The notes beneath the pieces are model-generated. The model saw only the letters and a list, made by a program, of their open reading frames with translations, searched no databases and was not told the DNA's origin. Made by a program: the position numbers and the translations under genes. A stretch of 64,000 nt of DNA from Bacteroidales bacterium. Lineage in GTDB: Bacteria; Bacteroidota; Bacteroidia; Bacteroidales; P3. The stretch lies in contig JAFVBB010000008.1 in the NCBI GenBank assembly GCA_017480225.1, positions 1-64,000 on the forward strand. The letters run 5' to 3'. Each line of letters opens with the position of its first letter. Within the stretch, counting starts at the first letter, position 1. This document shows, one piece after another, positions 1-64,000 of the stretch.

Positions 1-1
1 A

Positions 2-184
2 CACGTCCACGTCGTGGCTGGCAAGGGCAAGACGGCTCACAAGGCCAAGTTTAACGTATTGCCCGAAATCCAGCTGGTGGAAAACGACGGCCTCAAGGCC
101 AACGAGCTCAAGATGGCCGAGATGGTTATCGAGGAAAACCGTGAAATCATCATCCAGCAGTGGCATACGTTTTTCGGTAAATAA
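2..184 (+). CDS. DUF4160 domain protein, 3' part only
   Basis: The window opens inside this gene; the last 60 codons are visible, ending in TAA. The visible part starts HVHVVAGKGK and ends EENREIIIQQWHTFFGK, which fits the C-terminal half of DUF4160 proteins (a conserved HVHV strand, then a helix ending in a W-H-x-x-F motif). DUF4160 proteins are short and are usually encoded directly before a DUF2442 protein, as here with an 18-nt gap. The pair resembles a toxin-antitoxin arrangement, but no biochemical role is established as far as I know. The true start lies outside the window. Confidence 0.75.
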   Translation, partial: HVHVVAGKGKTAHKAKFNVLPEIQLVENDGLKANELKMAEMVIEENREIIIQQWHTFFGK

Positions 185-202
185 AGAAAGGGAGGAGCCA
201 AT

Positions 203-418
203 ATGACAATGAACGTAAACAAAGTGTGGGTCGACAGCGACTACGTGCATATACTGACCGATGGCGGACAGGAGCTACGCGAGCGCATCGCCGACTATCC
301 ACGGCTGCGGCAGGCTTCTGCCGAGGCATTGCAGGACTACGAGACTGACCGCTATGGCATCAGCTGGCGCACGCTTGACGAGGATTTGTGCTTCGAGTAC
401 TTCGTGCCAATATCATAA
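203..418 (+). CDS. DUF2442 domain protein
   Basis: A 71-residue protein preceded by a purine-rich ribosome site (AGGGAGGAG) about 7 nt before the ATG. The pattern KVWVDSDYVHILTDGG, a central LRQAS-type helix and the C-terminal FEYFV strand fit DUF2442, a small domain partnered with DUF4160. The two genes are almost certainly co-transcribed. A role as the antitoxin-like member of the pair is only an inference from the arrangement. Confidence 0.7.
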   Translation: MTMNVNKVWVDSDYVHILTDGGQELRERIADYPRLRQASAEALQDYETDRYGISWRTLDEDLCFEYFVPIS

Positions 419-463
419 CACCTGCCGATATGCTCCGCAACGCTCATAACTCGCTGATTATTA

Positions 464-474
464 CCCCCCCCCCC
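464..474. repeat. C11 homopolymer in intergenic DNA
   Basis: Eleven consecutive C residues in the 194-nt gap between the DUF2442 gene and the next gene. Nothing else is recognisable in this gap apart from AT-rich sequence just before the ATG at 613. A tract of this length is prone to slippage and could alter transcription of the downstream gene. Confidence 0.8.
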
Positions 475-612
475 ACGCAATAGCCTCAAAAATGTAGGGG
501 CTAATTCCTCGCTTTGTTTGTTTAATTTACTCTGCCTGCCGCAGGTCTTGCGGTGGGAGTGCAACGTTTTATCTCAATTGCGATCATAATATTCAACTAA
601 AATATCATTAAT

Positions 613-1116
613 ATGGCAACAGTTAAGTACAGAATGGATGGAAATCTATTACCTATAGACATCCAAACGGCAAAGGGGAATTATCAAATCCTTGCCAAAA
701 CAGTTGTGGCTCCTGACGGTGACAAATGTGTGGTTTACGACTGCTATTGCGTATCTCTTAACAATGTTCAACCTAATGCTACCGATATAGAGTACTACAT
801 CGGTAAAATCAGAAAGATTGTTGATTTGTATGAGCAGTGTCTTTCATCAAAAGAAATATTGAATAAGATGGTTTATGACCACATCAATCAACATGGCCGG
901 ATAATAGACAACGATTTAATGATGATTGTTTCTGCTATGCGACGTTCATTTGAGGCTATTGAAGGAGAATGTGATGGAAAACAACTAATATTGACAGCAC
1001 TTGAAATTGTTTTGAACAACTACACTGACAAAACGTTTGTGACTGTTTATAAACAAACTCCTTTTGGACCTCAACCACAATTAATACCGATGCAGCAATA
1101 TATGAATAATAAATAG
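613..1116 (+). CDS. hypothetical protein, 167 aa
   Basis: Not recognised. A soluble, mixed alpha/beta-looking protein with no signal peptide or membrane segment. The N-terminal third is beta-rich (MATVKYRMDGNLLPIDI), the middle is helical (residues about 60-130) and the C-terminus is Gln/Pro-rich. Codon use is much AT-richer than in the surrounding housekeeping genes, suggesting recent transfer. It is the first of three similarly AT-rich genes in the same direction (613, 1185, 1981), probably one unit. Confidence 0.6.
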   Translation: MATVKYRMDGNLLPIDIQTAKGNYQILAKTVVAPDGDKCVVYDCYCVSLNNVQPNATDIEYYIGKIRKIVDLYEQCLSSKEILNKMVYDHINQHGRIIDNDLMMIVSAMRRSFEAIEGECDGKQLILTALEIVLNNYTDKTFVTVYKQTPFGPQPQLIPMQQYMNNK

Positions 1117-1184
1117 TTCCACAGTTAATTAAATAAATAAAATAAAGACTGAAGGGCCGACAGGATACAACTGGCATTTTTACT

Positions 1185-1949
1185 ATGGCATCAGAATATA
1201 TTAGTGAAAAGGCATCACTTTTTTACTATTCGTTTCGCCAAGTACGTACTACATATGATGGAAAAGAAGAGTATTTCGCAGCAAACAAGATAACCATTAG
1301 AAAAAATAAAGATTTCCGAAATGATGGATTACAATTTGTAGTATATGATCAATCCGATTATGGATTTAAATGGAATTCGGATGGAATTCAAAAAACCTCG
1401 ATTGATAGAGATGATTCTGAAAGAATAGATTTCTATGGGAAAGGGGTAGATATTAATCGATTTGGTACCTTTCTGTATAAAAAATCTTTACCAGAAGTTG
1501 CATTTGCCACCAAAGGTGAGAAGAACATATTATGGTACTTGAACTTCTACTCTGAATACAATGATGATGTCTTTGAAATATCTCGCCCTGGAGTTGCGGA
1601 ATTCATTCGTTCAACAAGTCCTATGTTACAGGGTACACCTTACAATCCATTACAAAACACATGGCAGGCTATTAGGGCGTTTGTTTTGTCATATTACTCA
1701 AAAAAATATCACATGAATCAATACGATTTCCCAGGAGTGGGTACTGAAGAGTGGAACAATAAGGAATCTACAATTAGTATGCTTGACTGCGTGAATTTAT
1801 TATCCCAATTGGAGGGTTTATGTGATTCGAGAGTCATGGAAGCTTTACGCGAACGGCAAACTGGAAATATGCATATGTTTAAGTACAAAATGGAACATAT
1901 GGTAGATGTCATTGGAACCTACTATATTCTTTATCGAACACTTCTTTAA
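1185..1949 (+). CDS. hypothetical protein, 254 aa
   Basis: Not recognised. The protein is rich in Tyr, Phe, Asp and Lys, with no signal peptide or membrane span. The N-terminal half looks beta-rich and the C-terminal half helical (from about residue 150). It lies 68 nt after the 613 gene and 31 nt before the 1981 gene, has the same low GC, and is probably co-inherited with them. Confidence 0.6.
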   Translation: MASEYISEKASLFYYSFRQVRTTYDGKEEYFAANKITIRKNKDFRNDGLQFVVYDQSDYGFKWNSDGIQKTSIDRDDSERIDFYGKGVDINRFGTFLYKKSLPEVAFATKGEKNILWYLNFYSEYNDDVFEISRPGVAEFIRSTSPMLQGTPYNPLQNTWQAIRAFVLSYYSKKYHMNQYDFPGVGTEEWNNKESTISMLDCVNLLSQLEGLCDSRVMEALRERQTGNMHMFKYKMEHMVDVIGTYYILYRTLL

Positions 1950-1980
1950 TAATTAAAACAACATTTAATATCTTTTAAAA

Positions 1981-2430
1981 ATGAGTTCAATTTATCAAAA
2001 ATCGTTTGTGTTTAACGCAAATCGCTATGAGGAATACCAAGGCGGTAGATGCATTAGACAAGGTTCAATCGACTGTACTATCCAGGCACACAAAATGTTC
2101 TTTAGTGCCTATGATGTCTTTTCCGTTGCTAACTACAATGAGCTGGAGTCAAAAGTCGGAGGGATGGACGTTGACGGAGGAATGTCCTTCTCCATCTCTG
2201 GCACCATTCCCTCTGGAATAAATGCAAGGTTCAATCTTCCAATAATCGAAGAGGACGATGTTTTACCAGATAGAGTACAATACGGACGTTTAATGAACCG
2301 TCCGTGGAAAGACCCGAAGGAACCTGTTGTTTGTAATATCTTCAACAATATGGAATGTATCAGATTTGCAATGACATCGCCGCTTCGGATAATCGAATTT
2401 TACGGTAGTTTCTCCTCAGTGGGTGAATAG
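1981..2430 (+). CDS. hypothetical protein, 149 aa
   Basis: Not recognised. Compact, probably beta-rich soluble protein without a signal peptide; a Gly/Asp-rich segment (KVGGMDVDGGMSFSISG) lies near residue 60. It is the third member of the AT-rich trio. After its stop the base composition jumps back to GC-rich at the DUF6261 gene, which marks the edge of the foreign-looking segment. Confidence 0.55.
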   Translation: MSSIYQKSFVFNANRYEEYQGGRCIRQGSIDCTIQAHKMFFSAYDVFSVANYNELESKVGGMDVDGGMSFSISGTIPSGINARFNLPIIEEDDVLPDRVQYGRLMNRPWKDPKEPVVCNIFNNMECIRFAMTSPLRIIEFYGSFSSVGE

Positions 2431-2453
2431 TAACAACGTAAAAAAGAAGCATT

Positions 2454-3218
2454 ATGAACATCCCCATCCAAATCGACACTGTCAGCATCGCGCGGGCGAC
2501 CAACGCGGCACACTATGAATACCTCGCTATGGTGATGCGGCGCGTGGAGGAGATTCCGATAGAGAACGACCTTTGGCGCAAGGCCGTGGATGAATTCCGC
2601 CGCGCTTTCACCGACGAGGACAAGGCATTTAAGAAATACTCCGCGAGCCTCAAGACCGCCCCGCTGCGCGACGCCGACACCGAGCGCGACCGCCTCTACG
2701 CCTCGCTGCGCGATGCCGTCAAGGCCTTCGCCAAGTTCCCCATCGCCGAGATGTCGCAGACCGCCGAGCCGCTGTTGCGCATCATCAAGAACTATCGCAT
2801 CAACACCGCCGAGAACTATATGAAGGAGAGCGGCAACATCGAGAACCTGCTGCAGGATATGTCGGCCTACCGCGACCAGCTGCGGCTGCTGAAACTCGAC
2901 AGCGTGGTGGCGCAGCTGAAGACGAAAAACGACGAAGTGCGCAAGCTCATCGCTGAGCGTAATGAGGAACGCGGCGACGTGGTGCTGGGCGAACTGGCCG
3001 CGGCGCGCCGTGCGAGCGACGGAGCTTACGCGGCGGTGGTTTTCTACACCAACGCCTACTTCGCGATGAATCCCGAACGCCGCGAAGCCGAAGACCTTGT
3101 GAAGCGTATGGACAAGGATTTTGAATACTTCCGCAAACACGCGATGAACACCTCCGGCGGCAAGCGCCAGTCCCCCGAAGCCGACACGGACGCGAACGCC
3201 AAGGTCGCCGAGGGATAA
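2454..3218 (+). CDS. DUF6261 family protein
   Basis: A 254-residue, almost entirely helical cytoplasmic protein. The pattern of an EDKAFKKY-type segment followed by D-x-x-R-D-x-L-Y and long amphipathic helices fits the Bacteroidota-specific DUF6261 family, whose function is unknown. The C-terminal 25 residues are a low-complexity Asp/Ala/Lys tail. GC content matches the housekeeping genes, unlike the three genes before it. A strong hairpin terminator (3261-3298) follows, so it probably ends a transcription unit. Confidence 0.6.
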   Translation: MNIPIQIDTVSIARATNAAHYEYLAMVMRRVEEIPIENDLWRKAVDEFRRAFTDEDKAFKKYSASLKTAPLRDADTERDRLYASLRDAVKAFAKFPIAEMSQTAEPLLRIIKNYRINTAENYMKESGNIENLLQDMSAYRDQLRLLKLDSVVAQLKTKNDEVRKLIAERNEERGDVVLGELAAARRASDGAYAAVVFYTNAYFAMNPERREAEDLVKRMDKDFEYFRKHAMNTSGGKRQSPEADTDANAKVAEG

Positions 3219-3228
3219 AAAAGCCCCC

Positions 3229-3420
3229 TTGCAGCGTTGCAGAGAGGTGTCTCGATACCGAAAACAGGCTTTGCGGGTGTTGCAAAGCCTGTTTTTGTTC
3301 CAAAAAGTGGCCTCGCAGGGCTGCAAAACCGATTTTCGGTGTCAAAAGTGCCTTCCGCAGGGTTGCAAAGGCGGTTTTGAGTGCTCCGACAAGGTTTTTC
3401 AACGTTGCGGAAGGGCATTG
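3229..3420. repeat. degenerate tandem repeat, about 42-nt period
   Basis: Four to five imperfect units of about 42 nt, each carrying a GCAGGG(T/C)TGCAAA-like core followed by a GTTTTnnGTnnC-like part. Because 42 is a multiple of three, several frames on both strands stay open with a 14-residue period (for example TKTGFATPAKP-like units on the minus strand). I do not read these as genes. The first unit contains the hairpin listed as a terminator. Confidence 0.6.
3261..3298 (+). terminator. intrinsic terminator after the DUF6261 gene
   Basis: Perfect 14-bp inverted repeat (AAAACAGGCTTTGC, 7-nt loop, then GCAAAGCCTGTTTT) running into a T-rich stretch, 43 nt after the DUF6261 stop. Confidence 0.75.
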
Positions 3421-3444
3421 CACGGGGTTTTCATGTTTGTAACA

Positions 3445-3482
3445 TTTGTTACGGACCGTTAGGCGTTTTTGTAGTATTTTTG
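3445..3482 (+). promoter_or_regulatory. putative promoter of the cupin operon
   Basis: TATTTTTG at 3475-3482 matches the Bacteroidota -7 consensus TAnnTTTG. A TTTG at 3445-3448 could be the -33 element, but the 26-nt spacing is longer than ideal. The initiation region lies about 35-40 nt before the ATG at 3527. Confidence 0.5.
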
Positions 3483-3526
3483 CAAGCGATTGGAAACAAT
3501 ACTGTTTATCTCAAACAACTGTAAGT

Positions 3527-3841
3527 ATGGAAACAAAGACTGTCATCAACCTCGCTGCCAGCATCGACTATGCTCAGGACGGCATCGTCAGCAAGGAATT
3601 CGCCAAGAACCAGCACGGCGGCATCACTCTCTTCTCGTTCGACAAAGGGCAACGCCTTAGCGAACACACTGCACCGTTCGATGCTGTGGTGCAAATAGTC
3701 GAAGGCACGGCGGAGATAACCATCGACGGCGAAGCGTTCAATGTTCCTGCAGGGAATGTTATCGTAATGCCAGCCAATCACCCCCATGCCGTCGTGGCAA
3801 ACGAGCGATTCAAGATGTTGCTCACTATGATTCGCGGCTAA
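3527..3841 (+). CDS. small cupin-domain protein
   Basis: A 104-residue single-domain cupin. The beta-barrel motifs are visible as FDKGQRLSEHTAPFDAVVQIVEG (first motif with His and Glu) and PAGNVIVMPANHPHAV (second motif with His). The ATG at 3527 is preferred over upstream in-frame starts because it lies downstream of the likely promoter. It is followed after 1 nt by a Crp/Fnr regulator and then by a DUF438 protein, so the three form one operon. Such cupins are often found with hemerythrin-like and redox-stress genes in anaerobes; a sensing or metal-dependent role is an inference. Confidence 0.8.
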   Translation: METKTVINLAASIDYAQDGIVSKEFAKNQHGGITLFSFDKGQRLSEHTAPFDAVVQIVEGTAEITIDGEAFNVPAGNVIVMPANHPHAVVANERFKMLLTMIRG

Positions 3842-3842
3842 T

Positions 3843-4451
3843 ATGGATATGTTGGAGCTGAAAGCCCTACCGATGTTTGCCAGTCTGAAGGACAGCGAAC
3901 TGGAAGAGTTGCTTGCTGCGCCACATCGTCGGTATGAGTACAAGTCGGGAAAGACTATTATGAACGCTGGCGATGCGGTGCAGTCGCTCGTGGTGCTCAC
4001 CGCTGGACGCGTGGAAACTCGCATGGGCGGCGACGAGCGTGAGGTGGTGATGGAACGCCTTGCTGCCCCTTGCCTGCTTGCCCCAGCATTCCTTTTCTCC
4101 ACCGACAATACGATACCTGTCGACGTCATAGCCATCGAAGACAGTGTATTATGGACAATCAACCGCGAGGGATTTGTCCACTTCCTGACTGCCCAGCCCA
4201 AGGTGCTGAGCCAATTCATCCGCTTGGTATCCGACCGTTGCCGTTTCCTCAGCGAGAAAGTACGCACCTTCGCCATCAAAGGCCTACGCAACCGCGTGCT
4301 CGACTACCTGCAATCCCATGGCCCCATCACCCAAGTGGCTGCCACAGCCGAAAGCCTCGGTGTCGCCCGCCCTTCCCTCAGTCGCGTCCTCGCCGAGATG
4401 GTGGCAGAAGGGATAATCAAGTATGACAACAAAAAGTACACTTTGAAATGA
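3843..4451 (+). CDS. Crp/Fnr family transcriptional regulator
   Basis: A 202-residue protein with an N-terminal cyclic-nucleotide-binding-type beta-roll (residues about 10-125) and a C-terminal Crp-type winged helix (about 145-200), with a recognition helix around VARPSLSRVLAEM. There is no N-terminal Fnr-type Cys cluster, so an Fe-S sensor is unlikely. The gene starts 1 nt after the cupin stop and overlaps the DUF438 gene by 4 nt. It probably regulates this operon and related redox or nitrosative-stress genes; the ligand is unknown. Confidence 0.88.
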   Translation: MDMLELKALPMFASLKDSELEELLAAPHRRYEYKSGKTIMNAGDAVQSLVVLTAGRVETRMGGDEREVVMERLAAPCLLAPAFLFSTDNTIPVDVIAIEDSVLWTINREGFVHFLTAQPKVLSQFIRLVSDRCRFLSEKVRTFAIKGLRNRVLDYLQSHGPITQVAATAESLGVARPSLSRVLAEMVAEGIIKYDNKKYTLK

Positions 4452-5887
4452 AAACATTAGATTTGAATAAGTCGGTATACGAACTGACGCAGGAGTACCC
4501 CGAAATGGTGGAGATTATGGCTTCGCTGGGGTTTACCGAGATTACGAAGAAAGCGATGCTCCACTCCGTTGGGCGCGTGATGACGATTCCCAAAGGGGCT
4601 GCGGTGAAAGGCATTCCGATGGAGAAAATCGCAGCAGAATTCAAAGAACACGGATTCAATGTAGCCGATGGTACATCTGCTGAACTTCGAACCATAACAG
4701 GCAGTACGATGGAACAACCAGAAAGACGTATCGAGCAGCTGAAAGCCTATCTGCGCCGATTGGGTGAGGGTGAAGATTTGGAGAGTGTGCGCAAGGACTT
4801 TGTTTCGAATTTCAGTGATGTCGACGCGCACGAGATTATGGATGCGGAGCAGCAACTAATGGCCGAAGGCACACCGTTGGAGGAGGTGCAGCGGCTATGC
4901 GACGTGCATTCGGCTCTGTTCCATGGCACCGCTGGCTGCGAGTCGCATTCATCCGCACACGAAGGAGGAAATAAGTTCACCGCCTTAATACTGGCCGGTA
5001 TCAAAGGCCACCCGCTCCACACTTTCACTAAAGAGAACGAGGCAATCCAGATTGTAATCGACAAGTGGAAAGCCGACAAGAACTTCGACACCTTCCGTCG
5101 TCTGCGCGAGGTGGGTATTCACTACGACAAGAAAGGCGACCTCATCTACACGCTGCTGAAAGTGAAATATGACATCACTGGCCCTCACAGCGTGATGTGG
5201 ACCGTCGACGATGAGATACGCCACGAGGTGAGCTTGTTGGTTAAAGAACACGATGAAATGCCTGATGACGCATGGCTTATACGAGCCGATGCTGTGATTG
5301 CGCGGATTGAGGAGATGATTTACAAAGAGACGAATATTCTTTTCCCAATTTGTGCTGAACACTTCACCGACGAGGAATGGCGTAGCATCTATTATGACAG
5401 CAAAGCCTACGCTGTCTGCCTCGGAGTGGAGAATAAAGCATGGGAGGGATCAGCGGAAAATTCAACCCACTCGGAGAAGTCCGACAAGTCGGGCGAAATA
5501 ATCTTTCCAAGTGGTCACCTAACCTTGCCACAGCTCACGGCTCTACTGAACACCATTCCCATGGAGATAAGTTTCATTGATGCCGACAACATCAACCGCT
5601 ATTTCAATGAAGGATTTAAGGTGTTCAAGCGTCCAGGAATGGCACTCGACCGCGATGTTTTCTCCTGCCATCCCCCAAAGATTGAACCTATGGTGCGCAG
5701 CATCATCGACAGTTTTCGCAGCGGCAAAGCCGACCGGGTGCAGGAATGGGTAGAGAAAGACGGACACCTGATGCTGGTGCAATATATGGCTGTACGAGAC
5801 CAACAGGGCAACTATCTTGGTACAGTCGAACTCGACCAGAATATGGATATTGCCCGCGAACATTTCGCACATATCGCAACAAAATAA
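4448..5887 (+). CDS. DUF1858-DUF438-hemerythrin-PAS protein
   Basis: A 479-residue multidomain cytoplasmic protein. Residues 1-65 look like DUF1858 (L-N-K-S-V-Y-E-L start), about 80-150 like DUF438, about 165-310 like a hemerythrin HHE four-helix bundle with paired His and Glu residues (HSVMW, RHEVSLL and LFPICAEHF), and about 350-475 like a PAS domain. This architecture is known from proteins linked to nitric oxide, oxygen or iron-sulfur stress, where the hemerythrin part binds a di-iron centre. The ATGA overlap with the Crp/Fnr gene indicates translational coupling. A role in sensing or scavenging O2 or NO is inferred. Confidence 0.85.
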   Translation: MKTLDLNKSVYELTQEYPEMVEIMASLGFTEITKKAMLHSVGRVMTIPKGAAVKGIPMEKIAAEFKEHGFNVADGTSAELRTITGSTMEQPERRIEQLKAYLRRLGEGEDLESVRKDFVSNFSDVDAHEIMDAEQQLMAEGTPLEEVQRLCDVHSALFHGTAGCESHSSAHEGGNKFTALILAGIKGHPLHTFTKENEAIQIVIDKWKADKNFDTFRRLREVGIHYDKKGDLIYTLLKVKYDITGPHSVMWTVDDEIRHEVSLLVKEHDEMPDDAWLIRADAVIARIEEMIYKETNILFPICAEHFTDEEWRSIYYDSKAYAVCLGVENKAWEGSAENSTHSEKSDKSGEIIFPSGHLTLPQLTALLNTIPMEISFIDADNINRYFNEGFKVFKRPGMALDRDVFSCHPPKIEPMVRSIIDSFRSGKADRVQEWVEKDGHLMLVQYMAVRDQQGNYLGTVELDQNMDIAREHFAHIATK

Positions 5888-5965
5888 GAAAAGGCGGCCA
5901 ACACAATGGAAGCCTGACAAAGGACTGAAAAGTTGTTGAAATTGTATTGCGTGGTTGAAATGAGA

Positions 5966-5993
5966 GAGCCGAGACTGCAAGCAGCCTCGGCTC
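5966..5993. terminator. hairpin between the DUF438 gene and the groEL-tail remnant
   Basis: Inverted repeat GAGCCGAG / CTCGGCTC with a 12-nt loop. It sits 79 nt after the DUF438 stop on the plus strand and about 30 nt after the stop of the displaced groEL tail on the minus strand. It may therefore be a bidirectional terminator or the original groEL terminator. There is no strong U-tract on either side. Confidence 0.5.
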
Positions 5994-6021
5994 ATTGGGG
6001 TAAAATGTACTTTCAATTGCT

Positions 6022-6095
6022 TAGTACATACCGCCCATGCCACCCATGCCGGGGTTGCCGGCGGGCATCGGGGGTTCGGGTTCTTTGATGTCGCA
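6022..6095 (-). pseudogene. displaced 3' end of groEL (24 codons plus stop)
   Basis: On the minus strand this encodes [20 protein letters not shown] and the rest of the typical GroEL Gly-Gly-Met tail, then TAA. Positions 6026-6095 match 10729-10798 at 65 of 70 bases. All five differences are synonymous third-position changes. Upstream of the Cys codon the similarity stops abruptly. The remnant is followed by its own hairpin (5966-5993). It therefore looks like the original groEL 3' end pushed away by insertion of the 6.1-10.7 kb segment, or a relic of a second groEL. Confidence 0.8.
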
Positions 6096-6353
6096 GATGC
6101 GCAAATGCCACCGGCATTTGCGGCGAGTGTCGAAGTCTACCAAGCAGTGAAACTTGGTAACATACCGGCAATAGAAGAGGTATGCTCTATGACTATGCGG
6201 GATGTCTAGTTGGAAGTAAAACACCGCATAGGCAGAAGTTTGTTTCTAAGATCCCAAGTATTAATACTACACAATCAAGCTGATTAATTCCTCTACAGTA
6301 CGACGTATCTTAGAAATAATATTTAATACTGCGGGTCTATGATTCCAAAAGAG
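6096..6353. other. gene-free stretch with several palindromes
   Basis: No credible gene. It holds a perfect 9-bp-stem hairpin with a 3-nt loop at 6101-6121 and a second hairpin (TACCAAG/CTTGGTA) near 6140-6163. There is also a 12-bp palindrome AGTATTAATACT at 6258-6269 and a distant inverted repeat TTTCTAAGAT/ATCTTAGAAA at 6243-6252 and 6307-6316. It borders the groEL-tail remnant, so it may be the end of a mobile segment. Confidence 0.5.
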
Positions 6354-7052
6354 TTACTTTTTCTGCTTCCATCGAAATGTTCTAATCACATTTTCCATAT
6401 CCGCTTGCCATAGCCTTGCCTCTTGCTCACTGTATGCGGTCATGACAAAAGCAACCTCATCGTAATTGTACAGGTAGTACATTGCACATGCAGTTGTGTG
6501 TCCATTGTTTCCGCTGCGTCTGTACTTTATTCGTATTGCATTTGTGCCTCCAATGTCTACCCATTCGTATGTTGGAGAGGATAGCAATTGTTGTGAATAA
6601 GCCAAGTTCCCTTTCACCTCCTCCAACAACCAGGCACGGGTGTCGGCATCCAGTTTCTCCGTCTCCCACGAATGCAATAGTTCGTCAGAAATGGATTTCG
6701 CATAGTTTACCAATACTCTGCAATAATGTTCATCGGCATTATCCACGGAGTTTTTGTTCAACGTCTTTTGCTGGAAAATCACAACGTCATTATCCCGTTG
6801 AACCCCCATATTGTTCATTCGTTGACTCCACCTGTCGTTCGGACTGCTTCTTTCCATTGTGTTTGGTACGGAAAGGGAGAATGCGGAATACAGCGTATGC
6901 GTACTCCATGTGCCGGGAATCTGAATGCTGCCAAGCGATATGGCATCGGGTGCAAACGACACTGTCTGTTGCTGATTGTCTTGACAACTGACAAATAATA
7001 AAAAAAGGACTCCTGTAAAAAGTGTGCCCGAAAAATGTTTGCTCCTATTCAT
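6354..7052 (-). CDS. putative lipoprotein, 232 aa
   Basis: Not recognised beyond its export signal. Starting at the ATG at 7052, the N-terminus MNRSKHFSGTLFTGVLFLLFVSC is a lipoprotein signal with a Cys at residue 23, so the protein is probably anchored on the periplasmic or outer-membrane side. The rest is a single soluble domain with a C-terminal helix (EQEARLWQADMENVIRTF). In-frame starts further upstream are rejected because they run into the preceding small gene; the 7052 start overlaps that gene's stop by 8 nt, as expected in an operon. It is the last gene of the minus-strand accessory cluster. Confidence 0.65.
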   Translation of the reverse strand: MNRSKHFSGTLFTGVLFLLFVSCQDNQQQTVSFAPDAISLGSIQIPGTWSTHTLYSAFSLSVPNTMERSSPNDRWSQRMNNMGVQRDNDVVIFQQKTLNKNSVDNADEHYCRVLVNYAKSISDELLHSWETEKLDADTRAWLLEEVKGNLAYSQQLLSSPTYEWVDIGGTNAIRIKYRRSGNNGHTTACAMYYLYNYDEVAFVMTAYSEQEARLWQADMENVIRTFRWKQKK

Positions 7053-7236
7053 TGCTCCAGTCATCATGCTGGTTTTTCTCCTCTTTTTTCTGTTTTGCCC
7101 GGTGAACCAAGTAGGCTCCCAATACGATAAACAAGATTCCCCCACCACTGCCTGCCGCCCCATTGGCAGCGGCAAGCAGTGTCCCAAGGAGGCTGAGACT
7201 ACCGAACACTATCAGTATAATGCCCCAGGCTCTCAT
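7045..7236 (-). CDS. small membrane protein, 63 aa
   Basis: Two hydrophobic segments (residues about 4-24 and 30-45, Gly/Ala-rich), then a charged cytoplasmic tail. No family recognised. Its ATG overlaps the stop of the preceding 73-residue gene by 4 nt and its end overlaps the lipoprotein gene, so the three are translationally coupled. Confidence 0.55.
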   Translation of the reverse strand: MRAWGIILIVFGSLSLLGTLLAAANGAAGSGGGILFIVLGAYLVHRAKQKKEEKNQHDDWSNE

Positions 7237-7454
7237 GCGTTTCCCTCCACATCTTTCGACATGTCGTCAAACTTGGTGTTGTTGGTCTTCTCGCTGCAAG
7301 CAGCTATTATCCACCCAATGACACCAAGTATGGCACCGAGGACGAACGACCATCCTCCACCGATTTTGCGATTATGGCCAATAAGGTAGCCGATGCCACC
7401 GCTAATAGCCAAGCCGATTAGGCCAACGAAAAATGTTGCTCCTGCTTCTTCCAT
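7233..7454 (-). CDS. small glycine-rich membrane protein, 73 aa
   Basis: Two Gly-rich membrane helices (FFVGLIGLAISGGIGYLIG and WSFVLGAILGVIGWIIAAC) separated by a short basic loop, then a polar tail. Glycine-zipper-like spacing suggests close helix packing. No family assigned. It is in the same minus-strand operon as the J-like genes. Confidence 0.6.
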   Translation of the reverse strand: MEEAGATFFVGLIGLAISGGIGYLIGHNRKIGGGWSFVLGAILGVIGWIIAACSEKTNNTKFDDMSKDVEGNA

Positions 7455-7466
7455 AATTTTTGATTT

Positions 7467-7874
7467 TCAAATGTTGATATTAAGTTTGTTTTTCGCCTCT
7501 TGGCATAGAGCCTCAAGACCTTTGCGGTTCTGTCTGTTCTTTGTGATTTGCATCGACAGCTCAGTGGCAATAGCCATCTTTGCCTCATCGGGGGCAAAAC
7601 GGTCTGGATGACATTTCACTATTAGTTCCTTGTACAGCGGTTTTGCGTTGAACATACTGTTCACAGTATTTCCAAAATCCACATTGCCTTCTGCCATCAC
7701 TTTCCGTTTCAACTCTGACTTTCCGCTGTCGCCTTGTTTGCGTCCAATCAGTAATGCTACAATGACGACAAACTCTATCAATGCAATTATCAACCATGCG
7801 TTGATTCCGTTTTGCGTGGCTTGCTCTGCCACGATAGCCGAGGTATCAGCTATTACTTGTTGTAAAGTATCCAT
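7467..7874 (-). CDS. membrane-anchored J-domain-like protein, 135 aa
   Basis: One membrane helix at residues about 26-44 (WLIIALIEFVVIVALLIG), then a cytoplasmic domain with YKELIVKCHPDRF at about 80-92. The HPD tripeptide after a helix is the hallmark of J-domains, which stimulate the ATPase of Hsp70 (DnaK). The region after HPD (a helix with KNRQNRKGLEALCQEAKNKL) also fits a shortened J-domain. It is the only one of three related modules in this cluster that keeps HPD. DnaK partnership is inferred, not shown. Confidence 0.65.
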   Translation of the reverse strand: MDTLQQVIADTSAIVAEQATQNGINAWLIIALIEFVVIVALLIGRKQGDSGKSELKRKVMAEGNVDFGNTVNSMFNAKPLYKELIVKCHPDRFAPDEAKMAIATELSMQITKNRQNRKGLEALCQEAKNKLNINI

Positions 7875-7877
7875 ATT

Positions 7878-8279
7878 TTATCCTCCTATCAATATATAAT
7901 CATGTAACTGCCATTGACACCCATGGTTGCCTACATCACAATGGATTTGAAGGGTATCCCACCCAAGCATAACCATTCGGCGCACAAGAACATCGTTTGC
8001 CAAGATGGTGGTGCCAATGTTGATCACTTCTTGTTTTGTCAATTGACGGCCAGAAAAGACTTTGATGCGGAAACCTGTACCGTCGAGAATTTTTGAGAAC
8101 TGGTGCCGGTAACGTGGGTCGCCTTTTACAATCTTTGCCTCCATCATGACTGGTACTATACCCTGTACGAAGGCTTCCCTGGCCGAACGGTTGAAACCGC
8201 GTATAAGTGCATTCCTCGACTGCCTGTCTTCGAACCACTCTATGATTCTGTTCCAGAAGTTTGAAAAAATAGCCATCAT
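7878..8279 (-). CDS. hypothetical protein, 133 aa, companion of the J-like genes
   Basis: Soluble, no signal peptide. It starts with an amphipathic aromatic helix (NFWNRIIEWFEDRQSR) and continues with a mixed alpha/beta domain that ends GWDTLQIHCDVGNHGCQWQL. I do not know a named family. It sits between two J-like genes (12 nt after the repaired stop of the upstream gene, 3 nt before the next start), so it is probably part of the same functional unit. Confidence 0.6.
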   Translation of the reverse strand: MMAIFSNFWNRIIEWFEDRQSRNALIRGFNRSAREAFVQGIVPVMMEAKIVKGDPRYRHQFSKILDGTGFRIKVFSGRQLTKQEVINIGTTILANDVLVRRMVMLGWDTLQIHCDVGNHGCQWQLHDYILIGG

Positions 8280-8290
8280 TAGTATTTGTT

Positions 8291-8922
8291 TTATTGATTA
8301 AGTGCTGCCCCGGCAATAAGAACCCCGATTGAGAGAAGAAAAAAAACAATAATGATGTGCCCCAATAGTCGTCTCCATTTTCCTCGCCTCCATTTTCCTC
8401 TTCTTTCGGTTCAATGATGTACAATTCCCCTTTTCTTCTGTCGATAAAATCGGATGCATCTATTTCCAACGCCTCTAATGCCCGAATATCGTTACGTTTC
8501 TCCTGCAAGATTTTGTACCACCTTGCGGCTTCTGACACCCGTTCAGCGTCATATTTATTTGGATCCACATCTGTATAAACCTTAGGGTTGAAGATGCTAT
8601 CGAGGTGCTCATACTTCTTTTTTGTCGAAATATTAATACCAAGTGTGTCCATAGCCCGATTACGTAAAGAGATTAAAGTGTCCTCTGACGCACCTTCGCA
8701 TTTGAGCACTTCTGCATATAGACGGTTAGCTTCTTCAAAAAGTTTTTCATTGAAATATTTTCCACTAAAATATCGATTTGGGTGGCATTTTTCAATAAGT
8801 TCATCATATAATGAATCGTATTCCTTTTCGTCAAATGTTGAGTCAGGATGATATTGCTCCGTAAACATCCCTCGAAAGTCGGGCATTGTGTCAAATTGAA
8901 TGTTTTCTTCTTGTTCCTGCAT
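8291..8922 (-). CDS. J-like protein with C-terminal membrane helix, frameshifted in a T8 tract
   Basis: The N-terminal 60 residues carry YDELIEKCHPNRYF, a J-like core with HPN instead of HPD, then a long charged helical region. As read, the frame runs through the next gene to 7936, giving a nonsense tail. Shifting to the -1 frame at the T8 tract (plus-strand A8 near 8338-8345) gives a hydrophobic helix (LLSIGVLIAGAALNQ) and a TAA at 8291, just before the next gene. I therefore annotate 8291 as the natural end and the present sequence as carrying a one-base shift. It could be a slippage-controlled switch, a mutation or a sequencing error. A 15-nt in-frame duplication (GEENG repeat) precedes it. 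Confidence 0.6.
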
Positions 8923-8926
8923 AATT

Positions 8927-9595
8927 CTATCTTTTTATGTATCCACCATAATCTTCTTCTACATATTGCCGCCAGTTTTCTTCACCCATACTATTTCGCA
9001 CTTCGTCTATCCATAGCTTGTCATTTTCAATTCTCTGAAAGTCCAGTTGTTCATCATTCATCAATGCTTCCATCAATGCTTCTTCCAAATCTTTGCGTTT
9101 TTCTTCTCGTTCTTCAGCCAATGCATCAATAAACCACTGCACTTCAGCCTGAATATTCTCTAATGCAATGTAATCCCATTTGTTTTCCTCAATTGATGGA
9201 TAGTATTCATTGGCAATCTCTAATTTATCGGGTTCGAATGGCTCCAGGTATAAATGGGGATTTAGATATTCCATTAAATAACTGTATATCTTGGAGCCGT
9301 CAAACTTCACACCAAGCTCTATATATGCCTTGTGCATCAAGCTTTTTTGTAACTCCTCGTCATCCTTACTTTTAAGGATGTCTTTGTATATCTTCGTCGC
9401 AGCAGAAACCATCTTAGCATCGTATGGTTCCATAAATCGTTCTGGATAGCATTTGTCGAGCAGTTCTTCATATAGCGATGCATAGGTTTCATGTTGTTCT
9501 ACTGTAGGCTGGATGTCCGATGCGACACCACCAGTGAACAACCTCCCTAACAGGTCTGACATCTCGTCAAACATTATATCATCATCTTCAGTCAT
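8927..9595 (-). CDS. degenerate J-like protein, 222 aa
   Basis: The segment YEELLDKCYPERF (residues about 42-54) aligns by eye with the CHPDRF and CHPNRY modules of the two downstream genes, but HPD has become YPE, so it should not activate an Hsp70. The remainder is acidic and helical with a coiled-coil-like stretch (EEREEKRKDLEEALMEAL). No membrane segment. First gene of the minus-strand cluster; 4 nt separate it from the next gene. Confidence 0.6.
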   Translation of the reverse strand: MTEDDDIMFDEMSDLLGRLFTGGVASDIQPTVEQHETYASLYEELLDKCYPERFMEPYDAKMVSAATKIYKDILKSKDDEELQKSLMHKAYIELGVKFDGSKIYSYLMEYLNPHLYLEPFEPDKLEIANEYYPSIEENKWDYIALENIQAEVQWFIDALAEEREEKRKDLEEALMEALMNDEQLDFQRIENDKLWIDEVRNSMGEENWRQYVEEDYGGYIKR

Positions 9596-9700
9596 ATCAT
9601 ATTAATTGAAAAACAACGATTTCTTTCTCAATGAGCAAGAAGCCGGTGTTGTGGTAAGGACAAAAGAAAGGCGTGAACCGTTTCGTTTGTTTTACTTATT

Positions 9701-9819
9701 CCTATTGGAGGTGCTGGAATTACCTTTGGGTCGAATAAGTTGCGAAACAATCCACGCTACTGCGTGAACCCTCCGCATCCCATTCCCGACCCGAGAAAGT
9801 TTCCAGCTTTTCCAATAGG
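9701..9819. repeat. imperfect 33-nt inverted repeat
   Basis: Left arm 9701-9733 and right arm 9787-9819 are inverted copies sharing CCTATTGGA, GCTGGAA and GGGTCG blocks, with 53 nt between them. A short direct repeat (GCGTGAACC) also occurs at about 9671 and 9761. The gap 9596-9931 has no credible gene. The structure may be a small non-autonomous element or a structured leader for the J-like operon. Confidence 0.45.
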
Positions 9820-9931
9820 GTACATGGGAGCATCAAACTCAGACTTTCAATTCTTTATTCTTGGTTTTATGTCATTTCCTTTGTTTCAAACAACTGTGCA
9901 AAGATACAGCAAATCTTCGAATCCATGAAAA

Positions 9932-10607
9932 TTATTTTGCTATGTTTTCTTTTGAGGCAATTTCTTTGTTCCTTCGGCAACCTGTTTTTCTTCCTTTGCC
10001 ATGCGGCGTTCCTCTTTTTTTGATATTCTCGGCAGGCGGAAGATTTTCAGGTCTGATACCTCGACGACCAAGCATCTCGCGGACGCTCATGTTGTTCTGA
10101 ATGTGCTCTGTGGTGATGGACTGCTCACCATACATGTCATTCTGTTCCACATTATGGTTAGTCTTTCTCGGAGGAACGTGGCCAGGCGCGGGTCTCAATC
10201 CGCTCAAGCATATGCAACCTTTCCTCAATAACCTCCGCACGACGTGTTTGCTCGGAAAAGTGGTTCTGCGCAAATGCTATCGCTTCCTTTTTCGGTTCGC
10301 CGTTCTGAGCGAGATAGCACGTGCAGCAAGTCAGCATGAAGTCTTGGACTGCTCGTTCAGAGCCACTGCCCAACGAAACCATTTTCTTGACTTCGCGAAA
10401 ATGGTCATCAATATTGATAACCTGCGTTTTGCACGATTGCGTCGCTCGACCGATTGCCACGGCAAAAATATCCCATCTTGCACGTCCAAGAAAGTGTTGC
10501 AACTATCTTGCGTACCACACTTCTATATCTTCGCCGTTGTCCCCTGTGATATGCCGCTCTACCTCGTCAAATGTGCTTTTGTATGTGTTGATTTGTTGAA
10601 TGTCCAT
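9932..10607 (-). pseudogene. dinD: dinD-like gene, inactivated
   Basis: Minus-strand translation from the ATG at 10607 gives MDIQQINTYKSTFDEVE... then IEVWYAR, an in-frame TAG at 10503-10505, then LQHFLGRARWDIF and HFREVKKMVSLGSGSE, QDFMLTCCTCYLAQNGEPKK and FAQNHFSEQTRR. These are the typical N-terminal segments of DNA-damage-inducible protein D. The C-terminal segment (NHNVEQNDMYGEQSITTEH, then GRRGIRPENLPPAENIKK) follows in another frame, and about 100 residues of the usual middle are missing. The gene thus has a nonsense codon, an internal deletion and a frameshift. Confidence 0.8.
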
Positions 10608-10663
10608 AATCGATGTTTTCTTAAACAACGGAGATTAGGCAATAGTATTGTATTGTAACCTAT

Positions 10664-10706
10664 ATAGAAGAGCCCCGGCTGGCAACGCCAGCCGGGGCTC
10701 TTCTAT
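10664..10706 (-). terminator. terminator of groESL
   Basis: Perfect 20-bp stem (ATAGAAGAGCCCCGGCTGGC and its complement) with a 3-nt loop, starting 17 nt after the groEL stop on the minus strand. No long U-tract, but the stem is extremely stable; it may also stop transcription in the opposite direction. Confidence 0.75.
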
Positions 10707-10723
10707 CGGATATTTCTGCGGAA

Positions 10724-12382
<1,659 letters not shown>

Positions 12383-12431
12383 TTACTTCTGACTAACCTG
12401 ATTGCTCCGGTTAATCTGATTACTCTATTGA

Positions 12432-12701
12432 TTAGATGATAGCGTAGATGTCGCTCTCTTTCATGATCATCAGCTTCTCGCCGTCGATCTCGATCTCGGT
12501 GCCGCTGTACTTGCCGTAGAGGACTTGGTCGCCCACCTTGACGGTCATCTCGTGGTCCTTGGTGCCCTTGCCGACGGCCAGCACTTCGCCGCGCTGGGGT
12601 TTCTCCTTGGCGGTGTCGGGGATGATGATGCCGCTGGCGGTCTTCTGTTCGGCCTCGGCGGGACGCACGAGGACTCGGTCTGCTAAAGGTTTGATGTTCA
12701 T
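12432..12701 (-). CDS. groS: co-chaperonin GroES (10 kDa)
   Basis: An 89-residue GroES starting [14 protein letters not shown], with the mobile loop region ([19 protein letters not shown]) and the C-terminal KESDIYAII strand. The start at 12701 is chosen over in-frame upstream codons because it gives the family length and canonical N-terminus. It caps GroEL. No CIRCE element (TTAGCACTC inverted repeat) is seen upstream, so HrcA control is not supported from this sequence. Confidence 0.97.
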
Positions 12702-13211
12702 ATCTCTTTTTGTTTTTAGTTGTCTTTGCGCTCCGGTTTTTCCAAAGCAACCGTATGCAATCAACATCCGTGCCAAAGCGTCGCCGACTGCCACAGGCTG
12801 ACAAAGTGTCAGCCCTGGGGTGACAGCCGACTGCCAATCAATGCCCAAACGGGACCAAAGCAGGGTCAATAACTGTTCATCAGCATGTCAACACAATACC
12901 ATCACCTACTGAAGCAGGCGATGATTAGTAGTTGGGTAGGGGATGAGTAGGAGTTGAGTAGGAGTTGGTCTGTCCTTTGCATTGATTTTCAGTGGTTTCG
13001 CAATAGGTTTTCTATGCCCCGCAGGCTTGGTATGTAAGGTGCTCGTTATCAGTTATATAAGGAAATGCCAATCAATTCTGCCGAGGAAACGCTGTTTGCG
13101 GGTTGGCTGGCAGACGGCTGTGCCGCGCCGTGCCCGGAGGATGCCTGCCGGGGGCGACGGCAAATAATCAAATAATTTTGGGCTGCCGCCCCTTGTTTTG
13201 AAAAAATTGCG
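12702..13211. other. intergenic region between divergent groESL and purA
   Basis: No credible gene. It contains a short GAGTAGGAGTT tandem duplication near 12944-12966 and a GC-rich hairpin (GCCGTGCCCGG / CCGGGGGCGACGGC) at 13127-13161. The groES promoter must be here, but I see no clear -7 match on the minus strand. Confidence 0.5.
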
Positions 13212-13219
13212 TAAATTTG
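13212..13219 (+). promoter_or_regulatory. -7 element upstream of purA
   Basis: TAAATTTG followed by C matches the Bacteroidota -7 consensus TAnnTTTG. Transcription would start near 13226, leaving a leader of about 60 nt and supporting the purA start at 13285. No well-spaced -33 TTTG is evident. Confidence 0.55.
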
Positions 13220-13284
13220 CAGCGCGTTTCAAGCGGCAGAAAAACCGCGCCGCAACGGTTGCCGCTACAAGTAATAACAAGACA

Positions 13285-14592
13285 ATGACGAAGATAGACG
13301 TTCTTTTAGGACTACAGTGGGGCGACGAGGGCAAGGGCAAGATTGTGGATATGCTCACCCCCGGCTACGATGTCATAGCCCGTTTCAACGGCGGCCCCAA
13401 CGCTGGGCACACTATCGAGTTCGACGGCAAAAAGCACGTGCTGCATATCATTCCCAGCGGCATCTTCCATCCGGACAAGACCAACATCATCGGCAGCGGT
13501 GTGCTCATTGAACCCCATATTTTCCAAACCGAGATCGAGGGGCTGGAAGAGCGCGGGGTAGACGCTACCAAGAACCTGGTCATCAGCAAGAAAACCCACC
13601 TCATACTGCCCACCCACCGCATGATGGACGCCGCCAACGAGCAGGCCAAGGGCAAGGGCAAGATTGGCTCTACGCTGAAAGGCATCGGCCCGGCATATAC
13701 CGACAAGGTGGCCCGCACCGGGCTGCGCGTGGGCGACGTGCTGCGACCCTCGTTTGGCAGCCTCTACGCCACGCTCAAGGAGGCTCACCTGCGACAGGCG
13801 CGCTCGCTGGGCTTCGACACCGAGGCCTTCCGCATTGACGGCCTCGGCCTCGACGAGTACGAGCGGCTGTGGATGCAGGGGCTTGACTGCCTGCGCCGCT
13901 TCCGCTTCGTAGACAGCGAATACCTCGTCAACGAGCTCATGGCCGACGGCAAGCGCATACTGGCCGAGGGGGCGCAGGCCATGATGCTTGACATCGACTT
14001 CGGCACCTATCCGTTTGTCACCAGCAGCAGCACCATAGCCGCCGGCGTATGCACCGGCCTCGGCGTGGCCCCGAGTGCCATCGGCCGGGTGTTCGGCGTG
14101 ACCAAGGCCTATTGCACGCGCGTGGGCTCCGGCCCGTTCCCCACCGAGCTGCACGACGACACCGGCAAGCGCCTCTGCGAGCTGGGCCATGAGTACGGCG
14201 CCACCACCGGGCGGGCGCGCCGCTGCGGGTGGATAGACCTGCCCGCCCTGCGCTACGCCTGCATGGTGAACGGCGTGACCGACCTCTTCGTCACCAAGCC
14301 CGACGTGATGAACGACTTCGACGAGGTGAAGATGTGCACGGCCTACACCGTGGACGGCGCCGAGACCGACCGCATACCCTTCGAATACTGCACGGCGGCC
14401 ATTGAGCCGAAGCTTGAGTCGTTCCCCGGCTGGCGTTGCAGCCTGGCTGGCACCGGCGAATACGCCTCGCTGCCGGGCGCCCTGCGTGCCTACCTGGACG
14501 AGATAGAGAAGCGCACCGGCGTGAGGGTCACGGCGGTGAGCATCAGCCCCGACCGCCGCGATGTGCTTTTCAAGCACGCGCTTGTGCAATAA
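13285..14592 (+). CDS. purA: adenylosuccinate synthetase
   Basis: A 435-residue PurA. It catalyses GTP-dependent condensation of IMP with aspartate to adenylosuccinate in AMP biosynthesis. Visible hallmarks are the P-loop-like GLQWGDEGKGK at residues about 9-19 (catalytic Asp and the KGK), FNGGPNAGHT, and GVTKAYCTRVGSGPFPTE. The start at 13285 is preferred to an in-frame start 87 nt upstream because the likely promoter lies in between and MTKIDVLLGLQWG matches the family. Apparently monocistronic or leading into the PepSY-like gene 39 nt later. Confidence 0.97.
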   Translation: MTKIDVLLGLQWGDEGKGKIVDMLTPGYDVIARFNGGPNAGHTIEFDGKKHVLHIIPSGIFHPDKTNIIGSGVLIEPHIFQTEIEGLEERGVDATKNLVISKKTHLILPTHRMMDAANEQAKGKGKIGSTLKGIGPAYTDKVARTGLRVGDVLRPSFGSLYATLKEAHLRQARSLGFDTEAFRIDGLGLDEYERLWMQGLDCLRRFRFVDSEYLVNELMADGKRILAEGAQAMMLDIDFGTYPFVTSSSTIAAGVCTGLGVAPSAIGRVFGVTKAYCTRVGSGPFPTELHDDTGKRLCELGHEYGATTGRARRCGWIDLPALRYACMVNGVTDLFVTKPDVMNDFDEVKMCTAYTVDGAETDRIPFEYCTAAIEPKLESFPGWRCSLAGTGEYASLPGALRAYLDEIEKRTGVRVTAVSISPDRRDVLFKHALVQ

Positions 14593-14631
14593 TTCCCCAC
14601 GGCGGTGTACCAAAACAAAAACGACTGAACG

Positions 14632-15684
14632 ATGAAGAAAGTACTCGCAATCATGCTCGCGGCGCTGCCCCTGCTGGCCGCCGCCCAGACCAAGATAAAG
14701 GAGACGGCGGTGCCGCGCTCGGTGCTGCTGGCACTGGAGAAGACCTACGACGCCTACAAGGTGCGCACATGGTACCAGGCGCCAGGACAGTACATTGCCG
14801 AGGTGGTGATTGACGGACAGAACGGACGCGCCTACTTCACCGCCGGTGGCGACTGGCAGTACAGCACCTTCCCCGTCAAGGTGGAGGAGTGCCCCACGCT
14901 GATGAACACCTACTTCGTCAACAACTATCCTGGCTACCGCATAAAAAGCATCGACTATGTGGAGGAGATGAACGGCGACAACTACTACCGTATGATGATC
15001 ATCAAGAAAGGCATAGCCGAGCGCGATTGCGAGCTGGTGTTCGACACACGCGGCAAGCTCATGAAGAGCAATGCCCCCGACCCCGACGCCGTGAAACGCG
15101 ACTATTACACGCGCCGCAGCCCCGACATGACCGACGAGAAGGTCAACGAGCAGGGAGGCACCAGCAGCAGCCGTCTGAGCCGCAGGCCGACCCCGGTGGT
15201 CGACGAGCCGCAGCTGGAGCAGTTCGCGCCCAGTGATGAGATAGAGGCCGCCTTCAAGAAGCAGATGGGCAAGCGCATCACCGCCGGGCCGGAATGGGTG
15301 GAGCGCAACCACGAGTACGCGGTGGCCTACTTCAGCAACGCGCAGAAGGTGAAGATGGAGGCCGTGTTCGACCTCGGCACCAACCAGCCTGTCATGACCG
15401 GCAAGGTGCTTGCCAAGGACCGCTACAACAGTGGCATACTGAAATACCTGGCCGAGAAGTTCGCCGGCGAGAAGTACAAGATAGAGAAGATGGTCGTGTA
15501 CGAGTACAACTCGAAGTTCCGCGACCCTGCCACGGGCAAGAAGCCCAAGCCTTACACCTACGTCGTGGTGAGTCAGAAAGTGAAGGGCACCAACCAGAAG
15601 AAGTTCATACGCATGGAATTCAACAACAGCGGCCAGTTCACCAACCTGCTGGCGCAGCCGCTCGACGAGAAGGACGTGCAGTGA
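14632..15684 (+). CDS. secreted PepSY-like protein, 350 aa
   Basis: A signal peptide (MKKVLAIMLAALPLLAAAQ, cut after the Ala run) is followed by two PepSY-like (BLIP-like) repeats, about residues 20-150 and 195-340. Each repeat has an alternating A-F/L-x-x-x-Y...W or Y-x-V-x-F-x-x-G...A-x-F pattern. A Ser/Arg/Pro linker joins them. This family is common in the Bacteroidales periplasm and its function is unknown; protease inhibition is suggested only by the fold's relatives. A strong terminator follows 29 nt after the stop. Confidence 0.72.
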   Translation: MKKVLAIMLAALPLLAAAQTKIKETAVPRSVLLALEKTYDAYKVRTWYQAPGQYIAEVVIDGQNGRAYFTAGGDWQYSTFPVKVEECPTLMNTYFVNNYPGYRIKSIDYVEEMNGDNYYRMMIIKKGIAERDCELVFDTRGKLMKSNAPDPDAVKRDYYTRRSPDMTDEKVNEQGGTSSSRLSRRPTPVVDEPQLEQFAPSDEIEAAFKKQMGKRITAGPEWVERNHEYAVAYFSNAQKVKMEAVFDLGTNQPVMTGKVLAKDRYNSGILKYLAEKFAGEKYKIEKMVVYEYNSKFRDPATGKKPKPYTYVVVSQKVKGTNQKKFIRMEFNNSGQFTNLLAQPLDEKDVQ

Positions 15685-15712
15685 CCGCCTTCGCCGTGAA
15701 GGAAATATTCAG

Positions 15713-15750
15713 GCAGGGGCAGCGACAATGGTCGCCGCCCCTGCTTTCTT
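15713..15750 (+). terminator. intrinsic terminator after the PepSY-like gene
   Basis: Stem GCAGGGGCAGCGAC / GTCGCCGCCCCTGC with a 4-nt loop (one internal mismatch), followed by TTTCTT. Confidence 0.8.
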
Positions 15751-15814
15751 GTGTGCGGATGGCTACGGCGACATGCCTGGTGAACAGGCTGAATGCTTGA
15801 CGGTTGCAACAATG

Positions 15815-15847
15815 TTGGCCGTATGTCGGAATAAATGCGTACCTTTG
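15815..15847 (+). promoter_or_regulatory. promoter of the CNNM/CBS gene
   Basis: TACCTTTG at 15840-15847 is a perfect TAnnTTTG -7 element. A TTG at 15815-15817, 22 nt upstream, could serve as the -33. The ATG follows at 15871. Confidence 0.65.
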
Positions 15848-15870
15848 CACCGCAAACACAGTAGACAACG

Positions 15871-16989
15871 ATGACCCTTCTGATAGTATTTCTCGGCTCG
15901 GCCATGCTCATCTCCTTCCTGTGCTCGGTGCTGGAGAGCGTGCTGATGTCGACCCCTTTGAGTTATGTCACCATGCGCGAGGAAACCGACGGCGAGTCCG
16001 GAGGCACGCGGCCCAGCCGGGCGCAGCGCGGGGCTGCCCTTTTCAAGCGCTACAAGCTCGACAACGCGCAGGCCATTGCGGCCATACTCTCGCTCAACAC
16101 CATTGCCAACACCATAGGGGCGGCCGGGGTGGGGCGGCAGGCCACGCTCGTCTTCGGCAGCCACTGGTTCGGGCTGGTGAGCGCTGTGACCACCGTGCTG
16201 ATACTCGTCTTCAGCGAGATTGTGCCTAAGACCATAGGCACCTCGCAATGGCGCAGGCTCATGATACCCACGGCATATATCATCCGTGCCCTGATAGTGG
16301 TGCTCTACCCGGTGGTGTTCATGGTTGAAAGCCTCACCAAGCTCATTGCGCCGAAGGACGACGACGAGGCCAGCGTGAGCCGCGAGGAGGTGGCTGCCAT
16401 GGCCGACATGGGCGAGGACGAGGGCGTGATTGACGAGGACGAGAACAAGATAATACAGAACGTCATCAAGCTCGGCGAGGTGAAGGCCTACGACGTGATG
16501 ACACCCCGCGTGGTGGCTGCCACAGCCCCGGAGGGCATCACCCTGCGCGAGTTCAACCAGCTCGACGAGTGCTCGCACTTTTCGCGCATCCCCGTCTATG
16601 CCGACGACGAGGACTTCATCACTGGCTACGTGCTCCGCTCCGATGCCCTCGAGGAGCTTGCCGACGACCACTTTGACAAGAAGCTTGGCGCCATCAAGCG
16701 CCCCATACCGCTCTTCAACGACGAGATGTCGGTGGCCGACATATGGGACGCGCTCTTGAAGCAGCGCGTGCAGATTGGCGGCATAATCGACGAGTACGGC
16801 ACCTTTCTCGGCATTATCACCATGGAGGACATCATCGAGACAATCTTCGGATTGGAGATCATCGACGAGAACGACGAGGTCACCGACATGCAGCAGCTTG
16901 CCCGCGAGCGGTGGCAGCAACGCCAGCGCCGCTTCGCCAAGATCAAGCAGCCCGCCACAATATCCGCAGGCAATGAGGCTGGCAGGTAG
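15871..16989 (+). CDS. CNNM/CBS-pair membrane protein (UPF0053, CorC/HlyC-like)
   Basis: A 372-residue inner-membrane protein. Residues 1-160 form a CNNM (DUF21) domain with about four membrane helices, including the family motifs CSVLESVLMS and VFSEIVPKTIG. Residues about 180-330 hold a CBS pair (DVMTPRVV, then GGIIDEYGTFLGIITMEDIIE). The usual C-terminal CorC-HlyC transporter domain is missing or very short. Such proteins are linked to Mg2+ or other divalent cation export; the old hemolysin name has weak support. The 3' end overlaps the NlpC/P60 gene by 17 nt. Confidence 0.9.
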   Translation: MTLLIVFLGSAMLISFLCSVLESVLMSTPLSYVTMREETDGESGGTRPSRAQRGAALFKRYKLDNAQAIAAILSLNTIANTIGAAGVGRQATLVFGSHWFGLVSAVTTVLILVFSEIVPKTIGTSQWRRLMIPTAYIIRALIVVLYPVVFMVESLTKLIAPKDDDEASVSREEVAAMADMGEDEGVIDEDENKIIQNVIKLGEVKAYDVMTPRVVAATAPEGITLREFNQLDECSHFSRIPVYADDEDFITGYVLRSDALEELADDHFDKKLGAIKRPIPLFNDEMSVADIWDALLKQRVQIGGIIDEYGTFLGIITMEDIIETIFGLEIIDENDEVTDMQQLARERWQQRQRRFAKIKQPATISAGNEAGR

Positions 16990-17452
16990 GCTGGCAGTCG
17001 CCGTAATGCTGGCCGCCGCCACGCAGCTGCAGGCGCAGGACAGCCTGACGGTGAGCCTGGACAGCGTGGTGGCCTACGCAGCCACCTATCTTGGCTCACC
17101 CTACCGCTGGGGCGGACAGAGCCCGAAGGGCTTCGACTGTGCCGGTTTCACTCGCTTCGTTTTCCGCCATTTCGGGCAGGACTTGGCCTCGTCGGCTGCC
17201 GCGCAGTTGCCGCAGGGGCGCAGGCTCGACGATGGCGACCTTCGCCCGGGCGACCTGGTGTTCTACGGCGGCCGCAATGCAGGCAGCGCGATAGGCCATG
17301 TGGGCATGGTCACCGAGGTCGACTCCGCGGGCTTCCGCTTCATCCATGCCGCCAGCGACGGAGTGCGCTTCACCAGGAGCACCGAGCCATACTACAAGAA
17401 GCGCTACAAGGGTGCCTGCCGCCCCAGAATACTTGACACCGACAGGCCATGA
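16973..17452 (+). CDS. secreted NlpC/P60 peptidoglycan hydrolase
   Basis: A 159-residue C40-family peptidase. A signal peptide (MRLAGRLAVAVMLAAATQLQ) precedes a catalytic domain in which Cys of FDCAGFTRFVF, His of IGHVGMV and His of FIHAAS form the expected triad. It should cleave the D-Glu-to-diamino-acid bond in peptidoglycan stem peptides in the periplasm. The start at 16973 lies inside the previous gene, which gives a clean signal peptide; the longer in-frame version adds only a Ser/Pro-rich shadow. Confidence 0.9.
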   Translation: MRLAGRLAVAVMLAAATQLQAQDSLTVSLDSVVAYAATYLGSPYRWGGQSPKGFDCAGFTRFVFRHFGQDLASSAAAQLPQGRRLDDGDLRPGDLVFYGGRNAGSAIGHVGMVTEVDSAGFRFIHAASDGVRFTRSTEPYYKKRYKGACRPRILDTDRP

Positions 17453-17586
17453 AAAACCATGAAACGACGGTGCGCAACGTGCTTTTTGTAGTGCCGTGCA
17501 CGTCCGTTGACTGAAAAAATATCATCCCGGAAAGCCCGATGTATTAGTTTGTTATGGAGCCCCAATGACAGAAATGAAAAAAATAT

Positions 17587-17617
17587 TTTGCCACAATTGA
17601 AAAAATGCGTACTTTTG
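17587..17617 (+). promoter_or_regulatory. promoter of tRNA-Ala
   Basis: TTTG (17587-17590), a 19-nt spacer, then TACTTTTG (17610-17617): a textbook Bacteroidota sigma factor promoter. The tRNA begins about 35 nt later. Confidence 0.85.
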
Positions 17618-17652
17618 CACTCGGTTTTGAGAGAGAAACCAACCACAGAAAT

Positions 17653-17726
<74 letters not shown>

Positions 17727-17734
17727 CAAAGGAA

Positions 17735-17760
17735 GAGGTTCTGGCGAGCCTCTTTTTTTT
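17735..17760 (+). terminator. terminator after tRNA-Ala
   Basis: GAGGTTC / GAGCCTC stem (with one G-U pair and one mismatch) followed directly by T8. Confidence 0.8.
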
Positions 17761-18002
17761 GTGAGCCGTCTTCGGTGGCACGCTGCACCAGGCAGGCCTC
17801 CGCTTCGTGCTACAGCAGAAGCCTTTGTGGGTGTGGATGTGTATAAAATCAGTCAGTTAACATTGCTTGGTATTCTTCGTGTGCAGTCAGTGGCATTTGT
17901 TCTTTTGTAATTTGCTAATGTCTGATATATAGTTTGTTATGATTGGCGTGCCTTGTATTGTGCTGATAACCAGTGAGGAGGGGTGTCAGGGCAATGTCAA
18001 CA

Positions 18003-18105
18003 CCGTCTGTTCTTCGATTGTTCTCCGATTGTTCTTCGATTGTTCTTCGATTTTATATCGGAGAACAATCGAAGAACAATCGGACATCAATCGAAGAACA
18101 GGCGG
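18003..18105. repeat. palindromic repeat element, copy 1
   Basis: A 103-bp palindrome made of 11-nt units (TTGTTCTTCGA on the left, TCGAAGAACAA on the right) with ends CCGTCTGTTC and GAACAGGCGG. Copy 2 lies at 41266-41379. The two share nearly the whole left arm; here the right arm is one unit shorter and carries extra substitutions. The rest of the 17761-18273 gap has no gene. Confidence 0.85.
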
Positions 18106-18189
18106 CTTTGGAGGCGTGGCGGCGCGGTTTTCGTGGCAAAAAAAGGGTGGAAAAACCCGTGCCTGGCGGCGCGTGTAGTTTTTTTTTCG

Positions 18190-18197
18190 TATATTTG
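18190..18197 (+). promoter_or_regulatory. -7 element upstream of the M28-like gene
   Basis: TATATTTG followed by CG matches TAnnTTTG; it lies 77 nt before the ATG at 18274, after a long T-run. No clear -33 TTTG. Confidence 0.5.
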
Positions 18198-18273
18198 CGT
18201 TGCGGTGTTGTTGCGCCAGGTGGCGCATTATGCACTGTCACAGAGATATAAATATATAATAATAACGCGAAAA

Positions 18274-19788
18274 ATGAAAAAACTGCTCTTCGGCGCCTTG
18301 GTTATTGCGGCAGCGACGTTTGCCGCGACGCCGTGCGGTGCGCAGACGCTCGACATGGATCCGCTGCCGGTGGAGAAGGTGAGCGCCGATTCGCTGATGA
18401 AACACATCGTGGAGCTTGGCTCGGAGTATTATGAGGGCCGCCTTGCGGCCACACGCGGCCACGAGCGTGCGTTGCGCTATGCCTCGCGTGTGATGGAGGG
18501 CTACGGCTTGAAGGATATCGAGCTGCAGCAGTTCCCGATAGAGTGCAACGAGGTGGAGAGCGCCGTGTTCGACGTATACACACCCGGCAGCAAGGAGAAG
18601 CGCACCTTCACGCTTGGCAACGAGTTCTGCTGCGCTGGCATGACTGGCCGCGGCTATGTCGACGCGCAGATGGTCTTCGTGGGCTACGGTGTGAGCCATT
18701 CGGCCTACGACGAGTACAAGGGCGTGGACGCGCAGGGCAAGATTGTTGTGGTGCTGACCGGCCTGCCCGAATGGCTGCCAGCCAGCGTGGGCGAGCATTT
18801 CGTCACCCTGCGCGACAAGGCGCGGGTGGCCGAGCGCCACGGGGCCATAGGCCTGCTGGCGGTGAACACCAGTGCCGGGTGCCTGCCCACCGAGGTGCAG
18901 GCGAGGGTGTATTGCGGCGAGCTGCCCCACATGGGCACCTTCCCCATGCTGCAGCTCACTCTTGACTGCGGGCGCGAGCTGCTCACCACCGAGCGCGAGG
19001 ACCTCGACGCGGCCATGGCGGGCATCGCCTCCGAGCGTAAGCCGCACTCCTTCGCGCTGTTCAAGCACGCCGCGGTCGACGTCAACACGCGCTACCGTGC
19101 CGACGCGCCGACCTACAACCTGCTGGGTATGATTGAGGGGTCGGACCGCACGATGAAGAATGAGATAGTGGTGGTGGGCGCCTCGCTCGACGGCGCCGGC
19201 CTGCAGGGCGAGACGTGCCTCTTCCCCTCGGCCGACGTGAATGCCAGCGGGGTGGCCGCGGTGCTGGAGACGGCGCGCATATTGAGCCTCGCACCCTACC
19301 GCCCCAAGCGCAGCATACTGTTCGTCCTTTTCAGCGGCGGGCAGCAGCAGTGGCGCGGCTCGCGGGCTTTCCTGCTGGGCTACGACAAACTGAAGCATGT
19401 GGAGGCGTTTGTCAACGTGCAGAATGTGGGCAGCGGCGACAGCCTGATGGTGCTTGGCGACGGTAGCTACCCCGCGCTGTGGCAGGTGGCGCGCAGCCAC
19501 GACACCATGCCCAGCCGCCGCCTGATGGCCCTGCCCCTGGAGAAGACCTCGCCGCGTGGCGACGCCCGCGCCTTCGACCAGATGCGCATACCCTCGATTG
19601 TCATCACCACCAAGGGTGGCCTGAGGCACAACAACGTGCCGTCGGACATTTGGGAGAACATCGACAGCGACATCCTGGCCAAGGCGGCGCGGCTCACCAT
19701 GGAGACGGTTGCCGAGCTGAGCGACGGGCGCTACCAGGGCCGCAGCCCGCAGAGCAAGGGCTACCGCTACGGACTGATTGAATACTAA
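18274..19788 (+). CDS. secreted M28-family peptidase-like protein, active site degenerate
   Basis: A 504-residue protein with a signal peptide (MKKLLFGALVIAAATFAATP), a PA-like insert (about residues 110-240) and an M28 aminopeptidase fold. Expected zinc motifs are altered. The usual G-A-H-x-D is GASLDG near residue 302, so the His is Ser. The catalytic E-E pair before x-G-x-x-G-S is missing (SGGQQQWRGS near 354). The bridging Asp of SADVNASG is kept. It is thus probably a binding protein or pseudo-peptidase. The start at 18274 follows the promoter and gives the signal peptide; the longer frame upstream runs through the palindromic repeat. It precedes gldFG by 22 nt. Confidence 0.78.
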   Translation: MKKLLFGALVIAAATFAATPCGAQTLDMDPLPVEKVSADSLMKHIVELGSEYYEGRLAATRGHERALRYASRVMEGYGLKDIELQQFPIECNEVESAVFDVYTPGSKEKRTFTLGNEFCCAGMTGRGYVDAQMVFVGYGVSHSAYDEYKGVDAQGKIVVVLTGLPEWLPASVGEHFVTLRDKARVAERHGAIGLLAVNTSAGCLPTEVQARVYCGELPHMGTFPMLQLTLDCGRELLTTEREDLDAAMAGIASERKPHSFALFKHAAVDVNTRYRADAPTYNLLGMIEGSDRTMKNEIVVVGASLDGAGLQGETCLFPSADVNASGVAAVLETARILSLAPYRPKRSILFVLFSGGQQQWRGSRAFLLGYDKLKHVEAFVNVQNVGSGDSLMVLGDGSYPALWQVARSHDTMPSRRLMALPLEKTSPRGDARAFDQMRIPSIVITTKGGLRHNNVPSDIWENIDSDILAKAARLTMETVAELSDGRYQGRSPQSKGYRYGLIEY

Positions 19789-19810
19789 GATCCTGGCTCG
19801 CAAAGACACT

Positions 19811-22282
19811 ATGTGGACACTCTATAGAAAAGAACTCGCAGGCTTCTTCTCGTCGCTCATCGGCTATCTGACCATTGCGGTCTTCCTGGTGCTCACCGGG
19901 TTGATGCTGTGGGTGCTGCGCAGCGACTTCAACATACTTGACTATGGCTACGCCTCGCTTGAGGGCTTGTTCCTCGTGGGACCGTTCCTCTACCTCTTCC
20001 TCATACCGGCCATCACCATGCGCTCGCTGGCCGAGGAGCGCCGCACCGGCACCATTGAGATGCTGATGACGCGCCCGTTGAGCGACTGGACCATTGTCTT
20101 CGCCAAATTCCTGGCCTCGTGGACGCTGGTTCTCATCTCGCTGCTGCCCACGCTGGTGAGCTATGTGAGCGTCTACACACTGGGCGACCCGGTGGGCAAC
20201 ATCGACACCGGGGCCGTGGCGGGGTCGTACATCGGCCTGCTGCTGCTGGGCGGGGCATTCGTGGCGATAGGGCTTTTCTGCTCGTCGCTTACCTCGAACC
20301 AGATTGTGTCGTTCATCCTGGCCGCGTTGCTCTGCGCCGTTGCATACCTCGGCTTCGAGAGTGTGTACAACATGGGCATCTTCGGCGGCGGCGACCTTTT
20401 CGTAAAGAAACTCGGTCTGCGCCATCATTATGAGAGCATGAGCCGCGGCGTCGTCGACACGCGCGACGTGGTCTACTTCCTCTGCGTCATGGCGTTGTTC
20501 CTCATGGCCACGCGCATGGTGCTGCAAAGCCGCATGTGGGGAGGCTGGGCGCGCCGCCGCAGCCTGCGCCGCAGCCACTGGCTGGAGATGGGCGTGACGG
20601 TGGCCGTGGTGGCGGCTGTGAGCGTAATAAGCAACTACCTCTTCCTCCGTGCCGACCTCACGTCGGAGCGCCGCTACACCCTGAGCAAGGCCACGAAGAG
20701 TATGCTCAAGAACGTTGACGAGCCGGTGCTTTTCCGCGTCTACCTTGAGGGTGACTTCCCGGCCGACTTCAAGCGGCTGCAGAGCGAGACCAAGGAGATG
20801 CTCAACCAGTTCCGCGCGTACAACAGCAACGTGGGCTACGAGTTTGTGGATCCCAATGACTTCGACAGCCGCGAAGAGCAGCAGGTTTTCTACGAGAAGC
20901 TGGCTAAAAAGGGCATACAGCCCACACAGATACAGACCAAGACGCAAGGAGGCACGGCGCAGCAGATAATCGTTCCGGCGGCGGACGTCATTTACCACGG
21001 TCGCGAGACCTCGGTGCAGCTCATACAGAACCAGCGCTATGTGAGCGACGCCGACCTGCTCAACAACAGCATACAGAACCTGGAGTATGTGCTCAGCAAT
21101 GCCATCAGGGCGTTGGCGCGTGGCGAGAAGCAGAGCATTGGTTTCCTGCAGGGCCATGGCGAGCTGTCGGGCGGTGTGCTGTACGACGTGCAGCGCTCGC
21201 TGCAGGACTATTACAGCCTGGATTACGTCACCATCGACGGCCAGATACAGTCGCTCACCGCTCATCGTCGCTCGGAGGCCGACACGTCGCACTACGATTT
21301 CTACAACCTCTACGACCTGCTTATCGTGGCCAAGCCCACGAGGCAGTTCAGCGACAAGGACCTGTTCATTCTTGACCAGTATATCATGTATGGCGGCAAG
21401 GTGTTGTGGCTGGTCGACCCGCTCGACGCCGACCTCGACAGCCTGGCCTCGCGCGGCAGTATGCTGGCCACGCGCTATCCGCTTGGGCTTGACGAGATGC
21501 TGTTTACCTATGGCGTGCGGCTCAACCCCAACCTGCTGCTCGACATGCGCTGCCGCCCCATACCGATACAGGTGGGCATGGTCGGCGAGAAGCCGCAGTT
21601 CCGATTCTGCCCATGGTACTACTTCCCCGAGATAGTGCCGCTGGGCGAGCATCCCATTGTGCGCAACCTCGATTTGATAAAGACCGACTTTGTCAGCAGC
21701 ATCGACCTCATCGACAATGATATCAAGAAGACTGTGCTCCTCACCACGTCGGAGTTCACGCGCGTCAAGAATGCCCCGGCGCTTGTCGACCTGGCCGAGG
21801 CGCAGGCTGAGCCCGACCGCAGGCAGTATTCGGCCAGCCGCCTCCCGGTGGCGGTGCTGCTTGAGGGCGAGTTCCGCTCGGCGTGGCGCAACAGGCTCTC
21901 GCCCGACTTTATGGGGCAGAAAGCCATGGGCTACCGTGAATCCAGCCGCCCCACGAAGATGATCTTTCTGGCCGACGGTGATGCCATCCGTAACAGATAC
22001 ATGGCCGAGGAAGGAGCCGTGCTGCCACTGGGCTACGACTACTTCACACAGACGCAGTATGCCAACAAGGACTTCATCCTCAATGCGGTGAACTACTTGG
22101 TCGGTGACGAGGGAATGTTGGCCTCGCGCACACGCAACATAAAGTTGCGCAAGCTCGATGTGATGAAAGTGCGCGAGCAGCGTGGCCTGTATCAGGCGCT
22201 GAATATTGGCGGGCCACTGCTTTTGCTGGCAGTGGCTGCCGCTGTCATTTTGTTTGCAAGAAGAAAAACCTACCATAAATAA
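19811..22282 (+). CDS. gldG: GldF-GldG fusion (ABC permease plus auxiliary protein)
   Basis: An 823-residue membrane protein. Residues 1-245 are an ABC-2 type permease with six helices starting WTLYRKELAGFFSSLIGY (GldF-like; motif EERRTGTIEMLMTRPLSDW). Residues about 255-823 match GldG: one membrane helix, a large periplasmic domain (LTSERRYTLSKATKSML, FLQGHGE, LWLVDPLD) and a final helix (LLLLAVAAAVILF). In gliding Bacteroidota, GldA-GldF-GldG form an ABC transporter. No GldA ATPase is in this window, and the fusion is common in non-gliding Bacteroidales. The real start is MWTLYRKEL, not the codon 33 nt upstream. The stop overlaps the next start (TAATG). Confidence 0.88.
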   Translation: MWTLYRKELAGFFSSLIGYLTIAVFLVLTGLMLWVLRSDFNILDYGYASLEGLFLVGPFLYLFLIPAITMRSLAEERRTGTIEMLMTRPLSDWTIVFAKFLASWTLVLISLLPTLVSYVSVYTLGDPVGNIDTGAVAGSYIGLLLLGGAFVAIGLFCSSLTSNQIVSFILAALLCAVAYLGFESVYNMGIFGGGDLFVKKLGLRHHYESMSRGVVDTRDVVYFLCVMALFLMATRMVLQSRMWGGWARRRSLRRSHWLEMGVTVAVVAAVSVISNYLFLRADLTSERRYTLSKATKSMLKNVDEPVLFRVYLEGDFPADFKRLQSETKEMLNQFRAYNSNVGYEFVDPNDFDSREEQQVFYEKLAKKGIQPTQIQTKTQGGTAQQIIVPAADVIYHGRETSVQLIQNQRYVSDADLLNNSIQNLEYVLSNAIRALARGEKQSIGFLQGHGELSGGVLYDVQRSLQDYYSLDYVTIDGQIQSLTAHRRSEADTSHYDFYNLYDLLIVAKPTRQFSDKDLFILDQYIMYGGKVLWLVDPLDADLDSLASRGSMLATRYPLGLDEMLFTYGVRLNPNLLLDMRCRPIPIQVGMVGEKPQFRFCPWYYFPEIVPLGEHPIVRNLDLIKTDFVSSIDLIDNDIKKTVLLTTSEFTRVKNAPALVDLAEAQAEPDRRQYSASRLPVAVLLEGEFRSAWRNRLSPDFMGQKAMGYRESSRPTKMIFLADGDAIRNRYMAEEGAVLPLGYDYFTQTQYANKDFILNAVNYLVGDEGMLASRTRNIKLRKLDVMKVREQRGLYQALNIGGPLLLLAVAAAVILFARRKTYHK

Positions 22283-23352
22283 TGAAGAAAAAGAACATAG
22301 TGCTGATAGCGCTGGCGGCAGTGGTGGTGCTGTTGGCAGTGGTGGTGGCTGTGCGCGGCTCGCGCAAGTCGACATTCAAGCAGAACTACCATGTTGAGGA
22401 TGTGTCGTCAATCACGCGTATCTTCTTGGCCGATAAGCAGGAACAAGAGGTAACATTGAGCAAGGTGGCCGACTCGCTGTGGATGGTCAATGGAAAATGG
22501 GAAGCCAGCCAGCCTATGGTCGACCTCCTGCTTGAGACGCTCAACACGATGCGCATCCGCCAGCAGGTGAACCGCAACGCGGTGCCTACCATGATCAATG
22601 ACCTCGCATCCAGGGCTATCAAGGTGGAGGTGTACCAACGTGTGCCGCGCATCAACTGGTTTGGTGGCAGATTGAGGCTGCTGCCGCACGAGAAACTGAC
22701 CGTCACCTACTTTGTAGGTCGTGAGACTCCCGACCAGATGGCCTCCGTGATGTTCCGCGAGGGCGACAAGGTGCCGTATATCATCCATATTCCCGGCTTC
22801 CGAGGATTCTTGACGCCGCGCTTCATCGCCGACCCCCTGAAGTGGCGCAGCCATAGCATAGTGAACCTTGACGTGCACGACATTGAGCGAGTGGAGTTGC
22901 AGATACCAGGTGCTCCGGACGACGGCTATGTTGTGCAGCGCAACGGTGAGGGCTTCGACTTTCTGTATGCTGGCCAGAAGGCTGCGGTATTCGACACGGC
23001 TCGTGTGGCGCAAATGCTATCGTCGTTCACCTTCCTCAACTTCGACGAGTTTGCGGCCATTGTGCCAAACTCATTTGCCGACAGTTGCGTCAGCGGCACT
23101 CCTCGCACCGTGTTGAAGGTGACCGACATTGCGGGCATCACCACAACACTGCGCACCTTCATCAAGTACGACAATCCCGACGACTGGATGGCGATGCCCG
23201 ACCCTGAGTTGTATGAGACATTTGACCTTGACCGCCTGTACGCCATCATCGACCAGCGCGACACTGTGTTGATACAATACTTCATCTTCGACAATATCCT
23301 GCAGCCTGCCAGCTACTTCCTTGGACAGGACAAACGACTGATAGCCCGATGA
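22282..23352 (+). CDS. DUF4340 domain protein
   Basis: A 356-residue protein with an N-terminal membrane anchor (IVLIALAAVVVLLAVVVAV) and a large periplasmic beta-rich domain. DUF4340 proteins regularly follow gldG and probably work with the same ABC-type complex. Segments such as VADSLWMVNGKW and WRSHSIVNLDVHDIERVEL fit the family. It overlaps gldFG by 1 nt and surE by 4 nt, so it is firmly in the operon. Confidence 0.82.
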   Translation: MKKKNIVLIALAAVVVLLAVVVAVRGSRKSTFKQNYHVEDVSSITRIFLADKQEQEVTLSKVADSLWMVNGKWEASQPMVDLLLETLNTMRIRQQVNRNAVPTMINDLASRAIKVEVYQRVPRINWFGGRLRLLPHEKLTVTYFVGRETPDQMASVMFREGDKVPYIIHIPGFRGFLTPRFIADPLKWRSHSIVNLDVHDIERVELQIPGAPDDGYVVQRNGEGFDFLYAGQKAAVFDTARVAQMLSSFTFLNFDEFAAIVPNSFADSCVSGTPRTVLKVTDIAGITTTLRTFIKYDNPDDWMAMPDPELYETFDLDRLYAIIDQRDTVLIQYFIFDNILQPASYFLGQDKRLIAR

Positions 23353-24110
23353 GACCACTGATATTGATAACCAACGACGACGGCTTCGCCGCGCGCGGTT
23401 TGCGTGCGCTTGACGAGGTTGCCATGGATATTGCCGATGTGATAGTGATGGCGCCTGAGACCAATGCGTCGGGGCAGAGCCACAGCATCACAACCAGCCG
23501 TCCGCTCAGGGTAAGGGAAATAAAGAAGACAGCAGGCCTTGAGGTGTATGCCTGTGATGGAACGCCCGTGGATTGCGGGAAGCTGGCCACGGAGTATTTC
23601 TGCCCACGCCGCCCCGACCTGGTGTTGAGCGGCATCAACCATGGTTCCAACAGTTCAATCAATGTGCTGTATAGTGGCACCATGGGTGCTGTTATCGAGG
23701 CTACAGCCTTGGGTCTCGACGCAATCGGCTTCTCATTGCTCAATCATAGCCCGGAGGCGGAGTTTGCCCCCTCGCTGCCATACGTCAAGCACATAGTAGA
23801 CTACGTGCTGGCCAATGGCTTGCCGCCCAACGTGTCACTCAATGTCAACATTCCGCGCCTGGAGGCCGAGGAGATAAAAGGGGTGCGTGTGTGCCATGAG
23901 GCGAAGGCGCGCTGGCTCGACAGTTTCGAGAAGCGCATTGACCCGCAAGGCAGGCCATACTGGTGGCTTACAGGCAAGTTTGAGTGCGACGACGCGCCGC
24001 AGTCGAGCGATGAGTGGGCGTTGGCCAACGGCTATGTAAGTGTGGTGCCAATCCATCCTGATTTCACTCACTACGAGGCAATAGGTCAACTGAAAGCATT
24101 GCAGTTATGA
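23349..24110 (+). CDS. surE: 5'/3'-nucleotidase SurE
   Basis: A 253-residue metal-dependent nucleotidase that dephosphorylates nucleoside 5'/3'-monophosphates. The N-terminal ILITNDDGFAARGLRAL carries the metal-binding Asp pair. APETNASGQSHSIT, DGTPVDC and LSGINHGSN are the other family motifs. The ATG overlaps the DUF4340 stop (ATGA) and the TGA overlaps the next start. Confidence 0.95.
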   Translation: MRPLILITNDDGFAARGLRALDEVAMDIADVIVMAPETNASGQSHSITTSRPLRVREIKKTAGLEVYACDGTPVDCGKLATEYFCPRRPDLVLSGINHGSNSSINVLYSGTMGAVIEATALGLDAIGFSLLNHSPEAEFAPSLPYVKHIVDYVLANGLPPNVSLNVNIPRLEAEEIKGVRVCHEAKARWLDSFEKRIDPQGRPYWWLTGKFECDDAPQSSDEWALANGYVSVVPIHPDFTHYEAIGQLKALQL

Positions 24111-24400
24111 GGCGTTTCCTTTTGCGCGACTCGGTGCTTTCGGCATTGGTGGCAGGACTTGGCTCGATGGCCCTGTTCTGCCTCTTTCTATGGGCGGGAC
24201 TTTCTGTGGCGGGTATTGACCCAGCTTCGCATGAGCGTTGGTTTGGCGGGGCATTCATTCCTCTTGTGCTCCTTTTGCGCTTCTATGCAAAGACGAAAAA
24301 CCACCTGACAGCCACACGCACACTGATTGTACTCCTCTTTGTGACTTTCGCGGCATTCATGTACCTTATGATAAAGAGCAACGGCCTCTACAACAAATGA
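24107..24400 (+). CDS. small membrane protein, 97 aa
   Basis: Three hydrophobic helices (about residues 9-33, 46-60 and 72-90) with short loops; no named family recognised. It overlaps surE and lpxB by 4 nt on each side, so it is certainly co-transcribed and possibly linked to envelope lipid metabolism by position alone. Confidence 0.7.
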   Translation: MRRFLLRDSVLSALVAGLGSMALFCLFLWAGLSVAGIDPASHERWFGGAFIPLVLLLRFYAKTKNHLTATRTLIVLLFVTFAAFMYLMIKSNGLYNK

Positions 24401-25506
24401 AGTATTACATCATAGCTGGCGAGGCTTCGGGAGACTTGCATGGAGCCAACCTCATGAGAGCCATACGTGAGTGCGACGCTGACGCACGCTTCCGTTTTTG
24501 GGGTGGCGATGCAATGGCTGCGGTTGCTGGCGACCCCGTGAAACACATTGCGGAGTTGGCCATCATGGGTTTTGTCGAGGTGGTGGGTCACCTGCCGGCA
24601 GTGTTGGGCAATATTGCTTTCTGCAAGCGTGATATTGTGCAGTTTGCGCCCGATGTGGTTGTTGGCATTGACTACCCAGGCTTCAACCTGCGCATTGAGC
24701 GATGGGCACATTCGCACGGCTACCGCACGGTGCACTATATTTCACCAAACCTGTGGGCGTGGAAGAAAGGACGGATCAAGGGGATGAGAAGCAGCCTCGA
24801 CGCGCTGTGTTGCATTCTGCCGTTTGAGCGACCTTTCTTCGCTGCCAACAACATGCCACAGGCCGTCTATGTGGGTCACCCCTTGCTTGATGCTGTGGCT
24901 GACTACAAGGAGGCTCCGCTGCCTGTCGGTGCCGACGGAAGACCCATTGTCGCGCTGCTGCCTGGAAGCCGCAGGCAGGAACTGAAGAAAACACTTCCGC
25001 TCATGGCCACGTTGGCCGGCCGACACCCGGAGTTCCGTTTTGTGGTGGCAGGCATGTCGCTTGTTGGCGAGGAACTATACAGCCGCCTTGCACCTAACAC
25101 CGACAACTTGTGTGTGCTCTTCGACCGCACTTACGACATCCTTTCGCATTCGTATGCCGCCGTGGTGTGTTCAGGCACGGCCACCCTCGAAGCAGCCCTG
25201 TTCGATGTGCCACAGGTGGTGTGCTACCGTGCCAACCCTGTCTCTGTTGCTATCGCCAGGACGGTGGTGAGCCGCAGAATACGCTATATCTCGCTTGTCA
25301 ACCTCATTGCCGACAAACCAGTGGTCACCGAATTGATACAGCGCGACTTTTCGCTGAACAGACTTGAGCGCGAGTTTGCCCTCATCACTGAGGATGGCGA
25401 CAACCGTGCACGGATGCTATCCCAGTATGCCGACACGCGCGCCCTGCTCGGTGGAGGTGGCGCAAGCTTTCGTGCCGCCGATATTATAATCAATGTGGCA
25501 AAATGA
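24397..25506 (+). CDS. lpxB: lipid-A-disaccharide synthase
   Basis: A 369-residue GT19 enzyme that joins UDP-2,3-diacylglucosamine with lipid X (2,3-diacylglucosamine 1-phosphate) to make the lipid A disaccharide at the inner face of the inner membrane. Motifs are IIAGEASGDLHGANL at the start, GIDYPGFNLR, HYISPNLWAWKKGRI, LLPGSRRQEL and CSGTATLEAALFDVPQVVCYR. The start at 24397 gives MKYYIIAGEASGD; a longer in-frame version is the shadow of the previous gene. ATGA overlaps on both sides. Confidence 0.96.
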   Translation: MKYYIIAGEASGDLHGANLMRAIRECDADARFRFWGGDAMAAVAGDPVKHIAELAIMGFVEVVGHLPAVLGNIAFCKRDIVQFAPDVVVGIDYPGFNLRIERWAHSHGYRTVHYISPNLWAWKKGRIKGMRSSLDALCCILPFERPFFAANNMPQAVYVGHPLLDAVADYKEAPLPVGADGRPIVALLPGSRRQELKKTLPLMATLAGRHPEFRFVVAGMSLVGEELYSRLAPNTDNLCVLFDRTYDILSHSYAAVVCSGTATLEAALFDVPQVVCYRANPVSVAIARTVVSRRIRYISLVNLIADKPVVTELIQRDFSLNRLEREFALITEDGDNRARMLSQYADTRALLGGGGASFRAADIIINVAK

Positions 25507-26831
25507 AACGCTTTCTCGTCATAGCAATAATGTTGACGCTTGCCTTGTTCGCCCAGGCCGACAGGGTCAAGGTGCGTCTTTTTAGTAACGTCAAGCTCGG
25601 TGCCTTGAGTGTGTCGTTTGATCTTGGCAGTTACAATCTCTATGCCGACGGCAACCAACTGCTTGAGGATATGGCCGGAGAGGGCCGTACTGTATTCCTC
25701 AAGGTTGAAGGGCGACGACTGGTGGTCAGCGTAAATCAGGATTATTACGGATCATTCGCCTCACTTCACCTCGAAGCCACCGACACTGCCTGCATACTCT
25801 GTATCAACCCTGACGGCTTCAAGCCTCGCACCTACGAGGGCGACCTCGAAGTCACAGTTGGCGCCGATGGCAAGCTGCGCCTAATAAATGACGTAGACTT
25901 CGAGACTTACATTGCAGGTGTTGTGCAGAGCGAGATATACGGCTCGCAGACGGACATCTTTCGCATACAGGCTATCATCAGCCGCACATGGGCGCTGCGC
26001 AACATGAAAAAACATGCTGTCGACGGCTACAACTTCTGCGACCATGTGCACTGTCAGGCCTACCTCAACCGCTGCATACGTCCAGACATCATGATGGGCG
26101 CAATAGAAAGCAGTGGTGAGACACTCGTCGACGCAGACGGCAAACTCATTGATACGCCGTTCCACTCCAATTCAGGAGGGCAGACTGCCAACTCGGAGGA
26201 TGTGTGGCGCGCAGCCTTGCCATATCTGCGCTCTGTGCCCGACACATTCTCATACCACATGAAGCAGAGTGACTGGACAAAGACCGTAAGCATTGATCGT
26301 TGGCTTTCCTATTTCCGAAAAAGCCACAAGATAGACACCGACAACCCTGACAACCTCCGTGAGCTGCTTCACTTCGAGCAGGCGCAGCGTAAGGCAAAGC
26401 TGCTTGGCGTTCCTCTGACCAAGATCAGGACTGACTTTCAATTGAAGTCAACGTTTTTCAGCGTCAGCGTCGATAGCACTATGATGACAGTCACCCTGCG
26501 CGGCCACGGTTATGGTCATGGAGTGGGTTTGAGCCAGGAGGGCACCATCCGTATGGTTGGCCTTGGATTCAGCTATGACAGTATTCTTCGCCACTACTAC
26601 ACCGGCGCTGTGCTTCATCACGACCCCGTCGCCAAAGCAGCCTTTGCCCCGGCATATGTGGCCCAGCTGGCACGCATTATCGAGGAAGACAGCAACCAGC
26701 AGACGCGCACCTTGTCGAAAAAGGACGATTGGTTGGGGCGCCTCTTCCGTCTGCGCGACCGCGAGGTGCGCGAAGAAATATATGTCGAGGAGGAGCAGGA
26801 TAACGAGCAGGATTGGGAATATGAGTGGTAG
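25503..26831 (+). CDS. SpoIID/LytB domain protein, secreted
   Basis: A 442-residue protein with a signal peptide (MKRFLVIAIMLTLALFAQA). The SpoIID domain spans about residues 120-380 and includes FETYIAGVVQSEIYGSQ, FHSNSGGQTANSEDVW and GHGYGHGVGLSQEG. SpoIID enzymes are lytic transglycosylases on denuded glycan strands in sporulating bacteria; Bacteroidales homologues presumably act on peptidoglycan in the periplasm. The C-terminal 60 residues are an unusual charged extension rich in Arg and Glu. It overlaps lpxB by 4 nt. Confidence 0.88.
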   Translation: MKRFLVIAIMLTLALFAQADRVKVRLFSNVKLGALSVSFDLGSYNLYADGNQLLEDMAGEGRTVFLKVEGRRLVVSVNQDYYGSFASLHLEATDTACILCINPDGFKPRTYEGDLEVTVGADGKLRLINDVDFETYIAGVVQSEIYGSQTDIFRIQAIISRTWALRNMKKHAVDGYNFCDHVHCQAYLNRCIRPDIMMGAIESSGETLVDADGKLIDTPFHSNSGGQTANSEDVWRAALPYLRSVPDTFSYHMKQSDWTKTVSIDRWLSYFRKSHKIDTDNPDNLRELLHFEQAQRKAKLLGVPLTKIRTDFQLKSTFFSVSVDSTMMTVTLRGHGYGHGVGLSQEGTIRMVGLGFSYDSILRHYYTGAVLHHDPVAKAAFAPAYVAQLARIIEEDSNQQTRTLSKKDDWLGRLFRLRDREVREEIYVEEEQDNEQDWEYEW

Positions 26832-26876
26832 TTTGTAAGCGCTTTGTTTGAACGAACATATACACAACGATTAGTT

Positions 26877-27407
26877 ATGAAACGATACATCATTTTGATT
26901 GCCTGCGCAATGCTTGCTGTAGGGGCGCAGGCTCAGGTAAAATGGCATTCCATTGACGATGCCGCCGCTGCCAAGATTGGCTCAAGGCTCTATTTCGTCG
27001 ACTTTTACACCTCGTGGTGCGGATACTGCAAAAAGATGGACCGCGAGACCTTCACCGATTCTACTGTGGCCAAGATCCTCAACCGCTACTACTATCCAGT
27101 CAAGTTCGACGCCGAGGTGCAGCGCGACGTGGTGTGGTTCGGCAAAACCTATCACCCAGTCAAGAAAGGCCGTAACCTGCAGCACGAGTTTGCTGCCGGT
27201 TTGCAAGGCTACCCTACATACGGCCTATTCCGGCCTGACGGCACGCCGATGCAGCAGATCCCGGGATTCTACCCCGCACGAGAGTTCGTTATCGTGCTGT
27301 GGTATTTCGCCAGCGGCGACAATGACCGCTATGCCTATGAGCAGTACCGCAAGATATTCGACGAGCAGATACGCCCCGAGATGGAGCGCCAACTAAAAAA
27401 ACAGTAG
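26877..27407 (+). CDS. periplasmic thioredoxin-fold protein
   Basis: A 176-residue protein with a signal peptide (MKRYIILIACAMLAVGAQAQ) and a thioredoxin-like domain. The redox motif is in YTSWCGYCKKMDRETF (CGYC), as in DsbD-C-terminal or thioredoxin_7 type proteins, and a cis-Pro-like GYPTYGLF follows. It probably handles disulfides in the periplasm. The ATG at 26877 is chosen because it starts the signal peptide. FtsY begins 2 nt after its stop. Confidence 0.85.
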   Translation: MKRYIILIACAMLAVGAQAQVKWHSIDDAAAAKIGSRLYFVDFYTSWCGYCKKMDRETFTDSTVAKILNRYYYPVKFDAEVQRDVVWFGKTYHPVKKGRNLQHEFAAGLQGYPTYGLFRPDGTPMQQIPGFYPAREFVIVLWYFASGDNDRYAYEQYRKIFDEQIRPEMERQLKKQ

Positions 27408-27409
27408 AC

Positions 27410-28369
27410 ATGGGCCTGTTCGATTTTCTTAAGAAAACCAAGGAAGAGGAACGCCAGACCCTCGACCAGGGACTGGCCAAGACCAAGCAAAGTTTCTTCC
27501 AGAAACTCACAAAAAGCATTGTTGGCAAAAGCACTGTCGACGACGAAGTGCTCGACAATCTTGAGGAGACCCTAATAACCAGTGACGTTGGAGTGGAGAC
27601 CACTCTCAAGGTGATTGATCACTTGCAAGAGCGCATCCGGCGAGACAAGTACATCTCCACAACTGAACTTTACTCTATTCTCCGCTCCGAGATAGCCCAG
27701 TTGTTGCGTCAGCCGCAGGATGCATTTCCTGCCACATTCGAGTCGCCCATGCCTGCCAGTCCGTATGTCATTCTGGTTGTTGGCGTGAACGGTGTTGGCA
27801 AAACAACCACCATCGCCAAGCTGGCCTACCAATACAAACTGGCCGGCCGCCAGGTGGTGCTCGGCGCTGCCGACACCTTCCGTGCCGCTGCCGTAGAACA
27901 GTTGCAGCTGTGGGCCGACAGGGTGGGGGTGCCCATCGTGCAGCAGGGCATGGGTGCCGACCCAGCCTCGGTGGCCTACGACACACTGCAAAGTGCCATA
28001 TCGCGAAAGGCCGATGTGGTGATTATCGACACCGCCGGACGACTGCACAACAAGGTGGGTTTGATGAACGAACTGTCAAAAATACGCCGCGTCATGCAGA
28101 AACTGGTGCCCGACGCGCCATACGAAGTTCTGCTTGTGCTTGATGCCTCAACGGGTCAGAACGCCATTGAGCAGGCTCGTCAATTCACAGAGGCAACTGA
28201 CGTCAATGCACTGGCTCTGACCAAACTCGACGGCACCGCCAAGGGTGGCGTCATCATTGGCATCAGCGACCAGTTCCACATCCCGGTACGCTACATCGGT
28301 CTGGGTGAGAAGATGACAGACCTTCAGCTGTTCGACCCTGAGCAGTTCGTGGCGTCGTTGTTCGAGTAG
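27410..28369 (+). CDS. ftsY: signal recognition particle receptor FtsY
   Basis: A 319-residue SRP GTPase that docks ribosome-SRP complexes at the inner membrane. The short N-terminal N-domain (about residues 25-100) is followed by the G domain with [15 protein letters not shown] (G1), [20 protein letters not shown] (G3) and [10 protein letters not shown] (G4). It lacks the long acidic A-domain, as in other Bacteroidota. In related genomes ftsY is usually close to rimO; here about 4 kb of accessory genes lie between them. Confidence 0.97.
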
Positions 28370-28408
28370 TGGCTCTACGCCACCAATCATAGAATATCGA
28401 AGACCATT

Positions 28409-30478
28409 ATGGCACACTCCATCGAAGAGCAAATCGAAGACTGGGCAAAGTCGTTCTTTGCCGAAGGCACCTACTTCACCAAGACCGCCAGCATCAACCC
28501 CGAGATCGACGAGGCGCTGCGTCGAGCCCCCTCCAAGACGGGCGGTTCGGGCAGTAACTACCCCGACATCAAATGCCTCCTGCAGACCCCGCAAGGCAAC
28601 CACCTGCCTGTGATGATCGAGGTGAAAGGTACCAAAGGGACGCTCATCAAGCTCAACCCCATCACCCTCACACCCGACAACATCACCAAGCGCCTCGAGC
28701 CCAACTACCACAACATAGCCAAATATGCCGTCAATGGGGCGGTGCACTATGCCAACGCCATACTCAAATACAGCAAGTCGTACAACGAGGCGCTGGCCAT
28801 CGGCGTCAATGGCTACGAGAGCGCCACTGGCACGGTGCACGAGGTGAGCGTATGGTACCTCAGCAAGGACAACCTCTTCGTGCCCAAGGAGGTGGGCAGC
28901 TACACCGACCTCAGCTTCCTGCAACCGCAGCACACACCCGCCCTCTTCGACCGCATAGCCCACATCGGGCTGACCGACGAGGAGATAGAGCAGGAGAAAG
29001 CCAAGCTCGAAGACGACATCGAGCGCAGGCTCAAAGACCTCAACCAAAAGATGCACGACGAGCTAAAAATCGTGGTCAATCAGCGCGTTCAGCTCGTAAC
29101 GGGGCTTATCATGGCAGGGCTGGGGGTGAAGGAGCATGGCGAATACAAGGTGAAGCCGCTGCAACCCGAAGAGTTGCAGGGCAACACCGACGAGGAGAAC
29201 TCGGACGGCGCCGTCATCATGCGCAAGATTAAGTCCTACCTCAAGCACAAGAACCTGCCCACCGAGAAGATCGATATGATCGCCAAGGTGCTCTCCGTCG
29301 TCTTCATCCACTCCAAACTCGAGACCACCATCAACGGCGAGAGCAGCCTAGCCACCCTCTATCGCGACATCCAGGCCGAGATACTCCCCTTCCTGACGGG
29401 CGAGCTGCACAACATCGACTTCACGGGGCGCCTCTTCAACGTGCTCAACGAGTGGGTCGACGTGCCCGACGGCGACAAGAACGACGTTGTCCTCACGCCC
29501 CGCTACGTCACCGAGCTAATGGCCAAGCTCTGCCGCGTCAATAAGGACAGCTACGTGTGGGACTTCGCCACAGGCTCGGCTGGCTTCCTCATCTCCGCTA
29601 TGCACCAAATGATCGCCGACGCCAAAGCCACCATCGAGAGCCCCGAAGCGCTGCGGCAGAAGATCAACCACATCAAGATGGAGCAGCTGCTCGGCATCGA
29701 GAAGCTGGCCGACATCTACCTGCTGGCTGTGCTGAACATGATACTGATGAAGGACGGCTCGGCCAACATCATACATGCCGATTCGCTCAGCGAGTTCAAG
29801 GGCAACTACGAGCAGGGTGACAAGAAGGGCACCGAATTCCCCGCCAACGTCTTCCTGCTCAATCCGCCCTATTCGGCCGACGGCAAGGGCTTCATCTTCG
29901 TCGAGAAAGCCCTGCGGATGATGCACCACGGTGGGCGCGCCGCCGTGCTGATACAGGAGAACGCAGGCAGCGGCAATGGCCTGCCCTACACCAAGCAGAT
30001 CCTGGAGCACAACACGCTGCTCGCTTCGATCAAGATGAGCGACATCTTCTGCGGAAAGGCCAGCGTGCAGACGGGCATCTACGTGTTCGAAGTGGGACGC
30101 CCACACAGCACGCAGGATGTGGTGCGATTCATCGACTTCTCGGAGGACGGCTACACGCGTCAGAACCGCAAGAAATCGTCGCAATCGACCAACCTGCGCG
30201 ACACCGACCACGCCAAGGAGCGCTACGACGAGGTGACTCGGCTGGTGCTCTACGGCCGAGGGGTGGACGACTGCAACCTGAACTACTACCGCGACGCCTA
30301 CCTCGAAGACAACATCACCCTCGCGGGCAACGACTGGACCTACGCGCAGCACCGCAAGATCGACACCAACCCCACGCCCGACGACTTCGCCAAGGTGGTG
30401 AAGGACTACCTAGCCTGGCGCGTAAGCGAAATCATCAAGCAGGAGGACAGCTTGGGAAAACCCGACGCCCTCGCTTGA
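28409..30478 (+). CDS. BcgI-like fused nuclease / N6-adenine methyltransferase
   Basis: A 689-residue restriction-modification subunit. The N-terminal 200 residues carry a PD-(D/E)XK pattern: P52-D53 and E71-V72-K73 in MIEVKG. A helical region follows, then an HsdM-type gamma N6-adenine methyltransferase (about 330-640). It has the AdoMet motif DFATGSAGFL and the catalytic LLNPPYS near residue 486. Fusion of nuclease and methylase with a separate specificity subunit is the BcgI (type IIB/IIG) arrangement rather than classical type I. It overlaps the specificity gene by a base or so. The recognition sequence cannot be read from this sequence. Confidence 0.82.
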   Translation: MAHSIEEQIEDWAKSFFAEGTYFTKTASINPEIDEALRRAPSKTGGSGSNYPDIKCLLQTPQGNHLPVMIEVKGTKGTLIKLNPITLTPDNITKRLEPNYHNIAKYAVNGAVHYANAILKYSKSYNEALAIGVNGYESATGTVHEVSVWYLSKDNLFVPKEVGSYTDLSFLQPQHTPALFDRIAHIGLTDEEIEQEKAKLEDDIERRLKDLNQKMHDELKIVVNQRVQLVTGLIMAGLGVKEHGEYKVKPLQPEELQGNTDEENSDGAVIMRKIKSYLKHKNLPTEKIDMIAKVLSVVFIHSKLETTINGESSLATLYRDIQAEILPFLTGELHNIDFTGRLFNVLNEWVDVPDGDKNDVVLTPRYVTELMAKLCRVNKDSYVWDFATGSAGFLISAMHQMIADAKATIESPEALRQKINHIKMEQLLGIEKLADIYLLAVLNMILMKDGSANIIHADSLSEFKGNYEQGDKKGTEFPANVFLLNPPYSADGKGFIFVEKALRMMHHGGRAAVLIQENAGSGNGLPYTKQILEHNTLLASIKMSDIFCGKASVQTGIYVFEVGRPHSTQDVVRFIDFSEDGYTRQNRKKSSQSTNLRDTDHAKERYDEVTRLVLYGRGVDDCNLNYYRDAYLEDNITLAGNDWTYAQHRKIDTNPTPDDFAKVVKDYLAWRVSEIIKQEDSLGKPDALA

Positions 30479-31599
30479 TGCCACCAAGCGAGGGCGGGAT
30501 GAAGAAATTCAGGCTTGAACAGCTGTTCCAATCGGCTAATGGTGACCGCGATATACAGAAAATACACCTCAATGGCAAAGGAGAAGCTGTCGTCAGCTCG
30601 GGCGAGAGTAATAATGGCATCGTTGGAAAAACCGATATCACCGCTCGCGTATTCCCTAGCGACACCATTACTGTGGATATGTTTGGCAATGCCTACTACC
30701 AATTACATCCCTACAAAATGGTAACACACGCTCGGGTGTTTTCGTTAAGCCCCATTGGCGAAATGCGTCTAAACGAAAAGATAGGGCTGTATTTGGTGGC
30801 GAGACTACGATACCTCAAGCAGATATTCTCCTACAACAATATGTGCAGCTGGGAGAAGATACGTCAGCAGATCATTGAGCTGCCCGTCGACAAATATGGG
30901 GCGATAGCATTCGACTATATCGAGGAGCGCGTGCGCGAACTCGAAGAGGAGCGCGTGCGCGAACTCGAGGCATACTTGCTCGCAGCCGGCTTCGCCGACT
31001 GCTCGCTCACCGCCGAAGAACAAGCAGCAATACAAGCTGCAAGCAATTATACTCATTGGGGCAAATTCCGCATCGGTGATTTGTTTATGCCACTTAGGAC
31101 AATAAAGGCCAATAAGAATAATGTTCGAAAGCAAAAGAACGAAGAGTTTTGTGTCCCCGTAGTATATTGCAAATATGGCGACAATGGCATAATGTATTGG
31201 GGAAGAGAGGGCGAATTTACAACTTATGAGAACGTAATATCTGTAGTGTACAATGGAGTAATTGCAGCTGGCAAGGTGTATGCCCAAAAAGAGAAAACAG
31301 GCATTCTTGCAGAATGCTATTTTATTAAACATAAGAATAGAGAGGTTAGCCACGATATAAACCTATTCTTCGCAACAGCACTTGAAAAATGCATCTACCC
31401 CAAATATTCGCGCGACGATTTAGCCATATGGAATAAGAGAGTAGAAAATGATCTTGTATCTTTACCCGTCGCCCCCAACGGCGAGATCGACTACCACTTT
31501 ATGGAGACCTATATTAGCGCGGTGAAGAAGCAAGTGGTGCAGCGGCTGAAGGCATACATAGAGCAGGAGAAGCAGGCATATCAGAAAGCCATCGTATAG
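30478..31599 (+). CDS. restriction-modification specificity subunit
   Basis: A 373-residue HsdS-like protein with two target-recognition domains (about residues 5-125 and 190-330), each followed by a helical spacer. The first spacer contains an 8-residue duplication, EERVRELE twice, encoded by a 24-bp direct repeat. The second TRD is much AT-richer than its surroundings, which suggests domain exchange. Together with the upstream fused nuclease-methylase it should recognise a bipartite DNA site. The ATG at 30478 overlaps the upstream TGA; an internal ATG at 30499 (MKKFRLEQLF) is also possible. Confidence 0.8.
   Translation: MPPSEGGMKKFRLEQLFQSANGDRDIQKIHLNGKGEAVVSSGESNNGIVGKTDITARVFPSDTITVDMFGNAYYQLHPYKMVTHARVFSLSPIGEMRLNEKIGLYLVARLRYLKQIFSYNNMCSWEKIRQQIIELPVDKYGAIAFDYIEERVRELEEERVRELEAYLLAAGFADCSLTAEEQAAIQAASNYTHWGKFRIGDLFMPLRTIKANKNNVRKQKNEEFCVPVVYCKYGDNGIMYWGREGEFTTYENVISVVYNGVIAAGKVYAQKEKTGILAECYFIKHKNREVSHDINLFFATALEKCIYPKYSRDDLAIWNKRVENDLVSLPVAPNGEIDYHFMETYISAVKKQVVQRLKAYIEQEKQAYQKAIV
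30922..30969 (+). repeat. 24-bp tandem duplication in the specificity gene spacer
   Basis: Two adjacent 24-bp copies (30922-30945 and 30946-30969) that differ only in the last base, encoding EERVRELE twice. They sit in the helical spacer between the two recognition domains. Confidence 0.9.
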
Positions 31600-31612
31600 G
31601 AGAAAGAGACCA

Positions 31613-31672
31613 AGAGAGAATAGAAAGAATAGAGAGAATAGAACTACTAGAGATTCTAGAAAATCTAGAAAG
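31613..31672. repeat. CTAGAAA-type short repeat tract 1
   Basis: Irregular 8-10 nt units, first AGAATAGA-like, then TTCTAGAAAA and TCTAGAAAG. Related tracts lie at 32358-32417 and inside rimO at 32812-32868. Confidence 0.7.
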
Positions 31673-31708
31673 AAAAAAAATCACCAACAACCAAAAACCA
31701 ATCACGCA

Positions 31709-32350
31709 ATGCCAGATTCGTCCCAGTATCGCGTCTTGAAGCGGGTGAGGCCGTGGCAGGGGGCATACTTCTACCAAAAGTCGGAGGCCATCTACCAGCT
31801 GACGTATGCTTTCTGCCGCCGTTTCCTGCCTGCCTTCGGCGACCGCACGGTGGATCAGATGGTGCAGGCAGCGCGCAGCTGCAAGCAGAACATCGTCGAG
31901 GGGGTGGAGGATGGCACGACGAGCAGCGAGATGCACCTCAAGTTGCTGGGCGTAGCACGCGCCTCGCTGCAAGAGCTGAGGCAGGACTTCCACGACTACC
32001 TCGACGCACACCACCTCAGCACCTGGACACCCAGCCACCCACGCTTCGCCCACATGCAGAGCTACTGCAAGCAGCACAACCAGCTGACCGACTATGAGCC
32101 CTACTTCGAGCAGTGGAACGATGAAGAGATGGCCAACACCGCCATCACCCTATGCCACCAGGTGGACACCATGCTGAGCAACCACCTGCGCACGCTGGAG
32201 CGCGAGTTTGTGGAGCAAGGAGGCATCAAAGAGCGCATGTATGCCGCCCGCACAGGCTATCGCCACGCGCAGGAGCAGGAGCTGCAAGCCCTCCGCAGCG
32301 AAGTGGCCAGGATGAAGAAGATACTAGAAGACCACGGCATAGAATACTAA
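31709..32350 (+). CDS. four-helix-bundle (23S rRNA IVP-like) protein, suffix-domain type
   Basis: A 213-residue helical protein. The core (SEAIYQLTYAFCRRFL, then RSCKQNIVEGVEDGTT and EMHLKLLGVARASLQEL) matches the four-helix-bundle family named after proteins encoded in 23S rRNA intervening sequences. The C-terminal extension with a coiled coil (EQELQALRSEVARMKKIL) fits the suffix-domain subgroup. The function is unknown; many copies lie at strain-variable positions. It is flanked on both sides by CTAGAAA-type repeats and sits between the RM genes and rimO. Confidence 0.8.
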   Translation: MPDSSQYRVLKRVRPWQGAYFYQKSEAIYQLTYAFCRRFLPAFGDRTVDQMVQAARSCKQNIVEGVEDGTTSSEMHLKLLGVARASLQELRQDFHDYLDAHHLSTWTPSHPRFAHMQSYCKQHNQLTDYEPYFEQWNDEEMANTAITLCHQVDTMLSNHLRTLEREFVEQGGIKERMYAARTGYRHAQEQELQALRSEVARMKKILEDHGIEY

Positions 32351-32357
32351 TAGGACG

Positions 32358-32417
32358 AGAAGCTCTATACAATCTAGAAATTCTAGAAGCTCTAGAAAAT
32401 CTATAAAATCTAGCAAA
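32358..32417. repeat. CTAGAAA-type short repeat tract 2
   Basis: Units such as ATCTAGAAAT, TCTAGAAGC, TCTAGAAAA and TCTAGCAAAA fill the gap between the four-helix-bundle gene and rimO. Confidence 0.75.
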
Positions 32418-32429
32418 ATCCCCCACCCA

Positions 32430-33800
32430 ATGAAGATCAACCTCATCACCCTCGGCTGCTCGAAGAATACCGTCGACAGCGAGCACCTGGCAGGAGCGCT
32501 GCGCGAGGCAGGGCACACCGTCTACTTCGACCGCCGTCAGCCCGACTGCGACATAGCCATCGTGAACACCTGCGGCTTCATCAACGACGCCAAAGAGGAG
32601 AGCATCAACGCCCTGCTGGGGCAGATAGCCATCAAGACGCGTGGCCGCAAGGCGCGGCGCGTGATGGCGATGGGATGCCTCGTGGAGCGATACAAGGCGG
32701 AGCTGTCGCAGGAGATGCCCGAGGTGGACGGCTGGTTCGGCACCAAGGAGTGGGCAGCGATAGTGGACGCCGTGGCAGCAGAGGAGGAGCGCGCGGCTGG
32801 AGCGGACAAAAATTCTAGAGAATCTAGAAGTTCTAGAAAATCTAGTAAATCTAGAAAATCTATCGGCTCTGCCTCAAGCGGCGCAGCGCGGCCGCTCTCG
32901 ACGCCTGCGCACTACGCCTACCTCAAGATATCGGAGGGCTGCAACCGCAGCTGCTCCTACTGCGCCATACCCCTGATCCGCGGCGCCCACCGCTCGCGCC
33001 CCATCGAGGAACTGGTCGAGGAGGCGCAGCAGCTGGTGCAGGGTGGCGTCAAGGAGCTGATTGTCATAGCGCAGGACACCACCTACTACGGCCTCGACCT
33101 CTACCACCGCCGCGCCCTAGGCGAGCTGCTCGAGCGGCTGGCCACCGAGAGCGGAGCCCAATGGATACGCCTGCACTACACCTACCCCACCTCCTTCCCC
33201 GCCGACGCCATCGACGCCATAGCCCGCCACGAGAACATCTGCAACTATATCGACATCCCCCTACAGCACATCAACAGCCGCATACTCAGCTCGATGCAAC
33301 GCGGCATCGACCGCGAGGGGACGCTACGGCTGCTCGCCAGCTTCCGCCAAAAACTGCCCGACGTGGCCATCCGCACCACCCTCATCGTGGGCTACCCAGG
33401 CGAAACCGAGCAGGAATTCGAGGAGCTGAAAGACTTCGTGCGCAGCGCCCGATTCGACCGCATGGGATGCTTCGCCTACTCGCCCGAAGAGGGCACCCCC
33501 GCCGAGGGGCTGGGCGACCCCGTGCCGCAGGAGGAGAAAGAGCGCCGCGTGGGCGAGCTGATGGCGCTGCAAGAGCAGATATCACTGGAGAAAAACCAAG
33601 CCCGCATCGGGCGCACCTACCGCTGCATCGTAGACCGCCGCGAGGGCGAGATGCTGGTGGCACGCACCGAATACGACAGCCCCGAGGTGGACGACGAGGT
33701 GCTCATACGCCAAAGCCGCCCCAGCATCCGACAGGGCGACTTCGTGTGGGTGCGCATCACGGACGCCTTGGAGAACGACCTGATGGGCGAGTTGGTTTAG
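32430..33800 (+). CDS. rimO: ribosomal protein S12 methylthiotransferase RimO, with a repeat-derived insert
   Basis: A 456-residue radical-SAM methylthiotransferase that modifies an Asp of ribosomal protein S12. The N-terminal domain supplies three Cys for one cluster (GCSKNTVDSE, NTCGFINDAKEES, MGCLVERY). The radical-SAM CxxxCxxC is CNRSCSYC near residue 170, and a TRAM domain ends the protein. Residues about 127-147 (NSRESRSSRKSSKSRKS) are a low-complexity Ser/Arg/Lys insert encoded by a CTAGAAA-type repeat, located in the linker between the two catalytic domains, so activity may survive. The stop overlaps the convergent 137-aa gene. Confidence 0.95.
   Translation: MKINLITLGCSKNTVDSEHLAGALREAGHTVYFDRRQPDCDIAIVNTCGFINDAKEESINALLGQIAIKTRGRKARRVMAMGCLVERYKAELSQEMPEVDGWFGTKEWAAIVDAVAAEEERAAGADKNSRESRSSRKSSKSRKSIGSASSGAARPLSTPAHYAYLKISEGCNRSCSYCAIPLIRGAHRSRPIEELVEEAQQLVQGGVKELIVIAQDTTYYGLDLYHRRALGELLERLATESGAQWIRLHYTYPTSFPADAIDAIARHENICNYIDIPLQHINSRILSSMQRGIDREGTLRLLASFRQKLPDVAIRTTLIVGYPGETEQEFEELKDFVRSARFDRMGCFAYSPEEGTPAEGLGDPVPQEEKERRVGELMALQEQISLEKNQARIGRTYRCIVDRREGEMLVARTEYDSPEVDDEVLIRQSRPSIRQGDFVWVRITDALENDLMGELV
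32812..32868. repeat. CTAGAAA-type repeat tract 3, inside rimO
   Basis: Six or so units (TTCTAGAGAA, TCTAGAAGT, TCTAGAAAA, TCTAGTAAA, TCTAGAAAA, TCTATC), in frame with rimO. They are far AT-richer than the surrounding coding sequence and match the intergenic tracts at 31613 and 32358. Confidence 0.85.
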
Positions 33801-34210
33801 ACGTTCTTGGGCTCGAATTCCACTATCGCGTAGTGCTCGTCGAAGCGTATGTCTCGCAAGTCGATATGGTCGAGCAGTGATCCTGCTTGGCCGTTTTTGC
33901 CCAGTGCCAACAGTAGCCTGTTGCCGTCGAGTTGTTCAATCATCTCGCCGCCCGGCTTCTTCTTGGCCATGGACAGAGCCTGCCTCACCATGAAATCTAT
34001 GCCCATGCCTCCGTTGTAGGCGAGAGTGATGTTGCCATTGTTCACGCTCTCCACCGTGAGGTCGAGGCCTACGCTGGCCGATGAGAAAAGCACGTTCACG
34101 TCGTAACTCACGCGCACAGTGTGCGGCCCGCCATATACCACTGGCAGCCTGCGGCCTGCTTTCTGCTCGATGATGTTGGAGAGTTCGTCGAATGTAATGC
34201 GTAGTTCCAT
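33797..34210 (-). CDS. conserved hypothetical protein, 137 aa
   Basis: Small soluble alpha/beta protein starting MELRITFDELSNIIEQKAG, with a beta-rich middle (VRVSYDVNVLFSSASVGLDLTVE) and a C-terminal strand. No named family recognised. It overlaps the rimO stop tail-to-tail by 4 nt and lies 26 nt downstream of the LytTR regulator gene, probably in one operon with it. Confidence 0.7.
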   Translation of the reverse strand: MELRITFDELSNIIEQKAGRRLPVVYGGPHTVRVSYDVNVLFSSASVGLDLTVESVNNGNITLAYNGGMGIDFMVRQALSMAKKKPGGEMIEQLDGNRLLLALGKNGQAGSLLDHIDLRDIRFDEHYAIVEFEPKNV

Positions 34211-34236
34211 AATGGATTTTATTTATTGCGGTGTTG

Positions 34237-35130
34237 TTATGTGTTTTGCGGAGCCAGCCGCTCGGTGACGGCGGCAGCATATGTTTTGGTCACTGGTATG
34301 GTTTTCGGGCTGCCGTCCAACTCAATCAGCAGTTGCGAGCCCTCGCGGCGCAGTAGTTTCACGTTGTCCAGATTCACAAGATATCCCCGGTGACAGCGCA
34401 TCATGGGCGAGTCTGCCAGCCTCTGCTCCAGTTCTTTCAGTGTGTTGTGCAGAATGAATGTATCTTCTCGCTCCTCGTTCATATAATGAATGTTCACGTA
34501 GTTGTCGGCAGCCTCAATATAGAGCACGTTGGCTGCCTGCGTGCTGAATGCCAGCCGCCCGCCTTTGTCGTAAAAGTTCAGTGTTCGCTCTGCTGCCGGG
34601 GTGGGGGAGTGCTGCGGTGTCGCGTCGATGATGGCCTGCAGTCGTTGCACCTCGGCATGTTCGGCGTTGAGGCGGAAAACCAGTATGGTGATTACATAGG
34701 GTATGGCTTCGACCAGTAGAATGGTGAGCATCAGGTCGGTGGCCAGCTGCGGCAGCATCAGTTTGCCGCCACCGGCTGCCGCCCACGCGGTTAGTGACAT
34801 GGTTGCGACCATGACAATCAGCTCGGCCAACAGCCATATTAGTATGGTCATGTGCTGTAAGGCATGTCTCGATCCGTAGCGCATCAACAGCAGCCTGCTC
34901 ACCCCCAACGTGACAATGCCCGCTGTGGCCATCAGCGCCGCCTGCAGGCGGTCGTCGAGTGGCGAAAGGTGGCTTGTGTGCGCCAGCAGTCTGTCGGGCT
35001 GGAAGAACACAACAACTAATATTGTGAAGAACAGTGTGAGCAGCAAAAAGTGCGTCGTTGGCGTCCGTTTGGTGAAAAACGGCTCCAATTCCGCCAAATT
35101 CCACTGATGGTAAATGTTGCCTTTGGCCAT
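34237..35130 (-). CDS. membrane-bound LytTR-type transcriptional regulator
   Basis: A 297-residue protein. Residues about 25-165 contain four membrane helices (LLLTLFFTILVVVFF, ATAGIVTLGVSRLLL, ILIWLLAELIVMVATM, LMLTILLVEAIPYVITILV). Residues about 195-290 are a LytTR DNA-binding domain (VLYIEAADNYVNIHYM, MMRCHRGYLVNLDNVKLLRREGSQL). It has no receiver domain, so it probably senses membrane or lipid signals directly. It is divergent from the fab cluster, which makes that cluster a plausible target; this is an inference from position. Confidence 0.88.
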   Translation of the reverse strand: MAKGNIYHQWNLAELEPFFTKRTPTTHFLLLTLFFTILVVVFFQPDRLLAHTSHLSPLDDRLQAALMATAGIVTLGVSRLLLMRYGSRHALQHMTILIWLLAELIVMVATMSLTAWAAAGGGKLMLPQLATDLMLTILLVEAIPYVITILVFRLNAEHAEVQRLQAIIDATPQHSPTPAAERTLNFYDKGGRLAFSTQAANVLYIEAADNYVNIHYMNEEREDTFILHNTLKELEQRLADSPMMRCHRGYLVNLDNVKLLRREGSQLLIELDGSPKTIPVTKTYAAAVTERLAPQNT

Positions 35131-35208
35131 ATTTCGTCATCAAATATGCAATTTTGCCCAAAATAACACGATTTGGCCTTGGTTATTGTCTGGTTTGCTT
35201 AAATTAAC

Positions 35209-35239
35209 TTTTGTCATTCGGTTAAAAGTTGTTAATTTG
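35209..35239 (+). promoter_or_regulatory. promoter of the fabH-fabF-fabZ-fabG cluster
   Basis: TTTTG at 35209-35213, an 18-nt spacer and TTAATTTG at 35232-35239, one base off the TAnnTTTG consensus. It lies in the divergent region between the LytTR gene and fabH. Confidence 0.65.
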
Positions 35240-35312
35240 CACTCGTTTTTAATAAATTTTTGAAAACAAATGGGCTGGCAAACACAATCGAATAGCCCGA
35301 AAAACATATAAT

Positions 35313-36275
35313 ATGAAGATACTTGGAACTGGAAGTGCCGTGCCGAAGCATACCGTCACCAACGACATGCTTTCGGACTACGTCGACACGAGCGACGAGT
35401 GGATTACCACCCGCACTGGCATCAAGAGCCGCCAGATTATCACCGACGAGCGTTTCGAGGAGATGGCTGCCCTGGCTGGGCAGCGCGCCATTGATGCCGC
35501 CGGACTGGTGCCCGACGACATCGACTTTATCATCTGCTCAAACGTGGTGAACTGCTACGTCACCCCGTCATTGGCCAGCCTCGTGCAGGGCATACTGGGA
35601 ATAAAAGGCCCCAACTGCCCCACGATGGACATCAACTCGGCCTGTGCTGGTTTTGTGTATGGCCTTGAAATCTGCGACGCTTTCCTTCAGACTGGCCGTG
35701 CTTCGCACATACTGTATATTTGTGCTGAAGAAGTGACCCGCATGGTAGACTGGAAGCAGCGCGAAACCTGTGTACTGTTTGGCGACGCGGCCGGCGCGAT
35801 GGTGCTTGGCAAGGGTGATAACCTGCTTGCCAGCAAGCTGACCTCGACCCCGATGCCCGACGTAATATACTACCGTCTGCCCGCCGAGCCCACCCCGTTT
35901 GAGACCGGCGAGGGCATCGACACCCACATGCCCATGCAGCTCAAGGGGCGCGAGGTGTTCCGCATGGCCGTCACCTCGGCGCAGCGCGACATCAAGGATG
36001 TAGTGGCAAAGGCCGGGCTGCAACTGGAGGACATAGACCACTTCCTGCTGCACCAGGCCAACCAGCGCATTATTGACGCCATCAAGCAGAACTTCGACCT
36101 TCCGCAGGATCGCTTCCACGCCAACATCCACAAGCGTGGCAACACCAGTTCGGCCTCAATCCCGGTGCTGCTCGACGAGGTGGTGCGCGAGGGCAAGGTG
36201 AAGCGGGGCGACCTGATGGTCTTCAACGGTTTCGGCGCAGGCTTTGTCACCAGTGCCGCTGTGGTTCGCTACTGA
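35313..36275 (+). CDS. fabH: 3-oxoacyl-ACP synthase III (FabH)
   Basis: A 320-residue KAS III that primes type II fatty acid synthesis from acyl-CoA and malonyl-ACP. The catalytic Cys is in INSACAGFVYGL (near residue 112), the His in HFLLHQANQRI and the Asn in RGNTSSASIP. The N-terminal DEWITTRTGIKSR segment is typical. It leads a cluster with fabF, fabZ and fabG, with no ACP gene in sight. Confidence 0.93.
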   Translation: MKILGTGSAVPKHTVTNDMLSDYVDTSDEWITTRTGIKSRQIITDERFEEMAALAGQRAIDAAGLVPDDIDFIICSNVVNCYVTPSLASLVQGILGIKGPNCPTMDINSACAGFVYGLEICDAFLQTGRASHILYICAEEVTRMVDWKQRETCVLFGDAAGAMVLGKGDNLLASKLTSTPMPDVIYYRLPAEPTPFETGEGIDTHMPMQLKGREVFRMAVTSAQRDIKDVVAKAGLQLEDIDHFLLHQANQRIIDAIKQNFDLPQDRFHANIHKRGNTSSASIPVLLDEVVREGKVKRGDLMVFNGFGAGFVTSAAVVRY

Positions 36276-36306
36276 TTGAGTAACAACGCAAACACTATAA
36301 ATTATT

Positions 36307-37545
36307 ATGAGTAGAGTTTACATAACAGGCGTGGGCTGTATAACCCCACTTGGAAACAACATAGAGACGCTGTGGAACAGTGTCGTGAACGGTGTGTGCG
36401 GCATCGACTACATCACCAGGCTTGACCGCGAGAAACTTCCTGTGAAGATTGCCGCCGAGGTGAAGGGCTTCAAGCCGGAAGACTTCGGCATCGAGAAGAC
36501 CATGATCCGTCACAACGACACGTTTGCCCTCTACGCCCTTGCAGCTGCCGCGCAGGCAATGCAGGACAGCGGGCTGCGGGTTGGTGAGGATGTCGACCCG
36601 GTGCGTTTTGGTACTGCCATTGGCAGCGGCATCGGCGGCATCACCACTTTCGAGCGCGAGCACGCCAGCAAACTGCAGTATGGCCTGCGCCGTATCTCGC
36701 CGCTCTTCATCCCGGAGATGATCAGCAACATAGCCGGAGGCAATGTGGCCATCACGTACAACGCGCAGGGTCCCAACCTCCCTGTGGTGACCGCCTGCGC
36801 CACTGGCACCCACTCTATCGGTGAGGCCTACCGCCTTATTCACGAGGGACGCGCCGACGCTGTAATTACCGGTGGCGCCGAGGCTCCGATCTGCGAGATG
36901 GCTGTCGGCGGCTTCAACAACATGAAAGCCCTCTCCACCTCGGAAGACCCGATGGCGGCCTCGCTGCCTTTTGACGCCAGGCGCAAAGGCTTCGTCATGG
37001 GCGAGGGGTGCGGCATCATGATTCTTGAGAGCGAGGAACTGGCGAAGAAACGTGGCGCGAAAATCTATGCCGAGGTGTGCGGCTACGGCAACACCTGCGA
37101 CGCCCACCACTACACCGCCCCGCATCCCGAAGGCCGTGGTGCCGCGCAGGCAATGCGCCTTGCGCTTGAAGAGGCTGGTTTCAAGGCGGGCGAGAAGTGC
37201 TACATCAATGCCCACGGCACAGGCACACCCCTCAACGACAAGGGTGAGACCCGCGCCATCAAGACCGCCTTCGGCGAGGAGGAGGCACGCCGCGTAGTCA
37301 TCAGCAGCACCAAGTCGATGCACGGCCACATGCTCGGCGCTACCGGCGCAGTGGAACTCATCATCACCGCGCTTGCGCTTAAGAACGGCATTGTGCCGCC
37401 CACCATCCATCTTGACGAGCCCGACCCCGAGTGCGACCTCGACTACACGCCGCACACCGCCCGCCAGTGGCAGGCCGACATCGCGTTGAGCAACACCTTC
37501 GGCTTCGGCGGCAACAACGCCAGCGTGGCCCTGCGCAGAGTGTGA
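36307..37545 (+). CDS. fabF: 3-oxoacyl-ACP synthase II (FabF)
   Basis: A 412-residue elongating condensing enzyme. It has Cys in VVTACATGTHSIGEAY (near 164) and the two His residues in INAHGTGTPLNDKGE and STKSMHGHMLGATGAVE. The Gly-rich end is FGFGGNNAS. It extends acyl-ACP with malonyl-ACP in the cytoplasm. The sequence style (YNAQGPNLPVVTACATG, FDARRKGFVMGEG) looks closer to clostridial FabF than to the usual Bacteroidales enzyme, a hint of horizontal origin that needs a tree. Confidence 0.94.
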   Translation: MSRVYITGVGCITPLGNNIETLWNSVVNGVCGIDYITRLDREKLPVKIAAEVKGFKPEDFGIEKTMIRHNDTFALYALAAAAQAMQDSGLRVGEDVDPVRFGTAIGSGIGGITTFEREHASKLQYGLRRISPLFIPEMISNIAGGNVAITYNAQGPNLPVVTACATGTHSIGEAYRLIHEGRADAVITGGAEAPICEMAVGGFNNMKALSTSEDPMAASLPFDARRKGFVMGEGCGIMILESEELAKKRGAKIYAEVCGYGNTCDAHHYTAPHPEGRGAAQAMRLALEEAGFKAGEKCYINAHGTGTPLNDKGETRAIKTAFGEEEARRVVISSTKSMHGHMLGATGAVELIITALALKNGIVPPTIHLDEPDPECDLDYTPHTARQWQADIALSNTFGFGGNNASVALRRV

Positions 37546-37574
37546 ACATTGTTACAATCCAATACACAGTTAAT

Positions 37575-38009
37575 ATGGACGTATTGAACAGAGACGACAT
37601 AAAGACCTTCCTGCCACACCGCGAGCCCATGCTGCTCATCGACGACGTGGTGATGGAGGGGAGCGAGGCCATTGCACACTACCATGTGCGCGGCGACGAG
37701 TTCTTCCTGCAAGGCCACTTCCCCGGCAACCCTGTGGTGCCGGGTGTGATACAGTGTGAGATCATGGCTCAGGCGTCGTGCATCCTGGTGCGCGACGAGC
37801 TGGTGGGCCGCACCCCGCTCTACAGCGGCATTAACAACGTGCGCTTCCGCCAGTCGGTGCGTCCGGGCGACACCATGGAGCTCCGCGCCCACATCACCAG
37901 CCGCCGCGGCATGATCTTCTTCGTCGAGGCCAAGGCCTACGTGAATGGCAAGGTGTGCTGCCAAGGCGAGCTTACATTTGCATTAATTGATAACGACAAA
38001 GTACAATGA
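37575..38009 (+). CDS. fabZ: 3-hydroxyacyl-ACP dehydratase (FabZ-like)
   Basis: A 144-residue hot-dog-fold dehydratase. It has LPHREPMLLIDDV at the N-terminus and the active-site block GHFPGNPVVPGVIQCEIMAQ, with the catalytic His and Glu. The ATG at 37575 is selected because it gives the family length; upstream in-frame codons are a shadow of fabF. It removes water from 3-hydroxyacyl-ACP. It overlaps fabG by 4 nt. Confidence 0.92.
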   Translation: MDVLNRDDIKTFLPHREPMLLIDDVVMEGSEAIAHYHVRGDEFFLQGHFPGNPVVPGVIQCEIMAQASCILVRDELVGRTPLYSGINNVRFRQSVRPGDTMELRAHITSRRGMIFFVEAKAYVNGKVCCQGELTFALIDNDKVQ

Positions 38010-38752
38010 AACTGTTAGAGAACAAGATAGCCCTCATTACCGGTGCCTCGCGCGGCATCGGCAAACGCACCGCACAGCTCTTTGCCGAGCACGGTGCCAC
38101 CGTCATCTTCACCGACCTGCAGGAGAATGATTCAAGCCGCGAACTGCTTGCCGAGCTGCAGGCGGTGAGTCCCCGCAGCACCTTTATCGCCTCCAACGCT
38201 GCCGACTACGACGAGACCGTCAAGGTGGCCGAGCATGTGCAGAAAGAGTTCGGACGCCTCGACGCGCTGGTCAACAACGCCGGCATCACCCGCGACAACC
38301 TGCTGCTCCGCATGACCCCCAAGGACTGGGACATGGTGCTTGAGGTCAACCTGCGCTCGGTGTTCAACTATTGCAAGGCATTCGCCCCGATGATGCTCAA
38401 GCAGCGCAGCGGCTCGATTGTCAACACCTCGTCGGTGGTGGGCGTCAACGGCAACGCCGGCCAGTGCAACTACTCGGCCTCGAAAGCTGGCATCATAGGC
38501 TTCAGCAAGAGCCTGGCCAAGGAACTTGGCTCGCGCGGCATACGCTGCAACGCCATCGCGCCCGGTTTTATCGAGACCGCCATGACCCGCGCCATGCCCG
38601 GGGAGGCACGCAAGAAGTGGCTGGCCGACATACCGCTGCACCGTGGCGGCACCGAGCTCGACATCGCCCGCACCTCGTTGTTCCTGGCTTCCGATTTGAG
38701 CGAGTATATCACGGGTCAGGTGATATGCGTCGATGGCGGCATCTCGCTTTAG
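38006..38752 (+). CDS. fabG: 3-oxoacyl-ACP reductase (FabG)
   Basis: A 248-residue short-chain dehydrogenase that reduces 3-oxoacyl-ACP with NADPH. It has TGASRGIGKRTA (cofactor loop), NNAGITRDNLLLRM, the Ser in VNTSSVVGVNGNAGQCN, the YSASKAG catalytic pair and the terminal GQVICVDGGISL. It starts within the end of fabZ (ATGA) and its own end overlaps the next gene by 20 nt. Confidence 0.95.
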   Translation: MKLLENKIALITGASRGIGKRTAQLFAEHGATVIFTDLQENDSSRELLAELQAVSPRSTFIASNAADYDETVKVAEHVQKEFGRLDALVNNAGITRDNLLLRMTPKDWDMVLEVNLRSVFNYCKAFAPMMLKQRSGSIVNTSSVVGVNGNAGQCNYSASKAGIIGFSKSLAKELGSRGIRCNAIAPGFIETAMTRAMPGEARKKWLADIPLHRGGTELDIARTSLFLASDLSEYITGQVICVDGGISL

Positions 38753-40496
38753 ACTGCTGAAGGGTGCCGGGTGCGCAAGCCCCGACACCCTTGTGCTTTT
38801 GCTTCTGGCCGCGTGGTGGGTGGTCAACCTGCTGCAGGCGGCTTTCACCGGCCTTGCCAACGACGAGGCCTATTATCTTTATTATTCGCGGCGGCTGGAC
38901 TGGGGCTACTTCGACCATCCGCCGATGGTGGCGCTGCTTGTGGCCGCCACGTCGTGGGTGGGCGGCAGCATAGGCTTGCGGCTTGCAAGCACTGTGTTGC
39001 AGCCACTCTACCTGCTGCTCTTCTGGCATCTCATCAAGCCGGCCGGGGCTACGCGCCGCGATGCCGTAGTCTACGTGCTGCTTTGCTTCTCGCAGCCCCT
39101 GCTGCAGCTCTACGGCTTCATGGCCTTGCCCGACGCCCCGCTGATGATGTCGACGGTGCTTTTCCTGTGGGCATACAAACGACTGTGTGCCAGCCAGAAT
39201 GTGCTGAATGCCACCTTGCTGGGAGTCTGTATTGCCCTGCTTGGCTACAGCAAGTACCACGGCGCGCTGGTGGTGGCAGCCGCCATGGTGGCCAACCCCA
39301 GGCTGCTGCGTAGGTGGCACCTCTATTATGCCGCCGCGCTGGGGCTGCTGCTTCTATCGCCCCACCTGTGGTGGCAGTGGCGGCACGACTGGGTGTCGAT
39401 GCGCTACCACCTGTCGGGGCGCAATGCGGCCGCCTATCGCGCAAGTTTCACGCTGGAATACCTGCTGCTGCTGCTATTCATTTTTAATCCGTTGTGGCTG
39501 TGGCACTACGTCAAGGCCCTCTTCGGCCGGGCGCCCCGGACAGACGCCGACGGCACCGGTTTGATGTTGCGCCGCGCCCTGTGGGCGGTGGCGCTGGTGT
39601 TTGTGCTCTTCTTCCTGCCCAACACGCGCAACGGCCATGTGCAGCCACAGTGGCTGCTTCCGGTCACCTTGCCGTGTGTGGCGCTGCTGTTCGACTGTTG
39701 GCGCGGCTCGCGTTATGTGCTTCGCGCCGGGCTGGCAAGCATGGTGCTGATGCTTGCGGCCAGGCTGCTGGCCGCTGTCGGGCCGTCGTGGATAAAGGGC
39801 GAGCTGTGGCACCAGCGCGAGCAGTACGAGGCCATAGCGGCTGTGGCCGACGGCAGGCCGGTGGTCTTCATGCACACCTACACGGCTCCCTGCAAGTACA
39901 CCTTCTACACCGGCAGCCAGGCCTACTGCGCGCCCTATTACTTCAACCGCCACAGCCAATGGCAGTACGACACCGCCGACCGTGCCTTGCGCGGGCAGGA
40001 GGTGGTGGTGGGCAACTTCACCAACCGCCAGGCCGACGTGCTGCCTCTCGGCATGGGCGGGGGCTACCGCGCGTTCCACTACTCTGTGGTGAGCAGCTAC
40101 CAGCCCACGCGCGAACTTGTGGCCACACCCGACCCTGCCTTCGAGGCCGCCGCCCTGCCCGGCGAGAGCTTCAGCCTTGGCCTCGACGTGGCCAACCCCT
40201 ATGGCGTCGACATCGCGGGAAACGACAGCAGCGCGCTGCGCGTCACCCTCTACTTCGAGCAGAGCGGCCGCCGCTATTCGCGCACCTTCTGCCGACTGGA
40301 GGACACGCTCCGCGCGGGTTCGACCACACACCTCGACCTCGGCCTCGACATGCCGCGCAGCCTTGCCGACGGCACGGCGGAAATGGGCGTCTCGATAGGG
40401 CAGGAGGACTACACCGGCAGCGACACCGGCCCGCGCGTGGCGGTGTGCGTCAGCCACCGTGGCGACACTATTGCAATAAAAACTCTAAAAAAATAA
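38733..40496 (+). CDS. PMT/ArnT-like membrane glycosyltransferase
   Basis: A 587-residue GT-C type enzyme with about ten membrane helices in residues 15-370 and a periplasmic C-terminal domain. The first periplasmic loop has the acidic motif ANDEAYYLYYSRRLDWGYFDHPP, typical of GT39/GT83 (PMT_2) enzymes that use polyprenyl-phosphate sugars. Further family patterns are LPDAPLMM and FNRHSQW. It probably glycosylates lipid A, a protein or a lipid in the periplasm; the substrate is unknown. The start lies inside fabG; a shorter start is possible. Confidence 0.85.
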   Translation: MAASRFRLLKGAGCASPDTLVLLLLAAWWVVNLLQAAFTGLANDEAYYLYYSRRLDWGYFDHPPMVALLVAATSWVGGSIGLRLASTVLQPLYLLLFWHLIKPAGATRRDAVVYVLLCFSQPLLQLYGFMALPDAPLMMSTVLFLWAYKRLCASQNVLNATLLGVCIALLGYSKYHGALVVAAAMVANPRLLRRWHLYYAAALGLLLLSPHLWWQWRHDWVSMRYHLSGRNAAAYRASFTLEYLLLLLFIFNPLWLWHYVKALFGRAPRTDADGTGLMLRRALWAVALVFVLFFLPNTRNGHVQPQWLLPVTLPCVALLFDCWRGSRYVLRAGLASMVLMLAARLLAAVGPSWIKGELWHQREQYEAIAAVADGRPVVFMHTYTAPCKYTFYTGSQAYCAPYYFNRHSQWQYDTADRALRGQEVVVGNFTNRQADVLPLGMGGGYRAFHYSVVSSYQPTRELVATPDPAFEAAALPGESFSLGLDVANPYGVDIAGNDSSALRVTLYFEQSGRRYSRTFCRLEDTLRAGSTTHLDLGLDMPRSLADGTAEMGVSIGQEDYTGSDTGPRVAVCVSHRGDTIAIKTLKK

Positions 40497-40500
40497 AGCA

Positions 40501-41253
40501 ATGACCGACAATGCTACAGAAATAATGATGGCCCACCGCTCGGTGCGCAAGTTCACCGCCGAGCCTGTGGCCGACAGCCTGCTGGCCGAAATCCTCGACT
40601 GCGGCCTGCGAGCCTCCAACACCGGCAACATGCAGCTCTACAGCATCATCACCACCACGCGCGAGCCGCTGCGGGGCGAGTTGTGCAAGCTGCACTTCGG
40701 CCAGTGTGCCACCGCGCCGCTCTGGCTCACGGTGTGCGTCGACGTGGCTCGCTACCACCACTACTGCAGGGTGAACGGATGCGACGAGCCCTACGGCAAC
40801 CTGCTGTGGTTAACGTCGGCCCTGGTCGACGCCTCGCTCTGCGCGCAGAACATCTGCGTCGCTGCCGAGCAGCGCGGGCTGGGCTTCTGCTTCCTGGGCA
40901 CGGTGAACTACAACACGCGCGCCATAGCCGAGCTGCTGCGATGCCCGAAGGGTGTTGTGCCGGTGATTGCCATCGCCATGGGCCATCCCGACGAGCAGCC
41001 GCGCATGAGCGAGCGCCTGGGGCGCGACGCAGTGGTGCACAGCGAGGTGTACAGCACGCCGACCGACGCCGAGCTTGTGGAGCAGCACCGCGTGCGCGAC
41101 GACGACCCCTTCAACCGCCGCATGGTTGAGGAGAACGGCACACGCAACTACTGCGAGATTTTCACCACCAAGCGCTACCCCCGCGCAATGAACGAAAGCG
41201 TGAGCCGCGACCTTCTGCGATTCTTGCAAGAGAGCGGCATGTGGCAGTTCTAA
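40501..41253 (+). CDS. nitroreductase family protein (FMN-dependent)
   Basis: A 250-residue NfsA/FRP-like flavoprotein. MMAHRSVRKFTAEPV at the N-terminus is the FMN phosphate-binding RSxRxF motif; RASNTGNMQLYSII and RGLGFCFLGTV fit the family. It should reduce nitro- or quinone-type compounds with NAD(P)H in the cytoplasm; the natural substrate is unknown. It lies 4 nt after the glycosyltransferase and ends before the second palindromic repeat, which may act as the transcription end. Confidence 0.87.
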   Translation: MTDNATEIMMAHRSVRKFTAEPVADSLLAEILDCGLRASNTGNMQLYSIITTTREPLRGELCKLHFGQCATAPLWLTVCVDVARYHHYCRVNGCDEPYGNLLWLTSALVDASLCAQNICVAAEQRGLGFCFLGTVNYNTRAIAELLRCPKGVVPVIAIAMGHPDEQPRMSERLGRDAVVHSEVYSTPTDAELVEQHRVRDDDPFNRRMVEENGTRNYCEIFTTKRYPRAMNESVSRDLLRFLQESGMWQF

Positions 41254-41265
41254 CCCGTACCAGGG

Positions 41266-41379
41266 CCGTCTGTTCTTCGATTGTTCTCCGATTGTTCTTC
41301 GATTGTTCTTCGATATTTAATCGAAGAACAATCGAAGAACAATCGAAGAACAATCGGAGAACAATCGAAGAACAGACGG
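41266..41379. repeat. palindromic repeat element, copy 2
   Basis: A 114-bp near-perfect palindrome with ends CCGTCTGTTCTTCG and CGAAGAACAGACGG. Each arm is four or more 11-nt units (TTGTTCTTCGA type), meeting at ATATTTAAT. Copy 1 is at 18003-18105. The rest of the gap to 41700 has no gene. Confidence 0.88.
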
Positions 41380-41714
41380 TGTTGATATTGCCTTGGTGCT
41401 TTTGTGGGCTGGCTTTCAGTGTTGTATGAGGATTGGGTGTTGCAATCGTTTGTAAATCATGCGTGTGGCGTTCTGTGGACTGCGGCTTGACTCATAGTGT
41501 TAATTTACGGAAGGCGTTGAGGGAATTCCAGCACAATGCAATGAGTATGACAGTGTTGTTGGTTGAAAAGGCAAGGGTGACAAGATGTCCGGTCTGGTTT
41601 TGCCCGGCGAGAAATGATGTTCCCGGCGCTGAGGCTGGGCTGAAGACATGATGCCGGGCGGATGACGGATGCCCGTCGCCGCTGTCACTGTATGAGTGAG
41701 TGGAGATAAAAAGA

Positions 41715-41744
41715 AGGAGGCTCAACCAGCATGTTGAGCCTCCT
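41715..41744 (-). terminator. terminator of the M49 lipoprotein gene
   Basis: 12-bp stem AGGAGGCTCAAC / GTTGAGCCTCCT with a 6-nt loop, followed on the minus strand by TTCTTTTTAT. Confidence 0.8.
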
Positions 41745-41771
41745 CGTGTTTTGGGTTGCTTCCGCGATGGC

Positions 41772-43409
41772 TCAAAGGCCAAGCACTGAGGCACCCTGGT
41801 TGTAGAGTATGTCGCGCGGAATGTTTGCGTCGCGAATTTTGTCGAGATGCTGCTGCAACTCTGTTCCGATCTTGCCGTTGCGGTCACTGTAAGCCTTTGC
41901 GGCCGCGGCGTCGCCTTCACCTTCCATGGCAATGATGATGCCAGCCCACTCGCGTGCAGCCTGGCGAGCCTTGTCCACATCGATGACGTACTTGCCTTCT
42001 GCATTCACCGAGAAGGCTCCATGCTCCTTGAAGTAGTTGTAGCACATGATGTTTGCCACGCCGTGGGCTTCTGTTGCGCCAAAGCGCACCGAGCGCAGGA
42101 TGCCGGCGATGAAGGTGATGTAGTTCTGGCTGACCGTGGTGTTGGTAATCAGGCCACGCTCAATCAGCTGCTCGGTGAGGAACAGTCCGCACACATCGGC
42201 CTTTGCCTCCTCCCATGCGCTATACTGCGCGCCGAGAGCCTGACGGCAGGGTATGCCGGTGTTGACGGTGTTTTTGATGCCCAGGCCGTGAGCCACTTCA
42301 TGATAGCATGTGTTGCCAAAGAAAGCGTTGAAGGTGACGCTGTCGACCTGCTCAGTGCAAACCATGAGTTGTGCGATAGGCACCATGATGCGGTCGTATT
42401 TGGCTTGCATGGCATTTTTCAGCTGAAGACGGCGGCTGCCTTTTGCCAATTGTACGCGCTCGTCGTTTGGCAGGTTAATGGCTATGGTTTTGCTGCCCGC
42501 ATTGCAGTCGCCACCATAGAACACCACGTCGTATACGTTGATGTCGCAGTCGGTGCCGGGTACCTCTTTCTTATACTTCTCGTCGCAGGGCAGCAGACGC
42601 TGCATCTCTGGCAGCATGGCGGCGAACTTGCTCAAGTCTGCGCTCCACTGCTCGTCCTTGATAAGGACGTATGCCTCGTGCGAGCATTTCAGGCCGTGCA
42701 GGGCGTCGTCATAGTTCTCGATGGGACCCACCACGAAGTCGAGTTTGCTGTCTTTCATGTCCATCCACACCATGTCGCTCTCGAAGTAGTCATCGGTACG
42801 GAACGCTTCGCGGCGAGCCTTGAGGTAGCGCTTCAAGCCTTCATTCTCGGCCAGGCCGATGGCCTCGTCAAGTAGGGCGTCGACCTTGGCCAGTTGTGTG
42901 GCGAAGGCCTCATGGTAGGGTTGCACGAAGAGTTTTCCGTCGTCACCACGACGGATGACGCTGTACTGACTGTTTTTCAGAGTGTCGTCAAGAGCGGCAA
43001 ATTCCTCCTCGGTCATGTCGGTTGGGTAGAAGTTTGCTCCCAGCGGGCGCTCGCCGTATCCGGGAATGAAGGGGCGCTCACTGTCGAGGCGATCCCATGC
43101 GCCGTACTGGATGTCGGCGAAAGCCCGGATGGCCGGGTCGGAGATGGTGTCGAGGCTGAGGCGGTTCTCGTTGCCGAAATACTCGTCCCAGTAAATCTCG
43201 TCCATCACGCGGCCAATCTCAATGAAGATTTTGACCAGCTGTTTCTCGTTAGGGGTGAGTGTCTGCACCAAGTCAGACGTGAGAGTGAACTCGGCGTATT
43301 CGTCCACTTTTTGCTGGATCTTGGGGTCTCCAGTAAACTTCTTTTTGCTGTTGCACCCCACAGCCATAACCATAGCTGCTGTCATGATGATAAGTGATAA
43401 CTTTTTCAT
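41772..43409 (-). CDS. Zn-dependent M49-like dipeptidyl peptidase lipoprotein
   Basis: A 545-residue protein with a lipoprotein signal (MKKLSLIIMTAAMVMAVGC, Cys19). The catalytic metal site is TCYHEVAHGLG (HEVAH) with the third ligand in EEAKADVCGLF. This pattern fits the shorter Bacteroidota relatives of dipeptidyl peptidase III, annotated as Zn-dependent hydrolases; classical M49 has HExxGH. It probably trims peptides on the periplasmic or outer-membrane side. It has its own -7 element and terminator and appears monocistronic. Confidence 0.85.
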   Translation of the reverse strand: MKKLSLIIMTAAMVMAVGCNSKKKFTGDPKIQQKVDEYAEFTLTSDLVQTLTPNEKQLVKIFIEIGRVMDEIYWDEYFGNENRLSLDTISDPAIRAFADIQYGAWDRLDSERPFIPGYGERPLGANFYPTDMTEEEFAALDDTLKNSQYSVIRRGDDGKLFVQPYHEAFATQLAKVDALLDEAIGLAENEGLKRYLKARREAFRTDDYFESDMVWMDMKDSKLDFVVGPIENYDDALHGLKCSHEAYVLIKDEQWSADLSKFAAMLPEMQRLLPCDEKYKKEVPGTDCDINVYDVVFYGGDCNAGSKTIAINLPNDERVQLAKGSRRLQLKNAMQAKYDRIMVPIAQLMVCTEQVDSVTFNAFFGNTCYHEVAHGLGIKNTVNTGIPCRQALGAQYSAWEEAKADVCGLFLTEQLIERGLITNTTVSQNYITFIAGILRSVRFGATEAHGVANIMCYNYFKEHGAFSVNAEGKYVIDVDKARQAAREWAGIIIAMEGEGDAAAAKAYSDRNGKIGTELQQHLDKIRDANIPRDILYNQGASVLGL

Positions 43410-43452
43410 TATTAGTAACTTTTTTGAAATTCAAATGTATACTAACGCACTG

Positions 43453-43460
43453 CAAAGATA
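43453..43460 (-). promoter_or_regulatory. -7 element of the M49 gene
   Basis: On the minus strand TATCTTTG matches TAnnTTTG, 44 nt before the ATG at 43409. No clear -33 element. Confidence 0.55.
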
Positions 43461-43467
43461 CATTTTT

Positions 43468-43498
43468 TTTGCCATATCGAAAAAAAGATGTACTTTTG
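43468..43498 (+). promoter_or_regulatory. promoter of tRNA-Ser
   Basis: TTTG (43468-43471), 19-nt spacer, TACTTTTG (43491-43498): same spacing and -7 as the tRNA-Ala promoter. The tRNA starts 18 nt later. Confidence 0.85.
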
Positions 43499-43516
43499 CA
43501 CCCGTTTTGGAACGAA

Positions 43517-43607
43517 GGAAAGGTGCTCGAGTGGTTGAAGAGGCCCGCCTGGAAAGCGAGTAAGCGCCAACAACGCTTCAGGGGTTCGAATCCCCTCCTT
43601 TCCGCCA
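43517..43607 (+). tRNA. tRNA-Ser (anticodon GGA)
   Basis: Acceptor GGAAAGG pairs with CCTTTCC, discriminator G, and CCA is encoded. The anticodon loop is CTGGAAA with anticodon GGA (reads UCC/UCU). A long variable arm (TAAGCGCCAACAACGCTTCA) marks a class II tRNA. The T arm is GGGG-TTCGAAT-CCCC. One C-A mismatch is present in the anticodon stem as read. Confidence 0.95.
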
Positions 43608-43613
43608 GATGAA

Positions 43614-43657
43614 AGAAGGAGCTGTCAGTTTTAGGCTGGCGGCTCCTTCTGTTTTTT
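43614..43657 (+). terminator. terminator after tRNA-Ser
   Basis: 15-bp stem (AGAAGGAGCTGTCAG / CTGGCGGCTCCTTCT, with G-U pairs), then a G and T6. Confidence 0.85.
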
Positions 43658-43793
43658 AATACTTTACATCTTTAAGTCGCTGGCTGTTAGCGCATTTTCT
43701 CCCTATTAGGGGAGTTGATTCTCCCGTCATGTATATTTTTATGTATTGTCTTATATATATATCGGAAATGTAATACCAAATTTGCCTTTGCGC

Positions 43794-44012
43794 TTACAAT
43801 TCGAAAAAATTTGCGCTTACAAATTGGGCATAATCTACATTGACGAGCACGTCAATCTTCTGTTGACGATAGTCGGCCACAATTTGAAGTCGTTCCGTTG
43901 ATGGTGTCTTCGCATCAATCATCGCGCAGCTCACGCCGTTGGCACGATAAAACTCCGTGATATGCCGAGCGTGTTCTCGGTCAATGGCATACACAATGCA
44001 GGGCAAACGCAT
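43794..44012 (-). pseudogene. fragment of a DEAD/DEAH helicase C-terminal domain
   Basis: About 70 codons read RLPCIVYAIDREHARHITEF, then CAMIDAKTPSTERLQIVADY and KIDVLVNVDYAQF. This matches the helicase C domain (motif IV-V part) of superfamily 2 proteins such as RadD-like enzymes. Both ends are missing: upstream it abuts the transposase remnant at 44012, and downstream the similarity ends at 43794. A 13-bp direct repeat (TTTGCGCTTACAA) occurs at 43787 and 43810. Confidence 0.65.
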
Positions 44013-45105
44013 CAAATCTCGAGTAAAGAGAAGATGTAGTCGATGCTCCATCCGGCCTTGAGGCGTTTGGTGACAAAGCTTCCCTTTCCTTTGTCGCGCT
44101 TGAGGATGTTGAGCGAGAATTTCCTAACCAGGGCAAAGTTCTCGGCGGACATCCCGGCACGTTTGCGCTGGCGGTCTTCGCCGAAAGACATGTCGAGCAC
44201 CCAGTGCAGGGAGTTCTCGACTCCCCAGTGCCTGCGTATGTGCCTTATGTAGTCTGCGTCTTTGCCGAGGCTGCTGATGTACCAGCGAGTCTCCGCGGAC
44301 TCCTCCCTGGTTATTGCGTTCCATCTGACGGCAGTGATTTTCACGAGGGATTGCAGCCCTTCCCATTCATGATTCCGCCTTATCCATTCTGTGGGCTCGT
44401 ACACCTGGCATGTACGTGTCTCCACGCGGCCATGCCCCTTGTCCACTTCCTCCGATTCGGCCACAGGGCGGGCTTCCTTCTCCATCAGCTGCGGGTCCTG
44501 TAGCAGGGTGCCCTGATTGCCCTTGAGAGCGAGGATGTAGTCGGCGCCACCGCCGACAATCTTCTCGGCGATGGCCGTCTGGGTACCCATGGCGTCGATG
44601 GTCACCACCGCCCCTTCGAGGCACAGCATGTCCAGCAGTTCCGGTATGGCGGTTATCTCGTTGCTCTTGTCCCGTGTCTTGCGCTGTCCGAGGCAGATGC
44701 CGTTCTCCACACTCCACGCGTGGACGAGGTGGATGGCCGGGTTGTCGTGGTATCCGTCGCGACTCCCGCGCACCGTCTTGCCGTCTATGGCGATGGTATC
44801 TCCCTTTGTCTGCCCTGCACTGAGCCCAGCAGCCCAGTCGAGGAACAGTTGCTCAAACTGACGGAACTTTATCGCCTGGAACACACGGTTTATCGTGTCG
44901 TGGGACGGTATCCCTCCCTGAAGTTTCAGCCACTTCTTCAGGCTCTCGCGGTGGTATTTGCCGAATTCCTCTATTGCCTCGTAGCTCTCGGCTCCGCTGG
45001 TGAGGCCAGTACCGCCAATATCACTATGTCCGAAAGCAGGTGCTTTGTCCGTCCCTTCACCCTGGGATCATGCAGCCGTGCTGCTGCTTCATACAAACTT
45101 GCCAT
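44012..45105 (-). pseudogene. ISAs1-family transposase, frameshifted
   Basis: Starting at the ATG at 45105 the frame gives MASLYEAAARLHDPRVKGR and HLLSDIVILAV, then breaks near 45000. The correct continuation is in another frame: TGLTSGAESYEAIEEFGKYH and GGIPSHDTINRVFQAI. From there it runs intact to 44012 with IAIDGKTVRGS, ALKGNQGTLL and HWGVENSLHWVLDMSFGEDR, the ISAs1 DDE-type domain. One small deletion near codon 34 therefore inactivates it. The stop lies immediately against the helicase fragment, so the left end of the element may be lost. I could not define terminal inverted repeats. Confidence 0.8.
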
Positions 45106-45240
45106 ATCATCATGTTTTGTCTATGACATAGATAACGGATATTATCGATAGGTATTTTATACCGATAGACAAATATTTATAAACAATCATCGCCATAAAG
45201 TGTCAATATCGTGGTGTTTTTTCCCGTCAGTGCACCCCCC
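44012..45240 (-). mobile_element. ISAs1-type insertion sequence remnant (approximate limits)
   Basis: Contains the frameshifted transposase. The left limit is taken at the transposase stop, where a helicase fragment begins; the right limit is a guess near the CAGTGCACCCCCC stretch. No matching inverted ends or target duplication could be found by eye. Confidence 0.5.
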
Positions 45241-45337
45241 CTATGTTGAAAACAGCGGCGCCGCTGTTAATATCTAAGTAATTTGGGAAAATTTCATGCG
45301 TTCGCCCTGTGCTTATGTATTTTTTTTACATTTTTTT

Positions 45338-45369
45338 TTCGTTCGTTCCAGATTTTTTTCGTACCTTTG
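45338..45369 (+). promoter_or_regulatory. promoter of the surface-polysaccharide locus
   Basis: TACCTTTG at 45362-45369 is a perfect -7 element. TTCG at 45338-45341 with 20-nt spacing may act as the -33. T-rich DNA lies upstream. The first gene starts 300 nt downstream. Confidence 0.7.
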
Positions 45370-45374
45370 CAACT

Positions 45375-45671
45375 GAAATATCTTCTACGTTAGAAGAGAA
45401 GCAGTACTTTCGGGGCTGTAAGACAGTGATTTCACAAAATACCCGACAGGCTTCATGATGGTCTGCCACTTGAATGTGAGGGTGGGTATGAAAGAATCTC
45501 GTAATATGGCACAGGGAGGTAAATATATCCTAGAATGCCAGAGAGAGCCAAGCCACTGAGCATAAAGGCTCAGGCTTTGCCGTATCAAATGCCCAATGGT
45601 ATATAGCCGAGTGTAAGCCCACTCGTGAGCGTACCATAAGGGAGATGCTGAAGAATAAAACTTACAACACA
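45375..45671 (+). promoter_or_regulatory. long untranslated leader of the polysaccharide locus
   Basis: About 300 nt between the predicted transcription start and fnlA, with no credible gene. It contains a hairpin at 45549-45576 (AAGCC-CTGAGC / GCTCAG-GCTT). In Bacteroides, capsule operons have long leaders on which UpxY-type NusG-like antiterminators act. A similar antitermination leader is plausible here, although no upxY-like gene is visible in the window. Confidence 0.5.
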
Positions 45672-46721
45672 ATGAGTATATTCAAAGACAAAATCCTGTT
45701 GATTACAGGCGGCACTGGCAGTTTCGGAAACGCAGTGCTTAATCGCTTTCTGAAGACAGACATTGGGGAGATACGCATTTTCTCGCGTGATGAAAAGAAA
45801 CAGGACGATATGCGCCACGACTTTCAGTCTCGTATGCCAGATGTGGCGCACAAGATAAAGTTCTGTATCGGCGACGTACGCAACCGTTCAACTCTGAAGT
45901 ATGCTATGCAGGGCGTTGACTATGTGTTTCATGCCGCTGCGCTGAAGCAGGTTCCCTCGTGCGAGTTCTTCCCTATGGAGGCCGTCAAGACAAATGTGAT
46001 TGGCACGGACAATACGCTGGATGCCGCCATTGAGGCTGGTGTAAAATGTGTAATCTGTCTCTCTACCGACAAGGCCGCTTATCCCATCAATGCAATGGGT
46101 ATCACTAAGGCTATTGAGGAAAAGATTGCTGTGGCCAAGAGTCGCTATAGTGGTGAGGCGAAAATCTGCTGTACTCGTTATGGAAACGTGATGTGTAGCC
46201 GTGGTTCTGTCATACCTCTTTGGATAGATCAGATACGTAATGGCAACCCCATTACACTGACGGAACCGAAGATGACACGTTTCATTATGTCACTTGAAGA
46301 GGCCGTTGATTTGGTGCTGTTCGCCTTTGAACATGGACAAAATGGCGACATTCTGGTACAGAAAGCTCCTGCTTGCACCATACAGACCCAAGCAGAAGCT
46401 GTGTGTGAGCTATTCGGTGGCAAGAAAGAGGAAATTAAGGTCATTGGCATACGCCATGGTGAGAAGATGTACGAAACGCTGCTCACCAAGGAGGAGTGCG
46501 CCAAGGCCGAGGACATGGGTAATTTCTACCGTGTGCCGGCCGACAACCGCGACCTCAATTACGACAAGTACTTCCGTGAGGGCGATGCTAAACGGGCTAC
46601 CATCGAGGAATTCAACAGCGACAATACCCGTCGGCTGAACCTTGAAGAGACGAAGGAGAAGATTGCGTCACTGGAATACATCCAGAATGAACTAAATGGG
46701 ATTCCTAATATCGTGAAGTAG
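45672..46721 (+). CDS. fnlA: UDP-GlcNAc 4,6-dehydratase/epimerase (FnlA/CapE type)
   Basis: A 349-residue extended SDR enzyme. It has the NAD-binding motif LLITGGTGSFGNAV, FHAAALKQVPSCEFFPMEAV, STDKAAYPINAMGITKA (the MxxxK active site typical of CapE) and a C-terminal region unlike simple FlaA1. It should start UDP-N-acetyl-L-fucosamine synthesis from UDP-GlcNAc. The next two genes supply the remaining steps, which supports this reading over a generic PglF-like dehydratase. The start at 45672 gives MSIFKDKILLITGG. Confidence 0.88.
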   Translation: MSIFKDKILLITGGTGSFGNAVLNRFLKTDIGEIRIFSRDEKKQDDMRHDFQSRMPDVAHKIKFCIGDVRNRSTLKYAMQGVDYVFHAAALKQVPSCEFFPMEAVKTNVIGTDNTLDAAIEAGVKCVICLSTDKAAYPINAMGITKAIEEKIAVAKSRYSGEAKICCTRYGNVMCSRGSVIPLWIDQIRNGNPITLTEPKMTRFIMSLEEAVDLVLFAFEHGQNGDILVQKAPACTIQTQAEAVCELFGGKKEEIKVIGIRHGEKMYETLLTKEECAKAEDMGNFYRVPADNRDLNYDKYFREGDAKRATIEEFNSDNTRRLNLEETKEKIASLEYIQNELNGIPNIVK

Positions 46722-46765
46722 GTGTCTGGAAAGAAATTACCAAGAATTAACCAAAAATATTGAGT

Positions 46766-47965
46766 ATGAATATCTTGGTTACTGGAGCGAAGGGGTTTGT
46801 GGGAAAAAACCTTTGCGCCACAATATATAATATAAGGGACGGGAAAGACCGCACGAGGCAGGGCCTAAAGATTGATGAGATCTTTGAGTATGACATTGAC
46901 ACCGATCCGTCGCTGCTCGACGAATATTGCCAGAAGGCAGACTTCGTGTTCAACCTTGCAGGTGTGAACCGCCCGCAGAACACGGAAGAGTTTATGCAGG
47001 GCAACTTCGGCTTTGCCTACACGTTGCTGGACACGCTGAAGAAACACGGCAACTGCTGCCCCGTCATGCTCAGCTCGTCGCAGCAGGCTTCGCTCACAGG
47101 TCGCTTCGGAAACAGCGAGTATGGACGCAGCAAGAAGGCTGGCGAAGACCTCTTCTTGCAATACCAGGAAGAGACAGGGGCAAGGGTCCTAATATATCGT
47201 TTCCCTAATCTATTCGGTAAGTGGTGCCGCCCCAACTATAACAGTGCAGTGGCTACGTTCTGCAACAACATTGCCAATGACCTGCCCATTCAGGTGAACG
47301 CCCCGAATGTGGAGCTTGAACTGCTCTACATTGATGACCTCGTTTCTGAAATGCTTGATGCACTTGAAGGTAAGGAGCATCGTTGTGAGTTTGACGGACT
47401 GGAGGTGCTTCCCAATGAAACAGGGGCTTACTGTTATTGCCCCATCACTCACAGAGTGATGTTGGGCCGCATCGTAGAACTGCTCCATCAGTTTGCCGAC
47501 CAGCCCAAGACGCTGCTCGTGCTGGAGATTCCCTTCAATTCATTTGAGAAGAAGCTATACAGCACATACCTCTCTTATCTTCCGAAGAAGAAGGTGGCTT
47601 TCCCCCTGAAGATGAACGTGGACGACCGTGGATCATTTACAGAACTGATTCACACGCTCAACTGCGGACAGGTGAGCATCAACATCTCGAAGCCGGGCAT
47701 CACCAAGGGGCAGCACTGGCATAATACGAAGTGGGAATTCTTCATTGTCGTTTCCGGTCACGGCCTCATTCAAGAGCGCAGGATTGGAAGCGACGAGGTG
47801 ATAGAGTTTGAGGTCAGCGGCGAACGGATTGAGGCCGTCCACATGCTCCCCGGATATACGCACAACATTATCAACCTCTCGGAGACCGAGAATTTAGTAA
47901 CCGTCATGTGGGCCAATGAACTGTTCAACCCACAACATCCCGATACATTCTATGAAACAGTTTAA
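46766..47965 (+). CDS. fnlB: bifunctional reductase/epimerase with cupin domain (FnlB/CapF type)
   Basis: A 399-residue protein. An N-terminal SDR reductase (NILVTGAKGFVGKNL, FNLAGVNRPQN, YGRSKKAGEDL) joins a C-terminal cupin domain from about residue 280. The cupin has PGITKGQHWHNTKWEFF with metal-binding His and Glu, and ends LPGYTHNIINL. CapF/FnlB epimerises and reduces the CapE product to UDP-6-deoxy-L-talosamine derivatives. The ATG at 46766 is used rather than a TTG two codons earlier. It overlaps the next gene by 14 nt. Confidence 0.9.
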   Translation: MNILVTGAKGFVGKNLCATIYNIRDGKDRTRQGLKIDEIFEYDIDTDPSLLDEYCQKADFVFNLAGVNRPQNTEEFMQGNFGFAYTLLDTLKKHGNCCPVMLSSSQQASLTGRFGNSEYGRSKKAGEDLFLQYQEETGARVLIYRFPNLFGKWCRPNYNSAVATFCNNIANDLPIQVNAPNVELELLYIDDLVSEMLDALEGKEHRCEFDGLEVLPNETGAYCYCPITHRVMLGRIVELLHQFADQPKTLLVLEIPFNSFEKKLYSTYLSYLPKKKVAFPLKMNVDDRGSFTELIHTLNCGQVSINISKPGITKGQHWHNTKWEFFIVVSGHGLIQERRIGSDEVIEFEVSGERIEAVHMLPGYTHNIINLSETENLVTVMWANELFNPQHPDTFYETV

Positions 47966-49112
47966 GAACAACGGACGGCTGAAGCTACTGATTATTGTGG
48001 GCACACGCCCGGAGATTATCCGACTGGCCGCCGTCATCAACAAGTGCCGGAAATATTTCGACTGCTTGCTGGCACATACAGGACAAAACTACGACTATAA
48101 CCTCAATGGCGTTTTCTTCAAGGACTTAAATCTGGCCGACCCCGACATATATATGGAGGCTGTAGGCAGTGACCTCGGCGAAACAATGGGCAACATCATT
48201 GCCAAGTCCTACCAACTGATGGTCGAGGTGAAGCCTGATGCCGTGCTGGTGCTGGGTGACACCAACTCATGCCTGAGTGTTATTGGAGCCAAGCGCCTGC
48301 ATATTCCCATTTTCCACATGGAGGCGGGTAACCGCTGCAAAGATGAGTGCCTGCCCGAAGAGACCAACCGACGCATCGTTGACATCATCAGCGACGTGAA
48401 CATGGCTTATAGTGAGCACGCCCGCCGCTATCTCGCCGACTGTGGCCTGCCGAAGGAACGCACCTACGTCACTGGTTCGCCCATGGCCGAGGTGCTCCAC
48501 CAGAACCTCGCAGAGATTGAGGCCTCGGATATCCACCAACGTTTAGGCTTGGAGAAGGGCAAATACATCCTGCTGTCGGCCCACCGCGAGGAGAATATCG
48601 ACATTGAGAAGAATTTCCTTTCGCTCTTCACCGCTGTCAACAAGATGGCAGAAAAGTACGACATGCCCATCCTGTACAGCTGCCACCCCCGCAGCCGCAA
48701 GCGTCTGGAGCAGTCGGGTTTCCAGCTCGACCACCGCGTCATACAGCATGAGCCGCTGGGTTTCCACGACTACAACTGCCTCCAGATGAATGCCTTCGCG
48801 GTTGTCAGCGACAGCGGCACACTGCCCGAAGAAAGCAGCTTCTTCACCAGCATCGGGAAGCCCTTCCCCGCCATCTGCATCCGCACCTCAACCGAGCGTC
48901 CCGAAGCCCTCGACAAGGCCTGCTTCTTCATCGCCGGCATTGACGAACACTCGCTGCTACAGGCCGTTGATACTGCCGTCACCATGACCCAGAACGGTGA
49001 CCACGGCATCCCCGTCCCCGACTACATCGAGGAAAATGTCTCAACAAAAGTAGTGAAAATCATCCAGAGCTATACGGGCATAGTGAACAAGATGGTTTGG
49101 AGAAAAAATTAA
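47952..49112 (+). CDS. fnlC: UDP-N-acetyl-L-pneumosamine/-glucosamine 2-epimerase (FnlC/CapG, WecB family)
   Basis: A 386-residue non-hydrolysing 2-epimerase. Family motifs are IIVGTRPEIIRLA, LLAHTGQNYDYN, VLGDTNSCL, FHMEAGNRCKDECLPEETNR, LLSAHREENIDIEKN and SDSGTLPEESSFF. As third gene after CapE/CapF homologues it should give UDP-N-acetyl-L-fucosamine. Without that context it could be read as WecB. The start at 47952 lies inside the previous gene. Confidence 0.9.
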   Translation: MKQFKNNGRLKLLIIVGTRPEIIRLAAVINKCRKYFDCLLAHTGQNYDYNLNGVFFKDLNLADPDIYMEAVGSDLGETMGNIIAKSYQLMVEVKPDAVLVLGDTNSCLSVIGAKRLHIPIFHMEAGNRCKDECLPEETNRRIVDIISDVNMAYSEHARRYLADCGLPKERTYVTGSPMAEVLHQNLAEIEASDIHQRLGLEKGKYILLSAHREENIDIEKNFLSLFTAVNKMAEKYDMPILYSCHPRSRKRLEQSGFQLDHRVIQHEPLGFHDYNCLQMNAFAVVSDSGTLPEESSFFTSIGKPFPAICIRTSTERPEALDKACFFIAGIDEHSLLQAVDTAVTMTQNGDHGIPVPDYIEENVSTKVVKIIQSYTGIVNKMVWRKN

Positions 49113-49158
49113 CCTCAAAACTTGACGCGAATTTGAACGCAACGATTTGATATGAATC

Positions 49159-49977
49159 ATGAGGGAATTGACATTGAAGGAATTGCAGTTTTTTAGTCTT
49201 GACATCTTAAAAGATATACATGAATTCTGCATAAAGAACAATATCAGGTATTCTTTGGCTTACGGCACGCTTATAGGTGCAGTCAGACATAAAGGTTTCA
49301 TTCCTTGGGATGACGATATTGACATTATTATGCCCCGGCCCGACTATGATCTATTTGCTGCAATATACAAATCAGAAAAATATCTCTTTTCTTCTGCAGA
49401 ACATGACAGTGACTGCCTGATATCGTTTGGAAGGGTCTGTGATGCCAACAAGACTACTGTAAGGACTGCCATCCCTTGGCATAAGCGCACATACGGCGTA
49501 TGGATTGACGTGTTTCCTGTTGATGCTGCAGAAGACGATTTCGTGCAATTTACCAATCGGGTGCATAGGAATTCCAAGCTCCTTTTAGAATTACAGCATA
49601 GCCGCCGTGCGCTCGCACCAATCTCGACGGGAACAACCTTGTCTCTTCAAATAAAGCAATTTGCCCGTAAGATACTCTTTCTCAACGGAACTTTCACATC
49701 CAGCATTATCCGGGCAATCAACAAACGGGCAGAGCTTTATGAATATGGAACAACAAACCACTGGGGGCTTCTTTCTTTCAACTCATATAAGGAAAAGGAC
49801 TACCATGAAGCTAACCTTTTAGAGTCTGTCTGCCTTATGGATTTTGAGGATAGTAAGTTCTATGTAATGAGCGGATATGACGCTTATCTTAAACACCTCT
49901 ATGGAGATTATATGAAAATGCCTCCCATTGAGGAACAAAAGCCTAAGCAGTCCTATTTACGATTTTATTGGAAATGA
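49159..49977 (+). CDS. LicD family transferase 1
   Basis: A 272-residue LicD protein. The family core is [20 protein letters not shown] followed by [10 protein letters not shown], giving the Asp-rich metal site. WIDVFPVD is the second block, and [13 protein letters not shown] with a basic aromatic tail ends the protein. LicD enzymes transfer phosphocholine or other phospho-/phosphono-alcohols from CDP/CMP donors to sugars. No choline uptake or choline kinase gene is present, while a phosphonate pathway is, so a phosphonate donor is more likely here. The gene is AT-richer than its neighbours. Confidence 0.85.
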
Positions 49978-49980
49978 GCT

Positions 49981-50757
49981 ATGGAAAAGTTAACTTTAGA
50001 AGAATCAAAAACATACCAGTTAGGCATCCTTGACTCTATCGACACCTTTTGTAAATTAAATGGTATTCGGTATTCGATAGCTTATGGAACTTTACTTGGA
50101 GCAGTACGCCATCATGGCTTTATCCCCTGGGATGATGACATCGACATTGTGATGCCACGTGAGGACTACTCGCGTTTTGTTTCTCAATATCAGGACAATC
50201 ATTATGTCTTATTGACAGGCGACAAGATTGCCAACCATCTGCATGTTGTCGTGACTGACCCTTCGACATTCGTCGAGTTCAAACCAGGAACTTCAGATGC
50301 GCTCTTTTATAGAGGTGGTGTCTGGGTTGATGTGTTTCCTCTTGATTATGTTTCAAAAAACGAGGAAAAATTTGAATTACAGAAAAGGCAAATAGCCAAG
50401 CGGCGCATTTTGCAGCGTTACGGAGAAATATCACCTGTAAACTCGTCTGACGGGGGTATTAGAAAAGCATTTAAGCTTATCATTCACAAGTTCCTGTCAC
50501 TTCTTGTCGCATTAAATGGCAAGGCTTCATTGAAGTTGATGAAGAAATACAATGATGAGAATACTGGAAAGGTGGCTAATCTTGCCGTATGGTATCTGAA
50601 GACCAACAAGGCAGTTCCTTCAGAATGGTTCGAACAATATGTAACCCTTGATTTTGAAGGTAGAAAGTATCAGAGCATTAGCCACTATCATGATTACCTT
50701 GCAAGCTTGTATGGGGACTACATGAAATTACCCCCCCCCAGCCGAGCAAGTACCTAA
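49981..50757 (+). CDS. LicD family transferase 2, C-terminus altered by a C9 tract
   Basis: A 258-residue LicD protein as read, with [30 protein letters not shown] and WVDVFPLD. The frame enters a C9 run at 50731-50739, and the product then ends PPPSRAST. With eight C the frame would continue AEQVPKHSYTAYKLEK to a stop at 50789-50791, just before the PEP mutase gene. That tail resembles the tails of LicD 1 ([15 protein letters not shown]) and LicD 4 (KEQRITHHAFKVFWT). So the present sequence probably encodes a shortened, phase-shifted form. Confidence 0.85.
   Translation: MEKLTLEESKTYQLGILDSIDTFCKLNGIRYSIAYGTLLGAVRHHGFIPWDDDIDIVMPREDYSRFVSQYQDNHYVLLTGDKIANHLHVVVTDPSTFVEFKPGTSDALFYRGGVWVDVFPLDYVSKNEEKFELQKRQIAKRRILQRYGEISPVNSSDGGIRKAFKLIIHKFLSLLVALNGKASLKLMKKYNDENTGKVANLAVWYLKTNKAVPSEWFEQYVTLDFEGRKYQSISHYHDYLASLYGDYMKLPPPSRAST
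50731..50739 (+). repeat. C9 homopolymer at the 3' end of licD 2
   Basis: Nine C residues in the coding sequence just after the YGDYMKL motif; losing one C restores a family-like C-terminus ending at 50791. Confidence 0.9.
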
Positions 50758-50804
50758 GCATAGTTATACTGCATATAAGTTAGAAAAGTAGAAATAGTTA
50801 CATT

Positions 50805-52814
50805 ATGAAAGCAATGATTCTTAACAGTGGCCTTGGCCACCGTATGGGGGTTATCACGAAGGAGCATCCCAAATGTATGACGGAAATATCGTTCCGCAAC
50901 ACTATTCTGAGTAGGCAGCTTCGGCTGTTAGTCTCTTTTGGCGTTGATGAAATTGTAATGACCACTGGTTATTACGACAAAGTGTTAGTAGATTATTGCA
51001 ATGCGCTGCATCTGCCTGTGAAGTTCGCTTTTGTCAACAACCCAGAATATGCAACCACCAATTACATCTATAGCATCTGTTGCGCCAAGGAGCAGTTGAA
51101 GGACGATGACATTATTCTCATGCATGGCGACCTCGTGTTCGAAAGCCAGGTGCTTGAGGCCGTCATTGACAGCCCGGTAAGTTGCATGGCTGTCAGTAGC
51201 ACGCTCCCTTTGCCCGATAAAGATTTCAAGGCAGTCGTCAAGGACGGAAAGATTGAGAAGGTGGGCATTGAGTTCTTCGACAATGCCGTGGCTGCACAGC
51301 CTCTTTATAAGATGCTAAAAGAGGACTGGCTGGTATGGCTCCAGAGCATAGAGAAATTCTGTGAAAGCGGCAACCGAAAAGTTTATGCAGAGAATGCCTT
51401 TAATGAGGTATCTGCCAAGTGCAACGTTTATCCTTGTGATGTAAAAAATATGCTCTGCGCGGAGATTGACACGCCAGAAGATCTGGAGGTGGTCAGCAAA
51501 AAGGTGGCAGAAATCAACGAGCGCACGGTGTATATGTGCTTCAGCACAGAATATATCCACAGCGGCCACATGGCCATCATCAACAAGGCTCGCCGCCTTG
51601 GCCGTCTGATTGTTGGCGTGCTGAGTGACGAAGCAATATCCAGTTTCAAGCGCTATCCGTTGATTCCATACGAGGAGCGCAAGGCCCTGTTTGAAAACCT
51701 TGCAGGCGTGGAGCGTGTCGTTGAGCAGAAAACGCTCTCCTATAAAGAAAACCTCGAAACGTTACGTCCTGACTATGTGGTGCATGGCAACGACTGGTGT
51801 GAAGGCTTCCAGAAGCCCATCCGCCAGGAGGTGTGCGAGGTGTTGGCCGAGTATGGTGGCAAGCTGGTGGAGTATCCTTACAGCAATAATCCTATGTACA
51901 AGGAGCTGGATGCCAACCATCGCTCTGAGGCTTCCATGCCTGATGTGCGCCGTGGCCGTCTGCGTAAGCTCATCAATATGAAGGGCCTGGTAACTGCTAT
52001 GGAGGCTCATAGTGGTATCACCGGGTTAATTGTTGAGAATACCAAGGTGCTTCAGGATGGTAAAACCTACCAGTTTGATGCCATGTGGGTAAGTTCACTT
52101 TGCGACTCTACGGCTAAGGGCAAGCCCGACATTGAGTTGGTGGATATGACCAGCCGCTTCCGCACAATTGACGATATTATGGAGGTGACCACCAAGCCCA
52201 TCATCTTCGATGGTGATACGGGTGGCTTGACCGAGCACTTTGTCTATACCGTGCGCTCGCTGGAGCGAATGGGCGTGAGCATGGTCATCATCGAGGATAA
52301 GACTGGGCTGAAGAAAAACAGCCTGTTTGGTACCGAGGTGAAGCAGACACAGGCCAGCATACCCGATTTCTGCGAGAAGATACGTGCCGGTAAGAAAGCC
52401 CAGAAGACGAGGGAGTTTATGATTTGTGCCCGCATTGAGAGCCTGATTCTGGAGCGAGGCATGGAAGATGCCTTAGAACGAGCCTTTGCCTTCAGCGAGG
52501 CTGGTGCCGATGCCATTATGATTCACTCTCGAAAGAAAGACCCGGCTGAAATATTTGAGTTTGTGGAGAAGTTCCGTCAGAAGAACAGCACCACTCCCAT
52601 CGTGGTTGTACCCACATCGTTCAACACCGTCACAGAGTGGGAGTTCAAGGAGCGTGGCGTAAACGTGGTCATCTATGCCAACCAACTCACCCGCACCGGA
52701 TTCCCCGCCATGCAGGATGCAGCGCGCACCATACTGCAGAACCACCGCGCCAAGGAGTGCGACGACAAGTGCATGTCCATCAAAGAGATTATCACCTTAA
52801 TACCCGAGCAATAA
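50805..52814 (+). CDS. trifunctional NTP-transferase / cytidylyltransferase / phosphoenolpyruvate mutase
   Basis: A 669-residue three-domain protein. Residues 1-235: a nucleotidyltransferase with LNSGLGHRMGVITKEHPKCM and a LMHGDLVF metal motif, like phosphonate-activating PntC or LicC enzymes. Residues about 240-370: a TagD-like cytidylyltransferase fold with STEYIHSGHMAIIN (H-x-G-H) and DYVVHGNDW. Residues about 380-669: PEP mutase with the signature EDKTGLKKNSLFG near 496. PEP mutase makes phosphonopyruvate from PEP; the other domains probably activate the final phosphonate as a CMP ester. TAATG overlap with the decarboxylase gene. Which nucleotidyltransferase domain is active is uncertain. 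Confidence 0.9.
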   Translation: MKAMILNSGLGHRMGVITKEHPKCMTEISFRNTILSRQLRLLVSFGVDEIVMTTGYYDKVLVDYCNALHLPVKFAFVNNPEYATTNYIYSICCAKEQLKDDDIILMHGDLVFESQVLEAVIDSPVSCMAVSSTLPLPDKDFKAVVKDGKIEKVGIEFFDNAVAAQPLYKMLKEDWLVWLQSIEKFCESGNRKVYAENAFNEVSAKCNVYPCDVKNMLCAEIDTPEDLEVVSKKVAEINERTVYMCFSTEYIHSGHMAIINKARRLGRLIVGVLSDEAISSFKRYPLIPYEERKALFENLAGVERVVEQKTLSYKENLETLRPDYVVHGNDWCEGFQKPIRQEVCEVLAEYGGKLVEYPYSNNPMYKELDANHRSEASMPDVRRGRLRKLINMKGLVTAMEAHSGITGLIVENTKVLQDGKTYQFDAMWVSSLCDSTAKGKPDIELVDMTSRFRTIDDIMEVTTKPIIFDGDTGGLTEHFVYTVRSLERMGVSMVIIEDKTGLKKNSLFGTEVKQTQASIPDFCEKIRAGKKAQKTREFMICARIESLILERGMEDALERAFAFSEAGADAIMIHSRKKDPAEIFEFVEKFRQKNSTTPIVVVPTSFNTVTEWEFKERGVNVVIYANQLTRTGFPAMQDAARTILQNHRAKECDDKCMSIKEIITLIPEQ

Positions 52815-53938
52815 TGATTCGTCCAGAATATTTTATTGAGAAGCTGAGAGAGAACGGCATAGACTGTTTTGCCGGCGTGCCCGATAGTCTGCTAAAGAAT
52901 ATCTGTGCTTACATCACCGACCATTGTGATGCTCAGCATAACATCATTGCAGCCAACGAGGGCGCTGCCGTAGGAATAGCTGCCGGGCACTATCTTGCCA
53001 CGGGCCAGCCAGCCTGCGTGTATATGCAGAATAGTGGCGAGGGCAACATCATCAACCCGCTTGCCTCGCTGACAGACCCCGAAGTCTATCATATTCCTGT
53101 GCTGCTGCTCATTGGCTGGCGGGGGCGTCCCGGCGTGCACGATGAGCCGCAGCATGTGAAACAGGGAAAGATAACCACGGGGTTGCTCAACACGATGGGT
53201 GTCAACTTTGACGTACTGAGCAAGGACGAAGATAAGGCTGAGAAGCAGATTGCCAAGGCCGTTGCAGCCCTGCAGCGCAAAGAGGTCTATGCTCTGGTGA
53301 TTGAGAAGGATACCTTTGATGCCTATACACTGCAGAACGTAGAGCAGAACGATCTCACGTTATCTCGCGAAGAAGCCATCCAGACCGTAGCTGCAGCCCT
53401 TGACGAGAAGGGCTGCATTGTCTCAACGACGGGTATGATCAGCAGAGAGCTTTTTGAATACCGCGCCGCGATGAACCAAGGCCATGAGCGCGATTTCCTG
53501 ACCGTAGGCTCTATGGGGCATGCCTCGCAGATAGCCCTTGGCATCGCTATGGCGCAGCCTGGCCGCCGCGTGTGGTGCTTCGACGGCGACGGCGCGGCCA
53601 TTATGCATTTGGGCAGCATGGCCATCGTGGCCAGCAAAGCCCCTAAGAACTATGTCCATGTGGTGTTCAACAACGGTGCACACGACAGCGTGGGGGGCCA
53701 GCCTACAGTAGGACTGAAGATAGATCTTCCAGCCATTGCCAAGGCTGTAGGCTACAAGCAGTACTATAGCTGTGAAACGAAAGAATACCTCCAGGAGCTT
53801 CTGGAAAAAGTGAAGACACAGGAAGGCCCCATCCTCTTACAGGTGTGTGTAAAGAAAGGCAACCGTAAAGACCTTGGCCGTCCAACAACTACTCCCATTC
53901 AGAACAAAGAGGCTTTGATGGCTTTCTTGAAAGATTAA
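52814..53938 (+). CDS. phosphonopyruvate decarboxylase
   Basis: A 374-residue ThDP-dependent enzyme. N-terminal FAGVPDSLLKNICAYI and the catalytic Glu in IAANEGAAVGIAAG mark the pyrimidine domain. FDGDGAAIMHLGSMAIVAS with downstream VVFNNGAHDSVGGQPT is the ThDP/Mg motif (GDG...NN). It converts phosphonopyruvate to phosphonoacetaldehyde, which pulls the unfavourable PEP mutase reaction forward. Start at 52814 directly on the PEP mutase stop. Confidence 0.93.
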   Translation: MIRPEYFIEKLRENGIDCFAGVPDSLLKNICAYITDHCDAQHNIIAANEGAAVGIAAGHYLATGQPACVYMQNSGEGNIINPLASLTDPEVYHIPVLLLIGWRGRPGVHDEPQHVKQGKITTGLLNTMGVNFDVLSKDEDKAEKQIAKAVAALQRKEVYALVIEKDTFDAYTLQNVEQNDLTLSREEAIQTVAAALDEKGCIVSTTGMISRELFEYRAAMNQGHERDFLTVGSMGHASQIALGIAMAQPGRRVWCFDGDGAAIMHLGSMAIVASKAPKNYVHVVFNNGAHDSVGGQPTVGLKIDLPAIAKAVGYKQYYSCETKEYLQELLEKVKTQEGPILLQVCVKKGNRKDLGRPTTTPIQNKEALMAFLKD

Positions 53939-53964
53939 ATCTCCATGATTTCTGTGTGTCAATT

Positions 53965-55059
53965 ATGAAGCAAATAATATATCGTGGCATAGAATACCTG
54001 TCAAAAGCCTTGGAAGATTCTTCTAAGGTTTTGTTGGTATGTGATGCGTCTTTCCCCTTTCTCAGTATCAAAGATGACATAGAGAACATGGGCGTGCCCT
54101 ATGTGGTCTTCAGCGACTTTACGCCTAACCCGCTCTACGAGGATGTCTGCAAGGGTGTTGACTTGTTCAACATCACAAAGTGCGACACCATCCTTGCAGT
54201 GGGCGGCGGCAGTTCTTTGGATGTAGCCAAGTGCATCAAGCTCTATTGTAAAATGCAGAAGGGGAAGCTCTATCTGGAACAAGACTATGGAGATACTGGC
54301 GTAAAACTCATTGCCATTCCTACTACTGCCGGCACAGGCTCCGAGTCTACCCGCTATGCTGTCATCTATTACAAAGGGAAGAAACAGAGCGTCACGCATG
54401 ACAGCATCATTCCCGACATTGCCATTTTGGAACCGAAGGTGCTGAAAACACTTCCGTTATACCAGAAGAAATGCACCATGCTTGATGCCTATTGCCATGG
54501 CATTGAGTCTTGGTGGAGTGTCAACAGTACCGAGGAAAGCAAAAAACTATCGAAACAAGCTGTAGAGACCATCACCAAGTGGTGGCGTGAATACATCTTC
54601 AACAATTCTGACGTGGCAGCAGAGCAAATCATGCAAGCAGCAAATCTTGCAGGACAGGCCATCTGCATAACACAGACAACTGCCCCCCATGCCTTCAGCT
54701 ATAAGATTACCTCGCTGTATAAGCTCCCTCATGGGCATGCTGTGGCAGTTTGCCTTCCTGAGATTTGGTCGTTTATGAATGCGGGGCGAGGTCACTGCAT
54801 AGATAAGCGTGGAGAAGAATATCTGAAAACTATCTATACCGAGATAGCGCATGCCATGGGGTGTTCAACACCAATAGAAGCCATAAAATGTTTCCGCGCG
54901 ATGCTATCGGAGATGGGCGTGAATAATCCCCAATCAAACGATAGGGCAAGTGAATTGGACATTCTTTCCCACTCGGTTAACCCTGTGCGGTTAAAGAATA
55001 GCCCCATGGAATTAGATGAAGGAACAATAAAACAGCTCTATGGCGTAATCCTACAATAG
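53965..55059 (+). CDS. Fe-type alcohol dehydrogenase, probable phosphonoacetaldehyde reductase
   Basis: A 364-residue group III iron-dependent alcohol dehydrogenase. It has AVGGGSSLDVAKCIK (NAD loop), IPTTAGTGSESTRYAV, and metal ligands in LDAYCHGIES, APHAFSY and LPHGHAVAV. In phosphonate loci such enzymes (PhpC-like) reduce phosphonoacetaldehyde to 2-hydroxyethylphosphonate. There is no aminotransferase in the cluster, so hydroxyethylphosphonate rather than aminoethylphosphonate is the expected product. Chosen start is the ATG at 53965. Confidence 0.85.
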   Translation: MKQIIYRGIEYLSKALEDSSKVLLVCDASFPFLSIKDDIENMGVPYVVFSDFTPNPLYEDVCKGVDLFNITKCDTILAVGGGSSLDVAKCIKLYCKMQKGKLYLEQDYGDTGVKLIAIPTTAGTGSESTRYAVIYYKGKKQSVTHDSIIPDIAILEPKVLKTLPLYQKKCTMLDAYCHGIESWWSVNSTEESKKLSKQAVETITKWWREYIFNNSDVAAEQIMQAANLAGQAICITQTTAPHAFSYKITSLYKLPHGHAVAVCLPEIWSFMNAGRGHCIDKRGEEYLKTIYTEIAHAMGCSTPIEAIKCFRAMLSEMGVNNPQSNDRASELDILSHSVNPVRLKNSPMELDEGTIKQLYGVILQ

Positions 55060-55070
55060 CGAACTACGAT

Positions 55071-55967
55071 ATGATCCGATTTGAAGAGCTGCTGAACAAG
55101 ATGTACTTGATGAAAGATGTTTTCATTCCTATGGATGACAAACAGTTTCATCAAGTACAACAAACAGGATTCTCCATGCTTTTGACCATTCAGGATTTCT
55201 GTAAGAGCCACAACATAACGATGATGCTGGGCTATGGCTCTGTGCTTGGTGCTGTACGCCATCGCGGCTTTGTTCCTTGGGACGACGACGTAGATATTCT
55301 GATGCCGAGAAAAGACTATATGCGTTTTCTATCTTTATGTGAAAGTGGACTACCCAGGCACCTGAAGGTCTATTCGCCATACACATCGCTGGGACCAGAA
55401 GTACGCTATACCAAAATCATTGACGATGAAACGCGGATTATTTCGCCAGTGGGGGGGGGGAGTTATAACAAAGTGTGTGTGGATGTGTTTCCACTCGAAA
55501 ACTATGACGAACGCTGGCTAAGGAGAAAATTGAAGTGGGCAGTTTACATGATACTGTCAACCGCTGCCACCACGTGCAGGCTCTGGTATGACCGCAAGCG
55601 CGACACCGACTACAAATTCACCATGAAGCTGACTCGGCAAGGAACCTTTGAATATTACATCCGCCTTGGCGTTGGATTCTGTTTTTCATTTCTTTCCTAC
55701 AAGCGGTGGCTCAAGATTGCTGACAAGTGGCTCATCTGTAACAAAGAAACAAAGCAGGTGTACATACCCTCCATATTCATTAATACCAACCCTATCGACA
55801 AAGACGTAATGATGCCTGTCTCGGTCGGTCAATTTAATGGGCGAGAGGTGTTCCTACCCAATAAGCCCGAGCAATATTTGGAATTTTCATATGGCGACTG
55901 GCGTCAGCTCCCCCCAGAGGAAAAGCGCCGTCAGCACTTGTTCTTCAGAAAGCAACAGTCATCCTGA
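55071..55967 (+). CDS. LicD family transferase 3, with an in-frame G10 tract
   Basis: A 298-residue LicD protein: LGYGSVLGAVRHRGFVPW and DDDVDILMPRKDY form the catalytic core and VCVDVFPLENYD the second block. A G10 run at 55451-55460 encodes SPVGGGSYN between them and is in frame, so the gene reads as ON. A one-base change would truncate the protein before the second block. It follows the alcohol dehydrogenase by 11 nt. Of the four LicD proteins it is the most divergent in its C-terminal half (membrane-proximal-looking aromatic segment YYIRLGVGFCFSFLSY). Confidence 0.85.
   Translation: MIRFEELLNKMYLMKDVFIPMDDKQFHQVQQTGFSMLLTIQDFCKSHNITMMLGYGSVLGAVRHRGFVPWDDDVDILMPRKDYMRFLSLCESGLPRHLKVYSPYTSLGPEVRYTKIIDDETRIISPVGGGSYNKVCVDVFPLENYDERWLRRKLKWAVYMILSTAATTCRLWYDRKRDTDYKFTMKLTRQGTFEYYIRLGVGFCFSFLSYKRWLKIADKWLICNKETKQVYIPSIFINTNPIDKDVMMPVSVGQFNGREVFLPNKPEQYLEFSYGDWRQLPPEEKRRQHLFFRKQQSS
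55451..55460 (+). repeat. G10 homopolymer inside licD 3
   Basis: Ten G residues in the coding sequence at codons 127-130, flanked by T and A. In-frame as sequenced. Confidence 0.92.
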
Positions 55968-55982
55968 TATTACGAGATTATA

Positions 55983-57386
55983 ATGCAAAATATACTTTTC
56001 AGATTTAAGCAACTGAAGGGAACGTTGGCTTTCTTTAGTTCCGAAGGTTTGGCAAAGGGGCTGCACTGGGTGTTGCTGCTGTTGCTGTTCTTCTTGTCAA
56101 AACCGCATCCGGAGAACTACGGAATGTTGGCTCTGCTTATTGCCTTTGAGCGCATGGCGGAAGTGATGCTTGACTTCGGACAGAAGCGTGTCGTCTATCG
56201 TTTCTTTGACAAAAGCACACACGACAACCGATATTTTCTTTCCACCACCTTCACGGCGTGGATGCTGCTCATCGCAGTCATCCTGCTATCGCTTGGGCTG
56301 GGCATTTGGGCTTCGGGCTGCGATACCTTCTTCAACATCAAGACGTCTCTACCGCTGTATATATGCATGGCCAACCTTGGCGTGGGAAAGGTTTATGCGT
56401 TTGTTACCTATATCCTCCGTATAGATAAGCGCATCAAGTCATACGCTGGCATGCGGCTGATATTCAGTATTGTGCAGTTTGCAGCTTCTCTGCTTGTTTC
56501 TATAGTATTTGACGACGTAAGTCTGGGGTTTGTATTAGGGACATTCCTGGCCTATGTCATTTCCACCATCTGCAAGATAGGAGTGTTCAAGGAGTTTGCC
56601 ATCAGTTTCCTTTTTGATTGGAATATTTTCAAGCGCAACATGCTCTATGGCTATCCATTGGTGATACAGCAGCTTATCTCGAACATCGGCCCCAATATTG
56701 ATAAGTTCTTCCTTGCAGAATTAGTGTCACTGACAGAAGTTGGTCACTACAACTTTGTAGTCACAATACTATCTGCTTTCACATTCTTGTTCTCTATTTG
56801 CACGTCCTACTTCGAGCCAATGCTTTTCAAAATAAGGAAAGATCCGAAACGATTCCTCATAACCAACCAGACCTTTATCTATACATGCATCGGTTTTGCA
56901 GCAGTCGTGGTGCTTGCCACTTCTGGGGTGTTCCAACTGATTGACAAGGCAGGCGAAACACCTCTATATCTTATGCTCTCTGCTGCCTACATTATGTTGC
57001 CAGTTTATTTCTACAACACCTACGTATATATGACTTCCGACAAAAATGGCTATGTAGTGTTTTTTTCTGCAATAGCGGTTTTGGCTGACCTCGCTGCCAA
57101 CTATATCCTTATCAAGTCTTATGGGGTGATGGGAGCAGCTATGGCGCAGTGTATTTATACCTTCGTGCTCAGCTGGCTGTCCTACGCGTTCATGGAATGG
57201 AAGTACCCTCACTATCGCAGTAATCACAACCGCCTCTTGGGCATCATTATGACATTGCCTGTAGTTGCCTGTTTTGTACTCAATGCCCCCCTTGTCCTGC
57301 TGGCAGAATATTTGGCTATCACGTTTTTTGCCAGCTACTTCATTACAAAGAACAGGCACGAAATGTTTGCCGTAGTTGAAGACTAA
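55983..57386 (+). CDS. wzx: Wzx-type oligosaccharide flippase
   Basis: A 467-residue polytopic protein with about 12 membrane helices and no signal peptide. The MATE/PST-type layout and internal segments such as YGYPLVIQQLISNIGPNIDK and LAELVSLTEVGHYNFVVTIL fit lipid-linked oligosaccharide flippases. It should move the undecaprenyl-linked repeat unit to the periplasmic face for polymerisation by Wzy, encoded two genes later. Confidence 0.87.
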   Translation: MQNILFRFKQLKGTLAFFSSEGLAKGLHWVLLLLLFFLSKPHPENYGMLALLIAFERMAEVMLDFGQKRVVYRFFDKSTHDNRYFLSTTFTAWMLLIAVILLSLGLGIWASGCDTFFNIKTSLPLYICMANLGVGKVYAFVTYILRIDKRIKSYAGMRLIFSIVQFAASLLVSIVFDDVSLGFVLGTFLAYVISTICKIGVFKEFAISFLFDWNIFKRNMLYGYPLVIQQLISNIGPNIDKFFLAELVSLTEVGHYNFVVTILSAFTFLFSICTSYFEPMLFKIRKDPKRFLITNQTFIYTCIGFAAVVVLATSGVFQLIDKAGETPLYLMLSAAYIMLPVYFYNTYVYMTSDKNGYVVFFSAIAVLADLAANYILIKSYGVMGAAMAQCIYTFVLSWLSYAFMEWKYPHYRSNHNRLLGIIMTLPVVACFVLNAPLVLLAEYLAITFFASYFITKNRHEMFAVVED

Positions 57387-57395
57387 AGAAAAAAC

Positions 57396-58199
57396 ATGAA
57401 AGAAATAAATTCAACAGGAGAACTTAAACAGATAGGACTTGAAATACTGTTGTCTGTACATCAGTTCTGCGAAGACCATCATATTATGTATTCTCTGGCC
57501 TGTGGAACGCTCATTGGAGCCGTAAGGCACCAAGGTTTCATACCATGGGACGATGATGTTGATATCTACATGTTGCGCAATGACTATAACCGATTCCTTG
57601 ACATTTATCATGATGAAACGGGACACTATCAGGCCATATCGTTGGAAACGTCGAAAGACTGGAAACAACCGTACGCTAAAGTCTTCGACACTCATACGCT
57701 GTTAATTGAGCAGTCTAACACAAATGTTGATGGTGTTGGATTTGGTATTGATGTGTTTCCTATTGATGCAGCTCCTGATTCTTTAGCAGACTGGCAGAAG
57801 TACGAAAAGCGCAGAGTCTTACTGCAAAGACTTTTTGGCATGAAGAAAATGGTATGGAGAGAAGGCCGCTCCTTAGCCAAGAACATATTCTTATACATGA
57901 TGAAATTTTTCTTGCTACCTTTCTCTATGCGGTCCATGGCTAAGATGATTGACAGGTATGCAAAGAAATACAACGATATGTCCACATCCTACCTTGCAGA
58001 GAGCTGTTTTGGAAATCCGAACAACCGTTTTGCCCATGCAGATTTCTCAACTTCTGTTGACATATATTTTCAAGGGCATCAGTTGAAAGCAATGAATGGC
58101 TTTGAAAACTATCTCCGAGCTTTCTATGGGGATTACATGAAACTGCCCCCTAAAGAGCAACGAATAACGCATCATGCATTCAAGGTTTTTTGGACGTAA
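57396..58199 (+). CDS. LicD family transferase 4
   Basis: A 267-residue LicD protein with [42 protein letters not shown] and the C-terminal YGDYMKLPPKEQ block. The first block has MLRND where the other copies have MPR-type sequence. No long homopolymer (only C5 in the end block), so unlike copies 2 and 3 it looks stably expressed. It sits between wzx and wzy, inside the same operon. Confidence 0.85.
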   Translation: MKEINSTGELKQIGLEILLSVHQFCEDHHIMYSLACGTLIGAVRHQGFIPWDDDVDIYMLRNDYNRFLDIYHDETGHYQAISLETSKDWKQPYAKVFDTHTLLIEQSNTNVDGVGFGIDVFPIDAAPDSLADWQKYEKRRVLLQRLFGMKKMVWREGRSLAKNIFLYMMKFFLLPFSMRSMAKMIDRYAKKYNDMSTSYLAESCFGNPNNRFAHADFSTSVDIYFQGHQLKAMNGFENYLRAFYGDYMKLPPKEQRITHHAFKVFWT

Positions 58200-58212
58200 A
58201 TATGAAACGACA

Positions 58213-59529
58213 ATGGAACAAGTTAAATCATTAAATATAATAAAGTATTCCGTCTTCTTCTTGTCCTTCGTTTTGATGATCTTGCCGGGGATTACAAATA
58301 AAGAACTGGCTGATTTCCACATGTATCTGTTAGGTATATTGTTTTTGACAGAAATTAGACAAGTAAAAGCAATTTCATTGTATTCTGTTTGGATTGCAGG
58401 ATTCATATATATCATATTGTCTGAGATGATACTAAGCCCAGAAGGAGATGATTTTAACTGGACTGTACGCTATCTTTTGTCGGCAAATAATGTTGTATTA
58501 ATAGGCTATTCAATAGCAGCAAATAAACAATTGTACAAATATAAGAAAACAAATTTCTCTACAAGATCGCAGTTCTTCCCGTTTTTGTTAGCTTTATTGA
58601 CAATCTTTTATTTGTACAACATGTTTCCAAAGGTTTCTATGAGTTATTTTTATGGACGACAATTAGTGTCAACGATGGGAAGTGGTACTCTCAAAGGCTC
58701 GTTGAATAGTGCTTTGGGATTAATTTTGCCAGCATTGATAGCTTATTATGTTGTTCACATAAAAAAAAGTTCCAAATGGGTGGCTTTAGCATTTGTTCTC
58801 CCTATTTTCTTATTTCTAATTATACTATCAACCCGTTTTAAATTATTATTCTCTGTTATCCCATTTTTCTTAGTAAGCGGATTTCTAAATTTTGATAAAG
58901 TCAATCTGAAGTCAATGGTTCTTCTTCTTTTTGCTGTAGTTGTTCTTAGTTTGATTTCACAATTAACAAAGATAAATAGAAATGAATCTTACCAGAATCG
59001 CTGGGAAAATCTCTCAGAAAGGAAAATGGTAAATGGCAATTTGGCTGAAATTATAGCTAATCAATGTTCCCCAGAAGGTTGTGTAGCAATGACACGATTG
59101 GCTGAAAGATATTTTGAAGATCATGAACATACGTACGGTAAGAGTATAGGCTTCATTACATATTTCTGGGTACCACGAGCTATTTGGCCTGACAAGCCTA
59201 CACAGGTAGACCACTGGTTGCCAAGATACTTTAATCCGAATATGGCTGATACGGCTTCAACAGCGTCAGGGTTTACAGGAGAGTTAAGGGCTGATTTTGG
59301 ATATTTATCTTACTTTTTCTTGTTTCTGCTGGGCGTTCTTCTAAAGCGTTGTAATTATTATCTGATGTTTTATAACTATGGACGATCTCCATGTTACGAG
59401 TCAATCTATGCTTCACTCCTTATTCCAACAACCTTCTTCAGCTTACGAGGTCTAAACCTTTCCATCACAACGTATATTTGTGCAGTTTTGTTACTTTTGT
59501 TAATATCAAAATTTATTGGTGTCCGATAA
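58213..59529 (+). CDS. wzy: Wzy-type repeat-unit polymerase, C-terminus clipped by an IS
   Basis: A 438-residue polytopic membrane protein with about ten helices and a large periplasmic loop (about residues 255-345). That loop ends with PRAIWPDKPTQVDHWLP and then FTGELRADFGYLSYF, typical of oligosaccharide repeat-unit polymerases. Strongly AT-rich, as usual for wzy. The last codons IGVR and the stop are supplied by the inserted IS at 59514. Removing the IS and one copy of the 9-bp duplication would give KSS and a TAA, so only a few residues changed. Start at the ATG at 58213, 14 nt after licD 4. Confidence 0.83.
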   Translation: MEQVKSLNIIKYSVFFLSFVLMILPGITNKELADFHMYLLGILFLTEIRQVKAISLYSVWIAGFIYIILSEMILSPEGDDFNWTVRYLLSANNVVLIGYSIAANKQLYKYKKTNFSTRSQFFPFLLALLTIFYLYNMFPKVSMSYFYGRQLVSTMGSGTLKGSLNSALGLILPALIAYYVVHIKKSSKWVALAFVLPIFLFLIILSTRFKLLFSVIPFFLVSGFLNFDKVNLKSMVLLLFAVVVLSLISQLTKINRNESYQNRWENLSERKMVNGNLAEIIANQCSPEGCVAMTRLAERYFEDHEHTYGKSIGFITYFWVPRAIWPDKPTQVDHWLPRYFNPNMADTASTASGFTGELRADFGYLSYFFLFLLGVLLKRCNYYLMFYNYGRSPCYESIYASLLIPTTFFSLRGLNLSITTYICAVLLLLLISKFIGVR

Positions 59530-59541
59530 AAATATAAGTGG

Positions 59542-59583
59542 TATCATTCCTCTATATCAAATCGTTGATATAGAGGGATGATA
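59542..59583 (-). terminator. hairpin at the transposase 3' end
   Basis: 19-bp stem (TATCATTCCTCTATATCAA and its complement, one mismatch) with a 4-nt loop just inside the left IS end. It may end transposase transcription or shield the element from read-through. Confidence 0.65.
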
Positions 59584-59622
59584 GTGCTGGCGAAACAGCA
59601 GTCGGGGAAATCAAGCCCCACC

Positions 59623-60821
59623 TCAAAACTGTAAAACCAGCTGCCCTGTGTCAGTCTCGCATCGTTCAGCGTTGATCCTTTCCCATGTCCGTTCCGGATT
59701 TTCAAGGAAACTGAATATGTCGACGTAGTATATCAGCACTTGCCTGACGGCGGTGACGAGGTTTGAGAATGCCCAATGATGTTTGACTTTACGTTTCACC
59801 ACCGTGAGCAACAGGTTGGCTATCAAACATACCCATACCTGCGATTCTATTGCATTGACGCTTTCACCGTAGAAATATTTTAGTGGGAAATTCTGTTTGA
59901 GTTGCTTAAAGAGTACTTCTATCTGCCATCGGTCGTCATAAATAGCAATGAATTCCTGCTCGGACAGGTCGAAGTTGTTGGTCAATAGTGTGGCATAGCT
60001 CCCATCTTTGTGCCAATATTGTATCATGCGAGCTGTATGAGTGACATCGCCCTTGGTAAACTGTACTTTTCTGGTGCTCATCTCCACCTGTGCGTCAGGA
60101 GTTATCAGCATTGTAGACTCAAGGGTGTGAAAAGTTAGATTTTTCTTCATTTTGGTAACATAGAACACATGTTCCTGTGTAAGCCTCTCCAACTCCGAGT
60201 AGTCGATGTAAGCTCTGTCCATGGCAATGAAAGAGCCTTCAGGAAGATGAAGATTTTTTAGTGTACCTATGTCGTGAGTGGCAGCGGAAGTGAAGTTCAC
60301 AAAATGCTGAGCCCATTCGTCATACTTGATGACACAATGAGCCTTGATGCCGCCTTTTTTCTTGCCGTGCTTCGGGTTACGACCTGCCCCTTTCAAGATG
60401 TTTGAAAATAATGTTATTGTCGTAGAATCAATAATATACAATTGCCTCTGTGTCTCAGTGAGCTGGCTGTCCGATAAAAGATGCTTGTACTGCTTGTATA
60501 GTTGATTGTAAATATCCCTGAAGAACAGGCTACTGCGACGATTGTTTGCATCAGAGAGGGTGCTACGCTTAATCATGTAGTTCACTCCAAGGTGTTGGAG
60601 TTTGTTTGCCTCGGCCAGCATGCCTACAACAATCTCTCTCAGAGTGTCAAAACGCATCAATACAGCAAACAAAAAAGCCACAAAATAGGTTTAACCATCC
60701 AGTTTTTTACGTACCTGTTGTATCCTCCATCGGAACTTATCTTTCTGATTTTCTCGCGGTTTACGAGATTTAACAATTGAACATAGACTGGCTGTCCGAT
60801 AAAATGTGTATCTTTGCTCAT
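59623..60821 (-). pseudogene. IS4-family transposase, frameshift and nonsense codon
   Basis: Starting at the ATG at 60821 the N-terminus reads MSKDTHFIGQPVYVQLLNLV, then NREKIRKISSDGGYNRYVK. It then shifts frame at an A6 run near 60708 and meets a TAA at 60691-60693. From 60681 the frame is open to 59623, with a DDE domain (YIIDSTTITLFSN, IKAHCVIKYDEWAQHF, FIAMDRAYIDYSEL, IYDDRWQIEVLFKQLKQNFPLKYF). The N-terminal part resembles DUF4372, typical of this IS4 subgroup. The element is probably no longer autonomous. Confidence 0.8.
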
Positions 60822-60848
60822 GATTACTTTGTTTGTGTTTTACGACTG

Positions 60849-60856
60849 CAAAGGTA
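60849..60856 (-). promoter_or_regulatory. -7 element for the IS4 transposase
   Basis: On the minus strand TACCTTTG matches TAnnTTTG, 28 nt before the transposase ATG at 60821. Confidence 0.6.
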
Positions 60857-60984
60857 ATCAAAAGGGCTGAAATCACAAAATGGTTACAGCCCTAATCTTT
60901 TGCTATCCCGTGAAACTTTTATCGGACACCAATAATCAAAATTTAAAAGTTCCTAACATAACATCAAGAAATATTCATACTATT

Positions 60985-61015
60985 TTTGTCAATTCAAAAT
61001 TAAATTGTACTTTTG
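60985..61015 (+). promoter_or_regulatory. promoter of the 61033-62690 gene pair
   Basis: TTTG (60985-60988), 19-nt spacer, TACTTTTG (61008-61015): same architecture as the tRNA promoters. The ATG follows 17 nt after the -7 element, so the leader is very short. Confidence 0.8.
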
Positions 61016-61032
61016 CAAAACAAAAACAGAAG

Positions 61033-61467
61033 ATGGCACACGTATTTTCACAGCATACAATGACGAACGGCAAATTTGGCCCGTCTCCCAACGGCCATTA
61101 CTATATGCCAGCTCAATATCACAACCCCAATGCACCCAAGCGTAGCGACAAGACACGCTGGGCACTATCAAAGGATCAGCAATATGAGGTGTTTGAGATT
61201 GCCGATACACCTATAGGTGACAGGCAGTGCTGGATGAATGATGACCAAAGTGGACTTTACGGAATGCTGGATGGATGTGAGTATGTGCTGGGGAAAGACC
61301 ATGGCGAACGACTGGCTTTCTTCCCACAAACAATGAATGTCAATGACCCGTGGCATGGCTATCCCATAGACAGCTTGGACTTGGGTGACGACCTGATAGA
61401 ATTTTGGCTTCAGCAGCAGCTCATTTCGAAGATAACTTACGGACGGCTAATTAGACACGAACTATGA
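61033..61467 (+). CDS. hypothetical protein, 144 aa, first of an unrecognised pair
   Basis: Not recognised. Soluble and rich in aromatic, Gly, Asp and His residues (NGKFGPSPNGHYYMPAQYHN, RQCWMNDDQSGLYGMLDG). There is no signal peptide. It starts 17 nt after a strong promoter and overlaps the next gene by 4 nt (ATGA). It lies in the middle of the polysaccharide locus, yet is not an obvious sugar enzyme. Confidence 0.65.
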   Translation: MAHVFSQHTMTNGKFGPSPNGHYYMPAQYHNPNAPKRSDKTRWALSKDQQYEVFEIADTPIGDRQCWMNDDQSGLYGMLDGCEYVLGKDHGERLAFFPQTMNVNDPWHGYPIDSLDLGDDLIEFWLQQQLISKITYGRLIRHEL

Positions 61468-62690
61468 ACACGCTAAACTTTACCATCAAAGCAAAAACCG
61501 TAGACAGCTATCTGTACGGTGGCTACCTCTTTCTCTTGATGGAGGATGGACGGATATTGTATGTGTCTTACCATAGAATGATTCACATGCTGTGCGCGAA
61601 ATATCCGCAGTTTGAGCGTCTCATAAAACTGGCCTTCCTTCACAATGAATATTTCAAGAGCAAGTCAGTACAGCTGATTCTTGGCATTGAAGAACTGAAA
61701 AATGCAGTAAAGGATTTGTGGAACAAAGCCGCCAAGGAAGTAGTCTTTGAAGTCGATTTCAACGACATTGAGGAGTATTGCCATTCTATGGGAACATGGA
61801 ACAGTCTGCCACTTGATGTCTATATGTACGACTTGCGCATGTATATTGCCAGCAAGGAGGGCGTGATGGAGTCGAGACTGAATCCTGATTTCAACGATAA
61901 ATACTATCGTCTGCGACCCACTCGCTTTGAGAAGTGTTTTGACTCAAAGGTGGTCTCGCTCAGTGCTCGCGCTGGCAAAGTTGTGCTGTCGGCAGATAGA
62001 GAGGGGCTCTTCTATGCCGATGCACTTGTTGAGAACCAGCGTGTGCGAGTCAGCGACAACAGCAATGTGCCCGGTCGTTCGCTGCGTACAGGCTGGAGCG
62101 ACTTCGACGTGATTAACTATGAATCGGCCAGGCAGTTCCGCTACCTTGCTAACGAGACGGCCAACACCGACAGACTTTCTTCTGACAGGTTCCGCTTTGG
62201 AGACAAGATAGAGCGCAAGGAGATTACGAGTTTTGCCACTGCCACTTTTGAGATGGCCGATATGATGGAACATGCGAGCATCGACAAAGAACAAATTCGT
62301 TTCTGTTTCAACAGTAAAGGACGCAGCTTCTTTGTGATGAATGACGGCTCTTTTGTGAACATCAAAATCAAGAAAACAGACGATGCTCCCATCAAGTACT
62401 CATCGGTTTCCAGACAATTGCCGCAGCTTGGCAATTCTGGTGGCGTAGCGAGTCCATTGAAAGCCGCCATTGTTCCTAATGGTTGCGTGGTGGAATTCTT
62501 CGACAAAGTGGTGCTTTACCAAAGTGGTGAGGCACAGGTGTTGGAGCATAACCCAGTCTACAGCATACGAACCTACATGGGTTCAAGAAATTACACAGAC
62601 ATCGTAACTGTTACGAAAGAAGATGCGGTCTCTTTCCATTCGGTAGATGTGTTCAACACCATTAACTCTACAAGAATGTTCCCTGTATGA
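61464..62690 (+). CDS. hypothetical protein, 408 aa, second of an unrecognised pair
   Basis: Not recognised. No signal peptide or membrane helix. The N-terminal 60 residues are strand-rich (SYLYGGYLFLLMEDGRILYVSY). From about residue 170 the protein shows repeated strand pairs ending in G-x-x-x-x-x-D or N-x-x-x-V-x-x patterns (VVLSADREGLFYAD, FFVMNDGSFVNIKI, CVVEFFDKVVLYQSG), suggestive of a beta-propeller. The middle contains RSLRTGWSDFDVIN. A scaffold or binding role is possible, but there is no evidence for a specific function. Confidence 0.65.
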   Translation: MNTLNFTIKAKTVDSYLYGGYLFLLMEDGRILYVSYHRMIHMLCAKYPQFERLIKLAFLHNEYFKSKSVQLILGIEELKNAVKDLWNKAAKEVVFEVDFNDIEEYCHSMGTWNSLPLDVYMYDLRMYIASKEGVMESRLNPDFNDKYYRLRPTRFEKCFDSKVVSLSARAGKVVLSADREGLFYADALVENQRVRVSDNSNVPGRSLRTGWSDFDVINYESARQFRYLANETANTDRLSSDRFRFGDKIERKEITSFATATFEMADMMEHASIDKEQIRFCFNSKGRSFFVMNDGSFVNIKIKKTDDAPIKYSSVSRQLPQLGNSGGVASPLKAAIVPNGCVVEFFDKVVLYQSGEAQVLEHNPVYSIRTYMGSRNYTDIVTVTKEDAVSFHSVDVFNTINSTRMFPV

Positions 62691-62808
62691 AGAAGTTATT
62701 TGAATAACCTTTCTTCTTTGAACTGACAGATAAATAAATTGTATCCCCCTTACAAAGGTCACCTCGAAAGAGTGTGACCCTCTGTGGCATGGGGGGCCTA
62801 TCATCAGC

Positions 62809-63933
62809 ATGAATTTTTTGATAAATTCCTCAAACTCAAAAGGAGGCGGGGGCATTCAGGTGACAGACTCTGTCTGCTGCCTGCTGAACCGCTACCCGCA
62901 ACACCAGTTTGTTGTGGTGCTATCAAGCTTTCTGGCAAAGACTAAAGCACGAATAGCTGGATATGACAACGTAAAGATTGTAGACTACGACATAAAAAAC
63001 AATGCCAGAACGTTGCTGTTTGGACGTGACAAGATGCTTGACAAGCTGGTTAGCGATTATCGTATTGATGCCGTACTAACAGTGTTTGGCCCTTCACGAT
63101 GGCAACCACGTTGTCCACATCTTTGTGGCTTTGCCAGGCCCCATCTGGTACTGCCTGAATCGCCATTCTTCCAGCATGTGTCTTGGAAAGACCGTTTGAA
63201 GTATAAGGTGTGGACTTATTACTTCCGCAGGAGTTCGAAAGTGTTCTATACGGAGAATCCTTATATCACTGAGCGATTCCAGCAGTTGATGGGAAAGAGA
63301 GTGAAAGTCCATACAGTTACGAACTACTACAACCAAGTGTATGACCATCCAGAGAACTGGGGGCATGGCTATAGTCTGCCTTCTTTTGAAGGAACAACCC
63401 TGCTCACCGTGTCAAGTTGGAATGCACACAAGAACTTCCCCATTATGGCTGACATCTGTAGTTATATGGATGCTCACCATCCTGATTTCAGATTCCGCTT
63501 CGTGCTGACCATTCCGATGGAGAGAGCTACGTTCATTCCTGAAGAATACAAGCATCATTTCGTCATCCTTGGGCTGGTAGATGTAACAGAGTGCCCCCAC
63601 CTGTATGAACAGGCAGACATTATGTTCATGCCCACGCTGCTGGAATGTTTCTCAGCTACCTATCCGGAGGCCATGCGAATGGAGGTGCCCATCGTCACCA
63701 CCGACCTGGAGTTTGCACGCGGTCTGTGTGGCGAAGCTGCCTGCTATTATAGCGCAGTTGATGCAGCTGCAGCATCTGAGGCCATCTATAAGGTGGCAAC
63801 AGAAAAAGGCTATGCACAGCAATTGACAGAAAAAGGAAAAGAACAATTGAATAATTTTGACAATTATGAGCAACGCACAGCAAAACTCATCAAGCTGCTG
63901 GAAGAATTGTCGAGCAAAAAGGAAGTTTTGTGA
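62809..63933 (+). CDS. GT4-like glycosyltransferase
   Basis: A 374-residue GT-B enzyme. The N-terminal MNFLINSSNSKGGGGIQVTD is the donor-side glycine-rich loop, and LLTVSSWNAHKNFPIMADIC starts the C-terminal Rossmann half. ADIMFMPTLLECFSATYPEAMRMEVPIV holds the E-x7-E nucleotide-sugar motif. It should add one sugar to the lipid-linked repeat unit at the cytoplasmic face. The 118-nt gap before it has no gene. It overlaps the next gene (GTGA). Confidence 0.88.
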   Translation: MNFLINSSNSKGGGGIQVTDSVCCLLNRYPQHQFVVVLSSFLAKTKARIAGYDNVKIVDYDIKNNARTLLFGRDKMLDKLVSDYRIDAVLTVFGPSRWQPRCPHLCGFARPHLVLPESPFFQHVSWKDRLKYKVWTYYFRRSSKVFYTENPYITERFQQLMGKRVKVHTVTNYYNQVYDHPENWGHGYSLPSFEGTTLLTVSSWNAHKNFPIMADICSYMDAHHPDFRFRFVLTIPMERATFIPEEYKHHFVILGLVDVTECPHLYEQADIMFMPTLLECFSATYPEAMRMEVPIVTTDLEFARGLCGEAACYYSAVDAAAASEAIYKVATEKGYAQQLTEKGKEQLNNFDNYEQRTAKLIKLLEELSSKKEVL

Positions 63934-64000
63934 AAAAGAGAATATTAATCATATCCGCAGTATTTCCTCCAGAGCAGGTTACTTCTGCTTTCCTCAACTA
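63930..64000 (+). CDS. start of a glycosyltransferase gene, cut by the window end
   Basis: A GTG start overlapping the previous stop; the visible 23 codons read VKKRILIISAVFPPEQVTSA. This N-terminus is typical of GT4 family enzymes of capsule and O-antigen loci (a hydrophobic strand, then FPPE). Confidence 0.65.
   Translation, partial: MKKRILIISAVFPPEQVTSAFLN

Follow-up and report, generated by a model that had tools for sequence, protein, structure and literature searches.

A PEP mutase fused to two nucleotidyltransferase domains suggests hydroxyethylphosphonate tailoring of a surface polysaccharide in a Bacteroidales bacterium

The first 64,000 nucleotides of a Bacteroidales contig (GCA_017480225.1, JAFVBB010000008.1, positions 1 to 64,000; hereafter the window) contain a capsule-type gene run in which a PEP mutase carries two nucleotidyltransferase domains at its N-terminal side, of which only one, apparently PF12804, has its motifs whole. 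The operon is likely to produce CMP-activated 2-hydroxyethylphosphonate (CMP-HEP) with the PF12804 domain and to supply it to a surface polysaccharide through one or two of the four LicD transferases. The fusion was already known: in Rice 2019 (PMC6697681), PF12804, PF01467 and the mutase are combined in 42 of 1485 Ppm proteins; in the part consulted, the lost motif described below is not mentioned. Beyond that survey, no triple fusion was found in the titles and abstract beginnings of the open-licence literature on phosphonates, HEP and Fom1. What seems to be new here, as read from the alignments, is that GISST is missing, in every locus, from the Fom1-like part of the triple fusion.

All window genes listed here are on the forward strand. 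Upstream are a nucleotide-sugar dehydratase/epimerase (45645..46721; PF02719), an epimerase with a PF14667 domain (46760..47965; by Pfam domains) and a WecB-type UDP-GlcNAc 2-epimerase (47916..49112; TIGR00236 over the cut-off), which we take to be FnlA-like, FnlB/CapF-like and FnlC-like, respectively. The triple fusion (50805-52814; Pfam and TIGR02320) is overlapped at its TAA by one base of the ATG of the phosphonopyruvate decarboxylase (52814..53938; TIGR03297, 512.2 bits at a cut-off of 312.5). The Fe-type alcohol dehydrogenase (ADH; 53956..55059; PF00465 and PF25137), presumed to be a phosphonoacetaldehyde reductase, starts with either GTG at 53956 or ATG at 53965, and its candidate metal set Asp177/His181/His245/His259 presumably represents the metal ligands; against the phosphonate-linked family TIGR03405 (PsrA) it scored 145.6 bits, below the cut-off of 423.7. 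The four LicD genes (49159..49977, 49981..50757, 55071..55967 and 57396..58199), the third starting just behind the dehydrogenase (55059/55071), matched PF04991 with 121-151 bits (cut-off 22.6) and were the only such matches in the whole assembly, which is 97.6% complete. The adjacency of the three phosphonate genes, the fusion and the LicD positions given in the preliminary description were thereby confirmed. The Wzx-like flippase (55983..57386; PF01943) was recovered; the Wzy-like polymerase (58174..59529) is a weak assignment, with 29 bits against the TIGR04370 cut-off of 40. The last listed gene inside the window encodes a group 1 glycosyltransferase (62809..63933).

Within the fusion, PF12804 (LicC/PntC-like; 51509 being the last base of its region starting at 50805) covers aa 3-122, the Fom1-like cytidylyltransferase domain PF01467 (51522..51893) aa 251-343 and the mutase domain PF13714 (51960..52811) aa 386-644. 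The mutase domain scored 406.3 bits with TIGR02320 (cut-off 319.55) and has the EDKxxxxxNS motif as EDKTGLKKNS. A fold search with the full fusion gave mutase/isocitrate-lyase-type matches exclusively among the 50 listed, and the PF12804 domain was therefore modelled alone (pLDDT 90.5), its best fold matches being LicC, inositol-1-P cytidylyltransferase and PntC. The PntC signature GXG(T/S)RX4-8PK (Rice 2019, PMC6697681) appears in the window as GLGHR, eight residues and PK, with His at the T/S site, where some of the relatives have Ser or Thr. All 85 triple-fusion loci have HGD in this domain, and all seven aligned PntCs (nine were found) have Glu-Ser-Asp. Of the two PntC residues placed at the AEP amine, Glu104 and Glu196 (same source), the latter is retained in the fusion, while the former is replaced by His in 85/85 triples (His107 in the window, 51123-51125). 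The PntC-AEPT of Treponema denticola (6pd1/6pd2) shares the PF12804 domain, with 19-20% identity in the fold alignment, but differs in this Glu and in being fused to a transaminase instead of a PEP mutase.

In the window NPMYK (51888-51902) stands in place of GISST, which was absent from the PF01467 domain in all 85 triple-fusion loci, while G[IF]SS[TS] and HPGH were kept in 39/39 two-domain (PF01467-mutase) loci with an ADH, suggesting that it is probably the PF12804 domain that makes CMP-HEP. Position 74 followed a similar pattern: Asp in 38 of these 39 loci and Ser in 83/83 triples and in all nine two-domain loci with an AEP transaminase (AEPT). On the other hand, both His of the nucleotidyltransferase motif persisted in 85/85 triples (HxGH in 84, including HSGH of the window, and HSAH in one), as did 46 of the 72 best-conserved columns of the HEP-type loci. 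Nor did the domain decay fast: its mean identity among triples was 0.73, where the mutase part had 0.84 and PF12804 0.70 (3000 of 3403 pairs); it may, therefore, still work. This continued constraint, together with the presence of four LicDs, would fit an arrangement with both domains active, where PF01467, its loop rebuilt, still forms CMP-HEP while a second phosphonate or a phospho-alcohol is activated by PF12804, giving the several LicDs more than one donor. We regard such an arrangement as rather unlikely, given the uniform loss of GISST and Asp74 and the fact that, among the query-matched genes and direct neighbours, no further gene was constantly linked to the triples beyond the decarboxylase and the dehydrogenase.

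A replacement of the Fom1-type PF01467 by the LicC-type PF12804 as the HEP cytidylyltransferase is the moderately favored explanation. It would have a parallel in the AEPT-type two-domain loci, where a different motif has gone: HPG[L/I] in 9/9, with the catalytic His lost, and a PntC, i.e., a PF12804 enzyme, present in 9/9. The replacement reading includes, with the same moderate confidence, a one-protein family of HEP surface-tailoring enzymes common to gut and rumen members of Bacteroidota and Bacillota. In the tree the triple fusions formed one clade grouped with the HEP-type mutases, albeit on a long branch, so that long-branch joining is possible. The same contig encodes, about 50 kb away, a second PEP mutase (HEP) cassette with an intact Fom1-like domain and no PF12804. 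Against PDB 5x3d, which we take to be the Fom1 cytidylyltransferase domain, its PF01467 domain scored 202 bits over 135 aa, and the window domain 136 bits over 121 aa. The domain of the second cassette is the true look-alike of Fom1; the window fusion has the same order of PF01467 and mutase domains, but differs by the extra PF12804, the lost GISST and the capsule setting.

HEP as the product is well supported by gene context. The 52 two-domain loci contained either an ADH (39) or an AEPT (9), never both, and four had neither. Among the 83 distinct triple-fusion loci (85 minus two duplicates; ADH counted within 6 kb), 77 had an ADH, 75 a decarboxylase and 74 both, while an AEP transaminase was present in a single locus, L152, which has the ADH as well; in L138, L160 and L161 no dehydrogenase was found despite available downstream sequence. 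The order was Ppm-PPD-ADH in 42/44 Bacteroidota triples (two incomplete) and Ppm-ADH-PPD in 29/38 from Bacillota (two with other orders, seven incomplete), indicating that the link between the three genes holds through reshuffling. The mutual exclusion in the two-domain loci and the 77/83 to 1/83 ratio in the triples favor HEP over AEP, as the preliminary description had proposed. In the Pnt clusters, similar in having a PEP mutase, a decarboxylase, a PF12804 and/or PF01467 fusion and LicD-like transferases, the characterized enzymes act on AEP and accompany an AEP transaminase, and "alcohol dehydrogenase" does not occur in the main text (Rice 2019, PMC6697681).

The genome had no AEP transaminase above the TIGR03301 cut-off (best 143.8 against 360.8 bits). 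It also had no match to choline kinase (PF01633), and choline as the feed of the LicDs was rejected; the phosphocholine decoration by LicC/LicD resembles the present locus in the LicC-like fold and the LicD transferases, but not in the phosphonate substrate pathway. The earlier statement that no aminotransferase is present met no contradiction within the window, but the locus extends about 8 kb further and ends near contig base 71,700; this extension holds a second CDP-donor module, consisting of TarF, an aminotransferase and a TagD-Gfo fusion. This class-V aminotransferase, located in the same gene run 2.3 kb past the window end, had PhnW-AepZ as its best NCBIfam match (the 143.8 bits above), and could be imagined to aminate phosphonoacetaldehyde, with PF12804 acting as an ordinary PntC. 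Apart from the low score and the substitution of Glu104, such an AEP route is made very improbable by the distribution of the gene: four of the six family genomes (out of 190) having it lacked a PEP mutase match (two of the four being only 76-80% complete), the TagD-Gfo fusion adjoined it or was within about 2 kb in G000, G122, G032, G177 and G159, and in locus L099 its close relative coexists with a separate PntC-AEPT. AEP was hence rejected as the product, and the aminotransferase is unlikely to be an AEP transaminase.

The genes present, their domains and motifs, their co-occurrence and the trees lead to the following proposal for the HEP route. PEP would be converted to phosphonopyruvate by the C-terminal mutase domain, further to phosphonoacetaldehyde by the decarboxylase and to HEP by the Fe-type ADH; the N-terminal PF12804 domain, having taken over from the resident PF01467, would form CMP-HEP, while the latter might be retained for a structural or regulatory role. 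Transfer of HEP from CMP to a repeat unit, probably containing FucNAc, would then be the task of one or two LicDs, with 49981 and 57396 as the best candidates, while LicD 49159 and 55071 more likely use the CDP-donor of the TagD-Gfo/aminotransferase module. In the LicD tree 49159 and 55071 grouped with LicDs whose loci have parts of this module and whose genomes gave no PEP mutase match: the nearest kin of 49159 came from aminotransferase/TagD loci, and those of 55071 from one such locus, despite its position right after the dehydrogenase; 49981 paired with the HEP-type locus L091 and 57396 with one HEP-type and one mixed locus. This kinship and the second module weaken the former suggestion that all four LicDs carry HEP. 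Three LicDs from loci lacking a PEP mutase underlie this split, and of the 12 rows in the wider supported set to which 49159 belongs, seven were HEP-only; beyond the few cited pairs the locus labels clustered no better than chance (HEP-only label as low in 45/500 shuffles), and a general donor assignment from the tree was rejected. An association of LicD with HEP cassettes was also seen in the neighborhoods: the gene directly behind ADH-type two-domain cassettes was LicD in 23/36 and PF04464 in 8/36, while for triples the figures were 10/62 and 6/62 downstream and 14/54 and 4/54 upstream, with either gene within 10 kb in 48/83 (a less sensitive search). That HEP is destined for a small molecule or lipid instead of the capsule is highly improbable in this setting of wzx, polymerase, glycosyltransferase and LicD genes, with no fosfomycin-type methyltransferase noticed among the genes read around the cassette, even though fosfomycin biosynthesis passes through CMP-HEP (Fom1; told in Rice 2019, PMC6697681).

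Phosphonates on cell surfaces are expected to be widespread, but only a few structures have been described, and hardly any of the transfer steps (Rice 2019, PMC6697681). The concrete prediction made here is that the surface glycans of gut and rumen anaerobes bear HEP rather than AEP, with the triple fusion plus Fe-type ADH as a marker for finding such loci, and the two domains fused in one protein pose a clean biochemical question as to which of them is alive. The occurrence is patchy: one of 395 genomes sampled across the phylum (that of the window) and four of 190 family genomes (the same one, G028, G107 and G127). Xylanibacter ruminicola D31d, a named strain for this prediction, carries two copies.

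The gene positions given in the preliminary description were all borne out by ORF reading. According to Pfam and NCBIfam, the 669-aa fusion (window 50805-52814) carries PF12804, PF01467 and PEP mutase domains and is accompanied by a phosphonopyruvate decarboxylase, whose ATG overlaps the fusion stop by 1 base, an Fe-type alcohol dehydrogenase (ADH; 53956-55059) and four LicDs, the only LicD matches in the 2.05-Mb assembly. Among the matches listed, the nearest named record to fusion residues 1-380 was an uncultured Prevotella (92% identity). A triple fusion of the same PF12804+PF01467+Ppm make-up was reported by Rice 2019 (PMC6697681) for 42 of 1485 Ppm, and a text search of the main text of that paper did not find the term 'alcohol dehydrogenase'. 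Two DDE transposases (PF01609; window 44012-44884 and 59623-60681, both on the minus strand) were located at the edge and in the interior of the capsule locus, and two neighbouring ORFs of 195 and 408 aa without a Pfam match (60880-62690) between transposase and glycosyltransferase.

The loci surveyed, each covering up to 20 kb and read by similarity search, comprised 56 further PEP-mutase loci (38 from the family and 18 from the order) and 80 named loci carrying the N-terminal two domains, the best 80 of at least 519 stretches encoding a relative; rumen or gut samples were named in many of the 80 record titles. Since L102 and L112 were repeat fetches of the L048 and L045 contigs, the 85 triple loci represent 83 distinct ones. 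An ADH was found within 6 kb of the triple fusion in 79 of the 85 (77 of 83 distinct). Three of the remaining six (L132, L142, L147) reach contig ends, L138 and L160 had no ADH in the 3-4 kb downstream, and L161 (10001-11140) encodes a 380-aa PF12804+PF01467 protein without the mutase part. The 52 loci with a two-domain PF01467-PEP mutase included 39 with ADH, nine with AEP transaminase (AEPT), none with both and four with neither (L049, L054, L060, L098; some on short contigs). Judging by these counts (52 two-domain loci, 83 triples), phosphonoacetaldehyde is handled either by ADH or by AEPT, and it is ADH that accompanies the triple fusion, in keeping with 2-hydroxyethylphosphonate (HEP) as the probable product. 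The only mixed triple, from a Mogibacterium MAG (L152:10001-14250), had the fusion, ADH and then AEPT, with no decarboxylase found; the triples L126 and L159 each had an additional PntC-like neighbour.

The gene order was fusion-decarboxylase-ADH in 42/44 Bacteroidota triples and fusion-ADH-decarboxylase in 29/38 Bacillota triples, with phylum taken from record titles and one record unplaced. Decarboxylase and ADH were read as a single protein of 736-747 aa in L115 and L137, and L100 (6283-7875) contained a reverse fusion with PEP mutase N-terminal and a PF12804-like domain C-terminal. The presumed metal-ligand His of the ADH motif LDAxCHxIE was replaced by Gln in 33 of 39 two-domain-locus ADHs and in 51 of 77 from triple loci, where His was kept in 18, the window among them; the pattern missed 14 sequences (6 two-domain and 8 triple).

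In ADH two-domain loci the Fom1-like PF01467 domain had HPGH and G[IF]SS[TS] in 39/39, and PntC queries found no PF12804 partner in these 39 loci; one of the 36 genes behind such cassettes, as an exception, matched PF00483/PF12804. In AEPT loci the second His was gone in 9/9 (HPGL in eight, HPGI in one), with a PF12804 PntC beside the Fom1-like mutase in all nine. In triples HxGH was present in 84/85 (HSAH in the other) and GISST in 0/85. Position 74 was Asp in 38/39 ADH two-domain loci, whereas every one of 83 triples and nine AEPT loci had Ser there. Among loci with neither enzyme, L049 (on a 10-kb contig) had HPGL and the other three retained both motifs. On these motif counts, every triple and every AEPT locus combines a PF12804 cytidylyltransferase-like partner with a resident PF01467 domain that has lost a motif, the lost motif differing between the two classes. 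PntC made up the C-terminal portion of proteins 581-591 aa long in AEP-type loci of the window's genus (L067:11391-13157, with LPG_synthase_TM, PF03706, as its N-terminal part, and six similar loci assigned from protein length and PntC position only).

The PF12804 domain of triples still carried the GLG-R-x8-PK, HGD and EID motifs. Its closest match in sequence was LicC (46.7 bits), with PntC next (38.2 bits), and the nearest predicted folds were LicC (TM 0.80), inositol-1-phosphate cytidylyltransferase and PntC (TM 0.82-0.85). Rice 2019 (PMC6697681) has PntC acting on AEP and Fom1 on HEP, expects PntC enzymes for further phosphonates and places PntC Glu104 near the AEP amine. In alignments, the site corresponding to PntC Glu104/LicC Asp105 was His in 85/85 triples, which would fit a hydroxyl instead of an amine on the substrate. 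A takeover of substrate activation by PF12804 is opposed by the continued sequence conservation of the PF01467 domain of triples, which probably has some role: its mean identity was 0.73 vs 0.84 for the mutase part (3000 of 3403 pairs), compared with 0.80 vs 0.79 in two-domain loci.

Past base 64,000 of the 112-kb contig, the capsule locus went on to encode a glycosyltransferase and a TarF-like transferase of the CDP-glycerol type (PF04464, 274 bits), together with a class-V aminotransferase and a fusion of a TagD-type cytidylyltransferase with a Gfo/Idh oxidoreductase (TagD-Gfo). It further included an epimerase, a protein matching PF14907 and a starter enzyme resembling WecA/TagO. The preliminary description had proposed a genome-wide search for an AEP transaminase, and the class-V enzyme does exist past the window; it reached 143 bits for PhnW-AepZ against a cut-off of 361, and its closest solved relative, 3f0h, is labelled only 'aminotransferase'. 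It was found in 6/190 family genomes, four of them without a PEP mutase match, one (G122) with the mutase on a different contig, and the window's own (G000). TagD-Gfo adjoined it or lay within about 2 kb in G000, G122, G032, G177 and G159, and the contig of G038 ends before the fusion could appear. In L099, an aminotransferase relative (472 bits) co-occurred with a separate PntC-AEPT (904 bits to the Treponema enzyme). Because of the low score, the genomes without a PEP mutase match, the TagD-Gfo proximity and the co-occurrence in L099, the aminotransferase is most likely part of a different CDP-donor module.

A second HEP cassette was present in the same genome (contig 102,970-106,474), where a PF01467-PEP mutase protein of 434 aa is accompanied by a decarboxylase and an Fe-ADH; behind it lie genes for a transferase of the PF04464 type (24 bits), a GT2 and a flavoprotein resembling amine oxidases (L006:4970-12081, equal to contig C20:102970-110081). 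Its PF01467 domain matched 5x3d (database label PEP mutase chain, 160 aa), which we take to be the Fom1 domain, with 202 bits over 135 residues and GISST intact, vs 136 bits over 121 residues for the window domain, where the alignment ends just ahead of the GISST position.

In the LicD tree, LicD 49159 grouped with L190_10078 (99/91) and less firmly with L188_246 (94/80), and LicD 55071, the gene immediately after the window ADH, with L190_430 (100/99). L188 and L190 come from G038 and G159 (~80% and ~93% complete), which are outside the PEP-mutase-positive family genomes and both carry the aminotransferase, G159 with TagD-Gfo besides. The wider LicD 49159 set (12 rows, 100/98) included seven HEP-only rows; LicD 49981 grouped with a HEP-type locus (95/86) and LicD 57396 with one HEP and one mixed locus (98/86). 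This grouping hints at separate donors among the window LicDs, as a pointer and not a proof, because just three LicDs come from loci without PEP mutase. The gene directly after ADH-type two-domain cassettes was LicD in 23/36 and PF04464 in 8/36 (39 loci, three yielding no gene). Among 74 triple loci with ADH and decarboxylase, the corresponding values were 10/62 and 6/62 downstream, and 14/54 and 4/54 upstream (56 minus the over-long ORFs of L137 and L167).

The mutase-domain tree (134 sequences, with two duplicates and two short rows left out; quick method, no bootstrap) placed 81 triples in one clade (SH-aLRT 100) within a larger group (99) containing nine two-domain HEP loci from other Bacteroidales families and one locus of unknown type; the stem of the triples was long and drew a warning from the program about long-branch joins involving L098. 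Elsewhere among HEP loci, the window's genus contributed eight AEPT loci that formed a clade of their own. Bacillota and Bacteroidota triples were interleaved, with many forks weak, which suggests that the triple fusion has been transferred between phyla. Across the phylum it was rare (1/395 genomes, namely the window's own), and Xylanibacter ruminicola D31d had two triple-fusion loci, L103 and L104, on two contigs.
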